This document shows positions 1 through 64,000 of a DNA stretch of 64,000 nucleotides, in pieces. The position numbers and the translations under genes are program-made. The notes beneath the pieces were generated by a model, which had not been told where the DNA came from, made no database searches, and saw nothing but the letters and a program-made list of their open reading frames with translations. Origin of the DNA: Zymoseptoria tritici IPO323 (Eukaryota > Ascomycota > Dothideomycetes > Mycosphaerellales > Mycosphaerellaceae); contig NC_018200.1 in NCBI RefSeq assembly GCF_000219625.1, positions 62,001 through 126,000 on the forward strand, in the 5' to 3' direction. Positions within the stretch are counted from its first letter, which is position 1. Every line of letters starts with the position of its first letter.

Positions 1-165
1 CAAGACCTCCTCCATGACGCCTCTCTCGACCTTTATGAGCGCCAAGTCATTCCATCCTCCGTCTCGCACTCGACAACAGCCACGGAGCTTCAGCTCATTC
101 CCTCCGAACCTCGCATCCGACGACAACAACAACATGGTCGCCTGCCTCACGTCTCCGTCGACTGA
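1..165 (+). CDS. C-terminal end of a protein entering from the left (partial)
   Basis: Frame 1 is open from the first base to a TGA at 163-165, giving a 54-residue tail rich in acidic, Gln and Ser residues (DLLHDASLDLYERQVIPSS near its start, a short QQQQ run near its end). The residue mix reads as real coding sequence, while the competing ATG-initiated frame at 14-211 is Ser/Pro/Arg-rich and looks like a shadow. No domain can be recognised in so short a tail. The start and most of the gene lie outside the window. Confidence 0.45.
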   Translation, partial: QDLLHDASLDLYERQVIPSSVSHSTTATELQLIPSEPRIRRQQQHGRLPHVSVD

Positions 166-1264
166 ACGATCTCGATCAGTGCCGCAGAGACTGCCCGCGA
201 CCAAATCTTGATGAACTCCAACCGCGGGCGTGTGTCCTGGGAACACCGGCAACGAAGATTCATCCGTCGTGCAAGGCCACCATCAGCGCAAGCAGACACT
301 ACGGTGGTATCGCGTATCCGACAGTTCGACGAGTCACTCACAACTTCATACCTTCACAGGTGCGCACACCTGTTGAACGAAAAAGATGCAGGATGAAACA
401 ACAAAAGGCGAGGGAGAGGGACCAGGTTTACGGTCCAGTGGAGGCAGGCTACAAGTCGAGGATTGAGGAAGACATACGAAAGAACAAAACACCCATGAGT
501 AACGAGGGACGTGCGTATCGTAAAGTATGTCGCTCAGCTAGGTACTCTCTAGTATTCGGTCATCTCTCTCATGATGCCGAGTACAACAGACGTCTAGGCT
601 AACGGAGTAGGCCTCAGCCGTTAATAGTAGTATAACTGTCTTCTGCCGACGTTCCTCTCTCAGACCTGCCATCTAACGCGGGCTGTGGAAGTCGCACTCA
701 AAAAAAAGGATTCAATCCTCCAATAACACCTCCCAGCCGATTGCACGAAGAGGAAGCTAGCGATTTAAAATGGCGGATTATAGCGAAGAAGGAAAGGCGC
801 AAGGTATAAGCTATCCTACGTTACTTCGATCTGCATTGCCTTCGGATCAGGCTGGCTGCCATGGACAAGCGAAAGACCGGAGGAGACTTTCAAGTCTGAG
901 CGGGACTTTCGAGTTTTTTTGCATGGTCATTTCAGACTTTGTATTCGCGGGCAGGAGGAGGACTTTCTCCGCCATCGGAGGGGAGTGCCCGAGCTAGAGA
1001 GTCCTGCATCGCCCGACCAAATGGATCGTGTCGTTTGCTTTGTTGAACAATAAGCGCTTGTAGAGACCATCTCGACATGTTTTCGGCCAAACGGTGTGGT
1101 TAGACCGGTGTGGAGTGCTCTGCACGCTTAGGCGAGGAGCTTCGCGCGCGACTCTTCGAGGCGGCATGGGTCCTAGAGGTTCACTTCTACGGGAGGGAGT
1201 GTACAGTATAGAAAAATTTGTAGACTTCCATTCCGTTGCTATTCTTCGCGAGCGACTAGGTGCT
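166..1264. other. No gene supported; flank of a RIP-mutated insertion
   Basis: Ordinary base composition up to about 1200. The only ORF worth noting is an ATG frame at 393-602 (+), a Lys/Arg/Glu-rich peptide of 69 residues without recognisable domain. There is a run of A at 701-707 followed by unremarkable sequence. Composition changes to RIP-like at roughly 1260. Confidence 0.4.
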
Positions 1265-2519
1265 TAACAAAATGAAACAATGAAGACGTTTAGTCCTTAA
1301 TAAACTTAGTAGCAAAAGGTTTCTTTAGTCCTAGCTAGGAGAAGTAAATCCGAGCCTTAATTATATACGAAACCTATTTCCTTATTCTTCCTAATATTCG
1401 TTATAGTATGTCCTATTCGTACTAGCGACCTAGAGTCTAGTTATAAGTAGCGTAGACCTTAGAAGTCTAAAGAGTAGAGCGTCTTTCTATAAAGCCGACT
1501 ATAACCTTAGTAATTCTAGTAAATAGTAAATAGAGCATTATAGCGCTTATCGCGGAAGGGATATCGATTATATACTAGAGTAAAAGGGGGAGAGGTCCGG
1601 GTATACTAAAAGGTACCTATAGCGATATTCTAAAGAGAGTCGGTCGCGAGTAGATAAGATAGGAGCGAACGGATTATATATAGTAAAATACTATCGGATT
1701 TAACGGCGACGTAGAGGAACTACGTTATACTAAGTAGGTCCGACTACTTAGTCTAGTATTAACGCGCCGCGATAAAGTATATACTAATACTAGATTATTT
1801 TTGCTTACGAAGTGCCTAGTACATACTCTCCCGTTCGCTTTATTAGCCTAGCCTTACTAGTATAATCGATAATCGATTAACTATAGTAGATACTAGCTCT
1901 ATAGATAGTAAGACATATAGCGGTAGCTCGATAGCGGTTAGTCCGGTAGCTAATAAATCGATAGCGTATAGTCCGGTAGCTAGAAATTAGCGTAGATAGT
2001 CGACGTTAGTAATACCGATAATCTTAGACTACCCGCCGTATTCGTCGGGTAAGGGTAAGATATCGTTAGAAAGAATATTACCTAGCCTTACGAGCTTACC
2101 TAAAATATAAGGATGTTTACTATCGCGGCTACCGTTATTATTATTATCGATAATTCCGTCGACTACGAACCGGAAGAACGTAGGTATGCTTTACCCGAGT
2201 TTAAGTAATACGCGTACTTTATTACTATCGGGGATATTATCTTCGTCGTTCTCCGCGGTATTACGCTTTAATAAGTAACTAATATCGATCGCGTTAATTT
2301 AATATCTATTGTCGCTAGATACCTATACGAGATTATAGTACGGCTCGTCCTACGAGGGGGGGCCGAGCTAATAAATCTCTAGGTCCTACTATAGCTAATT
2401 CTTATCCTTCGATAGGAGTCTTAAATTCGGGATAGTACCGATTAAAAGTTAATAGTAGGTCTACTCGAGGTAGGAAAGTATAAATTCTTAACGAACGCCT
2501 TAGAAGAGCTTTATATAGG

Positions 2520-3011
2520 ACGTTTAAAGTTAAGAGAGTTGCTTCGCCGAAGCGTACTAAAAGTTTCCGTTTTGCTATCTAGGGCTTACCCGCTCTAACT
2601 CTAACTCTAGTATACTAAGACCGATTATTCCTATATTATATATAATTATATATATTGTTCGTAGATCGGGACAGCTATAGATTACCTTATATAGGTACTC
2701 GACCCTCGCGACGATAACGACATCCCTATTATCTATCCTATCTAAAGCCTTTCGACGTAGAGCTACGATCTAAAATAGGTCTTCCGACCGAAAAGTTCTA
2801 GAAACTATAATAGATAAGTAGTAGAAAGTTATGTTTATCGCTAGGACGCGTTAAAACTCTAACCTATATAACGCTAGTACCTTATAAGTATAATCCCTCT
2901 TTCCCGCCTATCCTATCTTTTAAGGCGCGAAATTTGTAGGATAGACCTCTAATAATACGACATCGTAGGAATAAGCGCACATATGTCCTTATTAGCCTTA
3001 TAGTATTAATA
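2520..3011 (-). repeat. LTR-like direct repeat, left copy
   Basis: About 490 bp that matches 3472-3961 base for base except for transitions. The left copy has T or A where the right copy keeps C or G (for example CTATATTATATA here against CTACACTATGTA there), so it has been hit harder by RIP. The minus-strand end reads TGTTAATAC against TGTTGACAC in the other copy, a plausible LTR 5' end. I could not find matching target duplications. Confidence 0.65.
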
Positions 3012-3471
3012 TAAGTAGCTTGTACTACTTAGGAAGGCAAAAGACCGTAGTAGCGTCGTATAGTATAACCCCTAAATCTTAGAGGATTTAAATAGCTTAT
3101 GCCCGCGGCTACTACGACTAAGACCTCTTATTTAGACGAGCGACGACATAGCTCTACCCGTTTATAACCCCGTCCTTATAAATCTATTCCGTACCTATCT
3201 AATACTTAATATAGTATCCTATATATCGAATGTCCTTCTTAATTTTCCCTATAATTCTTTACTTCTCTCCTTTAAGTTTACCTAATCGATCGCGAGGATC
3301 TATACTATAGATATAATTACTAGGCCTAAATAGGTTCCTAAAACTATAACTCCGTAGCCTTCGATGTTAATATTATAATATTAGAGTAGCGGTAGAGTAT
3401 CTTTACTATACGCTCTGTTACTCTACGTCTTTAGAACCCTAGATTTATCGTTGTTGTAGGAGGAAAAGTAC

Positions 3472-3961
3472 GTTTAAAGTTAAGAGAGTTACTTCGCCGA
3501 AGCGTACTAAAAGTTTCCGTTTTGCTATCTAGGGCTTGCCCGCTCTAACTCTAACTCTAGCATACTAAGACCGATTGTTCCTACACTATGTACAATTATA
3601 TACATTGTTCGTAGATCGGGACAGCTACAGATTACCTTATATAGGTGCTCGACCCTCGCGACGATAACGACATCCCTATTATCTATCCTATCTAAAGCCT
3701 TTCGACGTAGAGCTACGATCCAAAATAGGTCTTCGGACCGAAAAGTTCTGGAAACTACAACAGACAAGTAGTAGAAAGTTATGTTTATCGCTAGGACGCG
3801 TTAAAACTCTAACCTGTACAACGCTAGTACCTTGCAAGCACAATCCCTCTTTCCCGCCTGTTCTGTCTTTCAAGGCGCGAAATTTGTAGGACAGACCTCC
3901 AATAATACGACATCGCAGGAATAAGCGCATATATGTCCTTGTTGGCCTTGTGGTGTCAACA
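3472..3961 (-). repeat. LTR-like direct repeat, right copy
   Basis: Partner of 2520-3011. Its rightmost half keeps many CA/TG dinucleotides (GTGTCAACA at the end), so it is close to the unmutated sequence. The repeat ends at 3961, where non-RIP sequence begins at once. Small ORFs on the minus strand here arise only because this copy has fewer stops and are not taken as genes. Confidence 0.65.
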
Positions 3962-4149
3962 TCACCGCCTTCGGGGCTGAGTTGCTCGTTGGTGATGCAT
4001 GCCCGAAATGTCCACTGCAGAAGAACGATCCAGTCAGCGCGCACTTCCAGACTTCTTTCAACTGCGCCGAGTCCCAAAATCCCCCCACTTGGCTTCCTCG
4101 GAGAAAATTCGGCAACGCTGACTGATTGACACGCAACTGATTAATTTTC

Positions 4150-5403
4150 AGCGGTAGAGCAATGTGATCAGGACACTGGCGGGCGGTTTTGGCTCCACTA
4201 CCTACCTCGGCCACCGCCAACGAGTACCCACCACCGCCGCCTCCTCCTCCTCCTCCACCATCGATAGCGACCACAAGGCCGCTCTCCCCGTCCCAGGATC
4301 CCTCCTCCGCCTCCCAAACATCGGCGCCGTCACTCCTCATACCGCGCGCTCGGATGGGAGTCGTCCTTGAATGACCTGGAAGACGAGCGAGACGGGAGAA
4401 AGAATCCGTTGACGTGTATTCGACACAATGTGCTGGGTATAGAAGGGAAGAAGGAAGTTAAGGTTGATTGAGACCGCAAGGTCGGCGATAGTGTGATATC
4501 AAGGGAGGAAGAGTTGGCTGTGAATCAGAACCAAGAGGAGGAGGATGGTTATGAGCAGGATGGTCACGAGGGAAGTGGCAGTGCTGAGTAGAGTAGCAGT
4601 GATGAGGATGTTCTTGCCGGATATTACGCAAGTGCGTGCGCAGAATGCCCAGAGTGCGAGAGTTGGGCGCAGGAGTCGTGGAGTCGAAAACCACGGGAGA
4701 GGACTCGTCAAATATGGTGAGCATGTGTCAGTCTGTCCCGAGCAAGTAGGAGAACGATTCAAAGCAGGCGCAGAAGCAGAAGCCAACGAGTCGGTTGGTG
4801 GAAGGTCTGTATAAGATGGAGGATGCGCAGCACGAGTTTCAGCCTTGATTCCAACAGAGCATCATTCCTCCTCGGCAGGTCAACCACGCTCCATGCCACA
4901 ATAGCTCTCAGGACAACACGACCTTCCCGATCCGAGCTCCAAGCTGAGCTATTACACACCACCTACCAGCGTGGGAGACGCGCAACACCATACTTGCATA
5001 TTCCACAGCCCAGAAGAGAAACTTGCCAACCAAGCCTCGAGGCCAACCTCTCCCAGCTTCGCGAAGGAAATGCTCATCTCCAACCCACCCTCCAGCACAC
5101 CAACGAAAAGAACGTGGATCTGCAGACTCGGTCAGAGTGACATCTCAAACTTCGGTTGGAATAGCTCGACTTGGAAAACCTACGACACTTGCCCCCCTCG
5201 GTAATGATGATGATGATATTCCTTTTGCCGAACCCCATCGCAGGCCCGCTCTGAAAACCAAACCCCCCCCCCCCCCAAAAAAAAAGGATTGGGCCACGGC
5301 CAGCTTGTTCCGGACTCCTGCTCGAGTAGTGAACGAAAAAAGAAAAGGAAAAAGGAAAAGAAAAGGAAAAAGCACCAGCATGAGAATTTCTGTGATTGTG
5401 TGA
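4150..5403 (+). pseudogene. Frameshifted relic: poly-Pro, coiled-coil and Lys-rich protein
   Basis: Coding-like stretches switch frame. Frame 1 holds a polyproline run (residues encoded at about 4213-4250) followed by Ser/Pro-rich sequence. Frame 2 at about 4930-5140 reads as an acidic/Leu coiled coil with Glu/Gln heptads and then hits TGA and TAG. Frame 1 at about 5160-5403 reads as a hydrophilic tail with an acidic DDDD patch, a PPPPPKKK patch and a Lys/Arg-rich C-terminus ending at TGA 5401-5403. At least two indels would be needed to join these pieces. A homopolymer C/A run at about 5263-5285 could itself be one of the break points. I do not recognise the protein. Confidence 0.3.
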
Positions 5404-5743
5404 TACAATTCGATTTTCCCACCTCGTTGTCCCCAACTTCGCCGGTCCGCCATTCCTCTTACTTCTGTTCTCTCATTGCTCCAGTCTCAAAACATTAGGG
5501 TTTCCGCATGTCTTCCAACCGCTCCAACGTGCCCGCCCGCCGCGCCGATTCTTCCATTTTTCGAAAGGTCTGTTGTAGCGTTGCCGTCTTATCGTCCCTC
5601 CTATCGTGATCATAATCTTTCAGTTCCGGCGAGCCCAACGCACCCAGGACTCTGCATCGTCGCTGCTGCTGTTGTTTTTTTTTGGGACCCGCCGCGGTGA
5701 TGTCGCCGGTGGTGGTGGTGGATGCCCTCTCACGCTGATTGAT
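5404..5743. other. Intergenic, nothing recognised
   Basis: Pyrimidine-rich stretches (5520-5700) and a GGTGGTGGTGG run at about 5708-5722 but no supported gene. It lies between the plus-strand relic and the 3' end of the minus-strand gene that ends at 5744. Confidence 0.3.
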
Positions 5744-6838
5744 CTAGTCGAATGATGCCCTCTCACGCAGTTCCCAGCCAGATGCAGTGATGCTCTGAAG
5801 CACGTTCAGCGCCTCGTCCAACAACCTATTCGCTTCGAGGAAGGGCGGTAGTGCCTTCTTGCTCGTGTTGCGGATAGCTCTCATCCTATCCCTCTCCTTC
5901 TCCGATCGTGAGGACGAAAGTCCCCGTTCGACGTCCTTGGCGAACAAGTTGCAGACCATTTCGGCAAGATCGGCCAATGCCTTTCTCCTGTCTCGGGTGA
6001 GCGGTACTTTGACCAATCTGGCGAGGTGAGTCTGGCAGATTGTGGCTGTGTTTCCGAGGTCGGTGAGCAGAGAGATGTGAGAAGCGGCAAAGGAGGTGAG
6101 AATGGAGTTCAGGTGGGCGATCTGGTCGTTGAGGGTGGCAAAAGTCGGGTCGGGCATTGCCAGGCATGGTAAAAGAGGGAAAAAGAGCTTTGGACGGAAA
6201 AATATCCAGGACGCCGACGCGGCATATCTTGGAGTCGATGGCGATGGAATTGATATGAGAGGTAATGTTGACGGCCTGTTGTGCGGCGACAAGCGATTCG
6301 GAGCTGGAGCGGTCGAGGAGGAGGGAGATGTTCCTGCGTTGGATTGGATTAGTACATACAATGACAAGATCGAGGAATGAGAGGACGAGGAGATGAAGCG
6401 GACAATGACATACCACATCCCTTCCGCTAATGCAAGTCCCATAATTGCCAGGTTCTCATTGACTGTATTGACCCTTGGTGGCGAAACGGGGACAGGACAT
6501 GCCCACCCGGAGCCATCTTTTTCCCGAGCTTTTCGAAACCGGGGGTACTGAAACGGGTTTCGGGAAACGTTCGCTGTCAACTCCACAAATTCACATGCGG
6601 CCAATTTAGCGCGGACCTGCCATTGCATGGTGTCGGTAAGGAGTTCCAGCGCAGAGCTCATGGGGTAGGCGGCAGTGATGAGGACGTCAATTGGCTGGTG
6701 GGTTAAAGGCGTGCTGCGCCGACAGAAGGCCACGAGGAAGGTGATGGCGATGGAGATGATGCCGAAGATGGCGATGTGACAGCACGAACAACCATGATAT
6801 CCGGAGGATGAGGAAGATCGCTGACGGGTGGGCGGCAC
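5744..6838 (-). CDS. Hypothetical membrane-anchored protein, one clear intron, probable frameshift
   Basis: Minus-strand gene starting at ATG 6838. Exon 1 (6838-6414) encodes a Ser-rich N-terminus and one hydrophobic segment (about residues 22-40) likely to span a membrane. An 80-bp intron is convincing: donor GTATGT at 6413, branch point TACTAAT, acceptor CGCAG at 6334, phase 2, restoring a Trp codon and leading into a regular helical sequence (NISLLLDRSS...). Further down (about 6200-6160) the coding frame changes again to a helical, Leu/Arg/Lys-rich C-terminal part ending at 5744. No good intron explains that shift, so either a 1-2 base indel has broken the gene or an unusual intron is present. 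Not matched to a known family. Confidence 0.45.
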   Translation of the reverse strand: MPPTRQRSSSSSGYHGCSCCHIAIFGIISIAITFLVAFCRRSTPLTHQPIDVLITAAYPMSSALELLTDTMQWQVRAKLAACEFVELTANVSRNPFQYPRFRKAREKDGSGWACPVPVSPPRVNTVNENLAIMGLALAEGMWYVIVRFISSSSHSSILSLYVLIQSNAGTSPSSSTAPAPNRLSPHNRPSTLPLISIPSPSTPRYAASASWIFFRPKLFFPLLPCLAMPDPTFATLNDQIAHLNSILTSFAASHISLLTDLGNTATICQTHLARLVKVPLTRDRRKALADLAEMVCNLFAKDVERGLSSSRSEKERDRMRAIRNTSKKALPPFLEANRLLDEALNVLQSITASGWELRERASFD

Positions 6839-7429
6839 GTGCGAATCGGATTTTTGATCTTGCAGCGGCGTGTCGCGAAGTGGAGAGTGCGGAGTTTTCG
6901 GTGCTGGATGTGGCAGTTTCCGAGAGGATTTCCCGGTCTTCTTCAGGCTTCTTGTTGGTGTGGTGCGGTTGGTGGCTGGTCATGGTTGGTGTGGTTATTG
7001 GTTGGTGTGGTGAGCACTCGCCGACCTTTTGGTTAGTGTTGGTTAGAGTCGCTCGCCACCTGGTAACCAGCCGGAAACAGGTCCGCAGCCAATCGGACGA
7101 GGGCAGCGAGGTCGAAGTCTATAAAGGACGAAGCCAAACACCGAGCTGGCATCGATGCTGACCGGGAACAGGCCAGAACGACGTCGTCCAACCTACCCAA
7201 AACGTATCCTTTTGGCCCCCAAATTACTTACGTAATTTGGTGGTATACCACTGGTGCAGTTGGTGGGGACTGCCCGACCTGTTGGTTGGTGCTGGTGAGG
7301 ACCGTTTTGCCATTGGTAACCAGACCAACAAGAAGCCTGGTCTTCTTCTTCTCCTCCTTCACGACCGGAGGTTTGACTTGTTCCGTAGGTGCAGCGCACT
7401 CTTTCACCGCGTCCTTTTTCCGAATTGTC
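6839..7429. other. Promoter-side region with GT-rich low complexity
   Basis: Upstream of the minus-strand gene starting at 6838. It contains GGTTGGTGTGG-type repeats (about 6950-7050 and again 7255-7300). ORFs here are low-complexity and I do not support any as a gene. Confidence 0.3.
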
Positions 7430-7600
7430 TCCCGAACGTCCTTCTAAGCCTTCTTCTACTCCGTCTTACGGGCTATCTTCTAAATCTTAATATATTACGT
7501 CCGTTTAAACGACGCTATCTTATAGATCGCGCCCTAGATCTATAACCCTAACTAGCGTAGGCCCTTAAGCTAGAGCTAGAGTTGCTCTTAATAGACGTCG
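7430..7600. other. Short RIP-like patch
   Basis: About 170 bp with almost no CA/TG and many TA/CG dinucleotides (for example TAGATCGCGCCCTAGATC), set between sequence of normal composition. It may be the edge of an old repeat copy. It overlaps the last codons of the minus-strand gene at 7588-8100. Confidence 0.5.
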
Positions 7601-8100
7601 TAGTCGGTCTCGGGAGAGTCCTCACGGGGGAGGTTTGATGGCGGCGGGTGGTGTTGAAGATGGGACGGCTGCGGTGGGTGGTGTTGAGGTAGATTCTGCT
7701 GCGGTGGGTGGTGTTGAGGTGGATTCCGCTGCGGTGGGTGGTGTTGAGGTGGATTCCGCTGCGGTGGGTGGTGTTGAGGTGGATTCCGCTGCGGTGGGTG
7801 GTGTTGAGGTGGTTTCCGCTGCGGTGGGTCGTAAGGATTGTACTGCATCGGCGAATGTCTACGACCAAGTCCCGGCGACGAGGGCTGATGGCCGATGAGT
7901 CCATGATCCTTCTTCTTCTCCTTCGTCTTCTCCTTCGTCTTCTTCTTGACGGGAGACTGAGATGCAGATCGGTTCTCCAACTCCTGCATCTTGCCCCGTA
8001 TCTGATCCGAAATTTCCCTCGCCGACTTGAGGGTGCGTGGCGTAACCGGGGTCCCGGGCCGATGATCTGGGTCGGGTGTGGTTGGGCGGTCGATTTCCAT
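7588..8100 (-). CDS. Pro/Gln/His repeat protein, hypothetical
   Basis: ATG at 8100 (MEIDRPTTPDPD...), 170 residues. The N-terminal third is hydrophilic with a Lys-rich patch (KKKTKEKTKEKKK at about residues 52-64). The C-terminal half is built of about six 10-residue repeats of the type PPQRNPPQHH encoded by a 30-bp minisatellite at 7661-7826, and the tail is acidic (ETDYDVY). The repeat keeps reading frame perfectly, which supports real coding on this strand; the other strand reads a Val/Gly-rich shadow. The stop lies in the RIP-like patch at 7430-7600, so the original protein may have been longer. Probably disordered; no domain assigned. Confidence 0.55.
   Translation of the reverse strand: MEIDRPTTPDPDHRPGTPVTPRTLKSAREISDQIRGKMQELENRSASQSPVKKKTKEKTKEKKKDHGLIGHQPSSPGLGRRHSPMQYNPYDPPQRKPPQHHPPQRNPPQHHPPQRNPPQHHPPQRNPPQHHPPQQNLPQHHPPQPSHLQHHPPPSNLPREDSPETDYDVY
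7661..7826. repeat. 30-bp minisatellite inside a coding region
   Basis: Five to six copies of GCGGTGGGTGGTGTTGAGG followed by TGGATTCCGCT (plus strand), nearly identical. The copy number is a multiple of ten codons, so copy changes would not shift the frame of the minus-strand gene. Confidence 0.85.
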
Positions 8101-9526
8101 GGTGGGCGGAGGTGGATGAGCGTGAGCGTGAGCGTGAGGGGAGAGGGAGAGGAAGAGGCATGTGATGTCGGTGGCATTCGTCTTTTATGATGATTGTTGG
8201 CGGTCTTTTTTATCTATGCGAGTGGACGTTCTGTTGCAATCAGTTCTGCTCAATCCAGCATTTGCAACAAGCAGCGAAGCAACCATACCAAACCAAAGCA
8301 ACAGTACACCGAAACTTCCTGCGACACTATAGCGGAGACAACCTGCACCATTCTGCCTTTCGACGAAACATACCACTTCGCCGCCATCGATGCCTGTGCC
8401 AGCAAAGAGGGCCGAAACGAGGCAGTCAAGTGAATCGAGACACAGAAGCTGCGTGATGGAAAGAATTTGACACTCTCATCCTGCCAGGTCCGTCGAATGA
8501 GTGAAACTCGGTTCTTGGAATCCACAACAATTTTTGCGCGAACTTTCAACGCTAGGCAGGAGATGCTGCTCAGCTCCGGCTGCTCTCTCAGATGGCCCTC
8601 GAAGCCTGTACGTCTATGACCTGTTGCGTCTCGCGCAAGACCTTGGCCAGAGACTATGTTCGATACTGCAGCCGACTCGGGCTGAGGGTTCGTTCCTTCA
8701 CGACCACTTCCCGCTCGCAATTGATGTCCGGTGTGCTATCGTCCTTGAGCTCAATTCCACCAAGCCTGACCGTAGATCCACCTTCACCCTCTTCTTGATC
8801 GCGCCTTGTAGCTCAATCTCCAAGCCCAGCACTCGTTCGTTCCCAAAGGTCCAGATTGTTCGACCATGCCGCCAGCCTCAGATCCGGATCAGCACATAGG
8901 CCTGCCGTAGAACTCGTCCTCCACCACCAAGTGACTGCCCGACAACCTCAAGTAGGGGTTTGACGATGATGTCGTCCGGACCATACAGCTGTTACGGGTT
9001 GAGACATGCAGCGGAGGGGCACGCTTTTCGCGGAGGATGCGGAGGATGCGCTCGCACGATTCGATGGTGCCGAAGATGACGAGCGCAAGGCGGGTATGGC
9101 AGGAGAAGGAAAAGTTCCGAGTTGACGTGCAGCAATGGCCTATATACACCGACGTCAGACCTCGCATTGCGATGTACCCCAAGATCTTATACCATGTTTT
9201 CATACCATGTTTTCATACCATGTTTTCGCCGTTGCTACATCCATGCTGATCGGGCGTAGGCAAAGCGGAGGTTCAGCCTGCGGCGGCGAGGACGAGAAGG
9301 TCGATAGTATGGGCGGACATTGTAAGCTGAGGTGCTTGGTCGGTCGGTAGCCAAGTGTATGCTAGAATAAGGTAGATGAATGGTAGTTGAGGTGTATCTG
9401 CCCAAGTCGAGGTCGGCAAGTCGGGCGTTCGTCAAGGAAAGTTGAGCCGTCGGCCTCAGCTCCGCTCTCCCATCAATTCTCATCAATTCTTTCAAGGACT
9501 GTCAAACCTTGAGGTCGTCCCATTCC
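8101..9526. other. Unresolved region with short competing ORFs
   Basis: Several overlapping ORFs of 60-155 codons occur on both strands (8187-8456 +, 8250-8720 -, 8501-8899 +, 8889-9203 -) without recognisable domains or a clear winner. An imperfect reading as a small Cys-containing secreted protein starting near 8187 is possible but needs a frame change. These may be decayed genes. Confidence 0.25.
9190..9229. repeat. Three tandem 14-bp repeats
   Basis: Three copies of ATACCATGTTTTC in a row, with no RIP damage. Confidence 0.8.
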
Positions 9527-9970
9527 ATGCCCGGCTCCGAGAAGTCACTGCCCTGGCTCATACCCCGGCAAGGTCGATACTTGACCGACTCCAGCACCAC
9601 CTCCACTCGGCTCCCTGGCCTCGACACTGCACTTCCCGTCATCCAGATCGGCACAAGCGTAGTCAGCACGATACGGCGCAATCCTCAAATGCATTGCTGG
9701 TCGGCCTCAATCTCGTGCTTATCAGGCTCGGCGTATACTCCAGACGACCTTGTATACCTTACGCAGACTCTTCCCTCGTGCTGGAGCCCTTCAGGAGGCC
9801 ACACTGCAACGAGCACATGTCGATTCGGAGTTGAGTCGACCTACGCAACACCAGCTCAAATGCGAATATGGCTACCTCGAGTCGACTTGCGCAAGATGGC
9901 TGGCGAGTCGACTCACGGAACACGGCGGCCGTCGAGTCGAGCATCAAAGCCCATGCTATACAAATCCTAG
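9527..9970 (+). CDS. Hypothetical protein, 147 aa
   Basis: ATG at 9527 opens a frame of 147 codons (MPGSEKSLPWLIP...) with a mix of hydrophobic and polar residues and several Cys and Trp, ending in a basic tail. A shorter competing frame (9442-9834) is His/Arg-rich. No domain is recognised. It could be an exon of a larger gene. Confidence 0.3.
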   Translation: MPGSEKSLPWLIPRQGRYLTDSSTTSTRLPGLDTALPVIQIGTSVVSTIRRNPQMHCWSASISCLSGSAYTPDDLVYLTQTLPSCWSPSGGHTATSTCRFGVESTYATPAQMRIWLPRVDLRKMAGESTHGTRRPSSRASKPMLYKS

Positions 9971-10012
9971 CATAGAAGGCTTGATTTTCCTAGAAACCCT
10001 CGACCTCTGACT

Positions 10013-10158
10013 TTCTCTTTCATCTCGCTCAATCTCTGCATACCAACCACCTCACGTGGCCTCTGCATAGCAGCCTTCCCCTACCTTCTCTTTCATCTCA
10101 CCCAACCTCTGCATACCAACCACCTCACTTGGCCTCTGCATAGCAGCCTTCCCCTACC
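10013..10158. repeat. 73-bp tandem duplication
   Basis: 10013-10085 is repeated at 10086-10158 with four or five differences by eye (for example CACGTGG against CACTTGG). Each unit holds CTCTGCATACCAACCACC and CTCTGCATAGCAGCC. Not RIP-mutated. Confidence 0.85.
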
Positions 10159-10561
10159 TGATCCCTTGACCTACCAAGCCAAGCGAAGCCCTTGCAGTAC
10201 AAATTTCGGTGTGGGAGGCTTTACTTTACCTGGAAGTTTGTCATTCGAGGTGTGTTTTGTCTCTCCATCGCGTCGACGTTTTGACACTCTGCAAAGTTTT
10301 CCAGTGGCATGGTCGGTAGAGAGTCTGAGAGAAGCCATCTCAGTCACCCCATGCCCGCCCGCCCCTCGCTGAAGCTGAGGTGGTCCAGCAGTCAGGGCTC
10401 GGGCAGAAATCGGATGAAGCCGAAAAGCGTTACGATAGAGCGGCCGACACCAGACTCGCGGAGAAACGCCAAGGTCCTGTCGAAGAAGCTGATGGCACTG
10501 GGGACGATAGGCTTGGTGAACAGGCCAGCGTACGTGTTGCAAAGATCAGCGGTGACTGTAG

Positions 10562-10976
10562 CGACTTGTGCGTCGGAGGCCGCACAATAGGACAGGACAC
10601 TCAGGTCGAGGATGCGCGCAAGGATCTGCTGAAGGAGGAGGAACCCAAGCACAATATCGATGTGCAGTTCGAGAGCTTGCAAGCAAGCGGAGCTGGAGAA
10701 GGAGCAGAAAGCTGCCGTCCGAGCTGCTCAGCGCGCCGAGAGGAAGGCGAATGCTGATAATGAAGCGGCGGAGTTGCGCGAGAAGCTCGTGAAGGAGAGG
10801 AGAAGGGGCATGTTAAAGCTGAGAGGGCGGTGCAGAAGGCTTCGGACGAGTACGAAGCACAGAGCGCAACCCTGGACGACAAACTCGGCCACTTCCGGGA
10901 AAAGCCAAGGTTCAAGGGGATGAAGATATTGGAGTTACGGCGCAGGAGAGATCACACGAGGGACTGGACTGCCTGA
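10562..10976 (+). pseudogene. Frameshifted coiled-coil protein relic
   Basis: Three frames must be joined to read one continuous Glu/Lys/Ala-rich coiled coil: a frame through about 10680 (EDARKDLLKEEEPKH), then frame 1 to about 10805 (ELEKEQKAAVRAAQRAE and on to REKLVKER), then frame 2 to TGA 10974-10976 (KAERAVQKASDEYEAQS). The heptad-like charge pattern runs on through both shifts, so two small indels have broken one gene. Coding may begin upstream around 10309. An antisense reading at 10392-10682 exists but is the Leu/Ile-rich mirror expected opposite an acidic/basic coiled coil. Family unknown. Confidence 0.45.
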
Positions 10977-11556
10977 ACTGGCACTGCCTGAAACGATGCG
11001 CCCATACCTTCTTGCGAATGGGTAGGATTCAAGGCAATCGTCGTCACAAGAACGGCTAGAAAGGTAATTGCTACACAGACGGTGAATAAGAGCATGGGTG
11101 GAAGGCAGTTGGTTCTCTACCTCCTACAACCGCGACCACGTCTGCTGGAAAAGCAGCTATGGGATCGCACCTCTGCTACCTAAGCAACACCATTGCCTAC
11201 TAATGTCGCAGACGACACCGAAGGCGCCGCCCCAGATCGATATCAGACCAGCGTGCATGTTCGCAAAACATACAAGGATGTTCCTCTTACGAGCAACTGC
11301 GATACCGACGATGATGACAATATCGATCCGCAACCTCATGCCCACCACGCCGCCTGCATCGACGGCGCATTGCACGTTAGCCCTCCCCTAAATGGCGACA
11401 CACCTTCCTGAGTTGCTGAGGCGGCAACAGGATTATACTAGACATCCTTCTCGCCGGTTACAAGTCTTCAGGAGTACTTTTGCAAGCAGTTCCGGCACCG
11501 CATATCCCCTCCGCCGCGAGACGCATCTTCTCAAGACTGTGCTAGCATTGCAAATC
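10977..11556. other. No supported gene
   Basis: Short ORFs on both strands (11098-11391 +, 11157-11375 -) show no domain and no clear codon preference. Confidence 0.25.
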
Positions 11557-11778
11557 ATGCCTCCCACCGAGCAGATCATCTTCGAAGCCAAGCAGCGGCC
11601 GATGCCTCATAGCAAGCCCAAACGTCCATCCACCGTCGTCAACGACAAAGGCTACGTGGCCACCCGCGGTTTAATCGTCCCTGGCAGATCGTCCTCTAAA
11701 TCCTCTCTCGAAAGCATAGCGGGATCCTCCATCACAACATCAATCAGCCCATCCGAACTCTCAGGTACGCCATCTTGA
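11557..11778 (+). CDS. Small hypothetical protein or first exon
   Basis: ATG at 11557 (MPPTEQIIFEAKQRPM...) gives 73 codons that are Lys/Pro-rich and then Ser/Thr-rich, as in the disordered N-terminus of a larger protein. A possible donor (GGTACGCC) lies just before the stop, at about 11764, so this may be exon 1 of a gene whose continuation I could not place. A minus-strand ORF at 11652-11840 with an acidic composition overlaps it and is the alternative. Confidence 0.3.
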   Translation: MPPTEQIIFEAKQRPMPHSKPKRPSTVVNDKGYVATRGLIVPGRSSSKSSLESIAGSSITTSISPSELSGTPS

Positions 11779-12639
11779 TTCTCGTTCAACTCGATTAGAG
11801 GTCGTTTGGGCCTGGCCTTTTCCACCACTGCTCGGAGCATAAATCATGCCAGGCCACATTTTTCTCCGCATTGGCCGGATGGCTCCGGAAGCCAGCTCTC
11901 TCTTCGTTTCGTGATTCGGTGACGACGACTCGTGGGGTTGAAAAGCTGTTCAAGCTCTGCTACTGCTGCCCCTTCCGCTCTCGATGTCGTTTTCAAAAGA
12001 TGTATGCGTGGCCGCCTGCATAGCTGTAATGCTTTCCGGAGGAGATTCGGTCAACATACATCCGAGAAGCATCGATAAGCCCTTGGACGGCGTGCGATCC
12101 TCCTGTAGACGGGTGCGGAGGTCTCTTGGCAATCCGACTTCTCCGTCGTGGACCGGCGACTTGAACGGATCGCCGGGTGATCCGGCAAAAAGTTGATGAG
12201 CTTGGACAGCCGGCAATGATTGCTATGCTGAAGCAGCTCCATCGACATGGCTTTTGACAGCAGCAATACTCCAGGTCTTCCCCGAGTACATTCCAAGCGA
12301 TCGCGTGGACCCATTAGTTCGCTCAAGCCGGCTCGTAGCGCATTTTTGCTAGCTCGAGCGTTCAATTCACTCCACTTATCGACTGGACTGGCCCTTCGGA
12401 AGTTTGAGTACATGCAATGCCAGTATCCCGTCGGTCGCAAACGGCCGTCTCCTAGTTTCCGTTGCGACCAAGGCCCTCCATGCAACTAAGAGATATCCAT
12501 TGCTGCATGTCCTCCCTGCAATAGGTAGTACCTCCAACCGCCGCCGCTGATCTGGCCCAGCTGGAGAAGGTGGAGTGCGAGGACCAGACCAACATTTCAG
12601 ACCATACCAGGAAGATGGAGGGCGGATGATGAGTTTGCG
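11779..12639. other. No supported gene
   Basis: Minus-strand ORFs at 11950-12216 and 12051-12485 overlap in different frames and contain no recognisable domain. They could be remains of one minus-strand gene. Confidence 0.25.
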
Positions 12640-13161
12640 ATGGCGGTGTGGGAGGAGGAGGAGGAGCGGCGGCGCCGCAATGACAGGGAGGATCCGGGAA
12701 GCAAATCCAGCAGGGCTCGTGACGTTCCAGGTGCCGATGCCGATGCCGATAAGAGTCCTGGCGCTCCCACTCCGGAGACGGGTATCATCGCCAGCCTGAG
12801 ATCAATCGACTTCAGCTTGACGATCAACGTCTGGCGCGGCCTGAACAAATTCGAGAGCACGTCCCTCGTCTCCCTTGCCGTCCGAGATCTCGACTAACAT
12901 TCGGATCCAGAGCTCCTCGCCGCCATCGTGCTCGGCGTCTCCTCCCTTTTCATCGCGGCTACCATCCTCCGCTTCCTCGCGATGTCCATTCACACCGCCA
13001 CCACAACAACAAAAACAACGACGGAGCCGGAGTGGACCGATGATGGAGCTTGTTTGAACTCGACGGGACACCTCGTGCTCTGCCAAAAACCAGGTGGTGG
13101 GTTCGTGCTGCCCGGAGATTGGGAAGAAGCAGCAGAGGACGGGACAGAGCCTGGAGAATAA
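12640..13161 (+). pseudogene. Hypothetical membrane protein with one in-frame stop
   Basis: ATG at 12640 starts a charged N-terminus (EEEEERRRR), followed by Pro/Asp linker and an amphipathic segment. The same frame continues past a TAA at 12895-12897 into a strong membrane helix (LLAAIVLGVSSLFIAATIL, about 12915-12971), a Thr-rich stretch and an acidic C-terminal tail ending at TAA 13159-13161. Either the TAA (possibly from CAA) is a nonsense mutation, or it sits in an intron whose CTAAC branch point (12894-12898) and CAG acceptor (12911) can be seen but whose donor is not obvious. Confidence 0.35.
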
Positions 13162-14484
13162 GACCGCGGGGCTGACATTCCGCGGCCGACTGGGAGGAGT
13201 AGGACAGTCTGAGCGTAGCTGAACACAATGTTGCGGTCCGGCGGCGAGGTCAGCTCGGGATATACAGAACAAGCAAGCAGATGAAGATGGAATTTGCCCA
13301 GAACACGGTAGCCACCTGACCACAGAGTTGATGCTATTGTATAGCTCTGCGTCTCTCAACTCGGCGAGGACCCTTCCAGATTGCCAGCCGAGCACGCGCC
13401 GTGTGCCAGATACGCTCAAGCTGCCTCTTTTAATCACGAAGATGAGTTGGAGTAGGATCATAACGCTAACCATCCCGGTGCGAACCCGCGCAGTCGGATG
13501 GATCACTGGCTTTCAGGAAGAGTTACTACATCGAGCAATCACGAAAAAGTCGCAAGCAATGCGCCAGAGTGTGCGCAACCTGCCGTGGTGAACATACTCC
13601 TGTCTCAGCTGGCGTGACTGGCCGCCCTGAACAAGCTTCAAGCTTCAAGCGAGGTGTACGCTCAGAGCACTTGCGGCTCCGGACGGAACAGCAGATGCTG
13701 GCCCATGCTGGCCCTCGCGCTCACCGCTTTCGGAGGCGTACCGGCGATGACTCGAGGTTGCTCAAGAGTCGACAGTCTGACCAAGGTCCAGCTCCGGGCA
13801 GAAGAGCTGCGCCGCGCCGCTGAACACCAACTCGAAGCGCTGCGGCTTTGAGGCACTTCAAAAAGGCATACTACCGGGTCCAGCGGCTGCAGAGGCACTG
13901 TGAGTCCACATGTCGTCGCCACTGCTGTCTTCCCTTCGATTTCTCTCCTGGGAAGGCAAAAGGCGACGCCGCCATTCACAGATTGAACCTTGGGCCTTGC
14001 ACCGTCGCGGCTAGGATTCCATTGTCTGCACCCAAGGCAATAAAATGCAATGCGATATAACTACAAAGAGTCGAGGCCAAGTATATTTATCACACACCTT
14101 GTTCCTTTTGCTTTCCTTTTCTTCACGATTCACGTCCCCATCCGGCGCCACATCGACCGAGCCATTGACTATGGCCGCCAGCAGTTCTCCCGCATCCACT
14201 TCATCCTGGACTACGATGACCGACAGCGACGCATCCTACTCACCTTCCGAATCCTCGAGCGCATCGTCCACCTCGGAAACGCCAACGTGGGGAAATCCGC
14301 TCCCTGCTCTCCGAACTCGAATGCTTGAAGAGAGATGAGGAAAGACTCTCTCGACTCCCAAATAGACCACCGAGACCAGAACATAGGGCTGGACTGAGCG
14401 CGGCTCCTCGCGATAATTTCCTGCATTCTTTTCTTAAGCTGTGTAGAAATTCCCTGCCTTGTACAGCAGCGGCCGCACGAGAAG
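13162..14484. other. Unresolved region with decayed coding-like stretches
   Basis: A coding-like plus-strand frame at 14050-14328 begins with a hydrophobic segment and continues as an Arg/Ile/Leu-rich helical sequence (RIHFILDYDDRQRRILLTF). It competes with a Ser-rich frame at 14045-14338. Neither connects cleanly to the downstream ORF. The rest of the interval shows only short ORFs. Confidence 0.25.
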
Positions 14485-14487
14485 GTG

Positions 14488-14772
14488 CGTTCCGGATCCG
14501 AGCCAGAGCTCGCTCTAATCATTCGACCGAGCGACGCCTTCGCCTTGAGCAAAATCGCCTTCCAATTGCCATCGAGGTGGATAGAGTGGATAACTCTACC
14601 TCCGCTTAGAATCAAACATTTAAGCGGATTGAAGGAAGAAGCCGACAAATCAGAGGCGCGCTTTTGGCTCTCCGTGCTCCAAATGTACGGCGAAGAGCTG
14701 GAGGCTCGAGGAAGGGCTCGAGAAGAAATCAGGGAATCATTGGCAGCAGGAAGACAAGAGATCGGCGCGTGA
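14488..14772 (+). pseudogene. Upstream in-frame extension of the 14782 ORF
   Basis: This frame is the same as that of the ORF starting at 14782 and is separated from it by a single TGA at 14770-14772. It reads as a helical, Glu/Arg-rich sequence (EEADKSEARFWLSVLQMYG). The stop overlaps a GTGAGT donor-like hexamer, but the only frame-keeping acceptor nearby would make a 27-bp intron, which is too short for a normal fungal intron. A nonsense mutation is the simpler reading. Confidence 0.35.
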
Positions 14773-14781
14773 GTTGCAAAG

Positions 14782-16011
14782 ATGGAGGCATGTAGCTGGC
14801 CGCCAGCGACAAAAGAGAAGGACGACTCGTGGATACGTCGGGCATTTGCCCAAGTCGCGAGCTCCTACACCAGCAGGGCATGCAAGGCGCTCCTTGTTCA
14901 GCCGGCGGAGCATGCCAACGGGGTGACGCAGCTAGCGAGCCTCGTGGACGACATAATCGACCACCTGCGATTTGAGCTTGCGGTCTTGGATCTCTACCTC
15001 CCGACCTTGTTATCCCTCCACCTCGAGTCAAACGCGCAGATGCGGACGATTACCGAGGAAATATATGGAATAGCAGTGGCGGCTACCCAAGGCCAATCTT
15101 ACTTCCCCTCGCTGGTCGATGTAAAAGAACGATCGCTTATCCGCCTGCTCTCCTCCTCGGCTAAAGCGAGCATTGCGCTCGCTCGGCAGGAGTATGGTCT
15201 CCTAACCCTCCTCGCACTCACTTCTTATGCTTTGTTGTCCGCACTGCAAGAGCGCAAGGAAAACATTCTGGTCCTACAGTCCAGTCTGGACGGATTGAAA
15301 GAGCGAATGTCGGAGTTCTCGAACGGATCTTGCACCAGTCCTCTTTGCGTAACGACCATGGCGAGGGAAGTATATGATCGCCTCCCGACCGTGGCGGAAC
15401 TCGACAGGACAACCAATGAGAAACGTCCCAGCGCCAAGACGATACGAAGTTCCGCCCTCGAGTGGATGAAAAGGCATGCTCTAGAGCAGCGCGATCAAGC
15501 CGGCAACAACAACAACCCAGCCGATGATGCCCTCCGAGCCTTGCCCTTTGGCGTACCCACGACCGGCTCGAGAAACACTTCAACAACTAGCACTCCGCAA
15601 TCCGACTCCTCCCAACCGGCCGCACCACCTAACACCCATACCTCCGCCGCCGCCGCCGTACGTGCCGTACGACTTTACAACCTCACCTGGCTCCACCGCA
15701 CCGTCGGCGCAGCAAGCTGGCACTGGCAAGGATCTAGCTCATGCCCCATCTTCTTACGCAAGGGTCCTTACTCCTGCTCCGACTCCCGCCTCGAAGCAGC
15801 TCTCCTCTTCGCCGGCCTCGACCTCCCCGACCTCCACGATTACTCCGGGTTCTTGGGCAAAGACGATACGTGGGAGGATTATCGATACGGGATGCCGCCC
15901 CGGGGCGATGCGGCGTACCTCTTGGTGTGCTGGCCGACGAACTATACCGCGCCGAATGTGTGTGCCAGGTTGAGTCCGACGGAATATTTGGGCAAGATGG
16001 GTTTGCTGTAA
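14782..16011 (+). CDS. Hypothetical helical protein, 409 aa
   Basis: Longest ATG frame in the host-like DNA. Residues 1 to about 220 look like genuine coding sequence: Leu-rich helices (SLVDDIIDHLRFELAVLDL, then LLTLLALTSYALLSALQE, possibly membrane-associated) and a charged region around residues 210-245. After about residue 255 the composition turns Ser/Thr/Pro-rich and a competing frame (15524-15973) shows a polyproline stretch, so the C-terminal third may be in the wrong frame after an indel. The final residues are again regular. No known domain recognised. The frame extends upstream past one TGA (see 14488-14772). Confidence 0.45.
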   Translation: MEACSWPPATKEKDDSWIRRAFAQVASSYTSRACKALLVQPAEHANGVTQLASLVDDIIDHLRFELAVLDLYLPTLLSLHLESNAQMRTITEEIYGIAVAATQGQSYFPSLVDVKERSLIRLLSSSAKASIALARQEYGLLTLLALTSYALLSALQERKENILVLQSSLDGLKERMSEFSNGSCTSPLCVTTMAREVYDRLPTVAELDRTTNEKRPSAKTIRSSALEWMKRHALEQRDQAGNNNNPADDALRALPFGVPTTGSRNTSTTSTPQSDSSQPAAPPNTHTSAAAAVRAVRLYNLTWLHRTVGAASWHWQGSSSCPIFLRKGPYSCSDSRLEAALLFAGLDLPDLHDYSGFLGKDDTWEDYRYGMPPRGDAAYLLVCWPTNYTAPNVCARLSPTEYLGKMGLL

Positions 16012-16250
16012 GGGGGACATTTAGGGGAGGAGAACCGAGGTCCGAGAAGGAAGGTCAGATCGGACGTTGCAGGCAGTTGGCAAAGCGACATTCCGTCAAG
16101 GGACGGCAGAATAGAACCATTCGGGGGGTTTGCGGGCGAATTGGGATTCTTGTTTTAGCAGGCGTTTGAAGGAGTAACTGTCTCAACAACTGGTTACATC
16201 CCTCGCTGTGTTTGCTACACACTCTTGTTCTTATTCTGCACAATCAGTTG

Positions 16251-16538
16251 ATGTCTTCAAGGACAAGCGTCGTCTACAATGTTCGTGGCAGTTCGACACC
16301 CGCCTTGACTCAAGGCATTTCAGACTTAGTTCTCCCCCGAGACATTAAAGAAAAACCTCTGCGAAACACCAACGACTCACAGCCGCGATGGACAACGATA
16401 CGGATCATCGCCGCATCAAACCTAGCGTCTGGACTGTTCACTCGAGCCGCAAAAGAGGAAGACATGCAAGCTATCGCCGAGATCTACAACTGCTACATTA
16501 TTCCTCGAGCCGTAAGGACTCATATCGCTTCGGAGTAA
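16251..16538 (+). CDS. Truncated GNAT-family N-acetyltransferase
   Basis: ATG at 16251 opens 95 codons. After about 50 residues the sequence RAAKEEDMQAIAEIYNCYI resembles the start of a GNAT acetyltransferase domain as seen in phosphinothricin-acetyltransferase-like proteins (basic/hydrophobic strand, then an E/D-x-x-x-I-x-x-IYN helix). The frame stops at 16536-16538 shortly after, and the acetyl-CoA-binding motif expected further on is not found in any nearby frame. The gene is therefore a fragment or broken copy. The family assignment rests on this short motif only. Confidence 0.4.
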   Translation: MSSRTSVVYNVRGSSTPALTQGISDLVLPRDIKEKPLRNTNDSQPRWTTIRIIAASNLASGLFTRAAKEEDMQAIAEIYNCYIIPRAVRTHIASE

Positions 16539-17136
16539 TGCAACGTGCTGCACAGGTCGAGTGGGGCATGTGGTGGAGATCGGCATATGGTGGAGATCGC
16601 GTCCACAAGGAACGGGTCTGTGTTTGACTGCGTATCTCGCGACTGGTCCGAGCGCATGACTTGGTCTATAGGCTGTGGAAGCAAGGGACTGGCATCTGCT
16701 TGGATTTACGAGCCTGTCAAACATCTGGTTTCCCAGACTCGGTGCAATGCTTGATTGGATCTTGCCTTGGATCCGGAGGGTGGCTTCTCCGCCGATCTGC
16801 TTCTTATTGCGAAAGACCTGTAGCTTTGTATCGAAGCGACTGCTATGCCGATTTCTTATGCCTGTGAAGCTCGCTTCTACACCGACAGAGATGGCCAAGT
16901 GCAGCAAAGGCACGATAAGATGATTTGGAGCACGAAAGAGGAGAACAATCTGGGCATTTGGTCCAACTTTCCCCTGGCGCATGTTAGCGCAGATTCATTG
17001 GCGCAGAGCGGTGGGGGGTTTAAGTGAAGGAGCTTGCGACTGAACGACCCCCGTGAGCGAGTGCCCAATTAACCGCCGCATTTAACCGGGCTGGGGGGCT
17101 CAAAACTGCCACAGGCGCATGCGCTAATTAGCTAAA
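16539..17136. other. Flank of the Helitron, no gene supported
   Basis: Ordinary composition with short overlapping ORFs on both strands and no recognisable domain. A palindromic GCGCATGCGC lies at 17116-17125, just before the composition changes to RIP-like. Confidence 0.35.
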
Positions 17137-17659
17137 TCCATAAAGGAGTAAATTACGCGCAGCGTAATAGCTGCTACGCGTGCTAAAATCTTACTACTAA
17201 CGTTACCTCTTACATTCTACGTAAACAACAGCACATTATAAATGTATACTACTAACATGCGATACTCTAAGGCCCGCCGTAGGCGTAAAGAAAAGCTCTA
17301 CGTAGTAGCCGCCGGAGGCCCCCCGGAGGGTCGCTAGACAATTCTATAATAAGTAAGACTTTAAGTAAGTACAATAGTCGGCAACCTATATATATAGTCT
17401 TATATTTACGTATAACATTTACGTAGTATGCGGGCCGCCTATAAAGAAGGCTTAGCCTTTATAGTCCGTAGTTTCCTTAGCTTAAAGAACCTTCTACTCG
17501 TTTGCCGTCCTACTCTTAATTTATTAATAACTTTACTATTACCGACCTTACTATTACCGACCTTACTACTACCGACAACTACTATCGTCTATACTATAGT
17601 CTAGCAACAACGTAGTTATAGCTACTATCGCACCTTCTAGTAGTAACGATCCGCTAGAT

Positions 17660-19055
17660 AGACTAGGTAGAGAGAAGCGTAAGGCGCTAATAGATACGCC
17701 TAACGTACCTTTTAACGTCGAAGAAGAATTCGAATCCGACTACGACCCCGCCTACCCTAGTATAATTTAATATAAGGACGGCTCTTACTAGTATATAAAG
17801 GACTACTATATCGATAGCCGTAAAGGTCGTAAGAAGCGCGTAGCTCGATACGTAGTCTACCGCGGCGTAAACCTAGGGTTTAGACTAAATTAGACTACTA
17901 GGCCTAGAAAGCTATAGAGGCGTAGCGCTATAGTAATAGATAGTTTCGAGAGGCGAGGTAGACAACTTTAGGAAGTTGCGCCTTTAGCTATACCTATACC
18001 TACACCTATACGACTAGCCGCCGCACTACCTAAGGTACCTCCCCTATACTACCCGCTCGGTACTTAATTAACGTAGAGAACACTCCTTTTAAGAAGACAG
18101 ATCTCTATACGTAACCGCGCCGAACGCTACTATAACCGTACCGGTAAAGTAGAGTCGGCGCTAGTACTAGACGTAGAAGTAGTATAAGGTCTAGTAGCGT
18201 AACCCTCTTAGAACGATAATCGCGAATACTTCTACTATAAGACTTACTACTATCCCCGTACGTATCTACTTAATTAAGGTCTACGAGGTAACGACACCTA
18301 TAACTACTATAATAATAGTAGTCTCGATGTTAATCTATAGACCGAGAATAAGTAGTATATTAATAGAGGCTACGATATGTTCCGTAGTAGTTTTATCCTC
18401 TACGATACCGAACACGCAATAGTATGCTTCGGTTATACTCCGTTACTACCGGACGGCGGTAACCGCGACTCGTTACCTAACCCCGGCGATATATTCGAGC
18501 TACGACTAGCCTCCTCCTTCCGTCTACTAGCCTCCTCCTTCCGTCTACTAACATCCTTATTACGACTACCCCTATCGTTATTATAACTACCTCCGCCGTC
18601 GTTACGACTACCGCTACCTCGCTCTTAAAGCATATAGTAGCTAGATCTCGATGCTAATAACCGTAGATTATCTAGACTCGGACAGTAAGCTCGTACGTAC
18701 GAAGAATGTATACGCCGTCTTAGGGCTAAGGATCTACTTCCTCTAACTAGTAGTAACCTCGACTAACTAGTAGTCTCGGACTATAACTAGTAGCTTATTA
18801 TAAACTTTAATTAAAAGCTAGATAGTAATTAGATAACAACATACCGTCTATATAAGGAGAAGTAGTTTAGTTAAGACTTAGCCGACTTTTAAGTCTAGAA
18901 GTAGATCTATAAGACCTATCGTAGCGCTGCTCGTAAGGGCAATAAGAACAAGCTTCTAATAGCTCCGCCGTTAATGTCGTTAAGGAACAATATAGATCCT
19001 AGCGCAATTACCTATAGTCTACCGGAGCTCTCTATAGTTAAAGAGATACTAATCT
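17660..19055 (+). pseudogene. Helitron Rep/Hel gene, N-terminal segment
   Basis: Plus-strand sequence in which TAG/TAA interrupts otherwise continuous coding-like text. It begins with an acidic/basic N-terminus (VEEEFESDYDPAYPS) and goes on through an Arg-rich part and a region around 18240-18480. At its right end it reads LPELSIVKEILI, like the L-P-E-L-T-x-x-E-x-x-L-I motif seen before the Helitron Rep domain (DUF6570-like region in related proteins). The frame continues at 39816 once the LTR insertion and one target duplication are removed. Confidence 0.5.
19052..19055. repeat. Target-site duplication, left (ATCT)
   Basis: ATCT here and at 39812-39815 flank the LTR element. Joining the flanks with one copy restores the Helitron frame (LPELSIVKEILISRIYI), which confirms a simple insertion. 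Confidence 0.8.
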
Positions 19056-19329
19056 TGTGAGGGGGGAACTTCCAAAGGTTCCGATCTCCCGCGGATAGTA
19101 GCAGTACGGAGGTATGGAGTAGCATAGGGGGCAAAAAGGGCGGTAAACTGTACAATTAGAGTGAAAGGTAGGGGGGCAAAAGAGGTAGTATTAAGTGCTC
19201 TGTACTGTTGGGCCTCGTGTGCGTATCTAAGGTCCTTCCGGAGGTCGATGTCCTGATAGTCCTCCGACCTGCACACGAAGCTGAAGCTAGATACAGACCG
19301 TACGTGACAGTGCGATATTCCCTACTACA
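19056..19329 (-). repeat. LTR of the gypsy element (3' LTR on the minus strand)
   Basis: 274 bp, minus-strand ends TGTAGTAGGG and CCCTCACA. It differs from 39538-39811 at about eight positions by eye, all transitions of the RIP type. Confidence 0.9.
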
Positions 19330-19343
19330 TCCGTCCCCCTCCT
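19330..19343 (-). promoter_or_regulatory. Polypurine tract
   Basis: Minus strand reads AGGAGGGGGACGGA directly before the 3' LTR, the expected place and composition for the plus-strand primer of an LTR retrotransposon. Confidence 0.75.
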
Positions 19344-19623
19344 GTAGTGTCTGACCCAGACACTGCAAGAACCTAAACTATACTATTGTGTACGCTTATA
19401 GCGTAAAAACCCTCCAGATCTAGCACTAGCGTCGTCCTTTTTAACTTGTTGCTAACGTAGACTGTCCCCATCCTCGGGTTTTGCACCCACCACGCATGTC
19501 TATCGCATGCATTGCAGCCAAAACAAAAGAAACAAAACAAAAGAAATAACAAAAAAAGAAAAAAGAACCTCAAAACAAGCGCTAGTGCAGAAAACAGCCG
19601 CTCCTTATGTCCTGTTCGCACTA

Positions 19624-19666
19624 AATGTTTCCTAGACCCGATGCGGATTTTAGTCTAGGAAACATT
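19624..19666. repeat. Palindromic repeat, copy 1 (perfect 14-bp arms)
   Basis: Arms AATGTTTCCTAGAC (19624-19637) and GTCTAGGAAACATT (19653-19666) pair perfectly around a 15-base loop. Relatives lie at about 30198-30239, 30537-30565, 30594-30627, 34271-34304, 37761-37790 and 38023-38064, all inside this one element. Confidence 0.85.
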
Positions 19667-19693
19667 ATGAACCTATCGCTAAGTACTATCCTC

Positions 19694-21348
19694 CTACTGC
19701 ATGTCGCGTCCAGGTACGCGCTTGCTATCCTTGCCGATAAGTGAGTCGGGGACTTCCTAGGGTACTGCGATGTCCGTATCTCCCTACCTAAGCAGCTCAC
19801 GTTCCCTGTCGTCTACATCGTCAGGAGCGACTTTAGCTAGTAGAGGTTAGTACTTCTAGAAGTCGGTCGGGTGCTTGTCCTTAGCGTTGTAGTACGATCG
19901 GTTACCGAACGTATTCCTCTCCGCGTACTTAATGTCCTTATAGTTTGCCTTCACTCGAGCTACAGTCGCATCCCGCTGCTTCTTAATCTATGCCCTTAGA
20001 TCGACAATATTGAGGCGTATAAGCTTCTCTAGTTCGACGACGACTCTAGGGCTCTCCTACTTCTCGTAAGCAACAAGTGCAGTAGCGATGTAGTTGTTAG
20101 GTGTTAAAGACACAGCCGTAGGGAAGGCGTAAGGAATCTTGCCGTACTTGTTAATAAGACCGGAGGGTGTCTTGTCGGGGGCGGTTAGGTCTATGTAAGC
20201 TTTGCGCAGCATCTCCTAGTTACTAGCTTCGGCACATTCGAGAGAACTATCTATATATACAGCCACGAACTAGGGAAGAATCGTGCGACGTTCGGTCTCT
20301 GCCTTGGTGTCGACACTATATAGCAGATGCGGAACCGTAATGCGAACATTAAATGCCTTGCAAGGAACGTGTTCCTACTTAAGCTTATAGCGATCTAGGA
20401 AGTGTTGCGGCAGCACCGTATTATTAATCTTCTATACTGCTCCGTCTGCGTAGTTGTTAGCCCTTATCTACTAGTACTATTCCTAAAAGATCTCCTTCTC
20501 GTGCATCCTCTTAACGAGCACCGTGCAGTCCTTCTTGCCCTCGTCTGTTAAGGAGACCGTACCTTAAATCTAGTTAATACCGCGATTCTCCTCGACTATG
20601 CGGCTAACCGTAAGGTCGATGTGCTTAAAGGTAGTGTTGTCGCCCTTCTTAGTGCTTTTAGCGTAGTATAGGTATGACACCAGCCGGTGCTTATAGTTAC
20701 CTCGCAGAAGAACATATAGCAGCCAGTATAAGATGTCCTAGCGGATAAGCTGCTAGATCTGAGAGTAGCATATCGTGCGAAGCCATCCGTAGTTAGGCTA
20801 GCTATTAATTTCGCGCTAATGCTACAAGTACATGTCCATTTCCTTATTAATAATCTTGCAAAGGGCCTTGTCCTGTCCGATCTACGCGAAGAGGGGAATG
20901 TTAAGCGTGCCATTTCTCTTGAACTCGTTCTCCTAACCGGCCGTTAAGTACATCGCTTGGCGAGCCTTGTTAAAGAAGCCGTCAAAGTTGAGCTGGCCGA
21001 GTTCTCTACGTGGGACGTTATTGTCGAAGCGGTACGGCCTAAGGAAGTCCGATAGTCGAGACGGACGAGCATCCTTAAACTACATCTTGTACGTCTCGGA
21101 ACCTGTCTTCAGCTGGCTAAGCTTGTACGTATCGTACTTAAGGGTAGTAAGTTTGAAGAGCGTATTGTTCTTTGCCATTACATTCCCGGTCTTTACCTTA
21201 ATTCCGAAGTATCGAAGCAGGTCCCTCGCATGATTATAGCACAGGAACGTGCACTCCTCCTTTAGCTTCGTACTGTCCGGATATAGCAGCTGCAGGCATC
21301 GAAATAGCTGGTTCGGGGTAGCAAGACGTTGCGAAAGCAGAAGCTTCC
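19694..21348 (-). CDS. ORF3 C-terminal part: 2-oxoglutarate/Fe(II) dioxygenase-like protein (RIP-damaged)
   Basis: Continues ORF3 from 28281 after the nested chromovirus is removed; the codons across the target site join in frame (SLRKLLLSQR). With TAG/TAA read as damaged Gln/Trp, about 550 codons stay open on the minus strand with no indel. I see a candidate facial triad: H-I-D within TTFKHIDL (His codon 20621-20623, Asp codon 20615-20617), a distal His in TVPHLLYS (20327-20329), 98 residues later, and Arg in ERRTIL (20285-20290) 12-13 residues after that. This order and spacing fit the double-stranded beta-helix 2OG oxygenases (phytanoyl-type or TET/JBP-type). The protein also resembles, from memory, a widespread uncharacterised fungal family. 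No enzymatic claim can be made from a degraded copy. The frame ends at TAG 19694-19696 or a few codons later. Confidence 0.6.
21344..21348. repeat. Target-site duplication of the chromovirus, left (CTTCC)
   Basis: CTTCC here is repeated at 28276-28280 directly after the right LTR. Confidence 0.85.
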
Positions 21349-21563
21349 TGTCACATCTGCCTCCGCCGAATACCGACAATCGGCATCTGATCCCCTGCCT
21401 CAGCGGCATATGCACCCCTACTAGGGCCTTTTAAGCTCGTTTGAGCCAGATTGCGCCTGTAGTATAAGGATACGTAGAATCTCCTCCTTCCGAGAGAGTA
21501 TCGAATCGAGTCTGTTCTGAAGTGATTTATACTGCTACTCTATTCTTTACTGCACCTTTTACA
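21349..21563 (+). repeat. Chromovirus 5' LTR
   Basis: TGTCACATCTG...CCTTTTACA, 215 bp, nearly identical to 28061-28275. Confidence 0.95.
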
Positions 21564-21605
21564 CACGATTCGATCTACCCTACAGCACGACGAATTACTT
21601 CCGAG

Positions 21606-24600
21606 ATAGCTTCGTCTCGTCCCGGCCTATTAGGGAGTAAGAGTACCCGTCGCCGTACGAACGAACCCGCTAACGACCCGGAGACTATAGAAACCTCCAC
21701 TCAGACTGCCGTTGGCGACGACGAAGACGCCGAAGGCGGGCCTAAAAACCCGGAAGAACCTATCGGGCACCAGGATGCCGCCAACGAGGGCGAAGAAGAA
21801 CTGGAGAACCCTCCACAGGAAGAAGACACTCTACCTGAGGGAGAAGAAGACGACATTAATGAACAAATCCGCAAGGAAGAGGCCGCCACCGCCAGACAGG
21901 AGCGCCTCCTCCAGCTTAGCCTTCTCTAGGCATGCAACAAGGCCATAAGGGACCGCATCGCCTAGGTACAGAACGGATCTATCCCTACTGTCCTGCCCGA
22001 TGCCCTGGTTCGGCCATCCATCCCTAAGAACGCGCTCCCAAAGGCCCGGAATCCCTACATCTTCGAGGGAAAGAACCGCGCCGACTAGGAATAGTAGCAG
22101 GAAGACATTAACCGAGCAATCAACCGGGCTAGCATAGCCACCGACGAAGAAAAGATAGAATTCGCTAAAGAATAGATGGCGAGACCCCAAAAGTAGTACT
22201 AGAAGCGCCACCTTCTCGATAAGGCACCTGTTCGGCTAACATGGAGCGACATGCAGCTCGTGATACTAGATTCTATAGGTACAAAAGACGAACGCACCCA
22301 AAGAGCTATGGACAACATTAAAGAGGCCAAACAGGGCGACAAGACCCTAACCGGGCTAATAAACTACCTAAAAGAACAGTAGGATAAGATCGGTTACACC
22401 GACATTCCTAGGATGATCTATAAATTTAAGGGAGCTCTTACCCCGGCGGTCAGAAACAGGCTCGAACAGGGCCAAGTTACCCTTACGACCCTCGTAGATG
22501 CGGAGGAACGAGCCAACATATCGTACCGACAGATACAGGAATTCAACAAAAAGCGCTTAGCGAAGACTTTAGTCGACGAGACTAACGGAAGGCGCCCAAA
22601 CAAAAACAACAAGCCCCCGAGTAGGCCGAGAAGGGCCAAAACCCCCCCGAAGGCAGCTAATAAGGAGAAGTCGGCCACCGCCTGCTGGATATGTAGCAAA
22701 GAGGGCCACCAGCGCTAGGAATGCCCTAACAAGGACCAGTCGGGGAAAGGGAGAGCCCGCAGTAGATCTCCTCTAATCGCTGCGGGTTAAGTCTAGTACT
22801 TAGAGGCCTAAAGAAAGGCTGCCGAGCTAGGAGGAATTCCCCGAACTACAGGGGAAGGGCTGATACGCCTTAAAGTGGAGATACAGGGTCCTAATGGGAC
22901 TAAGACACTCCGAGCACTGCTCGATTGCGGAGCGCAAAGCAACTTTATGGACAACATGGCAGCTAAAGAGCTAGGCCTGAGCCCCGAGTTGGGGCAAACG
23001 GCCTAATACGTGGCACTAAACGGCCAGAGGATGGCTGTTTAGGGAGAATGCCGCGTCCCGTTCAAAGTAACGGACACTTAAGGACACATAAGAGGATGTG
23101 TAGAAACCTTCGTAGTCGGAAGAATCTACGGGTTCCAACTAGTCCTCGGCATGCCCTAGCTAGAACGATAGAACCCGAGGGTGAACTTCATCCGCAAAAG
23201 CATTACCTAGAAGGGGACGAAAGGCAGACAATAGAGGCCGGTTAGGCTCGTCTTACCTAAAGAGTTCTAGAAGGACGCCTCCGGCATCCCGTCAGGGCGC
23301 GTTTGGGCCCTTGCCGCTTAACGCACAGACGACGCGCCAAAAGAACCGGAACTTCTAAGCGAATTCTCGGATTTCGCGGACGTTTTCGTAGAAGGAAACG
23401 AGTCCCTTCTCCCCGAGACGGGGCCGAATGAGCTCAGTATCGACCTCGAAGAAGGTAAGGAGGCCCCGTACGGCCTATTGTACAACCTCTCTATAACAGA
23501 ACTGGAGACTCTGCGCAACTACCTCGCCGACAGCCTAGAGAAGGGGTAGATCCGCCCCTCGACCTCCCTAGCGGGGGTAGGCATCCTCTTTGTAAAGAAA
23601 AAGGACGGTGGCCTACGTCTGTGCGTCGACTATAGGGCCCTTAATGCCGTTACTATCAAGAATAGACACGCCCTGCCCCTCGTCTAGGAATCTCTAGACC
23701 AGTTAGCGCCGGCAAAGTTCTTTACAAAGCTGGATATACGAGACGCGTACTATCGCATCCGAATTAAGGAGAGTGACTAGTGGAAAACTGCCTTTCGGAC
23801 GAGGTATGGCCACTTTGAGTACACTGTGGTCCCGTTTGGGCTGACCAACGCCCTAGCAGTGTTCCAAGGATATATAAACCACGCCCTCCGGGGCCTGCTA
23901 GACCACTATGTTGTAGTATACCTCGACGATATCTTGATATACTTACAAGACGCCGAAAGCTACAAGAAACACGTCAGGATAGTCCTCGAGAGACTCAGAA
24001 GACACCGACTCTTTGCTAAACTGTCAAAGTGCGAGTTCTTTAAGCGGCAAGTCGGCTACCTTAGGTTCGTAGTAACCCCAAACGGGGTCGAAATAGAGGC
24101 AGAAAGGATCTAAGCTATCGCTGACTAGCCCCTTCCGGCCTTAGTTAGGGACATTCGCATCTTCATCGGATTTGCGAACTACTACCGCCAGTTTATCAAG
24201 GGATTCTCCCGCATAGCTGGCCTACTAAACCGCTTAATAGAGAGGGGCCCAAATAGTGCTAAAGGAGGACACCGACAGAGAAAGGAGGAATCAGTTCCCT
24301 TCGAACTCCTACCTAACGTAGTACAAGCATTCCAGCAGTTAAAGACCAGGTTTATTAAAGCGCCTATCTTGCGGCATTTCGACCTAAAACTGCCCATCCG
24401 CGTCGTAACAGATACCTCTAGGTTCGCCGTCGGGGCAGTACTATCCCAACCGCATAAAACGGAGGGTAAAATGCACTAGCACCTAGTAGCCTTCTTCTCT
24501 AGCAAGATAAACGCGGCCGAAAGGAACTATAACACACACGATTAAGAGCTTCTCGCTATAGTTAAGGCCTTCAAGCACTAGAGACACTACGTTAAGGGCG

Positions 24601-26474
24601 CTTCGCACCAAATTGAGGTCTTAACAGACTATCACAACCTGAAATGGTTCATAACAACCAAGCAACTGAGCCGAAGATAGGCAAGATGGGCAGAGCAGCT
24701 GTCAAACGTCGACTTCCGCACAACGTACAACCCGGGGTCGCTTAATGCCGCCGCGGACGGAGTAAGCAGACGCCTAGACTTAGAAGACAGGGACCACTCG
24801 GGACGGTGGATTAACGAAAGCGACAGTGCTCCTGCATTAGACACCCTTAGGCACTAACTAGGTCTGTCCGAAGGAATAACGGCCGAATCTAGCCCCGTTC
24901 GGTCTATAATAGCAGTTATAACCTACCATCTGCAGCTCGCCAGGACCTACTGCAGCAAAACGTACATAATAGCGAGCACTCTAATGGAAGAATTATCAGA
25001 CTCCCCGCTGATTGATATAATACGCGAAAGCCTGAAACACGACCCTATGGCATCGACAGTCGAACTAGCGATAAATAACCCGGATCCGCCGGAATAGACC
25101 CAAAGGTAGGCTATACAGGGCGAATTCCTCTTCTACGAACGGAAACTATACGTGCCTACGGGCCTAGTACGCCTAGCAGCCCTCCGCTAGTGCTATAACG
25201 ATCCCCTGGCCGGCCACTTTAGGTTTGAACGGACCCTAGAGCTGTTGCAACAGTCGTTCTACTAGCCAGACATAAGAAAATACGTTAAGGACTACGTAAA
25301 CAGCTGCTAGACATGCGACAGGGCGAAGCTACAGCGACATAGCCTATATGGAGAACTCTATGCGGAAGCTCCACCAAACGGGCCCTAGGAGGACCTAACA
25401 TTGGATTTCATTACCGATCTGCCCCCAAGTACGTTCATAGGGCACATATATAACTTAATCCTCGTCGTCATAGACAGGTGGTCCAAAATGGCCCACTACA
25501 TTCCTATACGGAAGGACATTAACGCCGAAACCCTCGCGGAGGTCTTCCTAAGAGAAATCTTCCGCCTTTACGGGACTCCTAAGTTAATTACGTCCGACAG
25601 AGGACTAATCCTTATATCCAAGTTCTAGAGCACGCTTTGCTACCACCTTAGGGTCCAAAGGGGCCTAAGCACCGCATATTACCCCTAGACGGACGGTCAG
25701 ACGGAACGTTAGAACCAAACGCTAGAGCAATACCTACGAGTGTACTACAACTACGAACAGGACGACTAGGCACAGATGCTGTCGGTAGCCGAATTCTCTT
25801 ACAACGATAGCGTTCATGCGACAACAGGGGTAACACTATTCCAAGCATGTAACGTTCGCGATCCAATTGCCGCCAGATGGCCCGACCTGCCCTAATTGGA
25901 GGGCAAAGCTCCTAGTGCGGCGGAAATAGCGCATAGAGTAATCGGCCTACAGAAAACGCTATATAAAAGACTAGCTGCGTCACAGGAGAGACACGCACGA
26001 TACTACAATGCTCGCAAAACTGCGAAAACATACAAGGTTAGCGACCGTGTGTACCTCTCTACTCGATATTTGAAGTCCATCCGGCCGTCGGAAAAGCTCG
26101 ATCATAAGTATGTCGGCCCATATAGGATCAAGCGAGTCGTGAACGACGTCGCGTACACGCTGGAACTGCCGGAAACGATAAATATCCATCCTACATTCTA
26201 CATCTCCCTGCTAGAGGAGGAAAAACCTGCCAAAATCACCGAACGGGCCCAGAATAGCCCAAAGGAGATCCGATTGGAGGAACCCGACGTTTACGTAGTA
26301 GACAAGATCCTGAAGCGTAAGAAACAACACGGCAGATGGATGTACAGGATCGCGTGGAAGGGCTGGCCCGCGTCTGAAAACACTTGGGAACCTGCGACTC
26401 ACATTAGCCCTGCTGCGATGAGAGCATTTAATAGAAGCACGGGAGGTACTAAGGGCGGTAGACCAGCACGATAG
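21606..26474 (+). pseudogene. Chromovirus gag-pol polyprotein with RIP stops
   Basis: A single frame of about 1620 codons without any indel, interrupted only by TAG and TAA. In order: acidic gag N-terminus; CCHC zinc knuckle (CWIC...GH...C, about 22683-22724, one codon now TAG); retropepsin-like LLDCGA (about 22915); reverse transcriptase with VDYRALN and YLDDILIY (about 23624-23944); RNase H starting VVTDTSRFAVGA (about 24405); integrase with an HHCC-type region (about 25210-25320), catalytic Asp in LDFITDL (about 25405), Asp in TSDRG (about 25593) and Glu in GQTER (about 25700); and a C-terminal chromodomain (VDKILKRKKQHGRWMYRIA onward, about 26300-26420). The probable initiator ATG GCT has become ATA GCT at 21606-21608, itself a TpG to TpA change. 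Gag and pol fused in one frame is usual in chromoviruses. Confidence 0.92.
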
Positions 26475-26826
26475 AGATACAAACGCGTTATCAGTTACTA
26501 TTAAGGCCCAAATGACACCAGTTAACACCACACTAACTCCTTAGTCCGGTTCCTAGTTACCTAAGAATTTTCTCTACCTTAGAAGAATTTCAATCTAATG
26601 AAATCCTAGGGGGGGAAATTAGGGGCCAAACGGGCCCCTAAGGACGACATTATCACACAACGAGAGACAATCGAGCACAGTAAAGTCATTTTGATTCCAT
26701 CTAATCCATAAGTCGCTAAGTCGCAGCAAAAAGAAACAACCCGGGCGTTACCGCGCCTATTAGTCCTGAAACGAGCCTAAAAGAGGCTAAAAGAGACAAA
26801 AGAAACACGAAAAAGCGCTTACATGC
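26475..26826 (+). other. Chromovirus spacer between pol and the antisense gene
   Basis: About 350 bp without coding signal. It holds a run GGGGGGG at about 26610-26616 and A/G-rich sequence. It is presumably 3' untranslated region for both convergent genes. Confidence 0.4.
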
Positions 26827-27690
26827 TTATTCCTTAGGCTCAAGGTCCCTAGAGAGGTCGTACTCGGTCGGACGGAGCACTCCCTCTACAACAGAGGCCT
26901 TCGAGCCCTTCTTGGCGCCCGCACGGGTGTGGACGGTGTCTAGAGCGGCCGAAAGGGCCCGAACGCGACGCCTTAGGCGGTCCTCGGTGGATCCTTGGGC
27001 CAGAATAAGTCGCTTGCGGGGGGTGTTAGGCACGTCTTCACCCTGTTGGGGTTAGTAGGGCACTTTTGGGCAAGAAGGGACCCAAATACTCACAAGCTCC
27101 CTCTTTCGCTTCACAGCCTCCTTAGCGAGCAACTTCTCGCGCTTTCTAAGCACAAGCGGTCCCGTCTGGTCGAATTCGGCCTTGCCTTGGTGCAGATAGA
27201 GGCCGTTGACACCGGTGAAGGAGTTGAAGCGCCTAAAAGGGGGTTAACGGAGCCAAACAGACCCGAACTAACTACATATACCCCTTAATGCGCACGTAGA
27301 CCGCCTTGTAGGCCGAACAAGCCGCCGCAGCTATCGCTCCGGTACCATCGGCGGCAATGGCGGCCCTGCGGAGCTTATTGGCCCTCGTGATGTCGCCTTT
27401 GACTAGTTCCGGCATCTTTTGACTACATTAGCCCCCGAAAGCCCCCTTTTGACCCTGTGTGTACATACCTGGAAACAATCGCGGTTAGAGCAATTGTGAC
27501 ACTTTAGGTGATATTCGTCCTCATCATTAGCTGCCTACTTGTCCGGCGATTCGCGCGCAAAGAGGCAGAACTGGGCCAAATCGGCCTTGTTTGAGGGCTT
27601 GTTAAGGCAGTTAACGCACGGATTGCCCTTGAAGATGCCGTTAGCGGCGAATTGCTTGCGTTAGGTCGCGATGGAGGCGGGTTGCGTCAT
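26827..27690 (-). CDS. Antisense four-exon Cys-rich gene inside the chromovirus
   Basis: ATG at 27690. Exons 27690-27469, 27415-27282, 27232-27094 and 27042-26827 (TAA) join to 711 nt, 236 residues. Intron 1 (53 bp) has GTATGT, CTAAT and AAAAG; intron 2 (49 bp) GTATAT and TTTTAG; intron 3 (51 bp) GTGAGT, a perfect TACTAAC and CAACAG. All three junctions keep phase. Exon 1 encodes six Cys as C25-x2-C28, C42, C64-x2-C67-x4-C72, a possible zinc-binding module. Exons 2-4 are Ala-rich and then basic and helical (RKREKLLAKEAVKRKREL). Two RIP-type stops occur, TAA at codon 10 (27663-27661) and TAG at codon 52 (27537-27535). Being antisense to the genomic RNA would protect the introns from removal during retrotransposition. 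Function unknown. Confidence 0.7.
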
Positions 27691-28060
27691 GATAGGCTCG
27701 TTCGGTCGCGGATGGGGTCGTTTGGTAAGAATGGCGGTTTTTCGATGAAATTCGAGGTCGTCCGGTGGAAAATAGGGCTAGAAAGGAACTGAACGCCACG
27801 TTAGCACCATACAGGCTACAAATGCCCCTTAGGGGGGCACTTTTGGACCTGTTTGGCCTTCGGATGGGATTGAGTCACACTTACTAAGTCTGCACAAGGT
27901 TGTTGAAGAAGAGAAGAACTCGAGGGATCCGAGCCTAGGTTTTAAAGCCGCAGTGGACCCTAATTAAGGCCTTAGGCTATTAAACTTGGCAAACACCAAA
28001 AAGAATTCACTCGAGGTGAAACCGTTCAGAGCGCGACGCTCTGCGCAAGGAGGGGGGCTA
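27691..28060 (+). other. Chromovirus 3' region and promoter side of the antisense gene
   Basis: No ORF. It should contain the promoter of the antisense gene that starts at 27690. The polypurine tract AAGGAGGGGGGCTA (28047-28060) ends directly at the 3' LTR. Confidence 0.5.
28047..28060 (+). promoter_or_regulatory. Chromovirus polypurine tract
   Basis: AAGGAGGGGGGCTA immediately before the 3' LTR, on the same strand as gag-pol. Confidence 0.8.
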
Positions 28061-28275
28061 TGTCACATCTGCCTCCGCCGAATACCGACAATCGGCATCT
28101 GATCCCCTGCCTTAGCGGCATATGCACCCCTACTAGGGCCTTTTGAGCTCGTTTGAGCCAGATTGCGCCTGTAGTATAAGGATACGTAGAATCTCCTCCT
28201 TCCGAGAGAGTATCAAATCGAGTCTGTTCTGAAGTGATTCATACTGCTACTCTATTCTTTACTGCACCTTTTACA
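28061..28275 (+). repeat. Chromovirus 3' LTR
   Basis: 215 bp, TGTCACATCTG...CCTTTTACA, followed by the target duplication CTTCC at 28276-28280. Confidence 0.95.
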
Positions 28276-28280
28276 CTTCC

Positions 28281-29328
28281 TTAGGCTATTAATCGTAGCG
28301 ATAATTTGAGGTGAGGCGTCCTTACAATCACAGGTCGTGTTCGTAGGTTCCGTAATAGGCATGCCGAGAGCGATCTGTGTTTCAGTTACTGCCTGACTTA
28401 CTAAGCGAGCCCTTCCCGTAGTGCGAACAACAGGACTCGCGTAGATACTCCCTCCGAGACCAGGGCTGGAAATAGATCTGCCGGAGTAGGGTATTTGGGG
28501 GCGGCCAGAGCTACTCTCGGAAGGGGTACCGCGCATAGGAAGACTGCCGAGATTGGCTGGCTTGTCCTTAGTTTTAGACCTCGTACTTATAGCGGGAGGT
28601 GCTTCAATCTGCTTCTAAGTGTTAGATCCAGACGCAATTTCCTTCTCCTTCCCCTTAGGCTTGTAGGGCACCATCCACCCACGACTATCTATGTGCCGGT
28701 TGTACGTGTTACGCACGATGTCAATCTGCTCCTGTGTAGGGCGATCGATTCCTCCTAGTTTAGCGACTGTAAAGAAGTCCTTAGTAGTATACTTAGTCCC
28801 TCTCGGATCTACATAACCCTATCTAGCGCCCTGACTATACCGACGAATGTATTCTCGTAAAACAAGCATAGCCACTGTCGTACCCTTATCGGACCAAGTC
28901 TTGTACTTCGAAGACAGCTTTCGAATCTCTTTCGCTATGTTCTCGGATTTGTACACGTATTGCCTTAGTTCCGGGTTTGCATCTATCACGTCCTGTCCCC
29001 ATTCTTTTGTGAGGGCGTCGTAAATGCCCTTCTTACGGTTTCGGGTCCTCCTACTATCCGTAGCTGCCGCCACCAGCCTCGGATAAGCAGCTGCAATACT
29101 GTCCTGTCCCGTGATCCTCCCGGTTCCTAAGGTAATAGGGACCCGGTTTATTCGTACGAAATCCTATATGCCTGCTACAAACTCTACTACTTTTTCTAAT
29201 CCTAATTCTAAGGTATTAACGAAGTCTAACACTACTCGCTCGCGGTCCGCGTCTAGCATGCTCTTAAGGAGACTCTCGAGTTTTCCTAGCTCTCTAGTGT
29301 TCTACGTAGTCGAGAAGGCTACACGCAT
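28281..29328 (-). CDS. ORF3 N-terminal part of the gypsy element
   Basis: First in-frame ATG is at 29328-29326. The frame runs on the minus strand to the chromovirus insertion at 28280 with only two or three RIP-type stops. It encodes a helical Glu/Leu-rich start (LDFVNTLELELEKVVEFV), a basic stretch (DSRRTRNRKKGIYDALTKE), a region with KYKTWSDKG and GWMVPYKPKGKEKE, and a Ser/Gly/Thr-rich linker leading to the dioxygenase-like part at 21348-19694. Together the two parts give 901 codons. It lies downstream of pol on the same strand, where retroviruses and errantiviruses carry env, but there is no signal peptide or membrane helix to suggest an envelope. Function of this part unknown. Confidence 0.6.
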
Positions 29329-29468
29329 TTCTTTATTGTTTGTTAAGGGTGCGCTCCGGAGGCGAGCCAGGATGTTGTCTATGTCGGTAGTAGTATGCGC
29401 AGTTGCGCTCGTTGTTAAGGTATGTTGTGTACGCTCGGTGCGCTCGTATCGTTTCGAAGCTGTTCTTA

Positions 29469-29566
29469 CGCTAATGCGCTCGGGTAGTATGTGTGTTGTT
29501 TTGCGCTAATGCGCTTGGTTAGTATGTGTATTGTTTTGCGCTAATGCGCTCGGTTGGTAAGTATGT
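29469..29566. repeat. Minisatellite of about 38 bp
   Basis: Two full units and one partial unit of GCGCTAATGCGCTCGG followed by TTAGTATGTGTGTTGTTTT, each holding the palindrome GCGCTAATGCGC. Confidence 0.75.
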
Positions 29567-29780
29567 CGAGGGGGGCTTGTGGAGGATGTTTAATTAGGTC
29601 GAAGGTCTGCGAGGACGCAGATAAGGTTCGTCTAGGAGGAAAAGGAGTCGTTAGGGGAGGTGCAAGGAGATAGGAAAGAAAGAAGATGTAGTAGATGTTG
29701 TAGGGAAGTCGGAGGTGTAGAGAAGATTAAGGCTTTTAAGTAGGGCGAGTAGGTAGAAAGCGGGTCCCTTGCTTGTTCGT

Positions 29781-30010
29781 AAATTGTGTGCGTGCTCGTG
29801 CTCGTAATTGTTAGAAGAGCTCGTAATTGTTAGGAAAGGCCTGTGATTGTTATGTCGGTAATTGTTGTATTAGTAATTGTTAGTTCGTAAATTGTGTGCG
29901 TACTTGTACTCGTAATTGTTAGAAGAGCTCGTAATTGTTAGGAAAGGCCTGTAATTGTTGTGTCGGTGATTGTTGTGTCGGTAAATGTTTCGCATTAGCA
30001 GTCTCGTAAT
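29781..30010. repeat. About 105-bp tandem duplication carrying TAATTGT motifs
   Basis: Two units, each starting CGTAAATTGTGTGCGT and containing CTCGTAATTGTTAG twice and AGGAAAGGCCTGT once (second unit from about 29886). TAATTGT or close variants continue singly to about 30375, for example at 30311-30375. Confidence 0.8.
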
Positions 30011-30197
30011 TGTGGCAGAATGTGCATAATTGTCCAGAAAAAGGCAGCCTAGCCCCTAAATGTCCGAAAGGGTGACTAAGCTTCGTGAATTGTAACTCCC
30101 TCCCCTTTAGGGTAGAGAACGTATGTTTAGTACGCTCTAAACAATAGTGGATTAGTCGTAGCTAGCAGAGACACCTAGGCAATGTCCTATCCTTCGC

Positions 30198-30239
30198 AAA
30201 TGTTTACTAGACCCCTTTCCCTAAATAGTCTGGCAAATA
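30198..30239. repeat. Palindromic repeat, copy 2
   Basis: AAATGTTTACTAGACC...TAGTCTGGCAAATA, imperfect inverted arms related to 19624-19666. Confidence 0.7.
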
Positions 30240-30536
30240 ACTAGGCCTATCCGGCAGTACTAGCCTTTAAAAGATGTCCGCCGGTAGGAGGCAATAACAG
30301 CAGCTGCTCGCTCGTAATTGTGTGCGTGAATTTGCTCGTAATTGTTCTTCGTAAATGCGCTAGTAATTGTAGTGCGGAAGAGTTTGGCGGTGTCGGTCTA
30401 TTAGATGGATGGCGGCGAGGACGGAGATGATGTCGTGCCGGGGGTCTTGTTATAAGCGAAAGAGCTTACTTCAACACAAGGAAATGTGTGTGTCTCTTTG
30501 GGTAATAATAATGTTTGCCCGAGAGAGCGAGCGGAG

Positions 30537-30565
30537 CCTTTGCCAGACCACCGGTCTAGGAAACA
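30537..30565. repeat. Palindromic repeat, copy 3
   Basis: TTTGCCAGACC and GGTCTAGGAAACAA arms with almost no loop. Confidence 0.7.
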
Positions 30566-30593
30566 ACCATAGTAAGCCGAGAGCATCCGTCGC

Positions 30594-30627
30594 TATATTT
30601 GCCAGACCCTTAGTCTGGGAAACATTT
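30594..30627. repeat. Palindromic repeat, copy 4
   Basis: TTTGCCAGACC and AGTCTGGGAAACATT arms, about 30 bp after copy 3. Confidence 0.7.
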
Positions 30628-33600
30628 TAATGCGAATTATAGCCGCACTTAGATTCTTAGGTACTGTGATCGTTCTTCCGGGGACAGCGAGGATTCCCTT
30701 ACCCCCTGCACGATGTTCGGAGGTCCGGGAGCCGGTTCCCTATACTATTCAGCGGCAGGGTCGCCGCCCTAAGGTAATGCCGGCTCTTTATCCTTACTCT
30801 TAACACTTGCAAGCTATTTAGGGTTCAAGTCCCCGCGTGTTAGCTTTTCGAGCTTATTAATATGCTCGAGGTAGTTAGCAGGGACTACCCGAAGTATGTC
30901 CCTAGACTATGTGCCTTGGAGCTGTGCCTCGTCTAGCTCTGCAATCTTGTAGGTACCGGTGTCCAGGCTTATACTTATTACTCGGTAGGGCCCCTTCTAT
31001 CGAAAGGACAGCTTCTTATAGGTAGACTTTCGCTCGCCTCTTTTTAACAGCACGAGCTGCCCCTTCTTAAGCGGCTTGTTGTCGACATTATAGTTTATAT
31101 CCTAGTACTCCTTCTAGGCATCTCGTAGCCTGCGCTGCAGGGCGGTGACTTCTCTAACATCCTTCTTAGAGCAGAAGATCTACCTTACTCGAGCGGCTAG
31201 CAAGTCTTCGGTCGTACGCACTATCTTCTAGCTAATCGTTTTCCAAGTGTCGTACCGTAGCTCAATAGGTAGGACGACATTAAATGCATAGAAAAGACTT
31301 GCCGGCGTACATCCCGTAGACCTGCGAACAGTAGTGCGGTCTGCCTATAGTGCTGCGTGGAAAAAGGACCTCCAGCCCTTTAGCTTGCCCTGCGTGCACT
31401 TCGAGAGGACGTCTAGGATGTTGGGATGTCCACGCTCGACTAGACTGTTCGCTTTAGGGTAGTAGGCGGACACACGACTAAGGTTTGTATCTATTTAAGC
31501 TAGCAGTTGAGGCACATCGCCGTAGTTCTCAGGCCCTCTATCAAAGAAGATCCGGTTATAGGCTCTAGTGCGTAAAAAGACGTCTTCAAAAAGAAACTTC
31601 GCGACCTGCCTTAAGCTTACACCTTAATTCTGCCCCTTGTTTACGATCCTTCCTTCCGGCTATCTAGAGAGAGACTCCCTAGCTATGATAATGCTTCCGG
31701 AGCTATCGACATAAACGACGTCCACATGCTACGACTCGCCAATATAGCTGTTGTATCTTGGGTGCAGCTCCGATATACTCGCTAGTCTAGACGATCGAAG
31801 AAGGCACTTGGGGCACTTTCCGACGAAATCTCGGACCTGCTTATACAGTCCCTGCTAGTAATACCGACAAGCGATCTTTATGTAGGTCCCTTTACGCCCT
31901 CTGTAGCCGGAGGTAGGGTCCCTATAGAGGGTACGGATAATCGACTTCTGCTTAGACTCCTTGTCGATAACTCTACACAGCGGCTTGTTAATTCTTTTCT
32001 AATACTATAGGCAGCGTTCCCTAACTAGGTAGCGAGATGCCCGTTTCTTAAAGGCATACTAGCTGTTCCTGTTTACTCCTACCGGTCGTCGAAGGGTTAG
32101 GAGGTAGTATGCCATATCGTAGTGGAAGTCCGAGAGGAAGCTGTTAATACTGCTCCGAACAAGCTCCTCTTCTAGAGTAGGGGTAATCTCTTCGGCCTCG
32201 ACACGATTCGCGTACGCTGTATATAGCGTGCTGTTAATTATTTCTTCGTAGTCCTGCTTATGCTCCTCGTTAATGTTATCGGACTGAGTACGCGGTCGTC
32301 GAGACAGCGCATCTACAGTAGTGTGCAGTCGGCCGGGAACATGCTTTACATCGAAATCAAACAGTCGTATCTATAAAAGCCACCTTGTTATTACTACGTT
32401 AGGCAAGTCGGTCGGTAGTCGGTTTAACTAATGGACTAGAGTATTCGCGTCTAGCTTAAGTAGGAAGTAAACACTGTAGAGATAGTGCTTTAGCTTTTTT
32501 AATGCCTTCAAAACACCGAGACACTTAAGTTTCCTAGTATCGAACTTTCGCTCGTTCGGCTTCTAGATGCCGCTTTTATACCGAGATAGGTGTCTTGTCT
32601 TGTAGTTGTCGACATCTCGTTGCATAAGGACTGCTCCGAACCCATCCCCGGATACATTAACAGCAAGGATGATCTGTCCTCCCGAAACGTAGTCTATAGT
32701 CTTAAGAGCTAGTGTAGTAACGAGAGCCTTCTTCAATTTCTCTATCGATGCGTTATGCTCGGCAGTCCAATACTAGCACACATTAGGCTTTAGTAGATTG
32801 TATAGCGGAGCTGACACCTGTGCATACTTCTTAATCTAGATGCGGAAGTACACGACTACGCCTAGGAATACTCGAACCTCCTTAGGGTTGTCTGGAGCAG
32901 GCCACTCGGTGATCTTAACGACTCGTGCTTTATTAGGGTAACGGCTATGCACATCACAAACATACCCGACAATTAGTACCCCTGTCGAGAACCATCGCGA
33001 CTTAAGAGCTGATATAGTGAGTCCGGCTCTCTTAATGTCGGTAAGGACTACGTTAAGGTTCGTAACATGTTCAGCAACCTAACGTCGGATGCCGGGCTCG
33101 GTTTCCTCGTCATCGTACGTAGTGCGTGGACCTTTAACTCTAATATCGTCCAGAAAGGGGCGAGCTCGGTGATTTATGTGCTCCTGAAGGATAGTGGTCA
33201 TAATCCTTTGGAACTGAGCGACCGAATTCGTTCCGCCTATAGGAATCCCTGTGTGCCTAAACAGCCCGAGCGGTGTATAAAAGGAGGTAAGGTCCCGACA
33301 GTGCTCGGCTAGGGGTATTTGGTCGTATCTAGAGAAGAGGTCTATAAGCGAGGTAGTAGTGTAGCCTGCGAAGTCTGCAGAAAAGGAGTCTGCGTCCGGT
33401 GGCATGTTAGCATCCCTTAGCGTGACACGGTTTACTTCTGTAGCTGAGTTAATAAGTCGGTACTTCTTCTCCTCCTTCTTTTCCTGGACACTCTCCCCTT
33501 CCGGCATAGGGTCCTTAGCTTTTAGTGGCTTTAGGTTGTCTAGCTTCTTTTGCACGATAAACCAGGGGTTCCGGTATGCACTACAGGATGGCTCGATTAC

Positions 33601-34270
33601 TCCATTACGGGCTCGCTTACTAACCATCTGTATTACTACCTTCTCGAGGGCTGCGGGAATAGGGAAGTTCTTACACTGCCAGGCCTTATGCGGAATCGTG
33701 CGGATCTCTACTAGTAGGGAAACATCCTCGTTAAGGCGACCGACATATAAGAAATCCTAAGCAAGAGACTTCTCTCGTCGGAAGAGATAGGCATAAAAAA
33801 GCTCGAGTTCTTTCGGCTTTAGTTCGATTGTAGTCTTAAAGCTGTTCATGCGTTCAGGGGTAAGTCTCGAACCCTTCTCGATGTCGGAAAACTTGGGGAT
33901 AAGGTACTTGTTATCCTAGGGGTGCGTGCTCGGTGTGAGTTTGGCCTTATTTTCAAGACATCTCTGCTGCCAGTTGAAAGTACTACTAGGGGGCTTGCTG
34001 CTAGTGTCGTGAATACTACCATTAACGGGTCTGATCTTATCCGCCTTGCGTTTGTATATGGTGTATGTATTCGGAGCGGATCCTACCTCCTATTCCGTTT
34101 TTCGCTAGAGGTAATCTAACTAAAGAATATCCGCCCACTTAATGATTAGCGACGCTACTCGAGCTTGTAAGGTGGTTTCCTAGACTATATCCGAGGGATT
34201 AATGGTGTATTTTGTCGAGGTAATGGTCCGGAACTCGTCCTAAGCCCTTACTTTATCCTAGGTGCTAAGG

Positions 34271-34304
34271 AAATGTTTGCTAGACCCGGGGTCTGGGAAA
34301 GGTT
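34271..34304. repeat. Palindromic repeat, copy 5, inside pol N-terminus
   Basis: AAATGTTTGCTAGACCC and GGGTCTGGGAAAGGTTT arms. This copy lies in coding sequence just downstream of the frameshift site. Confidence 0.7.
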
Positions 34305-34374
34305 TCGGGTCGACTTCGACTAGTAGTCTCGTTCCGGACGACTGCAAGTGATCCTCCGGATAGTTAAATGATGC

Positions 34375-34413
34375 TACCGCGTTACCGGGGTGTCGGCAGC
34401 CTACTCGTTTCCC
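34375..34413 (-). promoter_or_regulatory. -1 ribosomal frameshift signal joining gag-pro to pol
   Basis: The last gag-pro codons on the minus strand read TCG GGA AAC GAG TAG. They contain the slippery heptamer GGGAAAC (34413-34407) in the required X XXY YYZ phase, two codons before the stop at 34403-34401. Slipping back one base enters exactly the pol frame. After a 6-nt spacer a hairpin can form: GCTGCCG (34400-34394) with CGGTAGC (about 34379-34373, one G-U pair). Heptamer, spacing and structure all match established -1 frameshift sites. Confidence 0.75.
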
Positions 34414-37400
34414 GACTCCTCGGGCTTGGTTGTGTAGAATGCCTCGGTCGGACCGTACCTGTCTCCGTATCCCTTAACTCTAGTAAAGGTAATTGTTGTT
34501 CCATCCGGTGTCGCGATTGTACACTCGAGGGACCCGTCGTCGCAGTTTACAGATCTGAGCCGCACCTGTCTAGTCCATAGTCGGCTAAGAAGGAAAGGTG
34601 CAGTCCGTGCAACAAGAAACGACGAGTAGGTAAGGACTCCTATAACCTCGATCGGTACCCGCTCTGCAATACCTAGGAAATCCGCACAGCTACTAACCGT
34701 ATTCATCTGTATTAGCCGGCAGGTGCGTATGCTAACACCCGCTCGCTTTACCGTAGACTAGCTTATAATATTCCCTTTAGATCCCTTGTCAATTATAGCA
34801 CGACGCTCCCTATGTCGTTTCGGACCGACAATGCATTCTACAACGGGTAAGGGTATAATAACATAGTCTCGGTCGTTAAAGGACAACCGCGCGTCCTTAG
34901 GGTCTTCGTACAGGTCCTGCATCAGTCTCGGGGGCATTATAACATATAGCTCCTTAATTATAGGACCGAGGAAAGCAGGGTTATCGTCTTCTATCTCTTC
35001 TACGAACCTATTACGTGCATAAAATCCAGAGGGCAGGATGTGCTTAGCCGTAGCACTGCTAAGTTCAAACTCGACTCGCACCCCGTAAGAACGAAGCGGC
35101 TTATCTATATCGTACTAGTATGCTGCAGTAGCAGCAATGTTGTCCTCCTTAACGATAATCGACAGCCCGGCTTCCTTAGCAGCTATTACGAAGTCTTCTT
35201 AGTTCCGAGCATAGCGCTTAAGAAGTCCCCTAGCTATAGCAGGCGAGGCAGCGAGAAGCTCCCTAACAGGGATATTAGACGGCTACGCTAGTATCCTGTC
35301 GAGCAGCACCTTTTCTATGTTAAGTCGCTCTCGAAGGTAAATGTCCCTTCTCTAAGCACCCTTTCTAGTCGCAGTAGGCTTCTGGTTCTTCTTTTCCTTC
35401 AGCAGCGGGAGGTTAACGAAGCCCTAAGAAGGAGGGGTAGGATCTAGATCTATGCTTCTAGTAGGGTCCTAGGTTTGGCTATCGTTTGCGGACTGCGGCT
35501 GGTCACCGGTATCAAATGCACTATTACTAGTAAGAGTGCCCTATATCGACTGCGAGCCTTCTTCGACTACCTTCATATACTCTTCCGTGTTAGGGATCTT
35601 GCAGGCATCGATCTTAATAGACACTGTCTTCTTTGGCTTCACAACACGGCTGGTATTATTGCTCGGCTTGGCGGCTAGCTCCTTTCCCTTAGTCGTGCTT
35701 ATTAGCCTAGTCGTAGCGTTCGTAGACAGAGAGTTAGTACGGATCTAATTCACATAGGGGGCACGGGGGTCTCGCTTATCAATATACACCAGATCCTTAA
35801 GAACCGTACTTCCAGCGACGATGTTGCACTAGTTTCTATTTATGTTCGTCGCTAGTGCGGGTCCTATAGGGGAACCTAAGCCTTAGCCTAGGTGACTAGG
35901 TTGAGCTAGTAACGAGGGTACAGGTTTTAAGGTCGGTAGAACAGGGCTAGGAACAAGTGCCGGGTTAAGAGGTGTACTCGGTACATGTGTCCGAGGAGTA
36001 AAGGCAGCTATAGGTAGTTTATAGGCTGGCTAGTACTTCTTAGCATCCTTAATATTCGCATCGGCAGGCTAGGTGATAGCCCTTCCCTATACTTTCTCGA
36101 TAGCGGGAGCTATTATCCGGAGCTTAGGCTGATCCGGCCAGTTCCTGAACTGCACCTTTCGTCTGTTAACATTACCTTCTCGTCCGATATACTACTTCTT
36201 TTCACTGTCGCGGTGTGTCCAGCCCGCACTTAGGAGGTAGTTCATGTACTTGCATTCGTGAACACTATGACCGGGTTTAAAGCAATAAAAGCATGTATAC
36301 TTGGAGGCTTCCTAGTAAAAGGGGTTCGAGCTGCTAGACGACTAATAGGGCACTAGTCCAGGTCTAGCGACATTGTACGAGTAGTACTCGGGAGAATCAG
36401 GGGTGTCATCGGTATACAGCGTAGCCATATAAGACTTCGGAAAGTCTCTAGGTGGATTGACAGCTATACGTGCACTTCTCTCAGCTCTCGCACGCTCAAT
36501 CTTGGCAATAGTTATCTTAGAAAGCTTTTTAGACAGGTCCTCTATGTCCGGCAGCTTCTCTTTTAGTACGCGTAACGACCAGACTCCATCGTTCGATGCA
36601 TCTAGCTTCGGATACCTCTTCTTAGTCTAGTTAACAAGCTAGCTGGTAACCTGGCTCTTACCCTTGCCGTACAACTCCTAATAAGCTATGCGGCTTGTAA
36701 CGTACTTAAGTGTCGCATCGTACAATAGAGGAAGCTAAGTATAGGAGGCTAGGTTCGAGACGTCCACTTCGAGCTTGTTTATAATTTCCTGTCCTACCTC
36801 GGAGGGCAAGCCTTTAAGGAAGAGGTGGTATCGAGCGACTTCGTTGCACTGTTTAAAAGGTATCCTTTTCGAGACCGCTTTGAACGTTATAACGTACTAA
36901 CGCAAGTTATCCTTCTGTCCGGAGACATCCTAGACTCTTTCCTTTGCGCACAGCTCCTCGAGGAAAGGGAGGCTGTACTTATACACCTAGCTATTATAGC
37001 ACCGATAGTAGGAAAGAGCCTCTTCCTTAAAAGCTTCGTAGTTTTCGCTGTTAAAGCCTAAAAGACTCTCGAGCTAAGCTCGAACATCCGGTACCGAGTG
37101 TCGAGCAGCAAGTCGGATCCTTTCCCTATTAGGAGTGCGTAATCCTTTAAAGTACGAATTAAAGAAGTCGGCCATAGTCTGGAAGAAAGTCGAGGCATCC
37201 TTGCCGTCGAAGGATAGAGTACTAGGCTCTCTAGGGAAGGGTACGCGACCACGGTAAGCAGGCGCTCTGTTGTTGTAAGTAGCCGCGGTAAGGGTAGTAA
37301 CAAGATCTGCGATATTTATGTTAGCAGGCTAGGGAGCAGGAACTGTACTATAGGTCGCTGCAGTAGCAATCCCTTCGGCTTGAGGGAGAGCCTCATCAGT

Positions 37401-37613
37401 CGACCCTTCAGTCGAATCAGTCGCAAAGCGAGCTGATAGAATCCTATTGCTATCGCGGAAGGCGCGAGCATCGGAAGGTACCTAGATAGGGCTATTAGTT
37501 CCGGAAGCCTCGCCGGTGCTTAGGGTGTTGCGGAGAATCTCCGAAGGAGTATTAAGATAGCTACGACGGGAGGGTCCGTCCAGGCCGTTGTTAAGAGTGT
37601 TATTAGAAGACAT
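34401..37613 (-). pseudogene. Gypsy gag-protease (RIP-damaged)
   Basis: ATG at 37613-37611 (MSSNNTLNNG...). The frame is open on the minus strand for about 1070 codons apart from TAG/TAA codons at former Gln/Trp sites, ending at TAG 34403-34401. It contains a capsid-like helical region (about 37200-36600), a CCHC zinc knuckle C-F-Y-C-F-K-P-G-H-S-V-H-E-C (about 36253-36300), a long Pro/Ser/Thr linker, and near its end a retropepsin-like active site AIIDKGSKGN (about 34765-34800). The active site reads D-K-G where D-T-G or D-S-G is expected; T to K is not a simple RIP change. The protease thus sits in the gag frame and pol follows by -1 shift. Confidence 0.85.
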
Positions 37614-37760
37614 CGTAATAGCGATGTGCAGCTTAGTGTCGCAAATAGGGAAATAGGAAGTAAGGAGTGCAGATGCGTGTTCGGAAGGTGTATAGGAAAA
37701 GGTTAGCAAGTCGTCGTCGATACCGGGGCGACGGGAGTGGGCTATTTGAAGCTCTCGAGG

Positions 37761-37790
37761 GTTTGCTAGACTATTAGTCTAGGAAACATT
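37761..37790. repeat. Palindromic repeat, copy 6
   Basis: GTTTGCTAGACT and AGTCTAGGAAAC arms around two or three bases. Confidence 0.75.
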
Positions 37791-38022
37791 GTTGCTGCTA
37801 GTAGTGCACTACAGCTGATTATGCCGTTCACACATAGTCCAGGGCCATATTCGATAGTCTCCTTAGTGCGGGCAAGGTGTAATCGTACGTTCCGGGCACG
37901 TAGGACGGCTGAGTATCTAGAAACTCGAGAATAAGGCGGGATCGCTCCTCGTACGGTGTGGAAGAATCCAGGGTAGGGAAATAAGGACTAGGGATGCGTC
38001 TAGGGTCCGTAGCTCAGTATTA

Positions 38023-38064
38023 TTTGTTTACCAGACCCTCTTCCCAATTTAGTCTAGGAAACAT
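38023..38064. repeat. Palindromic repeat, copy 7
   Basis: TTTGTTTACCAGAC and AGTCTAGGAAACAT arms with a longer pyrimidine-rich loop. Confidence 0.7.
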
Positions 38065-38394
38065 CGCGTCCTCGAAAGGTCGCACCTCTTAGACTGTTCT
38101 AGCCAGCTAGAGCCGAGAACCACACATCGCATTCTCGTACCGAGAACCTAGTGTCGGTAGATCTAGGCAGGGCTTATGTGCTCCCTGGTTCCAGTGCCGG
38201 GTTCGTAGCGATATCATCTGCCATTGCCTCGGAAAGCAACACCGAGGAGCGGTCGGACGATCGGTGCGATAGGGCAACGTTTCTTAGGGTATTCGCGACG
38301 CCTACGCCATGATGGCTAGTTAGTCTCGTTTCTTATAGCCATTCTATCGAGAGCACGGGACGGCTTACGTAACCGAGTATTCTCTAATGTCCAG

Positions 38395-39045
38395 CATATC
38401 TATTATAGCTACTACGGTGGTCGGTGAAGTTTTCCAGGTACTTAAGGGCTCTTTTTCCACCCTGTTTCTCTTTCTTTTCTTCACGAACGCTACGTATAGG
38501 CTGTGCTACACGCCTGGCCTACCTACCTCGGCAGGTGGTCGGGCATAGGAAAAGCTATAGCAGTACGATTTTGGCCCTAGGAGGCTTGTTTTCACCCTAT
38601 TTTGCATCCGCTAGAGTCGATATTATCTCCGTAGCAGTGTCGCGTTTTAAAGGCGTGTAGCTAAGCTCGGTAGCGTAGTCGCTCGTACAGGTGTAGGAGC
38701 GATAATCTCCAATGTCTATCATGTCTATTATAACTTTCACCGCGACCGGTAAAGTTTTTTAGGTACTTGAGGGCTCTTTTTCCACCCTGTTTCTTCTTCT
38801 TTTCTTCACGAGCGCCTCGTATGGGGTTTACTGCACGCCTGGCGTACCTGCCTCGGCAGGTGCGGTCGCTACTCGTCTCGCTTACCTTCACTGGCAGGTG
38901 GTCGGGCATAGGAAAAGCCATAGCAGTACGATTTTGGGCCTGGGAGGCTTCTTTTTACCCCAAATCGCGTCCATTATGGTCGATATGCTCTCCGCTATAG
39001 CGTCGCGCTTTAAGGGCGTACATCCGAGTCCGGTAGCGCGGTTGT
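38395..39045. repeat. Duplicated leader unit of about 0.3 kb
   Basis: Copies at about 38395-38665 and 38712-39045 share AGGGCTCTTTTTCCACCCTG, CTTTTCTTCACGA, TACCTCGGCAGGTGG-type and GGCATAGGAAAAGC blocks. The second copy has an extra segment of about 45 bp near 38860-38900. Differences include many RIP-type transitions. Confidence 0.75.
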
Positions 39046-39519
39046 ATGCATTAGTGCGAGAGCGCTTTACACCGAGCCTCTATGCGATGTTGGTGTCCCT
39101 TTTTTATGTGCTCCTTTGCTTCCTCGGCTTCTTCCTTCTCCTTCTTGGGCTGTATCGACGAGCTGCTCGGCGTAGGGTGTGCAGCTCGGTAGGGTATAGG
39201 GAATGTATGTGTGTTCGTGTGTTCGTGTATTTAGGGTGTATTCGGTGGTAGATCTAGCAATGTGCACACAGCGATTTGTGCATTAAGGTACTTTGTATTT
39301 TAAACTTAGACTTTAAACTTGGGTACTTGAGCCTACTGCCCTAGCTAAGGGGCAGAGGTATATCGTGATCCTTTCTTCGAGGGAGGGTATTCGTCGTATG
39401 CGTCGTAAGTACTCGTTAGGCGACCGGCGCTGTTGTCGAGGTCGTAGCCGCTCCGCACTTCCGCACTGCTGCCTACCCTTTGTATATCCTCCTTCTCCGC
39501 TTTCGCGAAGGAAGGAGTC

Positions 39520-39534
39520 TTACATCGTCCACCA
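39520..39534 (-). promoter_or_regulatory. Probable primer-binding site
   Basis: Minus strand reads TTT then TGGTGGACGATGTAA directly after the 5' LTR. A TGG start three bases past the LTR is what a tRNA 3' CCA primer needs. The tRNA was not identified. Confidence 0.55.
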
Positions 39535-39537
39535 AAA

Positions 39538-39811
39538 TGTAAGGGGGGAACTTCCAAAGGTTCCGATCTCCCGCGGATAGTAGCAGTGCGGAGGTATAGA
39601 GTAGCATAGGGGGCAAAAAGGGCGGTAAACTGTACAATTAGAGTGAAAGGTAGGGGGGCAAAAGAGGTAGTATTAAGTGCTCTGTACTGTTGGGCCTCGT
39701 GTGCGTGTCCAAGGTCCTTCCGGAGGTCGATGTCCTGATGGTCCTCCGACCTGCACACGAAGCTGAAGCTAGATACAGACCGCACGTGACAGTGCGATAT
39801 TCCCCACTACA
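39538..39811 (-). repeat. LTR of the gypsy element (5' LTR on the minus strand)
   Basis: 274 bp, minus-strand TGTAGTGGGG...CCCCTTACA. Less mutated than its partner at 19056-19329. Followed on the plus strand by the target duplication ATCT (39812-39815). Confidence 0.9.
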
Positions 39812-40205
39812 ATCTCTCGTATTTATATCTAGGTCGAGGTCTTTACGATTCATAGTTAGTAGTAGGGAGGTAGGGGCTACACTATCGCATTCCTCCGTAA
39901 TATTGTTTAGCTTACGAATAAGCTACTATACGAGCTAGGAGCCCTTAATGTCCTCGTATTAAAACCGCGCTAGGTAGAGGGTAAGACTCTTAGTAAGGAA
40001 GAGTAGGCGAACCGTTAACGCTAGTTCTTACGCGAGTTTACTATTCGTAAGGACGCTATACTACGCTAGCTAATCTACCTTAAGGCTAACTATCCCGGCT
40101 ATAGCGACATCGCTATCGATAAAGCTCGTATTACTAACCTTCCTATAAATAGCAACATTATCGGCTAGATGCCTACTACTACCTATAACGCTAACGCCGG
40201 CGAAG
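39812..40205 (+). pseudogene. Helitron Rep/Hel gene, second segment
   Basis: Continues the N-terminal segment after the LTR insertion (SRIYI...VEVF) and runs to the first SINE-like insertion. The end reads TTTYNANAGEG and continues in the same frame at 41073 when the insertion and one 14-bp target copy are removed. RIP-saturated. Confidence 0.55.
40192..40205. repeat. 14-bp target-site duplication, left copy
   Basis: TAACGCCGGCGAAG, repeated exactly at 41059-41072 after the inserted element. Confidence 0.9.
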
Positions 40206-41058
40206 ACGGCCGAACAGACTGCACCTTCACGCGGTGGCCGTCGTAAGTACCTTCCTCGGAAGGGAAACTAAGACAGTCTGGAAGAAACCTCCTCGAAAAC
40301 CTCTCGAATCTGCCCGAAATCCTTCTCGAAATCCGCCTCTCGAATCCGCCCGAAATCCTTCTCGAAATCCGCCTCGAAATACAAGCACAGAACAACAGTA
40401 CAAGCACAGAACAACAGTACGATTCGAACGAATAGCCCTCTACGCTACGAACAAGAAGAAGAAGAAGAAGAAAAAGAAGCAGTCCACTCTGCCCTATACG
40501 CGCACCTCCTCGAAATCCGAATCGAAATCGCATGTCCCTAGAGACGTCGTCGCCCTCGAAAGGAAGCATACATGCACTTCAAAGAGCTGGAACTCGGTGG
40601 AATCCATAACTCTGCGATCAACCTGCGTAGCTGTATACGTTTGGAAGCGGCATACAGTTCCACAAAGGCATATTGAGGACAAGAGAAGACAGCGAGTTGG
40701 ACAGCTGCTTCTGCTTTTGCACTGCTTTTGCATTCAAATTTGCAGCGTGCGTGCGAAGCGGAAGGATCCGCTGAAAATTCTGCAAAAAGCTTGGCGGCTG
40801 AAAATTCTGCAAAAAGCTTGGCGCGAAAATTCTGCAGCCCCGGCTGCAGACAACGACACTCGTTTGATTTCCTTTGTCTTGCGCTGTTTTGAAGTCCTTT
40901 GGCATTGCCTTAGGCACGGGGTCTCCCCTAAGGTCAAAGAATACTAAAGAACCTGATTGTAATTAGATCTACTGCTTTGCCTTTAGGGCAAAGCCGTCCT
41001 ACATAGTCTTAGACTCTAAAAGGACGTAAATGGAACAAACAAACAAACAAACAAACAA
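40206..41058 (+). mobile_element. SINE-like non-LTR element, copy A (853 bp)
   Basis: Starts ACGGCCGAACAGACTGCACC, ends in a tail of five AAAC units, and is flanked by exact 14-bp duplications TAACGCCGGCGAAG. These are hallmarks of target-primed reverse transcription. Just before the tail is a perfect 8-bp hairpin, GCTTTGCC (40974-40981) with GGCAAAGC (40987-40994). It also holds a 27-bp tandem repeat (40771-40797 and 40798-40824) and GATTCGAAC at about 40421. A 237-codon frame (40234-40947, GTG at its start) spans most of it but has poly-Lys and repeats, and it is broken in copy B, so I do not claim a protein. Few RIP changes. Confidence 0.8.
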
Positions 41059-42205
41059 TAACGCCGGCGAAGGTGCTAGTATAACTAGAGATTAACGCCT
41101 ACGGACTTAGCTAGAAGTATAAGGCGCAAACTCCGTAGAAGCTAAGTAGCTAGACGACGATAAAGATCTCGGCTTCGATAGTAGTACTGTCCCTAACGTT
41201 AACCCCGATTAAGGAGACCTCGATAATCTCGTACGTCGTATTCGCGCTCGAGCTACTCTTCCTAGCGGTTAATAACTACAACAGCGTCCTTAATTAACCT
41301 AGCCGGAGGTAGAAGAACGCCCTCTCTCTAAGTAGGTTAATTCTTAGGCTATCCTATTATTAGTATTCCCGACATTGTTTCTACGCGGATTAGCTAAGAT
41401 TAACTAGCCGCGTAAGCGTACGGTAACCTATCGTTAATACATTAACTACCTTATAAAGTACGAAGACATACGCTTCGCGAGGCATCCGCGTTTCCGATAC
41501 GTAGTTTTCAATACGGAAATGCGTAACTAATCGCGCGGTAAGTCTACCTTCTTCGTAAAGCATTACCCTTAGTTTAAGGATCTTACTACCGACGATATTC
41601 GAGCTGCCTTCGATGCGCCTAACGATCTATAAGCTAAGGCGCTTCTTAACTCTATCGTTCGCTCTTTAAGCTCGCTACGTAGTACCCGCGTATACTAGAA
41701 TAGTATAAAGCGCAACCTAGAAACGTACTACTATACTCTCGAGCCGCTAGCGGCTTTCTTTACCTTTAGTGCCGCCGATCTATAGTAGTTGTAACTAATG
41801 TAACTAATGCCTCGATTTAAAGACTAGGTAAATAGTACGCCGGAAGAACGCATTCGTATCGCTCGTAAGAACCTTCGCGACAACCCCTACATCGCTACCG
41901 CCTACTTCTACCGCCGCATCTAGGCGTTCCTAGACGAAGTTATCGTACCTAAGTTCTATATAGAGGACTACTAGTTCCGGTACGAGTTTTAAGGCCGCGG
42001 TAGTATTTATTACTATAGCTTCTTCTAGACAAAGGGCATACTAAAGCTAGATATAGAGACGGAGCAAGGTCGAATAGACTTTACTAAACTATAGAATCGT
42101 TACCTTAAAGCTAATAACCCTAAGCCTTAGCGCACTATAGCAACAACCGCTCGTAGAGTAATTAGTTCCGGTACTAATAAATTAACTAACACCCTCCGCG
42201 ATCTT
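41059..42205 (+). pseudogene. Helitron Rep/Hel gene, Rep (Helitron-like N) segment
   Basis: With RIP stops read through, the plus-strand frame gives FFTFSAADL (about 41757-41783), ARKNLRDNPYIATAYFYRR (about 41866-41922) and QGRGSIYYYS (about 41990-42019). These match the Helitron-like N-terminal Rep region, whose usual text is S-A-A-D-L, N-L-R-D-N-P and G-R-G-S-x-H-x-H. The two His of the HUH nuclease motif now read Tyr (TAT at 42008-42010 and 42014-42016), as expected from CAT to TAT. The segment ends NTLRDL and joins in frame to 42973. Confidence 0.75.
42192..42205. repeat. 14-bp target-site duplication of copy B, left
   Basis: CCCTCCGCGATCTT, repeated exactly at 42959-42972. Confidence 0.9.
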
Positions 42206-42958
42206 GTTTGTTTGTTTGTTTGTTTGTTTGTTTGTTCCATTTACGTCCTTTCGGAGTCCAAGACTATGTAGGACGGCTTTGCTATAAAGGCAAAGTAGTA
42301 GATCTAGTTACAATTAGATTTTTCGGTATTCTTTGACCTTAGGGGAGACCCCGTGCCTAAGGCAATGCTAAAGGACTTTAAACAAATGCGAGACAAAGGA
42401 AATCAAACAAGTGTTGCAGCCTAAGGCTGCAGAATTTTCGCGCTAAGCTTTTGCAGAATTTTCAGCAGATCCTTCCGCTTCGCACACACGCTACGAATTC
42501 GAAAGAGATGCAGCTGTCCAACTCGCTGCCCCCTCTTATCCTTAATATGCCTTTGTGGAACTGCATGCCGCTTCTAAACGCATACAGCTACGTAGGTTAA
42601 TCGCAGAGTTGTAGATTCCACCGACTGTTCTAGCTCTTTGAAGTGCACTTTTCCGTAGAGGACCCGAATCTCTAGAGGGAAAGAGGTGCGATTTCGGTTC
42701 GGATTTCGAGGAGGTGCGCGTATAGGATAGAGTGGACTGCTTCTTCTTGTTCGCAACGTAGAGGGCTGTTCGTTCGAATCGTGCCGTTGTTCTGTTATAG
42801 CTTGTATTTCGAGGCGGATTTCGAGAAGGATTTCGGGCGGATTTCGAGAGGTTTTCGAGGAGGTTTCTTCCAGAGGTTTCTTCCAGACTGTCTTGGTTTC
42901 CCTTCCGAGGAAGGTACTTACGACGGCCACCGCGTGAAGGTGCAGTCTGTTCGGCCGT
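42206..42958 (-). mobile_element. SINE-like non-LTR element, copy B (753 bp, inverted)
   Basis: Minus-strand orientation: the 5' end ACGGCCGAACAG lies at 42958 and the (AAAC)n tail at 42206-42233. Flanked by 14-bp duplications CCCTCCGCGATCTT. It shares the 5' end, central blocks, 3' hairpin region and tail with copy A but has more RIP-type changes and a deletion of about 100 bp, including one 27-bp repeat unit. Identical 5' ends in both copies argue that both are full length and not 5'-truncated LINEs. Confidence 0.8.
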
Positions 42959-45900
42959 CCCTCCGCGATCTTTTAGACATTATTAACCGCGTATAGCGTT
43001 ATAAGTGCACCGACTACTATTAACGCCGTAAGAAGGGCTAGAACGCTAACGACCCTACTACCTTCTATCGATTCTACTTCCCCCGGGAGGTTTAAGAAGA
43101 AGCTAAAACTAGTAAGAAGCGTAACCCTATCTACCCGATGTTTATCGCTTAGAGTAATTAAGACATACTTAACTACTTCTCGCTAGTTATCTTACTCGGT
43201 TAGCGCGCAAACTACGATATATCGCCTTATACCTCTATATATATAGTTATCGAATATGTAGCTAAGTACTATAGTAAGGCCGAGACTTCGTCGTAGCTAT
43301 ACGACGAGATAGTTAAAGCATTAATCCTACATGTGTCTTCTAATTAGCTAGTCGTCTTACTCGTAGCAAAGGCTATAAATAGGCTTATCGGTAACCGTAA
43401 CTAGACTATATAGGAAGTCTCGCATCTGTTGCTCGGCTTGCCTCTTTAGGCTAGCTTACGTACTATTATTGTAGTCGATTGTAGGCCTATCGAGTCTTAG
43501 AGTCGCCTATTGTCGCTCGACGACTAGCCGGATGCTAAGGAGGGTAGTAGTAGCGGCGGACGTCGAGGTAAGTCTCTTATCGAGAAGTATATAGGCCGTA
43601 AGATAATTAATAACGATGTTAGCTACTTCGATATCCTTACGACCTACGACACTAGCTCTACTTAGCCTAAGGTCCTTATACGTAGACTACCGCGACTCCT
43701 TAACTACTTCCCTCGATATAAGAACATCTACACCGAGCTAAGCTATATTAACTACTACCGTACGAAGATCGTACTCTATTATCTATTCCGCGAGTATCTA
43801 AAGCTACTAGTTACTCTATAAGACGCTCTAAATAAGGAAGACTTCCCCTTTAATACCTAGGAAGAGGCATATAACTTCTATACGCGCAATTACGTCTACC
43901 CCCGTAATTACCTCGAGCCGCTATAGAAACTAGGTAATATAGGCCCGGAGTTTAAGGAGCGTAAGATTAATAAAGAGCAGACTAAGGCTTACTAGACTAA
44001 GCTCGATCGTGCTCGTCGTTAGAACGAGAATAACCCTAATGCGCTTAGCTTCCGTCTAATCGATCGTAATGTAGACTAGACTCCCTTTGTCGGTATATAC
44101 TATATACGCTTTCCTAACATTACTACTTATCTAGGGCGTAACTACTAGAATAAAGAGAAGCTCGCAAACCCTACGAATCTAGACGTTAACTCTTAGTCGA
44201 CAGCGGAGAGGGATTATCTAAATCCTAAGTAGCGTCTTATCTACGACATAATTATAACGTAATATACGGACATCCTCGCCGGGCGATAGCCTAAGTAGCT
44301 ACTTCTTAATGTTAACGGGCGTACCGGTACTAGAAAGTCCTTCGTTATTAAGCTAATCTTAGCTTATCTTTAAAAGGCTTCTCGTAAGGCTAGAAGACCT
44401 ACGCTAGTCTTACGTTTAGCACCTACTAGTATTATAGCCTATGTAATTAATAGATAGACTCTATATAAGCTATTTAAGCTATAGATTAAGGGCTAATTTA
44501 CCGACCTTACCGCGAACATAGTCCGCGACATACGCGTAGCTCTTACTAATATCTACTTCCTTATCGTCGACGAGAAGAGCATAATCGGTCTAGCGTAGCT
44601 ACGGCAGATTAAGAAGCGTATTTAGTAGGTACGGGCATCGGATTAGCCTATAGGTAGCATAAACGTTATACTTACTAGTAATTTCTTCTAGCTCCCTCCG
44701 GTTAGCGTACACCTACTATATACACTACTATCTAAGCTTAAGAACATCTACGACATCGCTAGCCGGGCTACCTACTATAGCTTTAACTAGATAATCGAGC
44801 TTACTCGTCTCGTACGATAGTAGGGCAATATATAGTTGCCCTTCCGTTAGGCTCTCGAAGGTCTACGTAGTAACACTATTACGCGAGAGTAGTAGCAGAC
44901 CCTCTCTATACGTGCCGGGTCTTAGTTAACCGTAGAAGAACGCCGTTTCTTTAATGCCGCACCCTATATCTACTATACGAATAGAGCCGTAGACGACTAG
45001 AACGAAGAACGCTTAAAGGAGATTAGTAGCGCGGTAATTAATGTCGTTGCTACCTACGATAATTAAGAAGTTAGTAAGCGGGCTTTAATAGATAAATGCG
45101 CTTAGCTAGAATACGAGATTATAATGTTAGTCGGTAGTAACCTTATAGTACTAGACAATATCTAGACGGACAATAGCTTAGTTAATAGCTCTTAATACAC
45201 TATCTACGCTTTTAAGTAGTTCCCTAGAACCGTCGATCTACGTAATACGCTACCTTACTACCTTATTATCGCTATCTCGCTATAGGATTATATAGGCACT
45301 TATCTCGAAGAGCTAGTAGACGGTCGAATTACGATTCTAATCTTCCGCGTCCGCCGCTACTTCTACCGCGGTAGTTAAGAGCATTACCGTTAGTAGTTCC
45401 CTATCCGCCTCGTATACGCTATAACCGTCTATAAGTTATAAGGCCTAACGATAGACAAAGCTATTATTAATATTAATTAGAAGGAGTTCGTAACCGGTTA
45501 ACGCTACGTTATAGTGTCTCGTATTAAGACTCTCGGCACCCTAATGTTTAAGATACCGTTTAACTTCTCGTTGTTCTCGAATCTAGAGACTACTACCTCG
45601 CTTACCCGCTAAGCTAACATTAACCGTCGCTAGCCTTAGCGTATCTACCTATAGAACGGTAGTAATCGCGATACTTAGGACTCGTAGCCTCGCTCTACTC
45701 TAATGTCGAAGCGGCTTACTCGTAATGCTTCTGCTCGTTTAGGCCTAAATACCGACTAAGAGCCTCTAGGATCGATTAAAGAGCGTATATTGTCTACTTT
45801 TAATCGCCGCAACTACTCGAGTTAGCTCTAAGACGATTAGTCTTAACGTCTATTAAACACTTAGTAACTATAAGAGGGTATACGAGCTATAGAGGAGGCG

Positions 45901-46328
45901 GAGGACGAAGATCTCTATATAGCCTCGCTACGACGACGGCAGCGACAGTAGCAGATATAGTAGACGGCTAAGGAGTAGATAAATAAGGGTATAGATAGTC
46001 CGAGCGACGATAAGTTATAAGGGATAAAAGAGTAGTATATAGATGTCTTTAAAGAAGATAGGGCTTCTAGTAAGTACGTAGATTATAATAATACAAACCT
46101 TTAACTATAAGTAGAAGATCTACTACCGTCGCCGTAAAGATCCCTATTATAACTAATATCGTTAAAAGTTAAAGGAGTTCTTAGCCCTCTAATTAGCCTA
46201 GCCTTTAACACCGGATTCGGTACTTCTAGCTTCCGTACGAGTCGTTTATATAAGTAATAGATATCTACGTATTAGTCTAGAATCTACGCCGTTACCGTCC
46301 CTACCCCCTATTTACTCTTACTCTTACC
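42959..46328 (+). pseudogene. Helitron Rep/Hel gene, helicase segment (PIF1-like)
   Basis: Continuous plus-strand frame of over 1100 codons with only TAG/TAA damage. PIF1-type helicase motifs are clear: Walker A VNGRTGTRKS (44311-44340, GTGKS with G to R by RIP), Walker B FLIVDEKS (44557-44580), FFQLPP (about 44683-44700, Gln now TAG), VYKLQGLTIDKA (about 45428-45463) and YVIVSRIKTL (about 45507-45536). The C-terminus is Gln/Arg-rich and the frame ends near 46328. Length and domain order (Rep then helicase) fit a fungal Helitron. Confidence 0.85.
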
Positions 46329-46375
46329 TTAATATACTATAACAACTTTACCTTCTTTAATTATTCGCGGTAGCT

Positions 46376-46520
46376 CCGTATAGCTTAGTAGTTAGTACGT
46401 TAGCTTAAGGACTACTTATCCTCTCGTCCGGTTTATTAGCTCTAGGCGCTTCCCCTTAAGTAAGGGTTATACTAATAGTCGTAGGTTTAATTCCCTCGTA
46501 GGTTCGATTCCCTCGTAGGT
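46376..46520 (+). other. tRNA-like sequence with A and B boxes
   Basis: TAGCTTAGTAGTTAG (46381-46395) fits a pol III A box, and GGTTCGATTCC (46501-46511) fits a B box. A second B-box-like GGTTTAATTCC at 46483-46493 is consistent with a RIP-altered GGTTCAATTCC. The two lie in an 18-bp tandem repeat (TTCCCTCGTAGG). The A-to-B distance is long for a plain tRNA. It may be a captured tRNA or tRNA-derived SINE head. Confidence 0.3.
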
Positions 46521-46852
46521 TCTAATCCTTTAATTCTTATAGTTATTGTCTCGTACTAATACGGGGTAGATGCTAGCCTTAAACTACGTACTAATTCCTA
46601 CTTATAAGCTATACCTTCGCTTTAGTAGGCGCCGTAAGGCTTTAACCGTTCTAGACGGACATCCTTAGGGATAAATTGTTAACTAGAAGCTATACTTTAT
46701 CTTCGGAAACGTTATAGTTAAAAGGAAAAGGGTCTCTCTATACTTTATCTTTAGAAACGTTATAGGCTATAGTCCCCGTTTAGGCTAGCTTCGGCTGTCG
46801 GAAGGGAGATATCCTCGGTTAGAGGCATTCTCCTTTTACTATACTATCCTTT

Positions 46853-46950
46853 TAAAAACTACTAAGTCTAAAACTACTAAGTCTAAAAACTACTAAGTCT
46901 AGCTCTTAAAAACTACTAAGTCTAAAACTACTAAGTCGATTTCCTTTTAC
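46853..46950. repeat. AAACTACTAAGTCT tandem repeats
   Basis: About five copies of AAACTACTAAGTCTA in the 3' region of the Helitron, RIP-saturated. The preceding 46690-46770 holds a duplicated CTATACTTTATCTTnGGAAACGTTATA block. Confidence 0.7.
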
Positions 46951-47066
46951 TCTACCGCCGCTAGCGCTACCGCTAGCGCTAAAGCGTCCTTAACAATTAC
47001 TAAGTCCTTTAAATCTAAGCTCTTTAAATCGTCTAAGGTATTCGAATTCGTATACGGTAGTTATGT

Positions 47067-47093
47067 AGCGTAGCGCTTAAGCGCTGTTACGCT
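47067..47093. other. Terminal hairpin of the Helitron
   Basis: AGCGTAGCGCTT (47067-47078) pairs with AAGCGC-TACGCT (47079-47093) with a 3-nt bulge. A palindrome close to the 3' end is expected for Helitrons. Non-RIP DNA begins right after it. No clear CTRR follows, possibly because of RIP. Confidence 0.5.
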
Positions 47094-50017
47094 TATTAGA
47101 GAGTGAATTCGTAGAAGGTGACGTTTTAAATTGAGTTTTGGTCACGTGGATAACGATTGTTGTTGCCTGAGGCGTTAATTTGGCACCTGCGCCTCCCAAT
47201 CGTCGAGACGATAAGCATATTAATATGCAAGGCTGAAGGTTGTGAAACCTTGGGTTTGCCCTCGGCGATTGCATTCCATGTAATGCACCTACTGATCTGT
47301 GGCATGCTGTTGCCCAAAGTCTGCCGACTTCCATCGAGATGCTCGCCCGGGCCTGGTCGATCATCGAAAGGCGGTGTGCGATGACAAGGTACCGGCATCC
47401 AGCATGCAGATGCAGTAGTCGGATGCAGGGCAGGCGAGCACATCTGGTAGGTCGTGGCACCAACAGTGTGGACCCGTCTCTCTTCTCGGCAACAGCATCA
47501 GGTCTTCTTGATCGGCTAGCTTCACGACTGCCTTGTCCCGTCGGCACAAGAAGCAATGATTGTTGTTTGAATGGAAGCGATGTATGTGAATGGGAGCAGC
47601 CATAAGACGCTGAATCACTGGCAAGTGGTCATCCTTTGAGAATTGATAACCCTATTGCCCTCGGCCGATGCTGTTACCAGGTACAACTGTCCCAGCTTCC
47701 GCATCACGATCTCTCCAAGACAGCCGACACATTGCTCTTCGTCACAGTCCCAATGGCACCCGACATCAGTCGCCTCACCCTCCCTCGCGTCCTAGTCCGG
47801 TCAAGGGGGTACCGTAGAAGAGGAGATGGATGGTGCATGCCCTGTCCTGTGGAGAAGGTGTGGTACGTCCGACTGGATCAAGTCATCGCTGCTGTAGGCT
47901 CGGCTGCACTGCCGCCAGTGTATCCGACCAATCGGCCAATCAGCAGCCGAGCTAAGGTACTCGTTCTTCAAAGTCCGACATCCCTTTGCTCCGAGTCGCG
48001 GGCGTCCCACGAGGGATATTCCTACACTCGAGTCAGATCTCAGATCACGACAAAGATAACGGCACAGCTGGCATGTTAGTGTCCCTCATACCGAGCTATG
48101 AGTGAGCACCGCCTAAAGGCGAAACAAGACTTGGTCGACTCGCTAAGAGATCCCGCTGTGCCAAACTTACCGGCTTGTCATGCCTGCGCGCGAGAGGTTG
48201 ACGAGTTCAACAGCACAGATCAGTTCTCTTGATAGTGTTTAAGACAGCGCGAGATTTGTAGATTGCACGCTTTCTGGTCGACACGCTGAACAGATACTTC
48301 GGCTCCCCGAGGTAATGGTCAAGCTCAGAGCTCACGGGTGAATCGGAAAGATGTTCCGTGCGTACTGCACGGGAAAGAAAAGCTGCAGCACGACAGCGGA
48401 AAAGCCGTCGCCATTTGGAGAGTCGTCGTGCGAGCCAGCCGGCGAGCTGCCCTTCTTACAACGTGTGGTGATTGACACCGTGGACATGTGTCTCGACTAA
48501 CGTTAACGCACACCACGAATCTTGTCGCCGAGTGTGGATCTTGTAGGCGAGTGGGAACTACCGCATGTCCCACATTGACCACGCAAGAAAGATGGCGTGC
48601 CACAACACACACTTCCGTCTGCTTCCTATGCCTCCCGTCTTCTACATGGCATCTCTATCCCTACGAACTCTCTGGATTTACCCTTTGCCTCTACACTCGG
48701 CACAAAGACGTGTCATATTTCCGTTCGACGATACTCAGAAACGTCGTCGACTCGACGTCGCCATCGAGCAAGCCGGAAGATACAACTCCCTTTGGCGGCC
48801 TACTTGACCGACAATCTGGAGCCGCAAGCAACTTGCGGACTATCTCAAACCTGAAAGTGTGAACAGTAAAAACTTCCACCAGGCCCTCGAGTGCGAGGAG
48901 TGCCTGTTTCTGAATTCGGAGAAGCCTCCCCCTGCTGGAGCTAGGACAACTAGCAGGAGTTGATGAGGAGAAGGTGCGCACGAAACAGTACTTCGTTTCG
49001 GCCGGTTGATGTTGCATGACATCACCGATAATGCCAAGAATGCGATAGAATGGATGTATGAGATCGGTGTCGAAGCACCCCAGCCCGACCCTTCCGGACG
49101 ATCAACGACACACGAGTGGTGTGGGATGTAGCTCCAGCAGTCCTGAGCATGTGGCATTAGCACTGCGACGGAACTCCAACGGAGCTGCCTTCGGCCAAAT
49201 TCTGCCAAAGTACGGCGGCCAGCTCAAGATGACTTCCAGACTAGACTATCAGGAATGACTTCGACTGACGATCGTATGTGTCGGACGGAGAGCGCATGAT
49301 TATTTCAGTTCGTTTGCGCTGGGAATGGTCCTTGCCTGGTTGTACTTGTACTGCGACCTCCCTTCCTAGAGGCCGCTATCTGATGCCCTGGCGAGGCGGT
49401 TGGCGGCATGCTCCTACATAGAGCAGCCGAGAGCACGAGCGAAGAATTTGTCGAACATGTGGCACTGTCCACCGCTGCAGCGCGAGCGGCAGGTCCTCCT
49501 ACCCGAAGTGCTCCTTCGCAGCCTCGGTGACGTAGTTGAGAACACACAAATCGCGGTACCAGGCCACGGGCAGAAAGTGGCGTGCTCCCTCGGTGTCATC
49601 CCATTTTCCTTCATCCTTCGTGCCTTCTCCGCCCATCGCCTCCTCCAATGCCGAATGGTCTTCTGGCGGTCAGACCTCCAATTTCAACATTGGAATCCTC
49701 CTTCTTCGTAATTTGAACTGGTACGCATACCCTCCGGACAGACCGTTGCGAGCACTTAAGTTCAAAAGAGCTGGCAAGTTCAGCAAAGGCATCGCATCCT
49801 GCAAACGTTCTAGACTGACCAATGCCAAATGCGCCATGCATCACCTCCTAATGGTATTTCCAGTCGACCCGATGCTTTCACTCCAGAAAAGTGCGACTAA
49901 CTTTGAAACAGGACATCAAGTCTTCCTCCTTGGACCGACCGCGATTCTCATCCACTTCTCCACTCACATCGGCTGCTACATCCTCCGCGCCTTGTCGATC
50001 GCGCAAAGCCCGCCAAC
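47094..50017. other. Host-like DNA with unresolved ORFs
   Basis: Normal dinucleotide use. Overlapping ORFs of 80-160 codons occur on both strands (47077-47556 -, 47636-48079 +, 48488-48862 +, 48840-49208 -, 49400-49711 +, 49536-50240 + from a non-ATG codon) without a clear coding frame or known domain. Decayed genes are likely but cannot be delimited. Confidence 0.3.
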
Positions 50018-50428
50018 ATGCCGGGACGAAAACGACAAGCGGACTGGAACGCTGCCAACCGTTCAGACGGAGATGCAGTCCACCTTCCCCGCAAGGACGA
50101 GTCGAGCACGTTTCTATCTAATCTTTCTGGCCCAAAACTTGACTCACTGCCACGCTCCACAAGAAGTCCTTCCTCGGCGTACATTCATCGAGTGGGCACA
50201 AATCGTCTCGTCCAGTCCGTCGGAATGTCGCCACCAGTAGCTCCACCAGCGTCTCTCGTATTATGGCTTGATCAAAGGTGTCCAGCGGCAGGTTCCAGTG
50301 TCTTCTCTCTTTGCTCCTCGTTGGATATATCCAATCTCTCGCACCTCGCCACTTCTTGCCAGCAATCCACACCCTCGCAGCCACAGCCCGACGGACATCT
50401 GTCGGAATGCGGCGCGCGTCGGGCTTAG
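50018..50428 (+). CDS. Hypothetical protein
   Basis: ATG at 50018 (MPGRKRQADWNAANRSDGD...) opens 136 codons. The first 75 residues look like a genuine hydrophilic N-terminus; the rest is Ser/Pro/Cys-rich and may be off-frame. No domain recognised. Confidence 0.3.
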   Translation: MPGRKRQADWNAANRSDGDAVHLPRKDESSTFLSNLSGPKLDSLPRSTRSPSSAYIHRVGTNRLVQSVGMSPPVAPPASLVLWLDQRCPAAGSSVFSLCSSLDISNLSHLATSCQQSTPSQPQPDGHLSECGARRA

Positions 50429-50760
50429 GGATGACCAAGCAGCTGGAAGCAGTGGCGATGGAGAAGATGACGCAAGAGACAGAAGCTTGAGCGATCGCCA
50501 TGTCCTTACAGGAACCTCGATGCACTATCGCGGTCGGCGGTGATGTCGGGAGTCGAGTAAACAGGCGTCCAGCATGCGCCGTTTGCGATAGCGCTCGCTC
50601 GTGGCAGTCTTTGAAAACATGTTATTGGTTAATGAATGCATGAATAAATGATGACGGCCTTGTCGTCGTGGTCCCTCGTCGCGGCGAAGAGATTTCCTGC
50701 TTGGACTGCCTTGGGAGCAATGGGTACTGAACTCTGATCGATTCGCGCCTAGATTCGCAG

Positions 50761-51317
50761 GTGCGCTTTGTTGTGAAGGCGGATACGAAACCTGCGCAAT
50801 TCTCGCCAACGCGAAAGCGGAAAGGACAAGCGAAGGCACAGCAGCAAACTGCGACAAATACTGCAGTCTACGACGAAGTCCAATTGATGCAGCATGTCTC
50901 CGAACAGGAAGCAGATATAGCCCCAGGAGGAAGTCATTGGGCACTTAGCGGTCAGGATGAAGCCGTTGCTTTGGATCCGCCCCAGAAGCGGCAAAAGCAG
51001 CCTCGCGAGGATCGCACTGCATCGAGAAGGTCTACCTGCAGATAAGGATGCGAATGCAGGCCACGCTGGACTTGTCGAGCAAATCGAGGATATGCCTCGT
51101 CATAAGCGCAAATCGACATTCGCTGTATCCAGAAGGAGACACTACAGTCGACTCAGTTAAAGTCAAGAAACAGATTGAAGAGGAACTGCAGATCGCTCAG
51201 CGTAGACATGCTGCAAATCCGCGCGTCGCCAGAAAGGAGAAGCCTCGGCGCGATCGGACGGAACAGCGACCGCACAAGCCGCAAGAACAGGGCTCAGCTC
51301 CTCGAGACCGGCGTTGA
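50761..51317 (+). pseudogene. Frameshifted Lys/Arg-rich protein relic
   Basis: Three successive frames carry similar hydrophilic coding text: frame 1 (TRKRKGQAKAQQQTATNTA to about 51015), frame 2 (LVEQIEDMPRHKRKSTFA to about 51160) and frame 0 (KVKKQIEEELQIAQRRHAA to 51317). Two small indels would join them into one basic, partly coiled-coil protein of about 185 residues. Family unknown. Confidence 0.4.
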
Positions 51318-51664
51318 CGAAAGACGAGACGTATTCCTGAACACGCAGTGCTACATCCTGTGACCACTTCTCTCCCTCGCTGGGTCACTCTGTCTTTGCC
51401 GCGAGGGGCGCTTTTGTTGTTTTTCCTTAATAGGCGTCGGCAACTTCAAGACATCGAAAATTCAGGGGATCTGGAGGCCAGGGGTCCAGGGTCCTCGGAC
51501 AGGACATTTTCATCTTGGACCTTTCCACTTTCTCTATCACCTCGTCTCACTCATCCCTTTACACATCATGCCCTGACAGAACTGCAAGATGCCGTTAGCA
51601 AACTCCCTCCGGCCAGGCGACACCCTCTTCTCCGCGCGTCTCCGCAACCACCACCGCCCACGAG

Positions 51665-52225
51665 ATGTCGAGCGAGGAGCCCAACATGCAGCCCATTCGG
51701 TCCTGGCGGGGCAGGCGACGCTGCCAGATCACGGTCCGCTCGTCCTCGAGCGCCGACGAGAGTGAAGATGAGCTGGCGTCCCAGGTCGGCTCGCTCGCTC
51801 GTAGGCAATCGACGCGCGAGCCGAGCGTCAGGCCATCCGGCGAGCCACCCTCCAGCATGCACCGCCGACCGCGCCTGCGGTTACGAAAGACCTCTGCAGC
51901 TCGCGACCAGCGACTATCGAGCAGCCCCAGCTAGCCCTCCATCGAGCAGGCGCCCTCTCCCACGCCCGTACGCCGTTCCCGAGATCCGTTTAAACTTTGC
52001 TCGAAGCGCCTGAATCGACTGACACCGACACAGAAACCTCCGCCCGCACGGCGGATAAGCTTTCGCCTAAGCAAGAATAGTCGCCGCCCGACGGCTACGG
52101 TTCGGTATGCTAGTCGCGCTTGTACAGAGAATGCAACTTACACTCTCGCAGATCCCCGACGCAATCGACTAGTCGGTCCATTCCGTCTCGCAGCCCGAGT
52201 CTGCCCGTCTTCGATCAACCTCTAA
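51665..52225 (+). pseudogene. Disordered Ser/Arg-rich protein with one in-frame TAG
   Basis: ATG at 51665 (MSSEEPNMQPIRSW...) opens a frame that runs 187 codons to TAA 52223-52225 with a single TAG at 51932-51934. The text is low in hydrophobics and rich in Ser, Arg, Pro and Glu, as in nuclear disordered regions. It lies on the same strand upstream of the Est1-like relic, to which it might once have belonged. An overlapping frame from 51348 is Pro/Arg-rich and looks like a shadow. Confidence 0.35.
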
Positions 52226-53127
52226 CCCTCCTCTAGCCAAGGTGGGCCGTCGCCGCCATCGCCGACAGCAGATTGAACCGAGCAGCGCGCGGGGAGCGGT
52301 TCTATCGCGTGCGGTGGGAGGATACGTAGGAGCCGGCGGCTGCACTCCAGGGCCACGCGGACAGATCGGTGGCAGAGTTCTTCGCCCGCCGAAGCCATCG
52401 CAGCGCTGAGAGGGAGAGACGGCATCGAGGACGCTGAGTAGTGTCTTCGACTCTTCTCCGTCTCGTCGCCGATCTCTACAGATGACTAAGACCGCTCTGA
52501 TAGTACATTTACTGTTCATCCCAGCCTCCGACGCTATCGTTTCATGTCGCTTTCGCTAGGCTGACCAGGGGTGACACACCTGCGGACATGACCGGCACTT
52601 TGGCCGCCTTGCTCAAGATAGTTCCGACCGGGCTCCTCGTTTACGCCTGTCAGCAAATCCATATGTCCTCCTCCGAAACGCCACGTCGTTGCAGCTCGCC
52701 TTTCCCCTCCTGTGGTATAAGAAAGACGCGAACCGCCACGTCGCAGCCTTGCCTCTCCATCCTGCTTTAGCACCATGTCCGGCAACGCGATGGCTGTCCA
52801 GCCCTGGGGACCGATTGATCTCGGAGACACGACCAACGCCCCAGCACATAACCCGCCCTGGGGACCAAAGTGATCTTCAAGATCCGACCAACATTCCGGC
52901 ACAGTATGACGGCCCGACTCCCGCACGAGAGCATTGTACATCGTTGAGGGATCTGCTCGTCTTGCTCAGCTCGACGCATCATCCACAGTTTTGGCTACGC
53001 ATTAAATGTGCCGACCGCTCGACGACTCAGAAGGGCGATCAGGGCATTGGGTACTACTACAGTCTCATTAGGCGGATCGCTTTACACCTGCAGGTTGTTC
53101 GCCGCAAGCGTGTCTAAGCTGAAACTG
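52226..53127 (+). other. Degenerate upstream part of the Est1-like relic
   Basis: Coding-like pieces in different frames, including two imperfect copies of a short CCTGGGGACC...CGACCAAC unit (about 52802-52840 and 52857-52895), and a stretch ending at 53117 that reads HHPQFWLRIK. It may be the N-terminal region of the gene at 53128-54675, with indels. Confidence 0.3.
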
Positions 53128-54675
53128 CGCTGACATTCCGAGGCAGGCCATCTCCCAGCCCTTAGCCTCAGCACCACTACAGCTACCGGCCGAGCAGAGC
53201 TCGCCATACCGGACAGGCTATGCATCACGTTCGAGCACTTCGCTCGGTCGTTGTTTATTCGCGTGGAATCGCAAGAGCCCCTGCGGACCTTTGTCGTTCA
53301 TACGACCACAATCTTGCAGAATTTTTTCCACCAATTGCCTGCCTTCATCACCTCTCACTGGACATACTGTCTCGTGAATTTCGCCCGATTCGGAGCGGTG
53401 TGCGCGAAAAGAGCGGGCGATCTCGATGCTGTCGACAATTGGAGATCCTAAGGGGAAGACTGGTACGAGCGGGCCCTGCGACATGGCCCAGCCGGCTCCG
53501 GAAGACTCCACTACCAGGTCGCAGCCTTGGGACGAGGGCTACGCTAGCTCTGCTTCCACGCCAAATCCCAGACTTGCGAGACACCCTATCGAATGGGGCG
53601 GAGCAATCTCTTGTCCTAGTTCGACCAGTCTGTGGAGCTGGCGGCAGATAAGGGCACAGTTATCGAGCATGTGGTAGCACTGCACGCTCTCCTTATGGAC
53701 GATCCCACCAGCAAGGACACCTATGCATGCTTCGAGAAGGTCATGGAGATGCTTCGCGGGCCAAATCTCGATACCGAAGAGCTCGACGTCAACCTGGCGA
53801 TCCTCAACATCTCCGCAGTGAAGAATTCCCTCTGGCAACTCTACATCATCCCATTCGATCAACTCGGGCCACCGTATATTGCCTCTCTACCTTCGCCGAG
53901 CACCCAGCCTGATCTATGCACCCAGCTGTGGTCGTCGTGCTCTAACCTGATGCTCAATCTCGGCCATGCCCAATTGCCCCACAAGATGCCATACTCTCTG
54001 CCCGCCATCCATGTTCTGCTGGTCTGGCTCCATAGCATACACCCGCTCCAGCGTCGGTATTCACTACCCACGCTACCGCTTGACCCCTCGTCCCTAGACT
54101 AGGAGAAACTTGCAGCGGTCCTGAATGTCCTAGCCGAGCAGCAGCCCATAACGGAGCAACTTCGACAGTGCGTGGGTCGCAATAAGTTTCCGGAATCTGG
54201 ACCCGGGATCAAGGGCTGTGCTTGTCATTTGAAGGAAGACTACCTCTTGAAAGGCTTCCTCTGGGCCGATATGTGCTTCGAGTCTACCTTCCTCGAGGAA
54301 GAGGACGGCCCAGATGATGACTTCGCCGACCAGGAGTCTCGTGTAGAGCGAGTACTGCTGCGAGCTTTGTCGCTAGCTTCGATGGGCGGGGCATTGCGCT
54401 ACGACGAACAGATCGAAGCGAGAAGACGATGGGAGACCAACGGCCCAAATCACAGTCCTACCCGGCGGCCACGGACAGTCAATGGCAAATACGGCTGTCG
54501 TGAAGAGGAGGCGCGCTGGGCCACGTGGAAGCAGAGCGGCTTCCCGATCATCGCGGAAGGACAAAGGCCCGGATCCGACTCGTCGCCCTCCAACGAGGAG
54601 CAGCCAGAGACTGGCGGCACAGAGAGATGCTCCAAAGAGAAGACAGTTGCGGTACGGCAGGACGTCACGGGATGA
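53128..54675 (+). pseudogene. Est1/SMG-like telomerase-associated or NMD protein relic
   Basis: Frame 1 is open from about 53134 to TGA 54673-54675 apart from four stops: TAA 53449-53451, TAG 53545-53547, TAG 53617-53619 and TAG 54100-54102. All four could arise from CAA, CAG or TGG by RIP-type transitions. Read through them, the text matches the Est1-type domain: W-x-x-CL-x-x-FARFG, then DWYERALRHGPAGSGRLHYQ-type sequence (TPR-like), and later SLPAIHVLLVWL, CHLKEDYLLKGFLWAD, and RVERVLLRALSLA...LRYDE, which resemble the LPED-x-x-x-RG-x-x-W and R-x-x-R-x-L motifs of the Est1 DNA/RNA-binding region. Fungi carry expanded Est1-like families; this copy is dead or needs stop readthrough. Confidence 0.55.
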
Positions 54676-54943
54676 GGAGGTGCATCGGAGTCAACTCCAA
54701 AAACGGGATGATTGTAACATATCATGGATACTCTTGGAACGGGCGTCGTTGTTGATGCTCTCGCTTCAACACAGACCTCTGAAGGTCTTCGTATTCGTCC
54801 GGGTCCATCAATGCTTCAAAATGCCTACCTCAAGCCGATTAATCGTGCAGGTCCGTACAGATTCTCGACCAACAGGAACGGCACGCGCTCGTCCTGTCCT
54901 CACCTTCTTGTCGAGAGACTGAGCGTGTGACAATCTTCCGAAG
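54676..54943. other. Short gap, no gene supported
   Basis: Competing short frames (54482-54922 and 54724-54930 on +) without domain. Confidence 0.3.
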
Positions 54944-55165
54944 TCACTCTCCCCGAATAATCTCAGGCATGCCCAACGCTTCATTGCCGTCCTCATCCCT
55001 TCGACAATGCTGGACTATAGCTAAGACTCGTAGCAGCGATAGTTGCTGCCGAGTCGACACGAATCCTGGGAGAGTGTTTTCATGTGCAATGCTGTCGGCA
55101 TCTTTGGACAGCAAGGCAAAAGTCTCGGATCGGACGGGCCAATCGAGCTCTTCGATAAGCCGCAT
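54944..55165 (-). CDS. Hypothetical protein or exon, 73 aa
   Basis: ATG at 55165 (MRLIEELDWPVRSETF...) gives a regular, mixed hydrophobic/charged sequence that looks coding and ends at TGA 54944-54946. It could be an isolated exon of a larger minus-strand gene; the segments at 55375-55587 and 55594-55902 on the same strand are similar in character. Confidence 0.35.
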   Translation of the reverse strand: MRLIEELDWPVRSETFALLSKDADSIAHENTLPGFVSTRQQLSLLRVLAIVQHCRRDEDGNEALGMPEIIRGE

Positions 55166-55881
55166 GCGAAAGATGTAGCTCTACGTACAATCTGATCCTA
55201 CTTTGGTAGAGGCATCGCACTGGAGATTACCAGAAGCTGCAGGGTGATAGAGCGGCGAACGAGCAGCCGATACAAGGCAAGGATCGGACGATGAACAACT
55301 GCAGTGGCGACTTCGAGATCGACGGGCCTGACAGTGAGCGATTCGATAGTGCCTGGTAAGACTCTCTTACCTTACTATCGTACGGATAGTCTGTTCATTA
55401 TCCATGTCCGTGGTGAAGCGAGGTATGTTAGAACCTTGTGGGTAAATGTATCGATGAGTGCTGGATTGGTTAGGCGTATCTCAATGTCTCCATCTCTTCC
55501 TCCAGCATTGACTACGAGAAAACTCCCGAACCCCGCGCTATGTCCGGTCCAAGGTCGACGATAGAGTCCAAGACTGATGAAGTCCAAGGACGTTCAAACG
55601 ATGAGTCCACATTGTTTGGTATTTATCGAAAGACTGACCATCAAGGGGTGTGCTCCAGCTCGATCTCCTTCGCACCAACCACAGCAAGCCGAAAGCGTGC
55701 AGCGAACAAGGAGGATCAGCCCCTCCACGGAAATGTTGTCAAGACATTTCGTCCAAATCGCACAACGTAGATTTAATCGCAGGGTCGAGGGACCGAGACC
55801 AAGCTTTCCTTCATTTTCCCTGTCCGCCTTGTAAAGGAGGGAACGAATAGTCGTCGAGGAGCAAGGTTGCGCTGTGGATAG
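55166..55881 (-). other. Possible fragments of a minus-strand gene
   Basis: Minus-strand stretches at 55594-55902 and 55375-55587 (SFLVVNAGGRDGDIEIRLTN) read as coding but lie in different frames with no convincing introns between them. Not assigned. Confidence 0.25.
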
Positions 55882-56694
55882 ATGGCGTACTACGCGTATC
55901 AATCCCTCATGCTGTCGTACCTATGGCCCTTCGCGGCGGCCAAGATCCAGGAGGACGAGGCGACCGGGAGCATCGGCGGAAAAGTCCACGGTCGTGGCTA
56001 ACAAGAGCTGAGAATGTGGCTAGCATTGGCTGGCACAGAGCATGCAACTTTATTAGCGACAAGCTGGTCGTCGAGTATACAGCATGCGAACGAGGGGCTA
56101 GATGAATCGATCGAGGATGAGGCTGAAAGGCGCCGACGGTGAAGCATTTGATCGTCAGGAAAAAGGCAGCATGACGTCGAATTCAAGCGCACACTAATCG
56201 GCGAATTTGCGGCTGGTCGCTCACAGCGCAGCTCCGGCATCGTTGTCATCTTCCGAGGAATTGCGCGCGGTCCTGTGCGTCGCATACTTCATGGACGGCT
56301 GCAGAAGCATCTACAGCAGCCTGAACACGTAAGTTACACCTATGCCAAAGAACAGGGAGGTCACCATCTTGCCGTCGTTGATCAGACCACACAAGATTCA
56401 TAGGAGGCGAAACAATGCCGACGCTGCGAATCGATTTCCGGATCCGTACAGCGATTGCCCACCAAACAAAGCCCAGACACGGACTTGCGATTCGTTTCGC
56501 CTTCCGGAAGGAGAGCGCGGCAGTCGAGTAATGACCAGAGCGCAATGGAGGATCGTCGCTTCAGAGATGGCGTCAAGGAGATCGAGAATGAGCCAGAGGA
56601 GCGGCTTGAAGAGGTCAGTACGCGCGCTCGTACGGACGCAGAATACCTACTACTTCGCACCATTTACCGGAACTCCGCTCATGCGGAGAGGTAG
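55882..56694 (+). pseudogene. Hypothetical protein relic with four in-frame stops
   Basis: ATG at 55882 (MAYYAYQSLM...) begins a frame that reads as coding to TAG 56692-56694 but is broken by TAA at 55999-56001, two TGAs near 56140-56151 and TAG 56401-56403. The best part is 56160-56694: VVIFRGIARGPVRRIL, then a Glu/Arg-rich helical C-terminus (FRDGVKEIENEPEERLEEV). No indel is needed from 56152 onward. Family unknown. Confidence 0.35.
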
Positions 56695-57174
56695 TGAAGA
56701 AGAGTGCTAACGTTCCGGACATCGATGCCGTGCCGAACAGCCACCCAAGCCCAAAAGCCCACCAGGTCGGCCGGCTGTCGGTGCAGCTCTCCATAGTTGC
56801 CAGAAACAAGGTACTGGACAGCTTTGAGATGCACAGAGTTGCTTGGAAGATCATGGTAGTGATGAAGAGCCACTGTCAGCCGGTCAGTGTCAACGCCGTG
56901 GCAAAGTTTGGGATGACGATACATGTTCGAACTGCGCCCACCCTGCACACCATACCAAAACGCCGAGGTCTGTAAGCGGGTCAGATGTGATTCAAGCTCT
57001 TCAGAGGGCAACACGTACCACTGAAAGAAGGTCCCGTCCGAGAGGTATGTAGAGCTTCCGCCAAAGCTGCCTCTCCTGAACCGGCCATGGCGCGACACGC
57101 CTCGCACACGAGGCGATGATTGCGGGGATGCCCACGACGAAGATAATCAAAGGAAGGACGTGCGTTCTCTTCAT
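56615..57174 (-). pseudogene. Possible multi-exon membrane protein relic
   Basis: ATG at 57174 starts MKRTHVLPLIIFVVGIPAI, a clear membrane helix. The frame closes near 57001, close to a GTACGTGTT donor-like site at about 57019. Lower down the strand, another frame (56854-56615) reads IFQATLCISKLSSTLFLAT and WWAFGLGWLFGTASM, both hydrophobic, as in the membrane helices of fungal integral membrane (PTH11/rhodopsin-like) proteins. Splice sites joining them are not certain and it overlaps the plus-strand relic at its 3' end. Confidence 0.3.
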
Positions 57175-57893
57175 AGTGAAAGGAGTCCGGTCGCATCCGC
57201 AATTGGCGGCTGCCTGCACACGCACTTTGTCGAAAAATCGTCTGCGATGTGGTCGATGCAGTAGCAGAATGTCGGTCTTGGGGCGTGAACGAGGAGAAAA
57301 CTCGGTGAAAACGGGGTTACGAAACGGTCAGAATGAAGCGGGACGACTCCCCTGCCATTCCGTGACGAGGCCACCCGCAAGGTAAAGGCTCAACTCGGAT
57401 GAGGAGATTGCTGCATGTCAGGGTGGAATAACGTCGGCAGCAGCGCCAGCCGAAAGGATCGCGATGCCACTAGCTGTAGCAACGAGCACGGCCTCCGGCG
57501 ACACATCGACAGTTATGCACGCGCTCACCGGAAGCGATGTCTTGCGTAACATGATGAGAAACCATTTCGGAATCCTCTCACTGTCATATCTCAATGATCA
57601 GGGCTCACACCTCCCTCGGATCTCTCGATGAACCAACAACTGTGAAACAACTCGGTGTTGTTCGGATGCACGCACCGCAACAACATCGTCGGAGTGTGGA
57701 GTCCTCCCTAGACGGTCAGATCTGAACCGCTGAACGTGCATGCATGCAACTCGCGGAAGCGAGGCTCGTCTGGTCCGGGGTGATGTATAGCGCGCCGCGG
57801 AGTTCTCTTCGTGGAGCCCAGCCGCCAACCATGTGCGGCATCATCCGACCTCCTTTTCGCACTGTCAGCTTTACTCTTACCATCGCATCGACC
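57175..57893. other. Intergenic, nothing supported
   Basis: Short ORFs on both strands without domain. It should hold the promoter of the plus-strand gene starting at 57894. Confidence 0.3.
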
Positions 57894-58640
57894 ATGGACC
57901 GGTATCACAGTCACCACGAGGGATCATCCGTTCCCGCTGCCAGCACCTATCGTCCACAGATCCCGGACGCGCGGCATGAGTCTTCCCACGATGGCTTCGA
58001 AACGCATCACTGGACCAATTACGACTCCAACGGCGGAGCCTACTATATGGCACAACACCTCGCACCTCCAGCGTATCTCACCGAAGCCAACCTGCGAACT
58101 ACGAGCCAGGATCAGATCGATTGCAACGGCCATTCATACACCTGCGACAACAACTATACGCTACCGCCACCCGTCAGGAATGCATCCTCTTCCAAGCGCC
58201 CGGAGATTGTCCTGAGCTCGAGCAGCAGCTATCACAACGGCTGTTACGTACTTTCAGCTGGAAAGTTCCTTGATCTCCAGAGAAAGAACGAGTACTTCTG
58301 TCTGGCTTGCGGTTGGCACGAGAGCGCCAGCACATTGTTCCCGCATCTCGTTGCGGTCCACGGAATCAGTATGGAGACTCCTCGGCTGAGGCTGATAACA
58401 TCCAAAGCATCCCAGAGAACGGTTTCCGGCCCACCAGACTGTCCGCCAACTTTGGTTCTATGGCAAGATGGAAAGAAAGATGGTGAAGAGCATGGACAAC
58501 AACATCGCTTTGGCGCTTGGGACGAAAATGAGGACTGCCTGCCGACGGAATTGGCTCTGCTCTGGTCTGATCGACAGCATATTTGTGGCGTGTGCTTTTT
58601 TAGAGGAGACACCTCATTGCACAGACTCCACTACAGATGA
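57894..58640 (+). CDS. C2H2-type zinc-finger-like protein
   Basis: I chose ATG 57894 (CGACCATGG context, MDRYHSHHEG...) over an upstream non-ATG extension of the same frame to 57744. The protein has 248 residues: a His/Tyr/Ser-rich N-terminal half, then C-L-A-C-x11-H-x4-H (about residues 136-156, YFCLACGWHESAST...HLVAVH), a plausible C2H2 finger. A second C-x2-C-x8-H-x2-H lies at the very end (ICGVCFFRG...HRLH). The stop at 58638-58640 right after the second motif may truncate the protein. Possible DNA-binding role; family not identified. Confidence 0.5.
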   Translation: MDRYHSHHEGSSVPAASTYRPQIPDARHESSHDGFETHHWTNYDSNGGAYYMAQHLAPPAYLTEANLRTTSQDQIDCNGHSYTCDNNYTLPPPVRNASSSKRPEIVLSSSSSYHNGCYVLSAGKFLDLQRKNEYFCLACGWHESASTLFPHLVAVHGISMETPRLRLITSKASQRTVSGPPDCPPTLVLWQDGKKDGEEHGQQHRFGAWDENEDCLPTELALLWSDRQHICGVCFFRGDTSLHRLHYR

Positions 58641-59073
58641 CTTTGTTGCTTGCAGCGTTCTCTTCAAGAACGCTTTCACTACGGGTCCGTCCGCTCCGAT
58701 GCCACCTCCGCTCTGCTCCCTCGTAGAACTGGGCCGGCCTGCACGACGGGGTCTGAGCAGGAACTTGTTGGCCGCCATCAGATGTGCTGCTCTGAGTCTG
58801 GCCAACGCGTCCACGCTGCCGTTGTAGGCATCGGCCATTGCTCGACTGTCCTGTCGGGCCTCTTACTGCGAGATGGAACTCTGGGTCGACGATGAGCTCC
58901 TCTATGGCAGCATAATTGCCCGTCAGCAGCGGTCCGCGCTGCAGCTCGGACTGGAAACCGGTCGAAGAGGAATAGTCGAGGCATCGAAGCCAACCTGAAC
59001 CGAGTTCGGTCTGGCAAACTTTGTGGAAACGAAGGCCATGCTTGCAACAGATCTGATGGATGATCGGCTGCAA
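58614..59073 (-). pseudogene. Hypothetical protein relic, one frameshift
   Basis: Minus strand. The frame from about 59073 reads LLTGNYAAIEELIVDPEFHL, then near 58850 coding text shifts to the frame of ATG 58838 (MADAYNGSVDALARLRAAH...KAFLKRTLQAT) and ends at TGA 58614-58616. Both halves look coding and one indel joins them. It converges on and overlaps the end of the zinc-finger gene by 27 bp. Family unknown. Confidence 0.35.
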
Positions 59074-59268
59074 GTCAGATCTTCGAGGGCACGGCCGGCT
59101 TTTTCCCTACGTCCTGCCGCGATGCCCTGCAACGTCGGCGATTTCTCCGTAGGGCTTCCGCATCACCTGGTCTCGGCCATCTCCGACGGCCATTACTCCG
59201 ACGGTCATGTCACAATGGAAATTGTTGTTGAAAGAGTGTACATGATAACACACTTTTGGCATCCGCTG
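59074..59268. other. Intergenic
   Basis: No gene seen. A repeated TCCGACGG/CTCCGACGG lies at about 59183-59203. Confidence 0.3.
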
Positions 59269-60021
59269 TTATATACATAAATCTACGTGCAATATCGTGT
59301 CGTCAATATCGAAAATCTCACAACGTACAGAGACATCATCGTGTGCCCAAGCGTACGCCTGGGGTGCACCTTCTTTCAGCTTCGGACTTTTATTCGGACT
59401 TGTAGGGTTGGCGAATTCGAGTCGACAACAAGTTTCCTTGGTATCCAGCAGTGAACAGTTGGAGAGGCACGCTTGACTGGAATTCAAGTGTAGTCGAGGC
59501 ATGTCGGCCGTCTGAGCCTGTGAGCTGACTCGATTCGCCAACGGGCACTCCCAATCGCCATTTGGTTTCACAAGTATGGATGACTTGAGGGTCTCTCCCG
59601 GGCATGGCTGAAGCCGCGGTGCATGAACCGAGACCGAGCTGGACAGTCCGTCCACTGCGCTCACGTCGTAATAGCATTTTTGAGAGGGGCTTTTACCACT
59701 GATAGCATCGCAGGTGACTTCCACGAGAGTCTGGTTCCGAGAGCCGTTACTGTCCGCGATGTTGTCCCACCACGCTCGCCAGCTTGATCGTCCACGGTCG
59801 TCGGGGGAAAAGGTGACGGTCATCGCTTCGGATAGGGGAGAGCTCACGACATGGACTTTGCTACTTCTCTCCCCCTGAAAACGTCCACTTCCATCGCTGA
59901 TGGGGATGCTCCCAGCAGCGACCATCGTGTGTAAATACCAGTCACTGGGAGAAGAGCTTTGGAATGACACCGAGTAAGCGCAGCGCGTACTCGAGAGCAG
60001 GGCGATGAGAAGGGAAGTCAT
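59269..60021 (-). CDS. Secreted thaumatin-like (osmotin/PR-5-like) protein
   Basis: Single exon from ATG 60021, 250 residues. A short hydrophobic N-terminus (MTSLLIALLSS...) suggests a signal peptide. Thaumatin-family features: CYYDVSAVDGLSSSVSV in the middle (compare C-Y-D-x-S-x-V-D-G), a CP pair further on, then CLSNCSLLDTKETCC, and near the C-terminus an AYAWAHDD stretch like the usual P-x-A-Y-S-Y-A-Y-D-D. At least ten Cys are present, enough for the disulfide-rich fold. The N-terminal part lacks the full signature. A TATTTAT element lies about 45-50 bp upstream. Likely cell-wall active or antifungal-type secreted protein, by family only. Not RIP-damaged. Confidence 0.7.
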   Translation of the reverse strand: MTSLLIALLSSTRCAYSVSFQSSSPSDWYLHTMVAAGSIPISDGSGRFQGERSSKVHVVSSPLSEAMTVTFSPDDRGRSSWRAWWDNIADSNGSRNQTLVEVTCDAISGKSPSQKCYYDVSAVDGLSSSVSVHAPRLQPCPGETLKSSILVKPNGDWECPLANRVSSQAQTADMPRLHLNSSQACLSNCSLLDTKETCCRLEFANPTSPNKSPKLKEGAPQAYAWAHDDVSVRCEIFDIDDTILHVDLCI

Positions 60022-61994
60022 GGCGGACTGATGATATGACGCCGACTGAGAGCGCCAGCTGCTGGATAAATACCTCGTGAGCGAGATGCTGAGCTCGTGT
60101 ACGGCGGGCGTGACTGTTCGATCATAGTAGCTAGCAAAAGGTTCGGGCCGCGGACCCGCTTCGAACGCTAAACATTATTACCAAGTTGGGAAGTGAACAT
60201 GGCTAATAATAGACCTTCGGCGGTGGCGCAAAATTGGCTGTGGTTGCGGCCACGAATCCGCCGACGCGGTTCTATTTGGGCCTTGCCCAAATCCGTACTG
60301 CGCCGTGCATGCACGAACTAACCGCAAGAATGTACACAGTCGCCTCTCCCTCTTGTTAACCGGCTCCCGTGTATGTCCTTACTAACGACAGTAATGGGGA
60401 GTTACAACTTTGCATCTGCGGCTCGGTGCCGGTTGGTCTCTAGGAAGTCCAACATAGAGGACAGCGGTGTCCAGTGTTAGCATGCACCGATTGTTGGACG
60501 TCATAGCTCGCTAGTGTGCCCGACACGGAAGATATGTGGTCATCGAGATGCATCTGCAATCGTGCGCGGATCTTACTCTACTGTATTCGCAACATTCTCT
60601 AGGTCGACGACTTCGACAGGTAAGATCGCGTCTGGTACCACTTATTCTCTGCCGCTGCATCCTATGCTAACTATCTTAACAACACAAGACTGTCGGAGCG
60701 AGCAACACTTTTACGGCTAGGCGCCTCGAACTCTGGATGAGCTGTCCCCGCGGCGCTTGCTCGCCTGGGAGTCAGGAACAGACTGCATCGAGGGAAAAGG
60801 ACGGTCCGTTCCCCGGTTCTTATTCTTGAGGTCTTGATCGAGGACGCTGCTGCGAGGGACGTAAGGCCCGGCCACGTCAAAGTCACAGCAAGAGGCTCTC
60901 TCGATCGAGAAAACTTCATTTGATTCATTCAGACAGTCTCAGCGCCCACAGAGATACATATCTGTCTGAGAACGCCGTCCTGATGTATTCAACCCAGTAG
61001 CCCATCGCGCCCAACTTAATACTCTTCTCTTCTCCCCACGACATGTTCCTCTCTTTGCCGCCTGCCCTCGCCCGCACAGTGTCCTTCTCCCAAGCATTGC
61101 TCCGCCGCAAGTGTCAACATTTCCCGTGGCTACTCTTCCCGTAAATCTGCCGCATCTCCGCTCAATCCACAGTCCGCGGGGCGTTCTCCGCTGTTTCCGG
61201 CCTGCGCAGCGGCGAGGGTAGCGATGTGTTCGAAGGTCGTGCCATGGCGGGAGAAGCCTGGACGGACACATCTCGGATGACGTCGGTAGTTGAGGTTTCG
61301 CAGAGTTAACGGGATGGGAGGCGGAAACGTGTGAGGTGGAGGGTCCGAGTCGGTGGGTGGTTCGCCGTCTGCTTGATGACCTTGTTAACGGCTATGCCTC
61401 AGCATGAAAATTCGCCGATGCCCGAGAATAATATGTTAGTCGTCTGCTAAGGACGGAGAACCGGGCTAGCACTCCCAGGAGACGGCGAGGAAGTATAGTG
61501 GTGAGATGTTCCGCCGGGATGTCCGCTTCAGCGCTCTCGTCTGACTCTTCATCTTTCGCACCGCCGTGCACGCTTCGCCGATGATGCCAACTCCGGTCAC
61601 TTGTCGACACCTCTCCATCTCCTCCTCGGCGACATGAGCGAAATCATCATCGCATCCGGCTCGGAGTTCTCATTTTCGCGTTCGCGTTCGGCGGCGGCGG
61701 ATTTTCTGCATGGCTGGCAGGTCGTTCGTTGATGGCAGTTTCGCTCTGTCTCGCGGCCGCGACGTTGTGCGGCAGCAGCAGGTGTGCGGCACAGTGGGAG
61801 GTTGTTCGTACAAGTGAAGTACTAGTAGTCATCTCAAAGACAGCGAGCTGTACCATCGTCGCTCCCGTCGCCGGTATTCCCGTCGAGTTCGCGCTTAGTC
61901 AGCCTCGAGAACGAGAAGTCCGAACACAAACGTGATCAAAAGCCACCCATCCACAATGCGCTATCTAGGTAGGACAAAAGACAATTGATCTCAC
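60022..61994. other. Intergenic or unresolved, no strong gene
   Basis: Small ORFs only. A 67-codon ATG frame at 61732-61935 (+) with a signal-like start (MAVSLCLAAATLCG) could be a small secreted protein, and a minus-strand frame at 60925-61110 contains MSWGEEKSIKLGAMGYW. Neither has a domain or a clear competitor-free frame. Confidence 0.25.
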
Positions 61995-62553
61995 ATGGCC
62001 GGCCGGCAAAGGATGTTGCTCCATACATCTCGAGAGCCACCAGTTACGCCTCGCGAACAAATCGCACAAAAGTCGCCGCCGATTCCGGAACTCCACGTCC
62101 ACGCCGAGACTGGAACGAGCAGGTGAAGCCTCTTGATCAGTCCTCCCCGTGTCTCTCAGCTCTACGAGTCCTCCATCCCGTGGTTTTCGAGAACAAATGA
62201 TTGGTTCAAACAAAGCTTTCTCAGCGGCCGCAGCACACGAAAGGTTATCAGCGACGATGCGCCAGGGTCGGGCTCTCCTCCCTCCCGGACGCAGCCTCGG
62301 CTCGATCCATCGCGGAGGATATCCTCTTCTATCGGGAAACACGGGCTTCAAGCTGGGAATTTCACCGAAAGATTCGCTGCACACGGACGAGTGTTCGAGG
62401 CCGATACTTGGGAATCTGCGATTGGAATGTCAAAGGTCGATCATCCCCAGCAGTCGTCTGAATGTGCCATTCCAACGGCATCTTGCTCGATTGGGACGGA
62501 GCTTTACTCCCATGTGTCAGGTACATCGACCAGAACTCCCCGACTTTTTTTGA
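61995..62553 (+). CDS. Hypothetical gene, two-exon model
   Basis: ATG at 61995 (MAGRQRMLLHTSREPP...) runs 42 codons to a donor-like AG|GTGAAG at 62123. A 37-bp intron ending CTCTCAG (62159) would join in phase to 62160-62553 (FREQMIGSNKAFSAAAAHE...). The intron is shorter than usual for fungi, and another long plus frame (62133-62741) and a minus frame (61965-62384) compete. Weak model. Confidence 0.25.
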
Positions 62554-63148
62554 GTCTCGTCCAGTCTAGACGTTCATGTACAATACTAACGCCTTTCGAT
62601 CACACAGTCGAGCTAAACGCCGCAATTCGCTCCGGAGCACTACAGCCGACGACTCGAGGAGTGCATGTAGCTCGTGCTACAAGTCGCCCCGCGAGCCCTA
62701 GTCGGCATCACGGCACCGTCCTCGCAGGCATCCCAACCTAAGGCGAGGCTACTCGGATCTTCACGACCTTGGGCCGACGAGATGAGAGGGCGTGGTGGGA
62801 GGACATTAGGATATGTGGATGGAAAGATGGGAGACAGAAATGGAATGCCGCAAGATTGTGCCTGACCTATCCTGTCTACTCCACCCGCCTCCCGAACACC
62901 ATGTTTCGACTCTTCCACCTCCCCGTTCTCATCCTCCTCCCAACGCGACAGCCAGGAGCACCGACCGAGACTCCCGACACTCTCTGATGACCCACCCGCC
63001 TTCCTCCAATCCCCAACATCCCTCTGCCCGGAGGACGAATGGCAATCGTCTTGCATCACCGACCGGCAATGTCGCGAGTACAACAGTCCGATATCCGAGA
63101 CCTTGACCAACAGGAACAAAGCATACTCCGCTTCTTCGGGAGGTTTTC
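62554..63148. other. Unresolved, no gene supported
   Basis: Overlapping GC-rich ORFs on both strands (62640-63119 -, 62813-63106 +) without domain. Confidence 0.25.
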
Positions 63149-63481
63149 ATGGCAGGAGAAAAAAGAGAGCCTTGCTTGGGAGAGATGTTCCGTAGAACGA
63201 TATCAAAAGCGATTACGCAGGTCTGGGAGTGCATGGCTGTTGGACTTTACTACGAAGGCGGCGAGCAGGCCATGTGTGAGGAGGAGAAGGAAGACGATAT
63301 CGTTGTTCGGAGTAGAAAGAAGGGAGAGAAGTCGCTGTTCCGCGCCGCGATCATCGGCGATTCCTGTCCCTTCATCGGTGGCAACGCCCTTCACACTCCG
63401 GACGTCAACCTTGAGCGTTCGGAACAACCTTTGAAATCCACCCAAGATCGACATCGCCGGTCAGATGTTCAATGCTTTTGA
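63149..63481 (+). CDS. Hypothetical protein, 110 aa
   Basis: ATG at 63149 (MAGEKREPCLGEMFRRTISK...) gives a sequence with a helical start, an acidic/basic centre (CEEEKEDDIVVRSRKKGEK) and a short tail to TGA 63479-63481. Composition looks coding. No domain recognised. Confidence 0.4.
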   Translation: MAGEKREPCLGEMFRRTISKAITQVWECMAVGLYYEGGEQAMCEEEKEDDIVVRSRKKGEKSLFRAAIIGDSCPFIGGNALHTPDVNLERSEQPLKSTQDRHRRSDVQCF

Positions 63482-63768
63482 GCATGATACGGCCTTGCAG
63501 ACCGCCGGCTTCACTTCCCGATAGCCATGACAGCGCTTCCAGGCCTACGAAACTCCTGCGATGGGGAACCCAACTCAAGTGGACGCCCTCCAACTCGATG
63601 AGGGGAACATCAGCGCTCTCGTCCTCCTCTTGCAGGTAACAGTAGTCCGCATCGCCTTCCAGCAGGTAAAGTTTCCTACCAAGGCACTCCTGCTCGTCGA
63701 CTATTGCGCCTTCTAGACTCGTTCCACGTCTCGCGTTATTCTGGAGACTTATCCTTGCGAGTCCGTAG
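63482..63768 (+). other. Possible small ORF
   Basis: ATG 63561 opens 51 codons (MGNPTQVDALQLDEGNIS, then a hydrophobic stretch) ending at TAG 63714-63716. The same frame continues after the stop with coding-like text to about 63804. Too weak to call a gene. Confidence 0.25.
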
Positions 63769-63996
63769 TTAAGACTCAGCTGCTGGAAGTTTCCCTTCCC
63801 TCTTGAGAGAGAAGCACTCGATGGACGGGGGGTTTCTCTGGGGTATGGAGAAGGTTATGCTGGAGGAGGGTACCGGGATGGCTTTGTCGTGCGCATCACC
63901 TGCTTTCCGGGTCGGACTGGTCGTCTTGATGCGGTTGTCCGGACTCCATTCCCCTCTTCCGAATCGCAGCTTTCGTTCGGGTTCGCTAGACGCCAT
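63769..63996 (-). CDS. Hypothetical protein, 75 aa
   Basis: ATG at 63996-63994 (MASSEPERKLRFGRGEWSPD...), hydrophilic, Ser/Pro/Lys-rich, ending at TGA 63769-63771. It is near the window edge and may have upstream regulatory sequence outside. No domain. Confidence 0.3.
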   Translation of the reverse strand: MASSEPERKLRFGRGEWSPDNRIKTTSPTRKAGDAHDKAIPVPSSSITFSIPQRNPPSIECFSLKREGKLPAAES

Positions 63997-64000
63997 GTCG

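What the first reader, a model, noticed from the sequence alone, without database searches (positions are those of the whole stretch)
19694..29328. LTR retrotransposon with a large third ORF resembling a 2OG/Fe(II) dioxygenase
Downstream of pol, on the same strand and inside the LTRs, a frame of 901 codons is preserved apart from RIP stops and one nested insertion. The C-terminal half shows H-x-D (20615-20623), a distal His (20327-20329) and an Arg (20285-20290) in the order and spacing of DSBH dioxygenases. Ty3/gypsy elements normally carry gag and pol only, or an env-like gene here. TET/JBP dioxygenases are known to travel with fungal KDZ DNA transposons, so capture by a retrotransposon of an enzyme that could modify nucleic acids or counter methylation/RIP-linked silencing would be notable. 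The enzyme assignment is inference.
Basis: partly seen in the sequence, partly recalled or inferred. Interest (0 to 1): 0.9.

Follow-up and report, generated by a model that had tools for sequence, protein, structure and literature searches.

The report
Retrotransposon carrying its own dioxygenase gene
A fungal jumping gene of the retrotransposon type carries, besides its copying genes, a now mutation-riddled gene for an iron-dependent oxygenase enzyme, which suggests that such elements once brought their own chemistry along, perhaps to resist being silenced.

The parts
39538..39811 (-). 5' LTR of the outer element (274 bp, TGT...ACA); 4-bp target-site duplication ATCT at 39812-39815
19056..19329 (-). 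3' LTR of the outer element; TSD ATCT at 19052-19055; a purine-rich tract lies just inside it (read by eye)
34404..37613 (-). gag(-protease) frame with CCHC zinc knuckle at 36252-36293, stops inside (limits approximate)
   Evidence: zinc-knuckle models match below their cut-offs; protease not identified by a tool
30700..34140 (-). pol frame (limits approximate): RT about 33477-32962, RNase H about 32769-32368, integrase zinc-binding domain about 31959-31789 (Ty3/gypsy order)
   Evidence: RVT_1 53.1, RT_RNaseH_2 53.5, RT_RNaseH 50.4, Integrase_H2C2 36.3 bits, all above cut-off
29769..29984 (.). two tandem 108-bp repeats between pol and ORF3
28277..29328 (-). ORF3, N-terminal part: conserved N-domain and C-x-C at 28324-28332
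19694..21343 (-). ORF3, C-terminal part: dioxygenase domain; C-x2-H at 21230-21241; H-x-D at 20615-20623; distal-ligand codon 20318-20320 (Tyr here); Arg 20288-20290
21349..28275 (+). nested Ty3/gypsy element (LTRs 21349-21563 and 28061-28275, TSD CTTCC at 21344-21348 and 28276-28280) interrupting ORF3

Best explanation
The window holds a RIP-killed copy of a ~13.8-kb Ty3/gypsy LTR retrotransposon family whose third gene, downstream of pol on the same strand, encodes a ~900-residue protein: an N-terminal conserved domain, a putative C-x-C...C-x2-H metal site, and a C-terminal 2-oxoglutarate/Fe(II) dioxygenase of the PhyH/DUF1479 branch. Shown by computation: membership of the element, the catalytic residues in homologues, the fold of one homologue, past purifying selection, and a second, strongly diverged gypsy family with the same order. 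Inferred: the protein is made from its own start, iron sits on His-Asp-His, 2OG is held by the conserved Arg, and the enzyme hydroxylates or demethylates a nucleic-acid (less likely protein) target so as to weaken host silencing of the element. I put that last step at about 0.4; the confidence below is for the rest.
Against: ORF3 itself matches no 2OG model in Pfam in any of 10 copies, and an AF2 model with an ORF3 row first failed, pLDDT 30.7; both rest on RIP-damaged letters. All 51 matches to a homologue query in this genome (46 of 61 candidates scored) contain stops, so no working copy was seen here. The ORF3 N part is gap-free in 24 of the 27 other loci, broken in two and without a match in one. 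The His of the putative C-x2-H site is Tyr in 23 of 28 loci. The setting of the homologues in other fungi could not be read, so their being retrotransposon genes is not shown. LTRs of the second family were not found in the stretches fetched. Solved relatives act largely on small molecules (recalled), which speaks against the nucleic-acid reading.
Confidence: 0.78

Rival explanations
1. The two gypsy families captured related host dioxygenase genes independently; the homologues elsewhere are ordinary host genes of ascomycetes, and ORF3 is a repeatedly picked-up passenger that was useful for a while.
For: In the tree fam1 and fam2 do not group together: fam2 joins P0044 (support 1.0), fam1 sits apart near P0047 with poor support 0.308. 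Some homologues lie on long contigs, e.g. P0040 on 3.75 Mb.
Against: Same place, strand and two-domain make-up in both families. No stop-free homologue of ORF3 among the 51 matches seen in this genome, 46 of 61 candidates scored. The five PhyH matches of this genome lie at other places.
Confidence: 0.25
2. ORF3 is a dioxygenase that modifies a metabolite or protein (a PhyH/EctD-like hydroxylase) and helps the element or host in a way unrelated to silencing.
For: Closest solved structures are PhyH, EctD, proline/leucine hydroxylases and fungal alkaloid oxygenases (substrates partly recalled).
Against: Long N-domain and a C-x-C...C-x2-H pattern in 31 of 33 long forms (no shuffled control, and not looked for in those enzymes); precedents in other mobile elements act on nucleic acids (PMC9289625, PMC12730594).
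Confidence: 0.35
3. ORF3 is an accidental host sequence that merely lies between the LTRs of this copy.
For: Only that Ty3/gypsy elements commonly end after pol (recalled).
Against: 15 LTR-bounded copies, 28 loci with the frame, a second family.
Confidence: 0.01

Closest known systems
Orchid (Phalaenopsis) Ty3/gypsy elements with an AlkB-type 2-ODD ORF (PMC9289625; abstract, outline and discussion read)
   Same: LTR retrotransposon of the gypsy class, unusually large, extra ORF with a 2OG/Fe(II) oxygenase kept in several subfamilies
   Different: Plant host; AlkB/ALKBH5 branch with m6A demethylase activity shown in vitro; here fungal, PhyH/DUF1479 branch, two-domain ~900-aa protein, activity unknown
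Fungal TET/JBP-encoding DNA transposons and Helitrons (PMC12730594; four passages read)
   Same: Fungal mobile elements with their own 2OG/Fe(II) dioxygenase; that paper speculates on countering C-to-T hypermutation
   Different: DNA transposons and TET/JBP enzymes; [quoted passage not shown]
PhyH / DUF1479 dioxygenases (PF05721; YbiU 4rgk, GIG2 6akz, EctD 4mhr, human PAHX 2a1x)
   Same: DSBH fold; some homologues pass the PhyH cut-off; H-x-D...H...R (that these enzymes share it is recalled)
   Different: 13-14% identity in these four rows; ORF3 family has a long N-domain, a C-x-C...C-x2-H pattern and a mobile setting
Fungal Ty3/gypsy elements (PMC3248453; passages read)
   Same: gag, RT-RNase H-integrase order, LTRs
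   Different: No third dioxygenase ORF is described in the passages seen; the word dioxygenase does not occur in its main text

Membership tests
Ty3/gypsy LTR retrotransposon | LTRs with TG...CA ends and TSD | tested here: met
Ty3/gypsy LTR retrotransposon | RT, RNase H, integrase in this order | tested here: met
   (integrase zinc-binding domain found; core rve domain not matched in this damaged copy)
2OG/Fe(II) dioxygenase superfamily | DSBH fold | tested here: met
   for homologue P0005 only; ORF3 tied to it by profile; a model with ORF3 first failed
2OG/Fe(II) dioxygenase superfamily | H-x-D...H iron triad and distal Arg | tested here: met
   43 of 43 homologues covering the sites; in 28 loci of ORF3: H236 23, D238 24, H337 16, R347 26, the rest Tyr, Asn, Tyr, Cys as RIP-type changes give; in the window copy the distal His is Tyr
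2OG/Fe(II) dioxygenase superfamily | Fe- and 2OG-dependent oxidation | not testable with these tools
   needs assay
PhyH (PF05721) | match above the family cut-off | tested here: inconclusive
   3 of 17 homologues above cut-off, 5 below it, 9 without match; ORF3 0 of 10; precomputed in 16 of 56 homologues
TET/JBP (PF12851) | match to the Tet_JBP model | tested here: not met
   0 of 10 ORF3 copies and 0 of 17 homologues at E<=1
TET/JBP (PF12851) | fold closest to TET/JBP | tested here: inconclusive
   not among the 50 rows shown, which does not exclude it
AlkB-type 2OG oxygenase | match to a 2OG oxygenase model of the AlkB group | tested here: inconclusive
   no such row; no dedicated test made

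The most novel reading that the evidence does not exclude
An old lineage of ascomycete gypsy retrotransposons carries its own nucleic-acid-oxidising enzyme of a new (PhyH/DUF1479-like) kind, used against DNA methylation or RIP; the family of ~800-1000-aa proteins seen in fungal genomes and metagenomes is largely the ORF3 of these elements or host genes derived from them.
Probability: 0.3. Interest if true: 0.9.

Novelty: new variant of a known kind. Interest (0 to 1): 0.72.

Why it matters
A retrotransposon that encodes an oxygenase makes an open question testable: do mobile elements of RIP-proficient fungi carry enzymes against cytosine methylation or deamination? [quoted passage not shown] a different oxygenase branch in gypsy elements would change that picture. 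The natural homologues give ready material for biochemistry without touching the element.

Tried and rejected
ORF3 as host gene caught by chance: rejected by the copy survey. ORF3 as env-like: not pursued; no env-type family appeared in the Pfam scans. Direct Pfam and PDB-sequence matches of ORF3: none of use; the PDB scan of the homologue profile A4 gave only E>=0.29. AF2 with an ORF3 row first failed, so its match lists were not sought. Relatives in IMG/VR viral contigs and in bacterial/archaeal genomes: none confirmed; this holds for the two short patterns of each scan. TET, JBP and AlkB are absent from the 50 rows of the VIA list; that excludes nothing. Second-family LTR pair: not found in L037/L039. 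Paper searches for a PhyH-type or other 2OG ORF in fungal retrotransposons. Their listings showed no such title or abstract start beyond the papers cited; only three papers were opened (PMC12730594, PMC9289625, PMC3248453), and the library lacks most subscription journals. on GIG2/DUF1479 gave nothing of use. The 2014 PNAS work on TET/JBP expansions is recalled, not seen.

Full report
Anatomy. The window is G000:C19:62001-126000 of an unnamed 39.7-Mb genome in 21 contigs, by all signs a RIP-active filamentous ascomycete (inference). The outer element runs on the minus strand from 39811 to 19056: 274-bp LTRs (266/274 identical; the 8 differences are all transitions), TSD ATCT; gag with a CCHC knuckle, pol with RT, RNase H and integrase zinc domain in gypsy order; a spacer with two 108-bp repeats; ORF3 from 29328 to 19694. 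ORF3 is split by a + strand gypsy element at 21349-28275 with its own LTRs and TSD CTTCC.

ORF3 belongs to the element. The ORF3 DNA gave 43 matches in the genome, from 40 of 44 candidates; some matches are fragments of one interrupted copy. A 2-kb pol query gave 41 matches, again from 40 of 44 candidates. For 32 of the 43 ORF3 matches a pol match lies within 5 kb on the same strand in the expected direction. The remaining 11 include the window copy itself, split by its insert, seven others at 7.7-19.4 kb, and three with no such pol match on the contig. The LTR query was scored at 40 of 85 candidates; 16 pairs lay 12-23 kb apart, of which 15 enclose both ORF3 and pol, 11 of them 13.7-14.8 kb long and four, the window's among them, 19.4-21.2 kb (the script was given 16 of the 43 ORF3 and 17 of the 41 pol matches).

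ORF3 was a protein gene. The C-part frame is gap-free in 28 of 28 loci, the window's own among them (26 of the main family; L017 and L018 of a subfamily, only partly covered, at 63-69% amino-acid identity). The N part is gap-free in 24 of the 27 other loci, broken in L024 and L036 and without a match in L017. All 28 carry stops in the C part, 12 to 38 each; over the set 693 TAG, 86 TAA and no TGA, as expected from CpA-directed RIP. RIP cannot make transversions. Between L029 and the two subfamily copies these fall 21/14/38 and 11/9/36 on codon positions 1/2/3 (one-sided binomial p 7e-4 and 2e-6; L017 against L018 gives 8/6/20, p 0.002). The three other main-family rows compared gave nearly the same counts; within the main family, columns with a transversion are 11/2/16.

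What it encodes. Pfam and the PDB sequences show nothing for ORF3. A profile of ten copies finds four proteins at 1e-58 to 1e-78; widened profiles give six and then 56, with only the 7993 candidates sharing most words scored. The six named members come from Caloplaca, Ptychographa, Xylographa, Trichoglossum, Penicillium cosmopolitanum and Endocarpon; that the unnamed ones are fungal is inference. Precomputed PhyH domains mark 16 of the 56. My own scans of 17 homologues put 3 above and 5 below the PhyH cut-off and 9 without a match. Of the 58 homologues fetched I kept the 44 of at least 450 residues; 43 cover all four sites and all 43 have His, Asp, His and Arg. The ORF3 C part aligns to the 18-member profile A4 over 453 columns at E 1.4e-82, and the N part at E 2.2e-6, probability 89. 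Of 33 homologues of at least 700 residues 31 show C-x-C...C-x2-H (no shuffled control). The window copy keeps both halves, but the His is Tyr in 23 of the 28 loci, a change of the RIP type. A small metal site is inference.

H-x-D and Arg-Arg are right. The distal His is not: residue 334 is His in 24 of 28 loci, but the column that is His in the homologues is 337, Tyr in the window and in 11 other loci, His in 16.

A second family. A distant homologue as query found 51 matches in the genome, 46 of 61 candidates scored, every one with stops. Some belong to another repeat family. Its locus L037 has a pol 43% identical to that of the window over 1067 aligned residues and, downstream on the same strand, an ORF3 relative. 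The less damaged of the two copies read, L038, keeps H-x-D, the distal His and Arg. Of 20 fragments of this ORF3, 8 have a pol of this family within 2.5 kb on the same strand; the others are farther or without one (16 of the 34 pol rows were given to the script, short and cross-family rows being left out). Its LTRs were not found. In a FastTree tree of 51 rows (one of 52 dropped for coverage, homologues under 450 residues left out) the second family joins P0044 (support 1.0), while the window family lies on the other side of the midpoint root beside P0047 with support 0.308. So either the whole family is old and element-borne or capture happened twice. RIP damage and midpoint rooting make this weak.

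Setting. Of 17 DNA-methyltransferase matches in the genome, three, at two places, are without stops, in line with RIP; the two Tet_JBP matches stay below cut-off. No relative was confirmed in viral or prokaryotic contigs.

Verdict. The identity of the enzyme class and its place in the element are firm. An old lineage is likely. Action on nucleic acid against silencing is the most attractive reading because two other kinds of mobile elements with such enzymes are known (PMC9289625, PMC12730594), but nothing here tests it.

Noticed in passing
window 40205-42959: Set of nested inverted-repeat arms (66-203 nt, 89-99% complementary) just outside the outer element's 5' LTR, spanning 2.7 kb; looks like a palindromic or TIR-type element.
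   Followed up: no
window 38378-39038: Two direct-repeat families (160 and 171 nt, 82% and 78%) in the leader between the 5' LTR and gag.
   Followed up: no
window 25896-26474: End of the nested element's pol looks like a chromodomain by eye; that element has 39 other places among the scored candidates.
   Followed up: partly
G000 contig ends, e.g. C5:2859497, C8:8793, C1:6082691, C2:3842341: Several DNA-methyltransferase (PF00145) matches with TAG/TAA stops lie close to contig ends, like a subtelomeric repeat carrying a methyltransferase.
   Followed up: no
G000:C2:3851960-3852211 and G000:C17:16084-16332: Two Tet_JBP matches below cut-off (30.6 and 27.1 bits), each within 20 kb of a contig end and of a methyltransferase match.
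   Followed up: no
G000:C2:3241363-3261827: A copy of the window's family (LTRs 3243838 to 3257660) seems to sit within a copy of the second dioxygenase-bearing family: that family's pol match ends one base before the LTR.
   Followed up: partly
P0005, P0016-P0018, P0021, P0026: A short form of 512-533 aa with precomputed PhyH, one from a lichen (Caloplaca), by its length lacks the N-domain.
   Followed up: partly
window 1001-4000 and 41001-47000: Low-GC blocks (0.38-0.45) against about 0.51-0.59 in the gene-rich parts.
   Followed up: no
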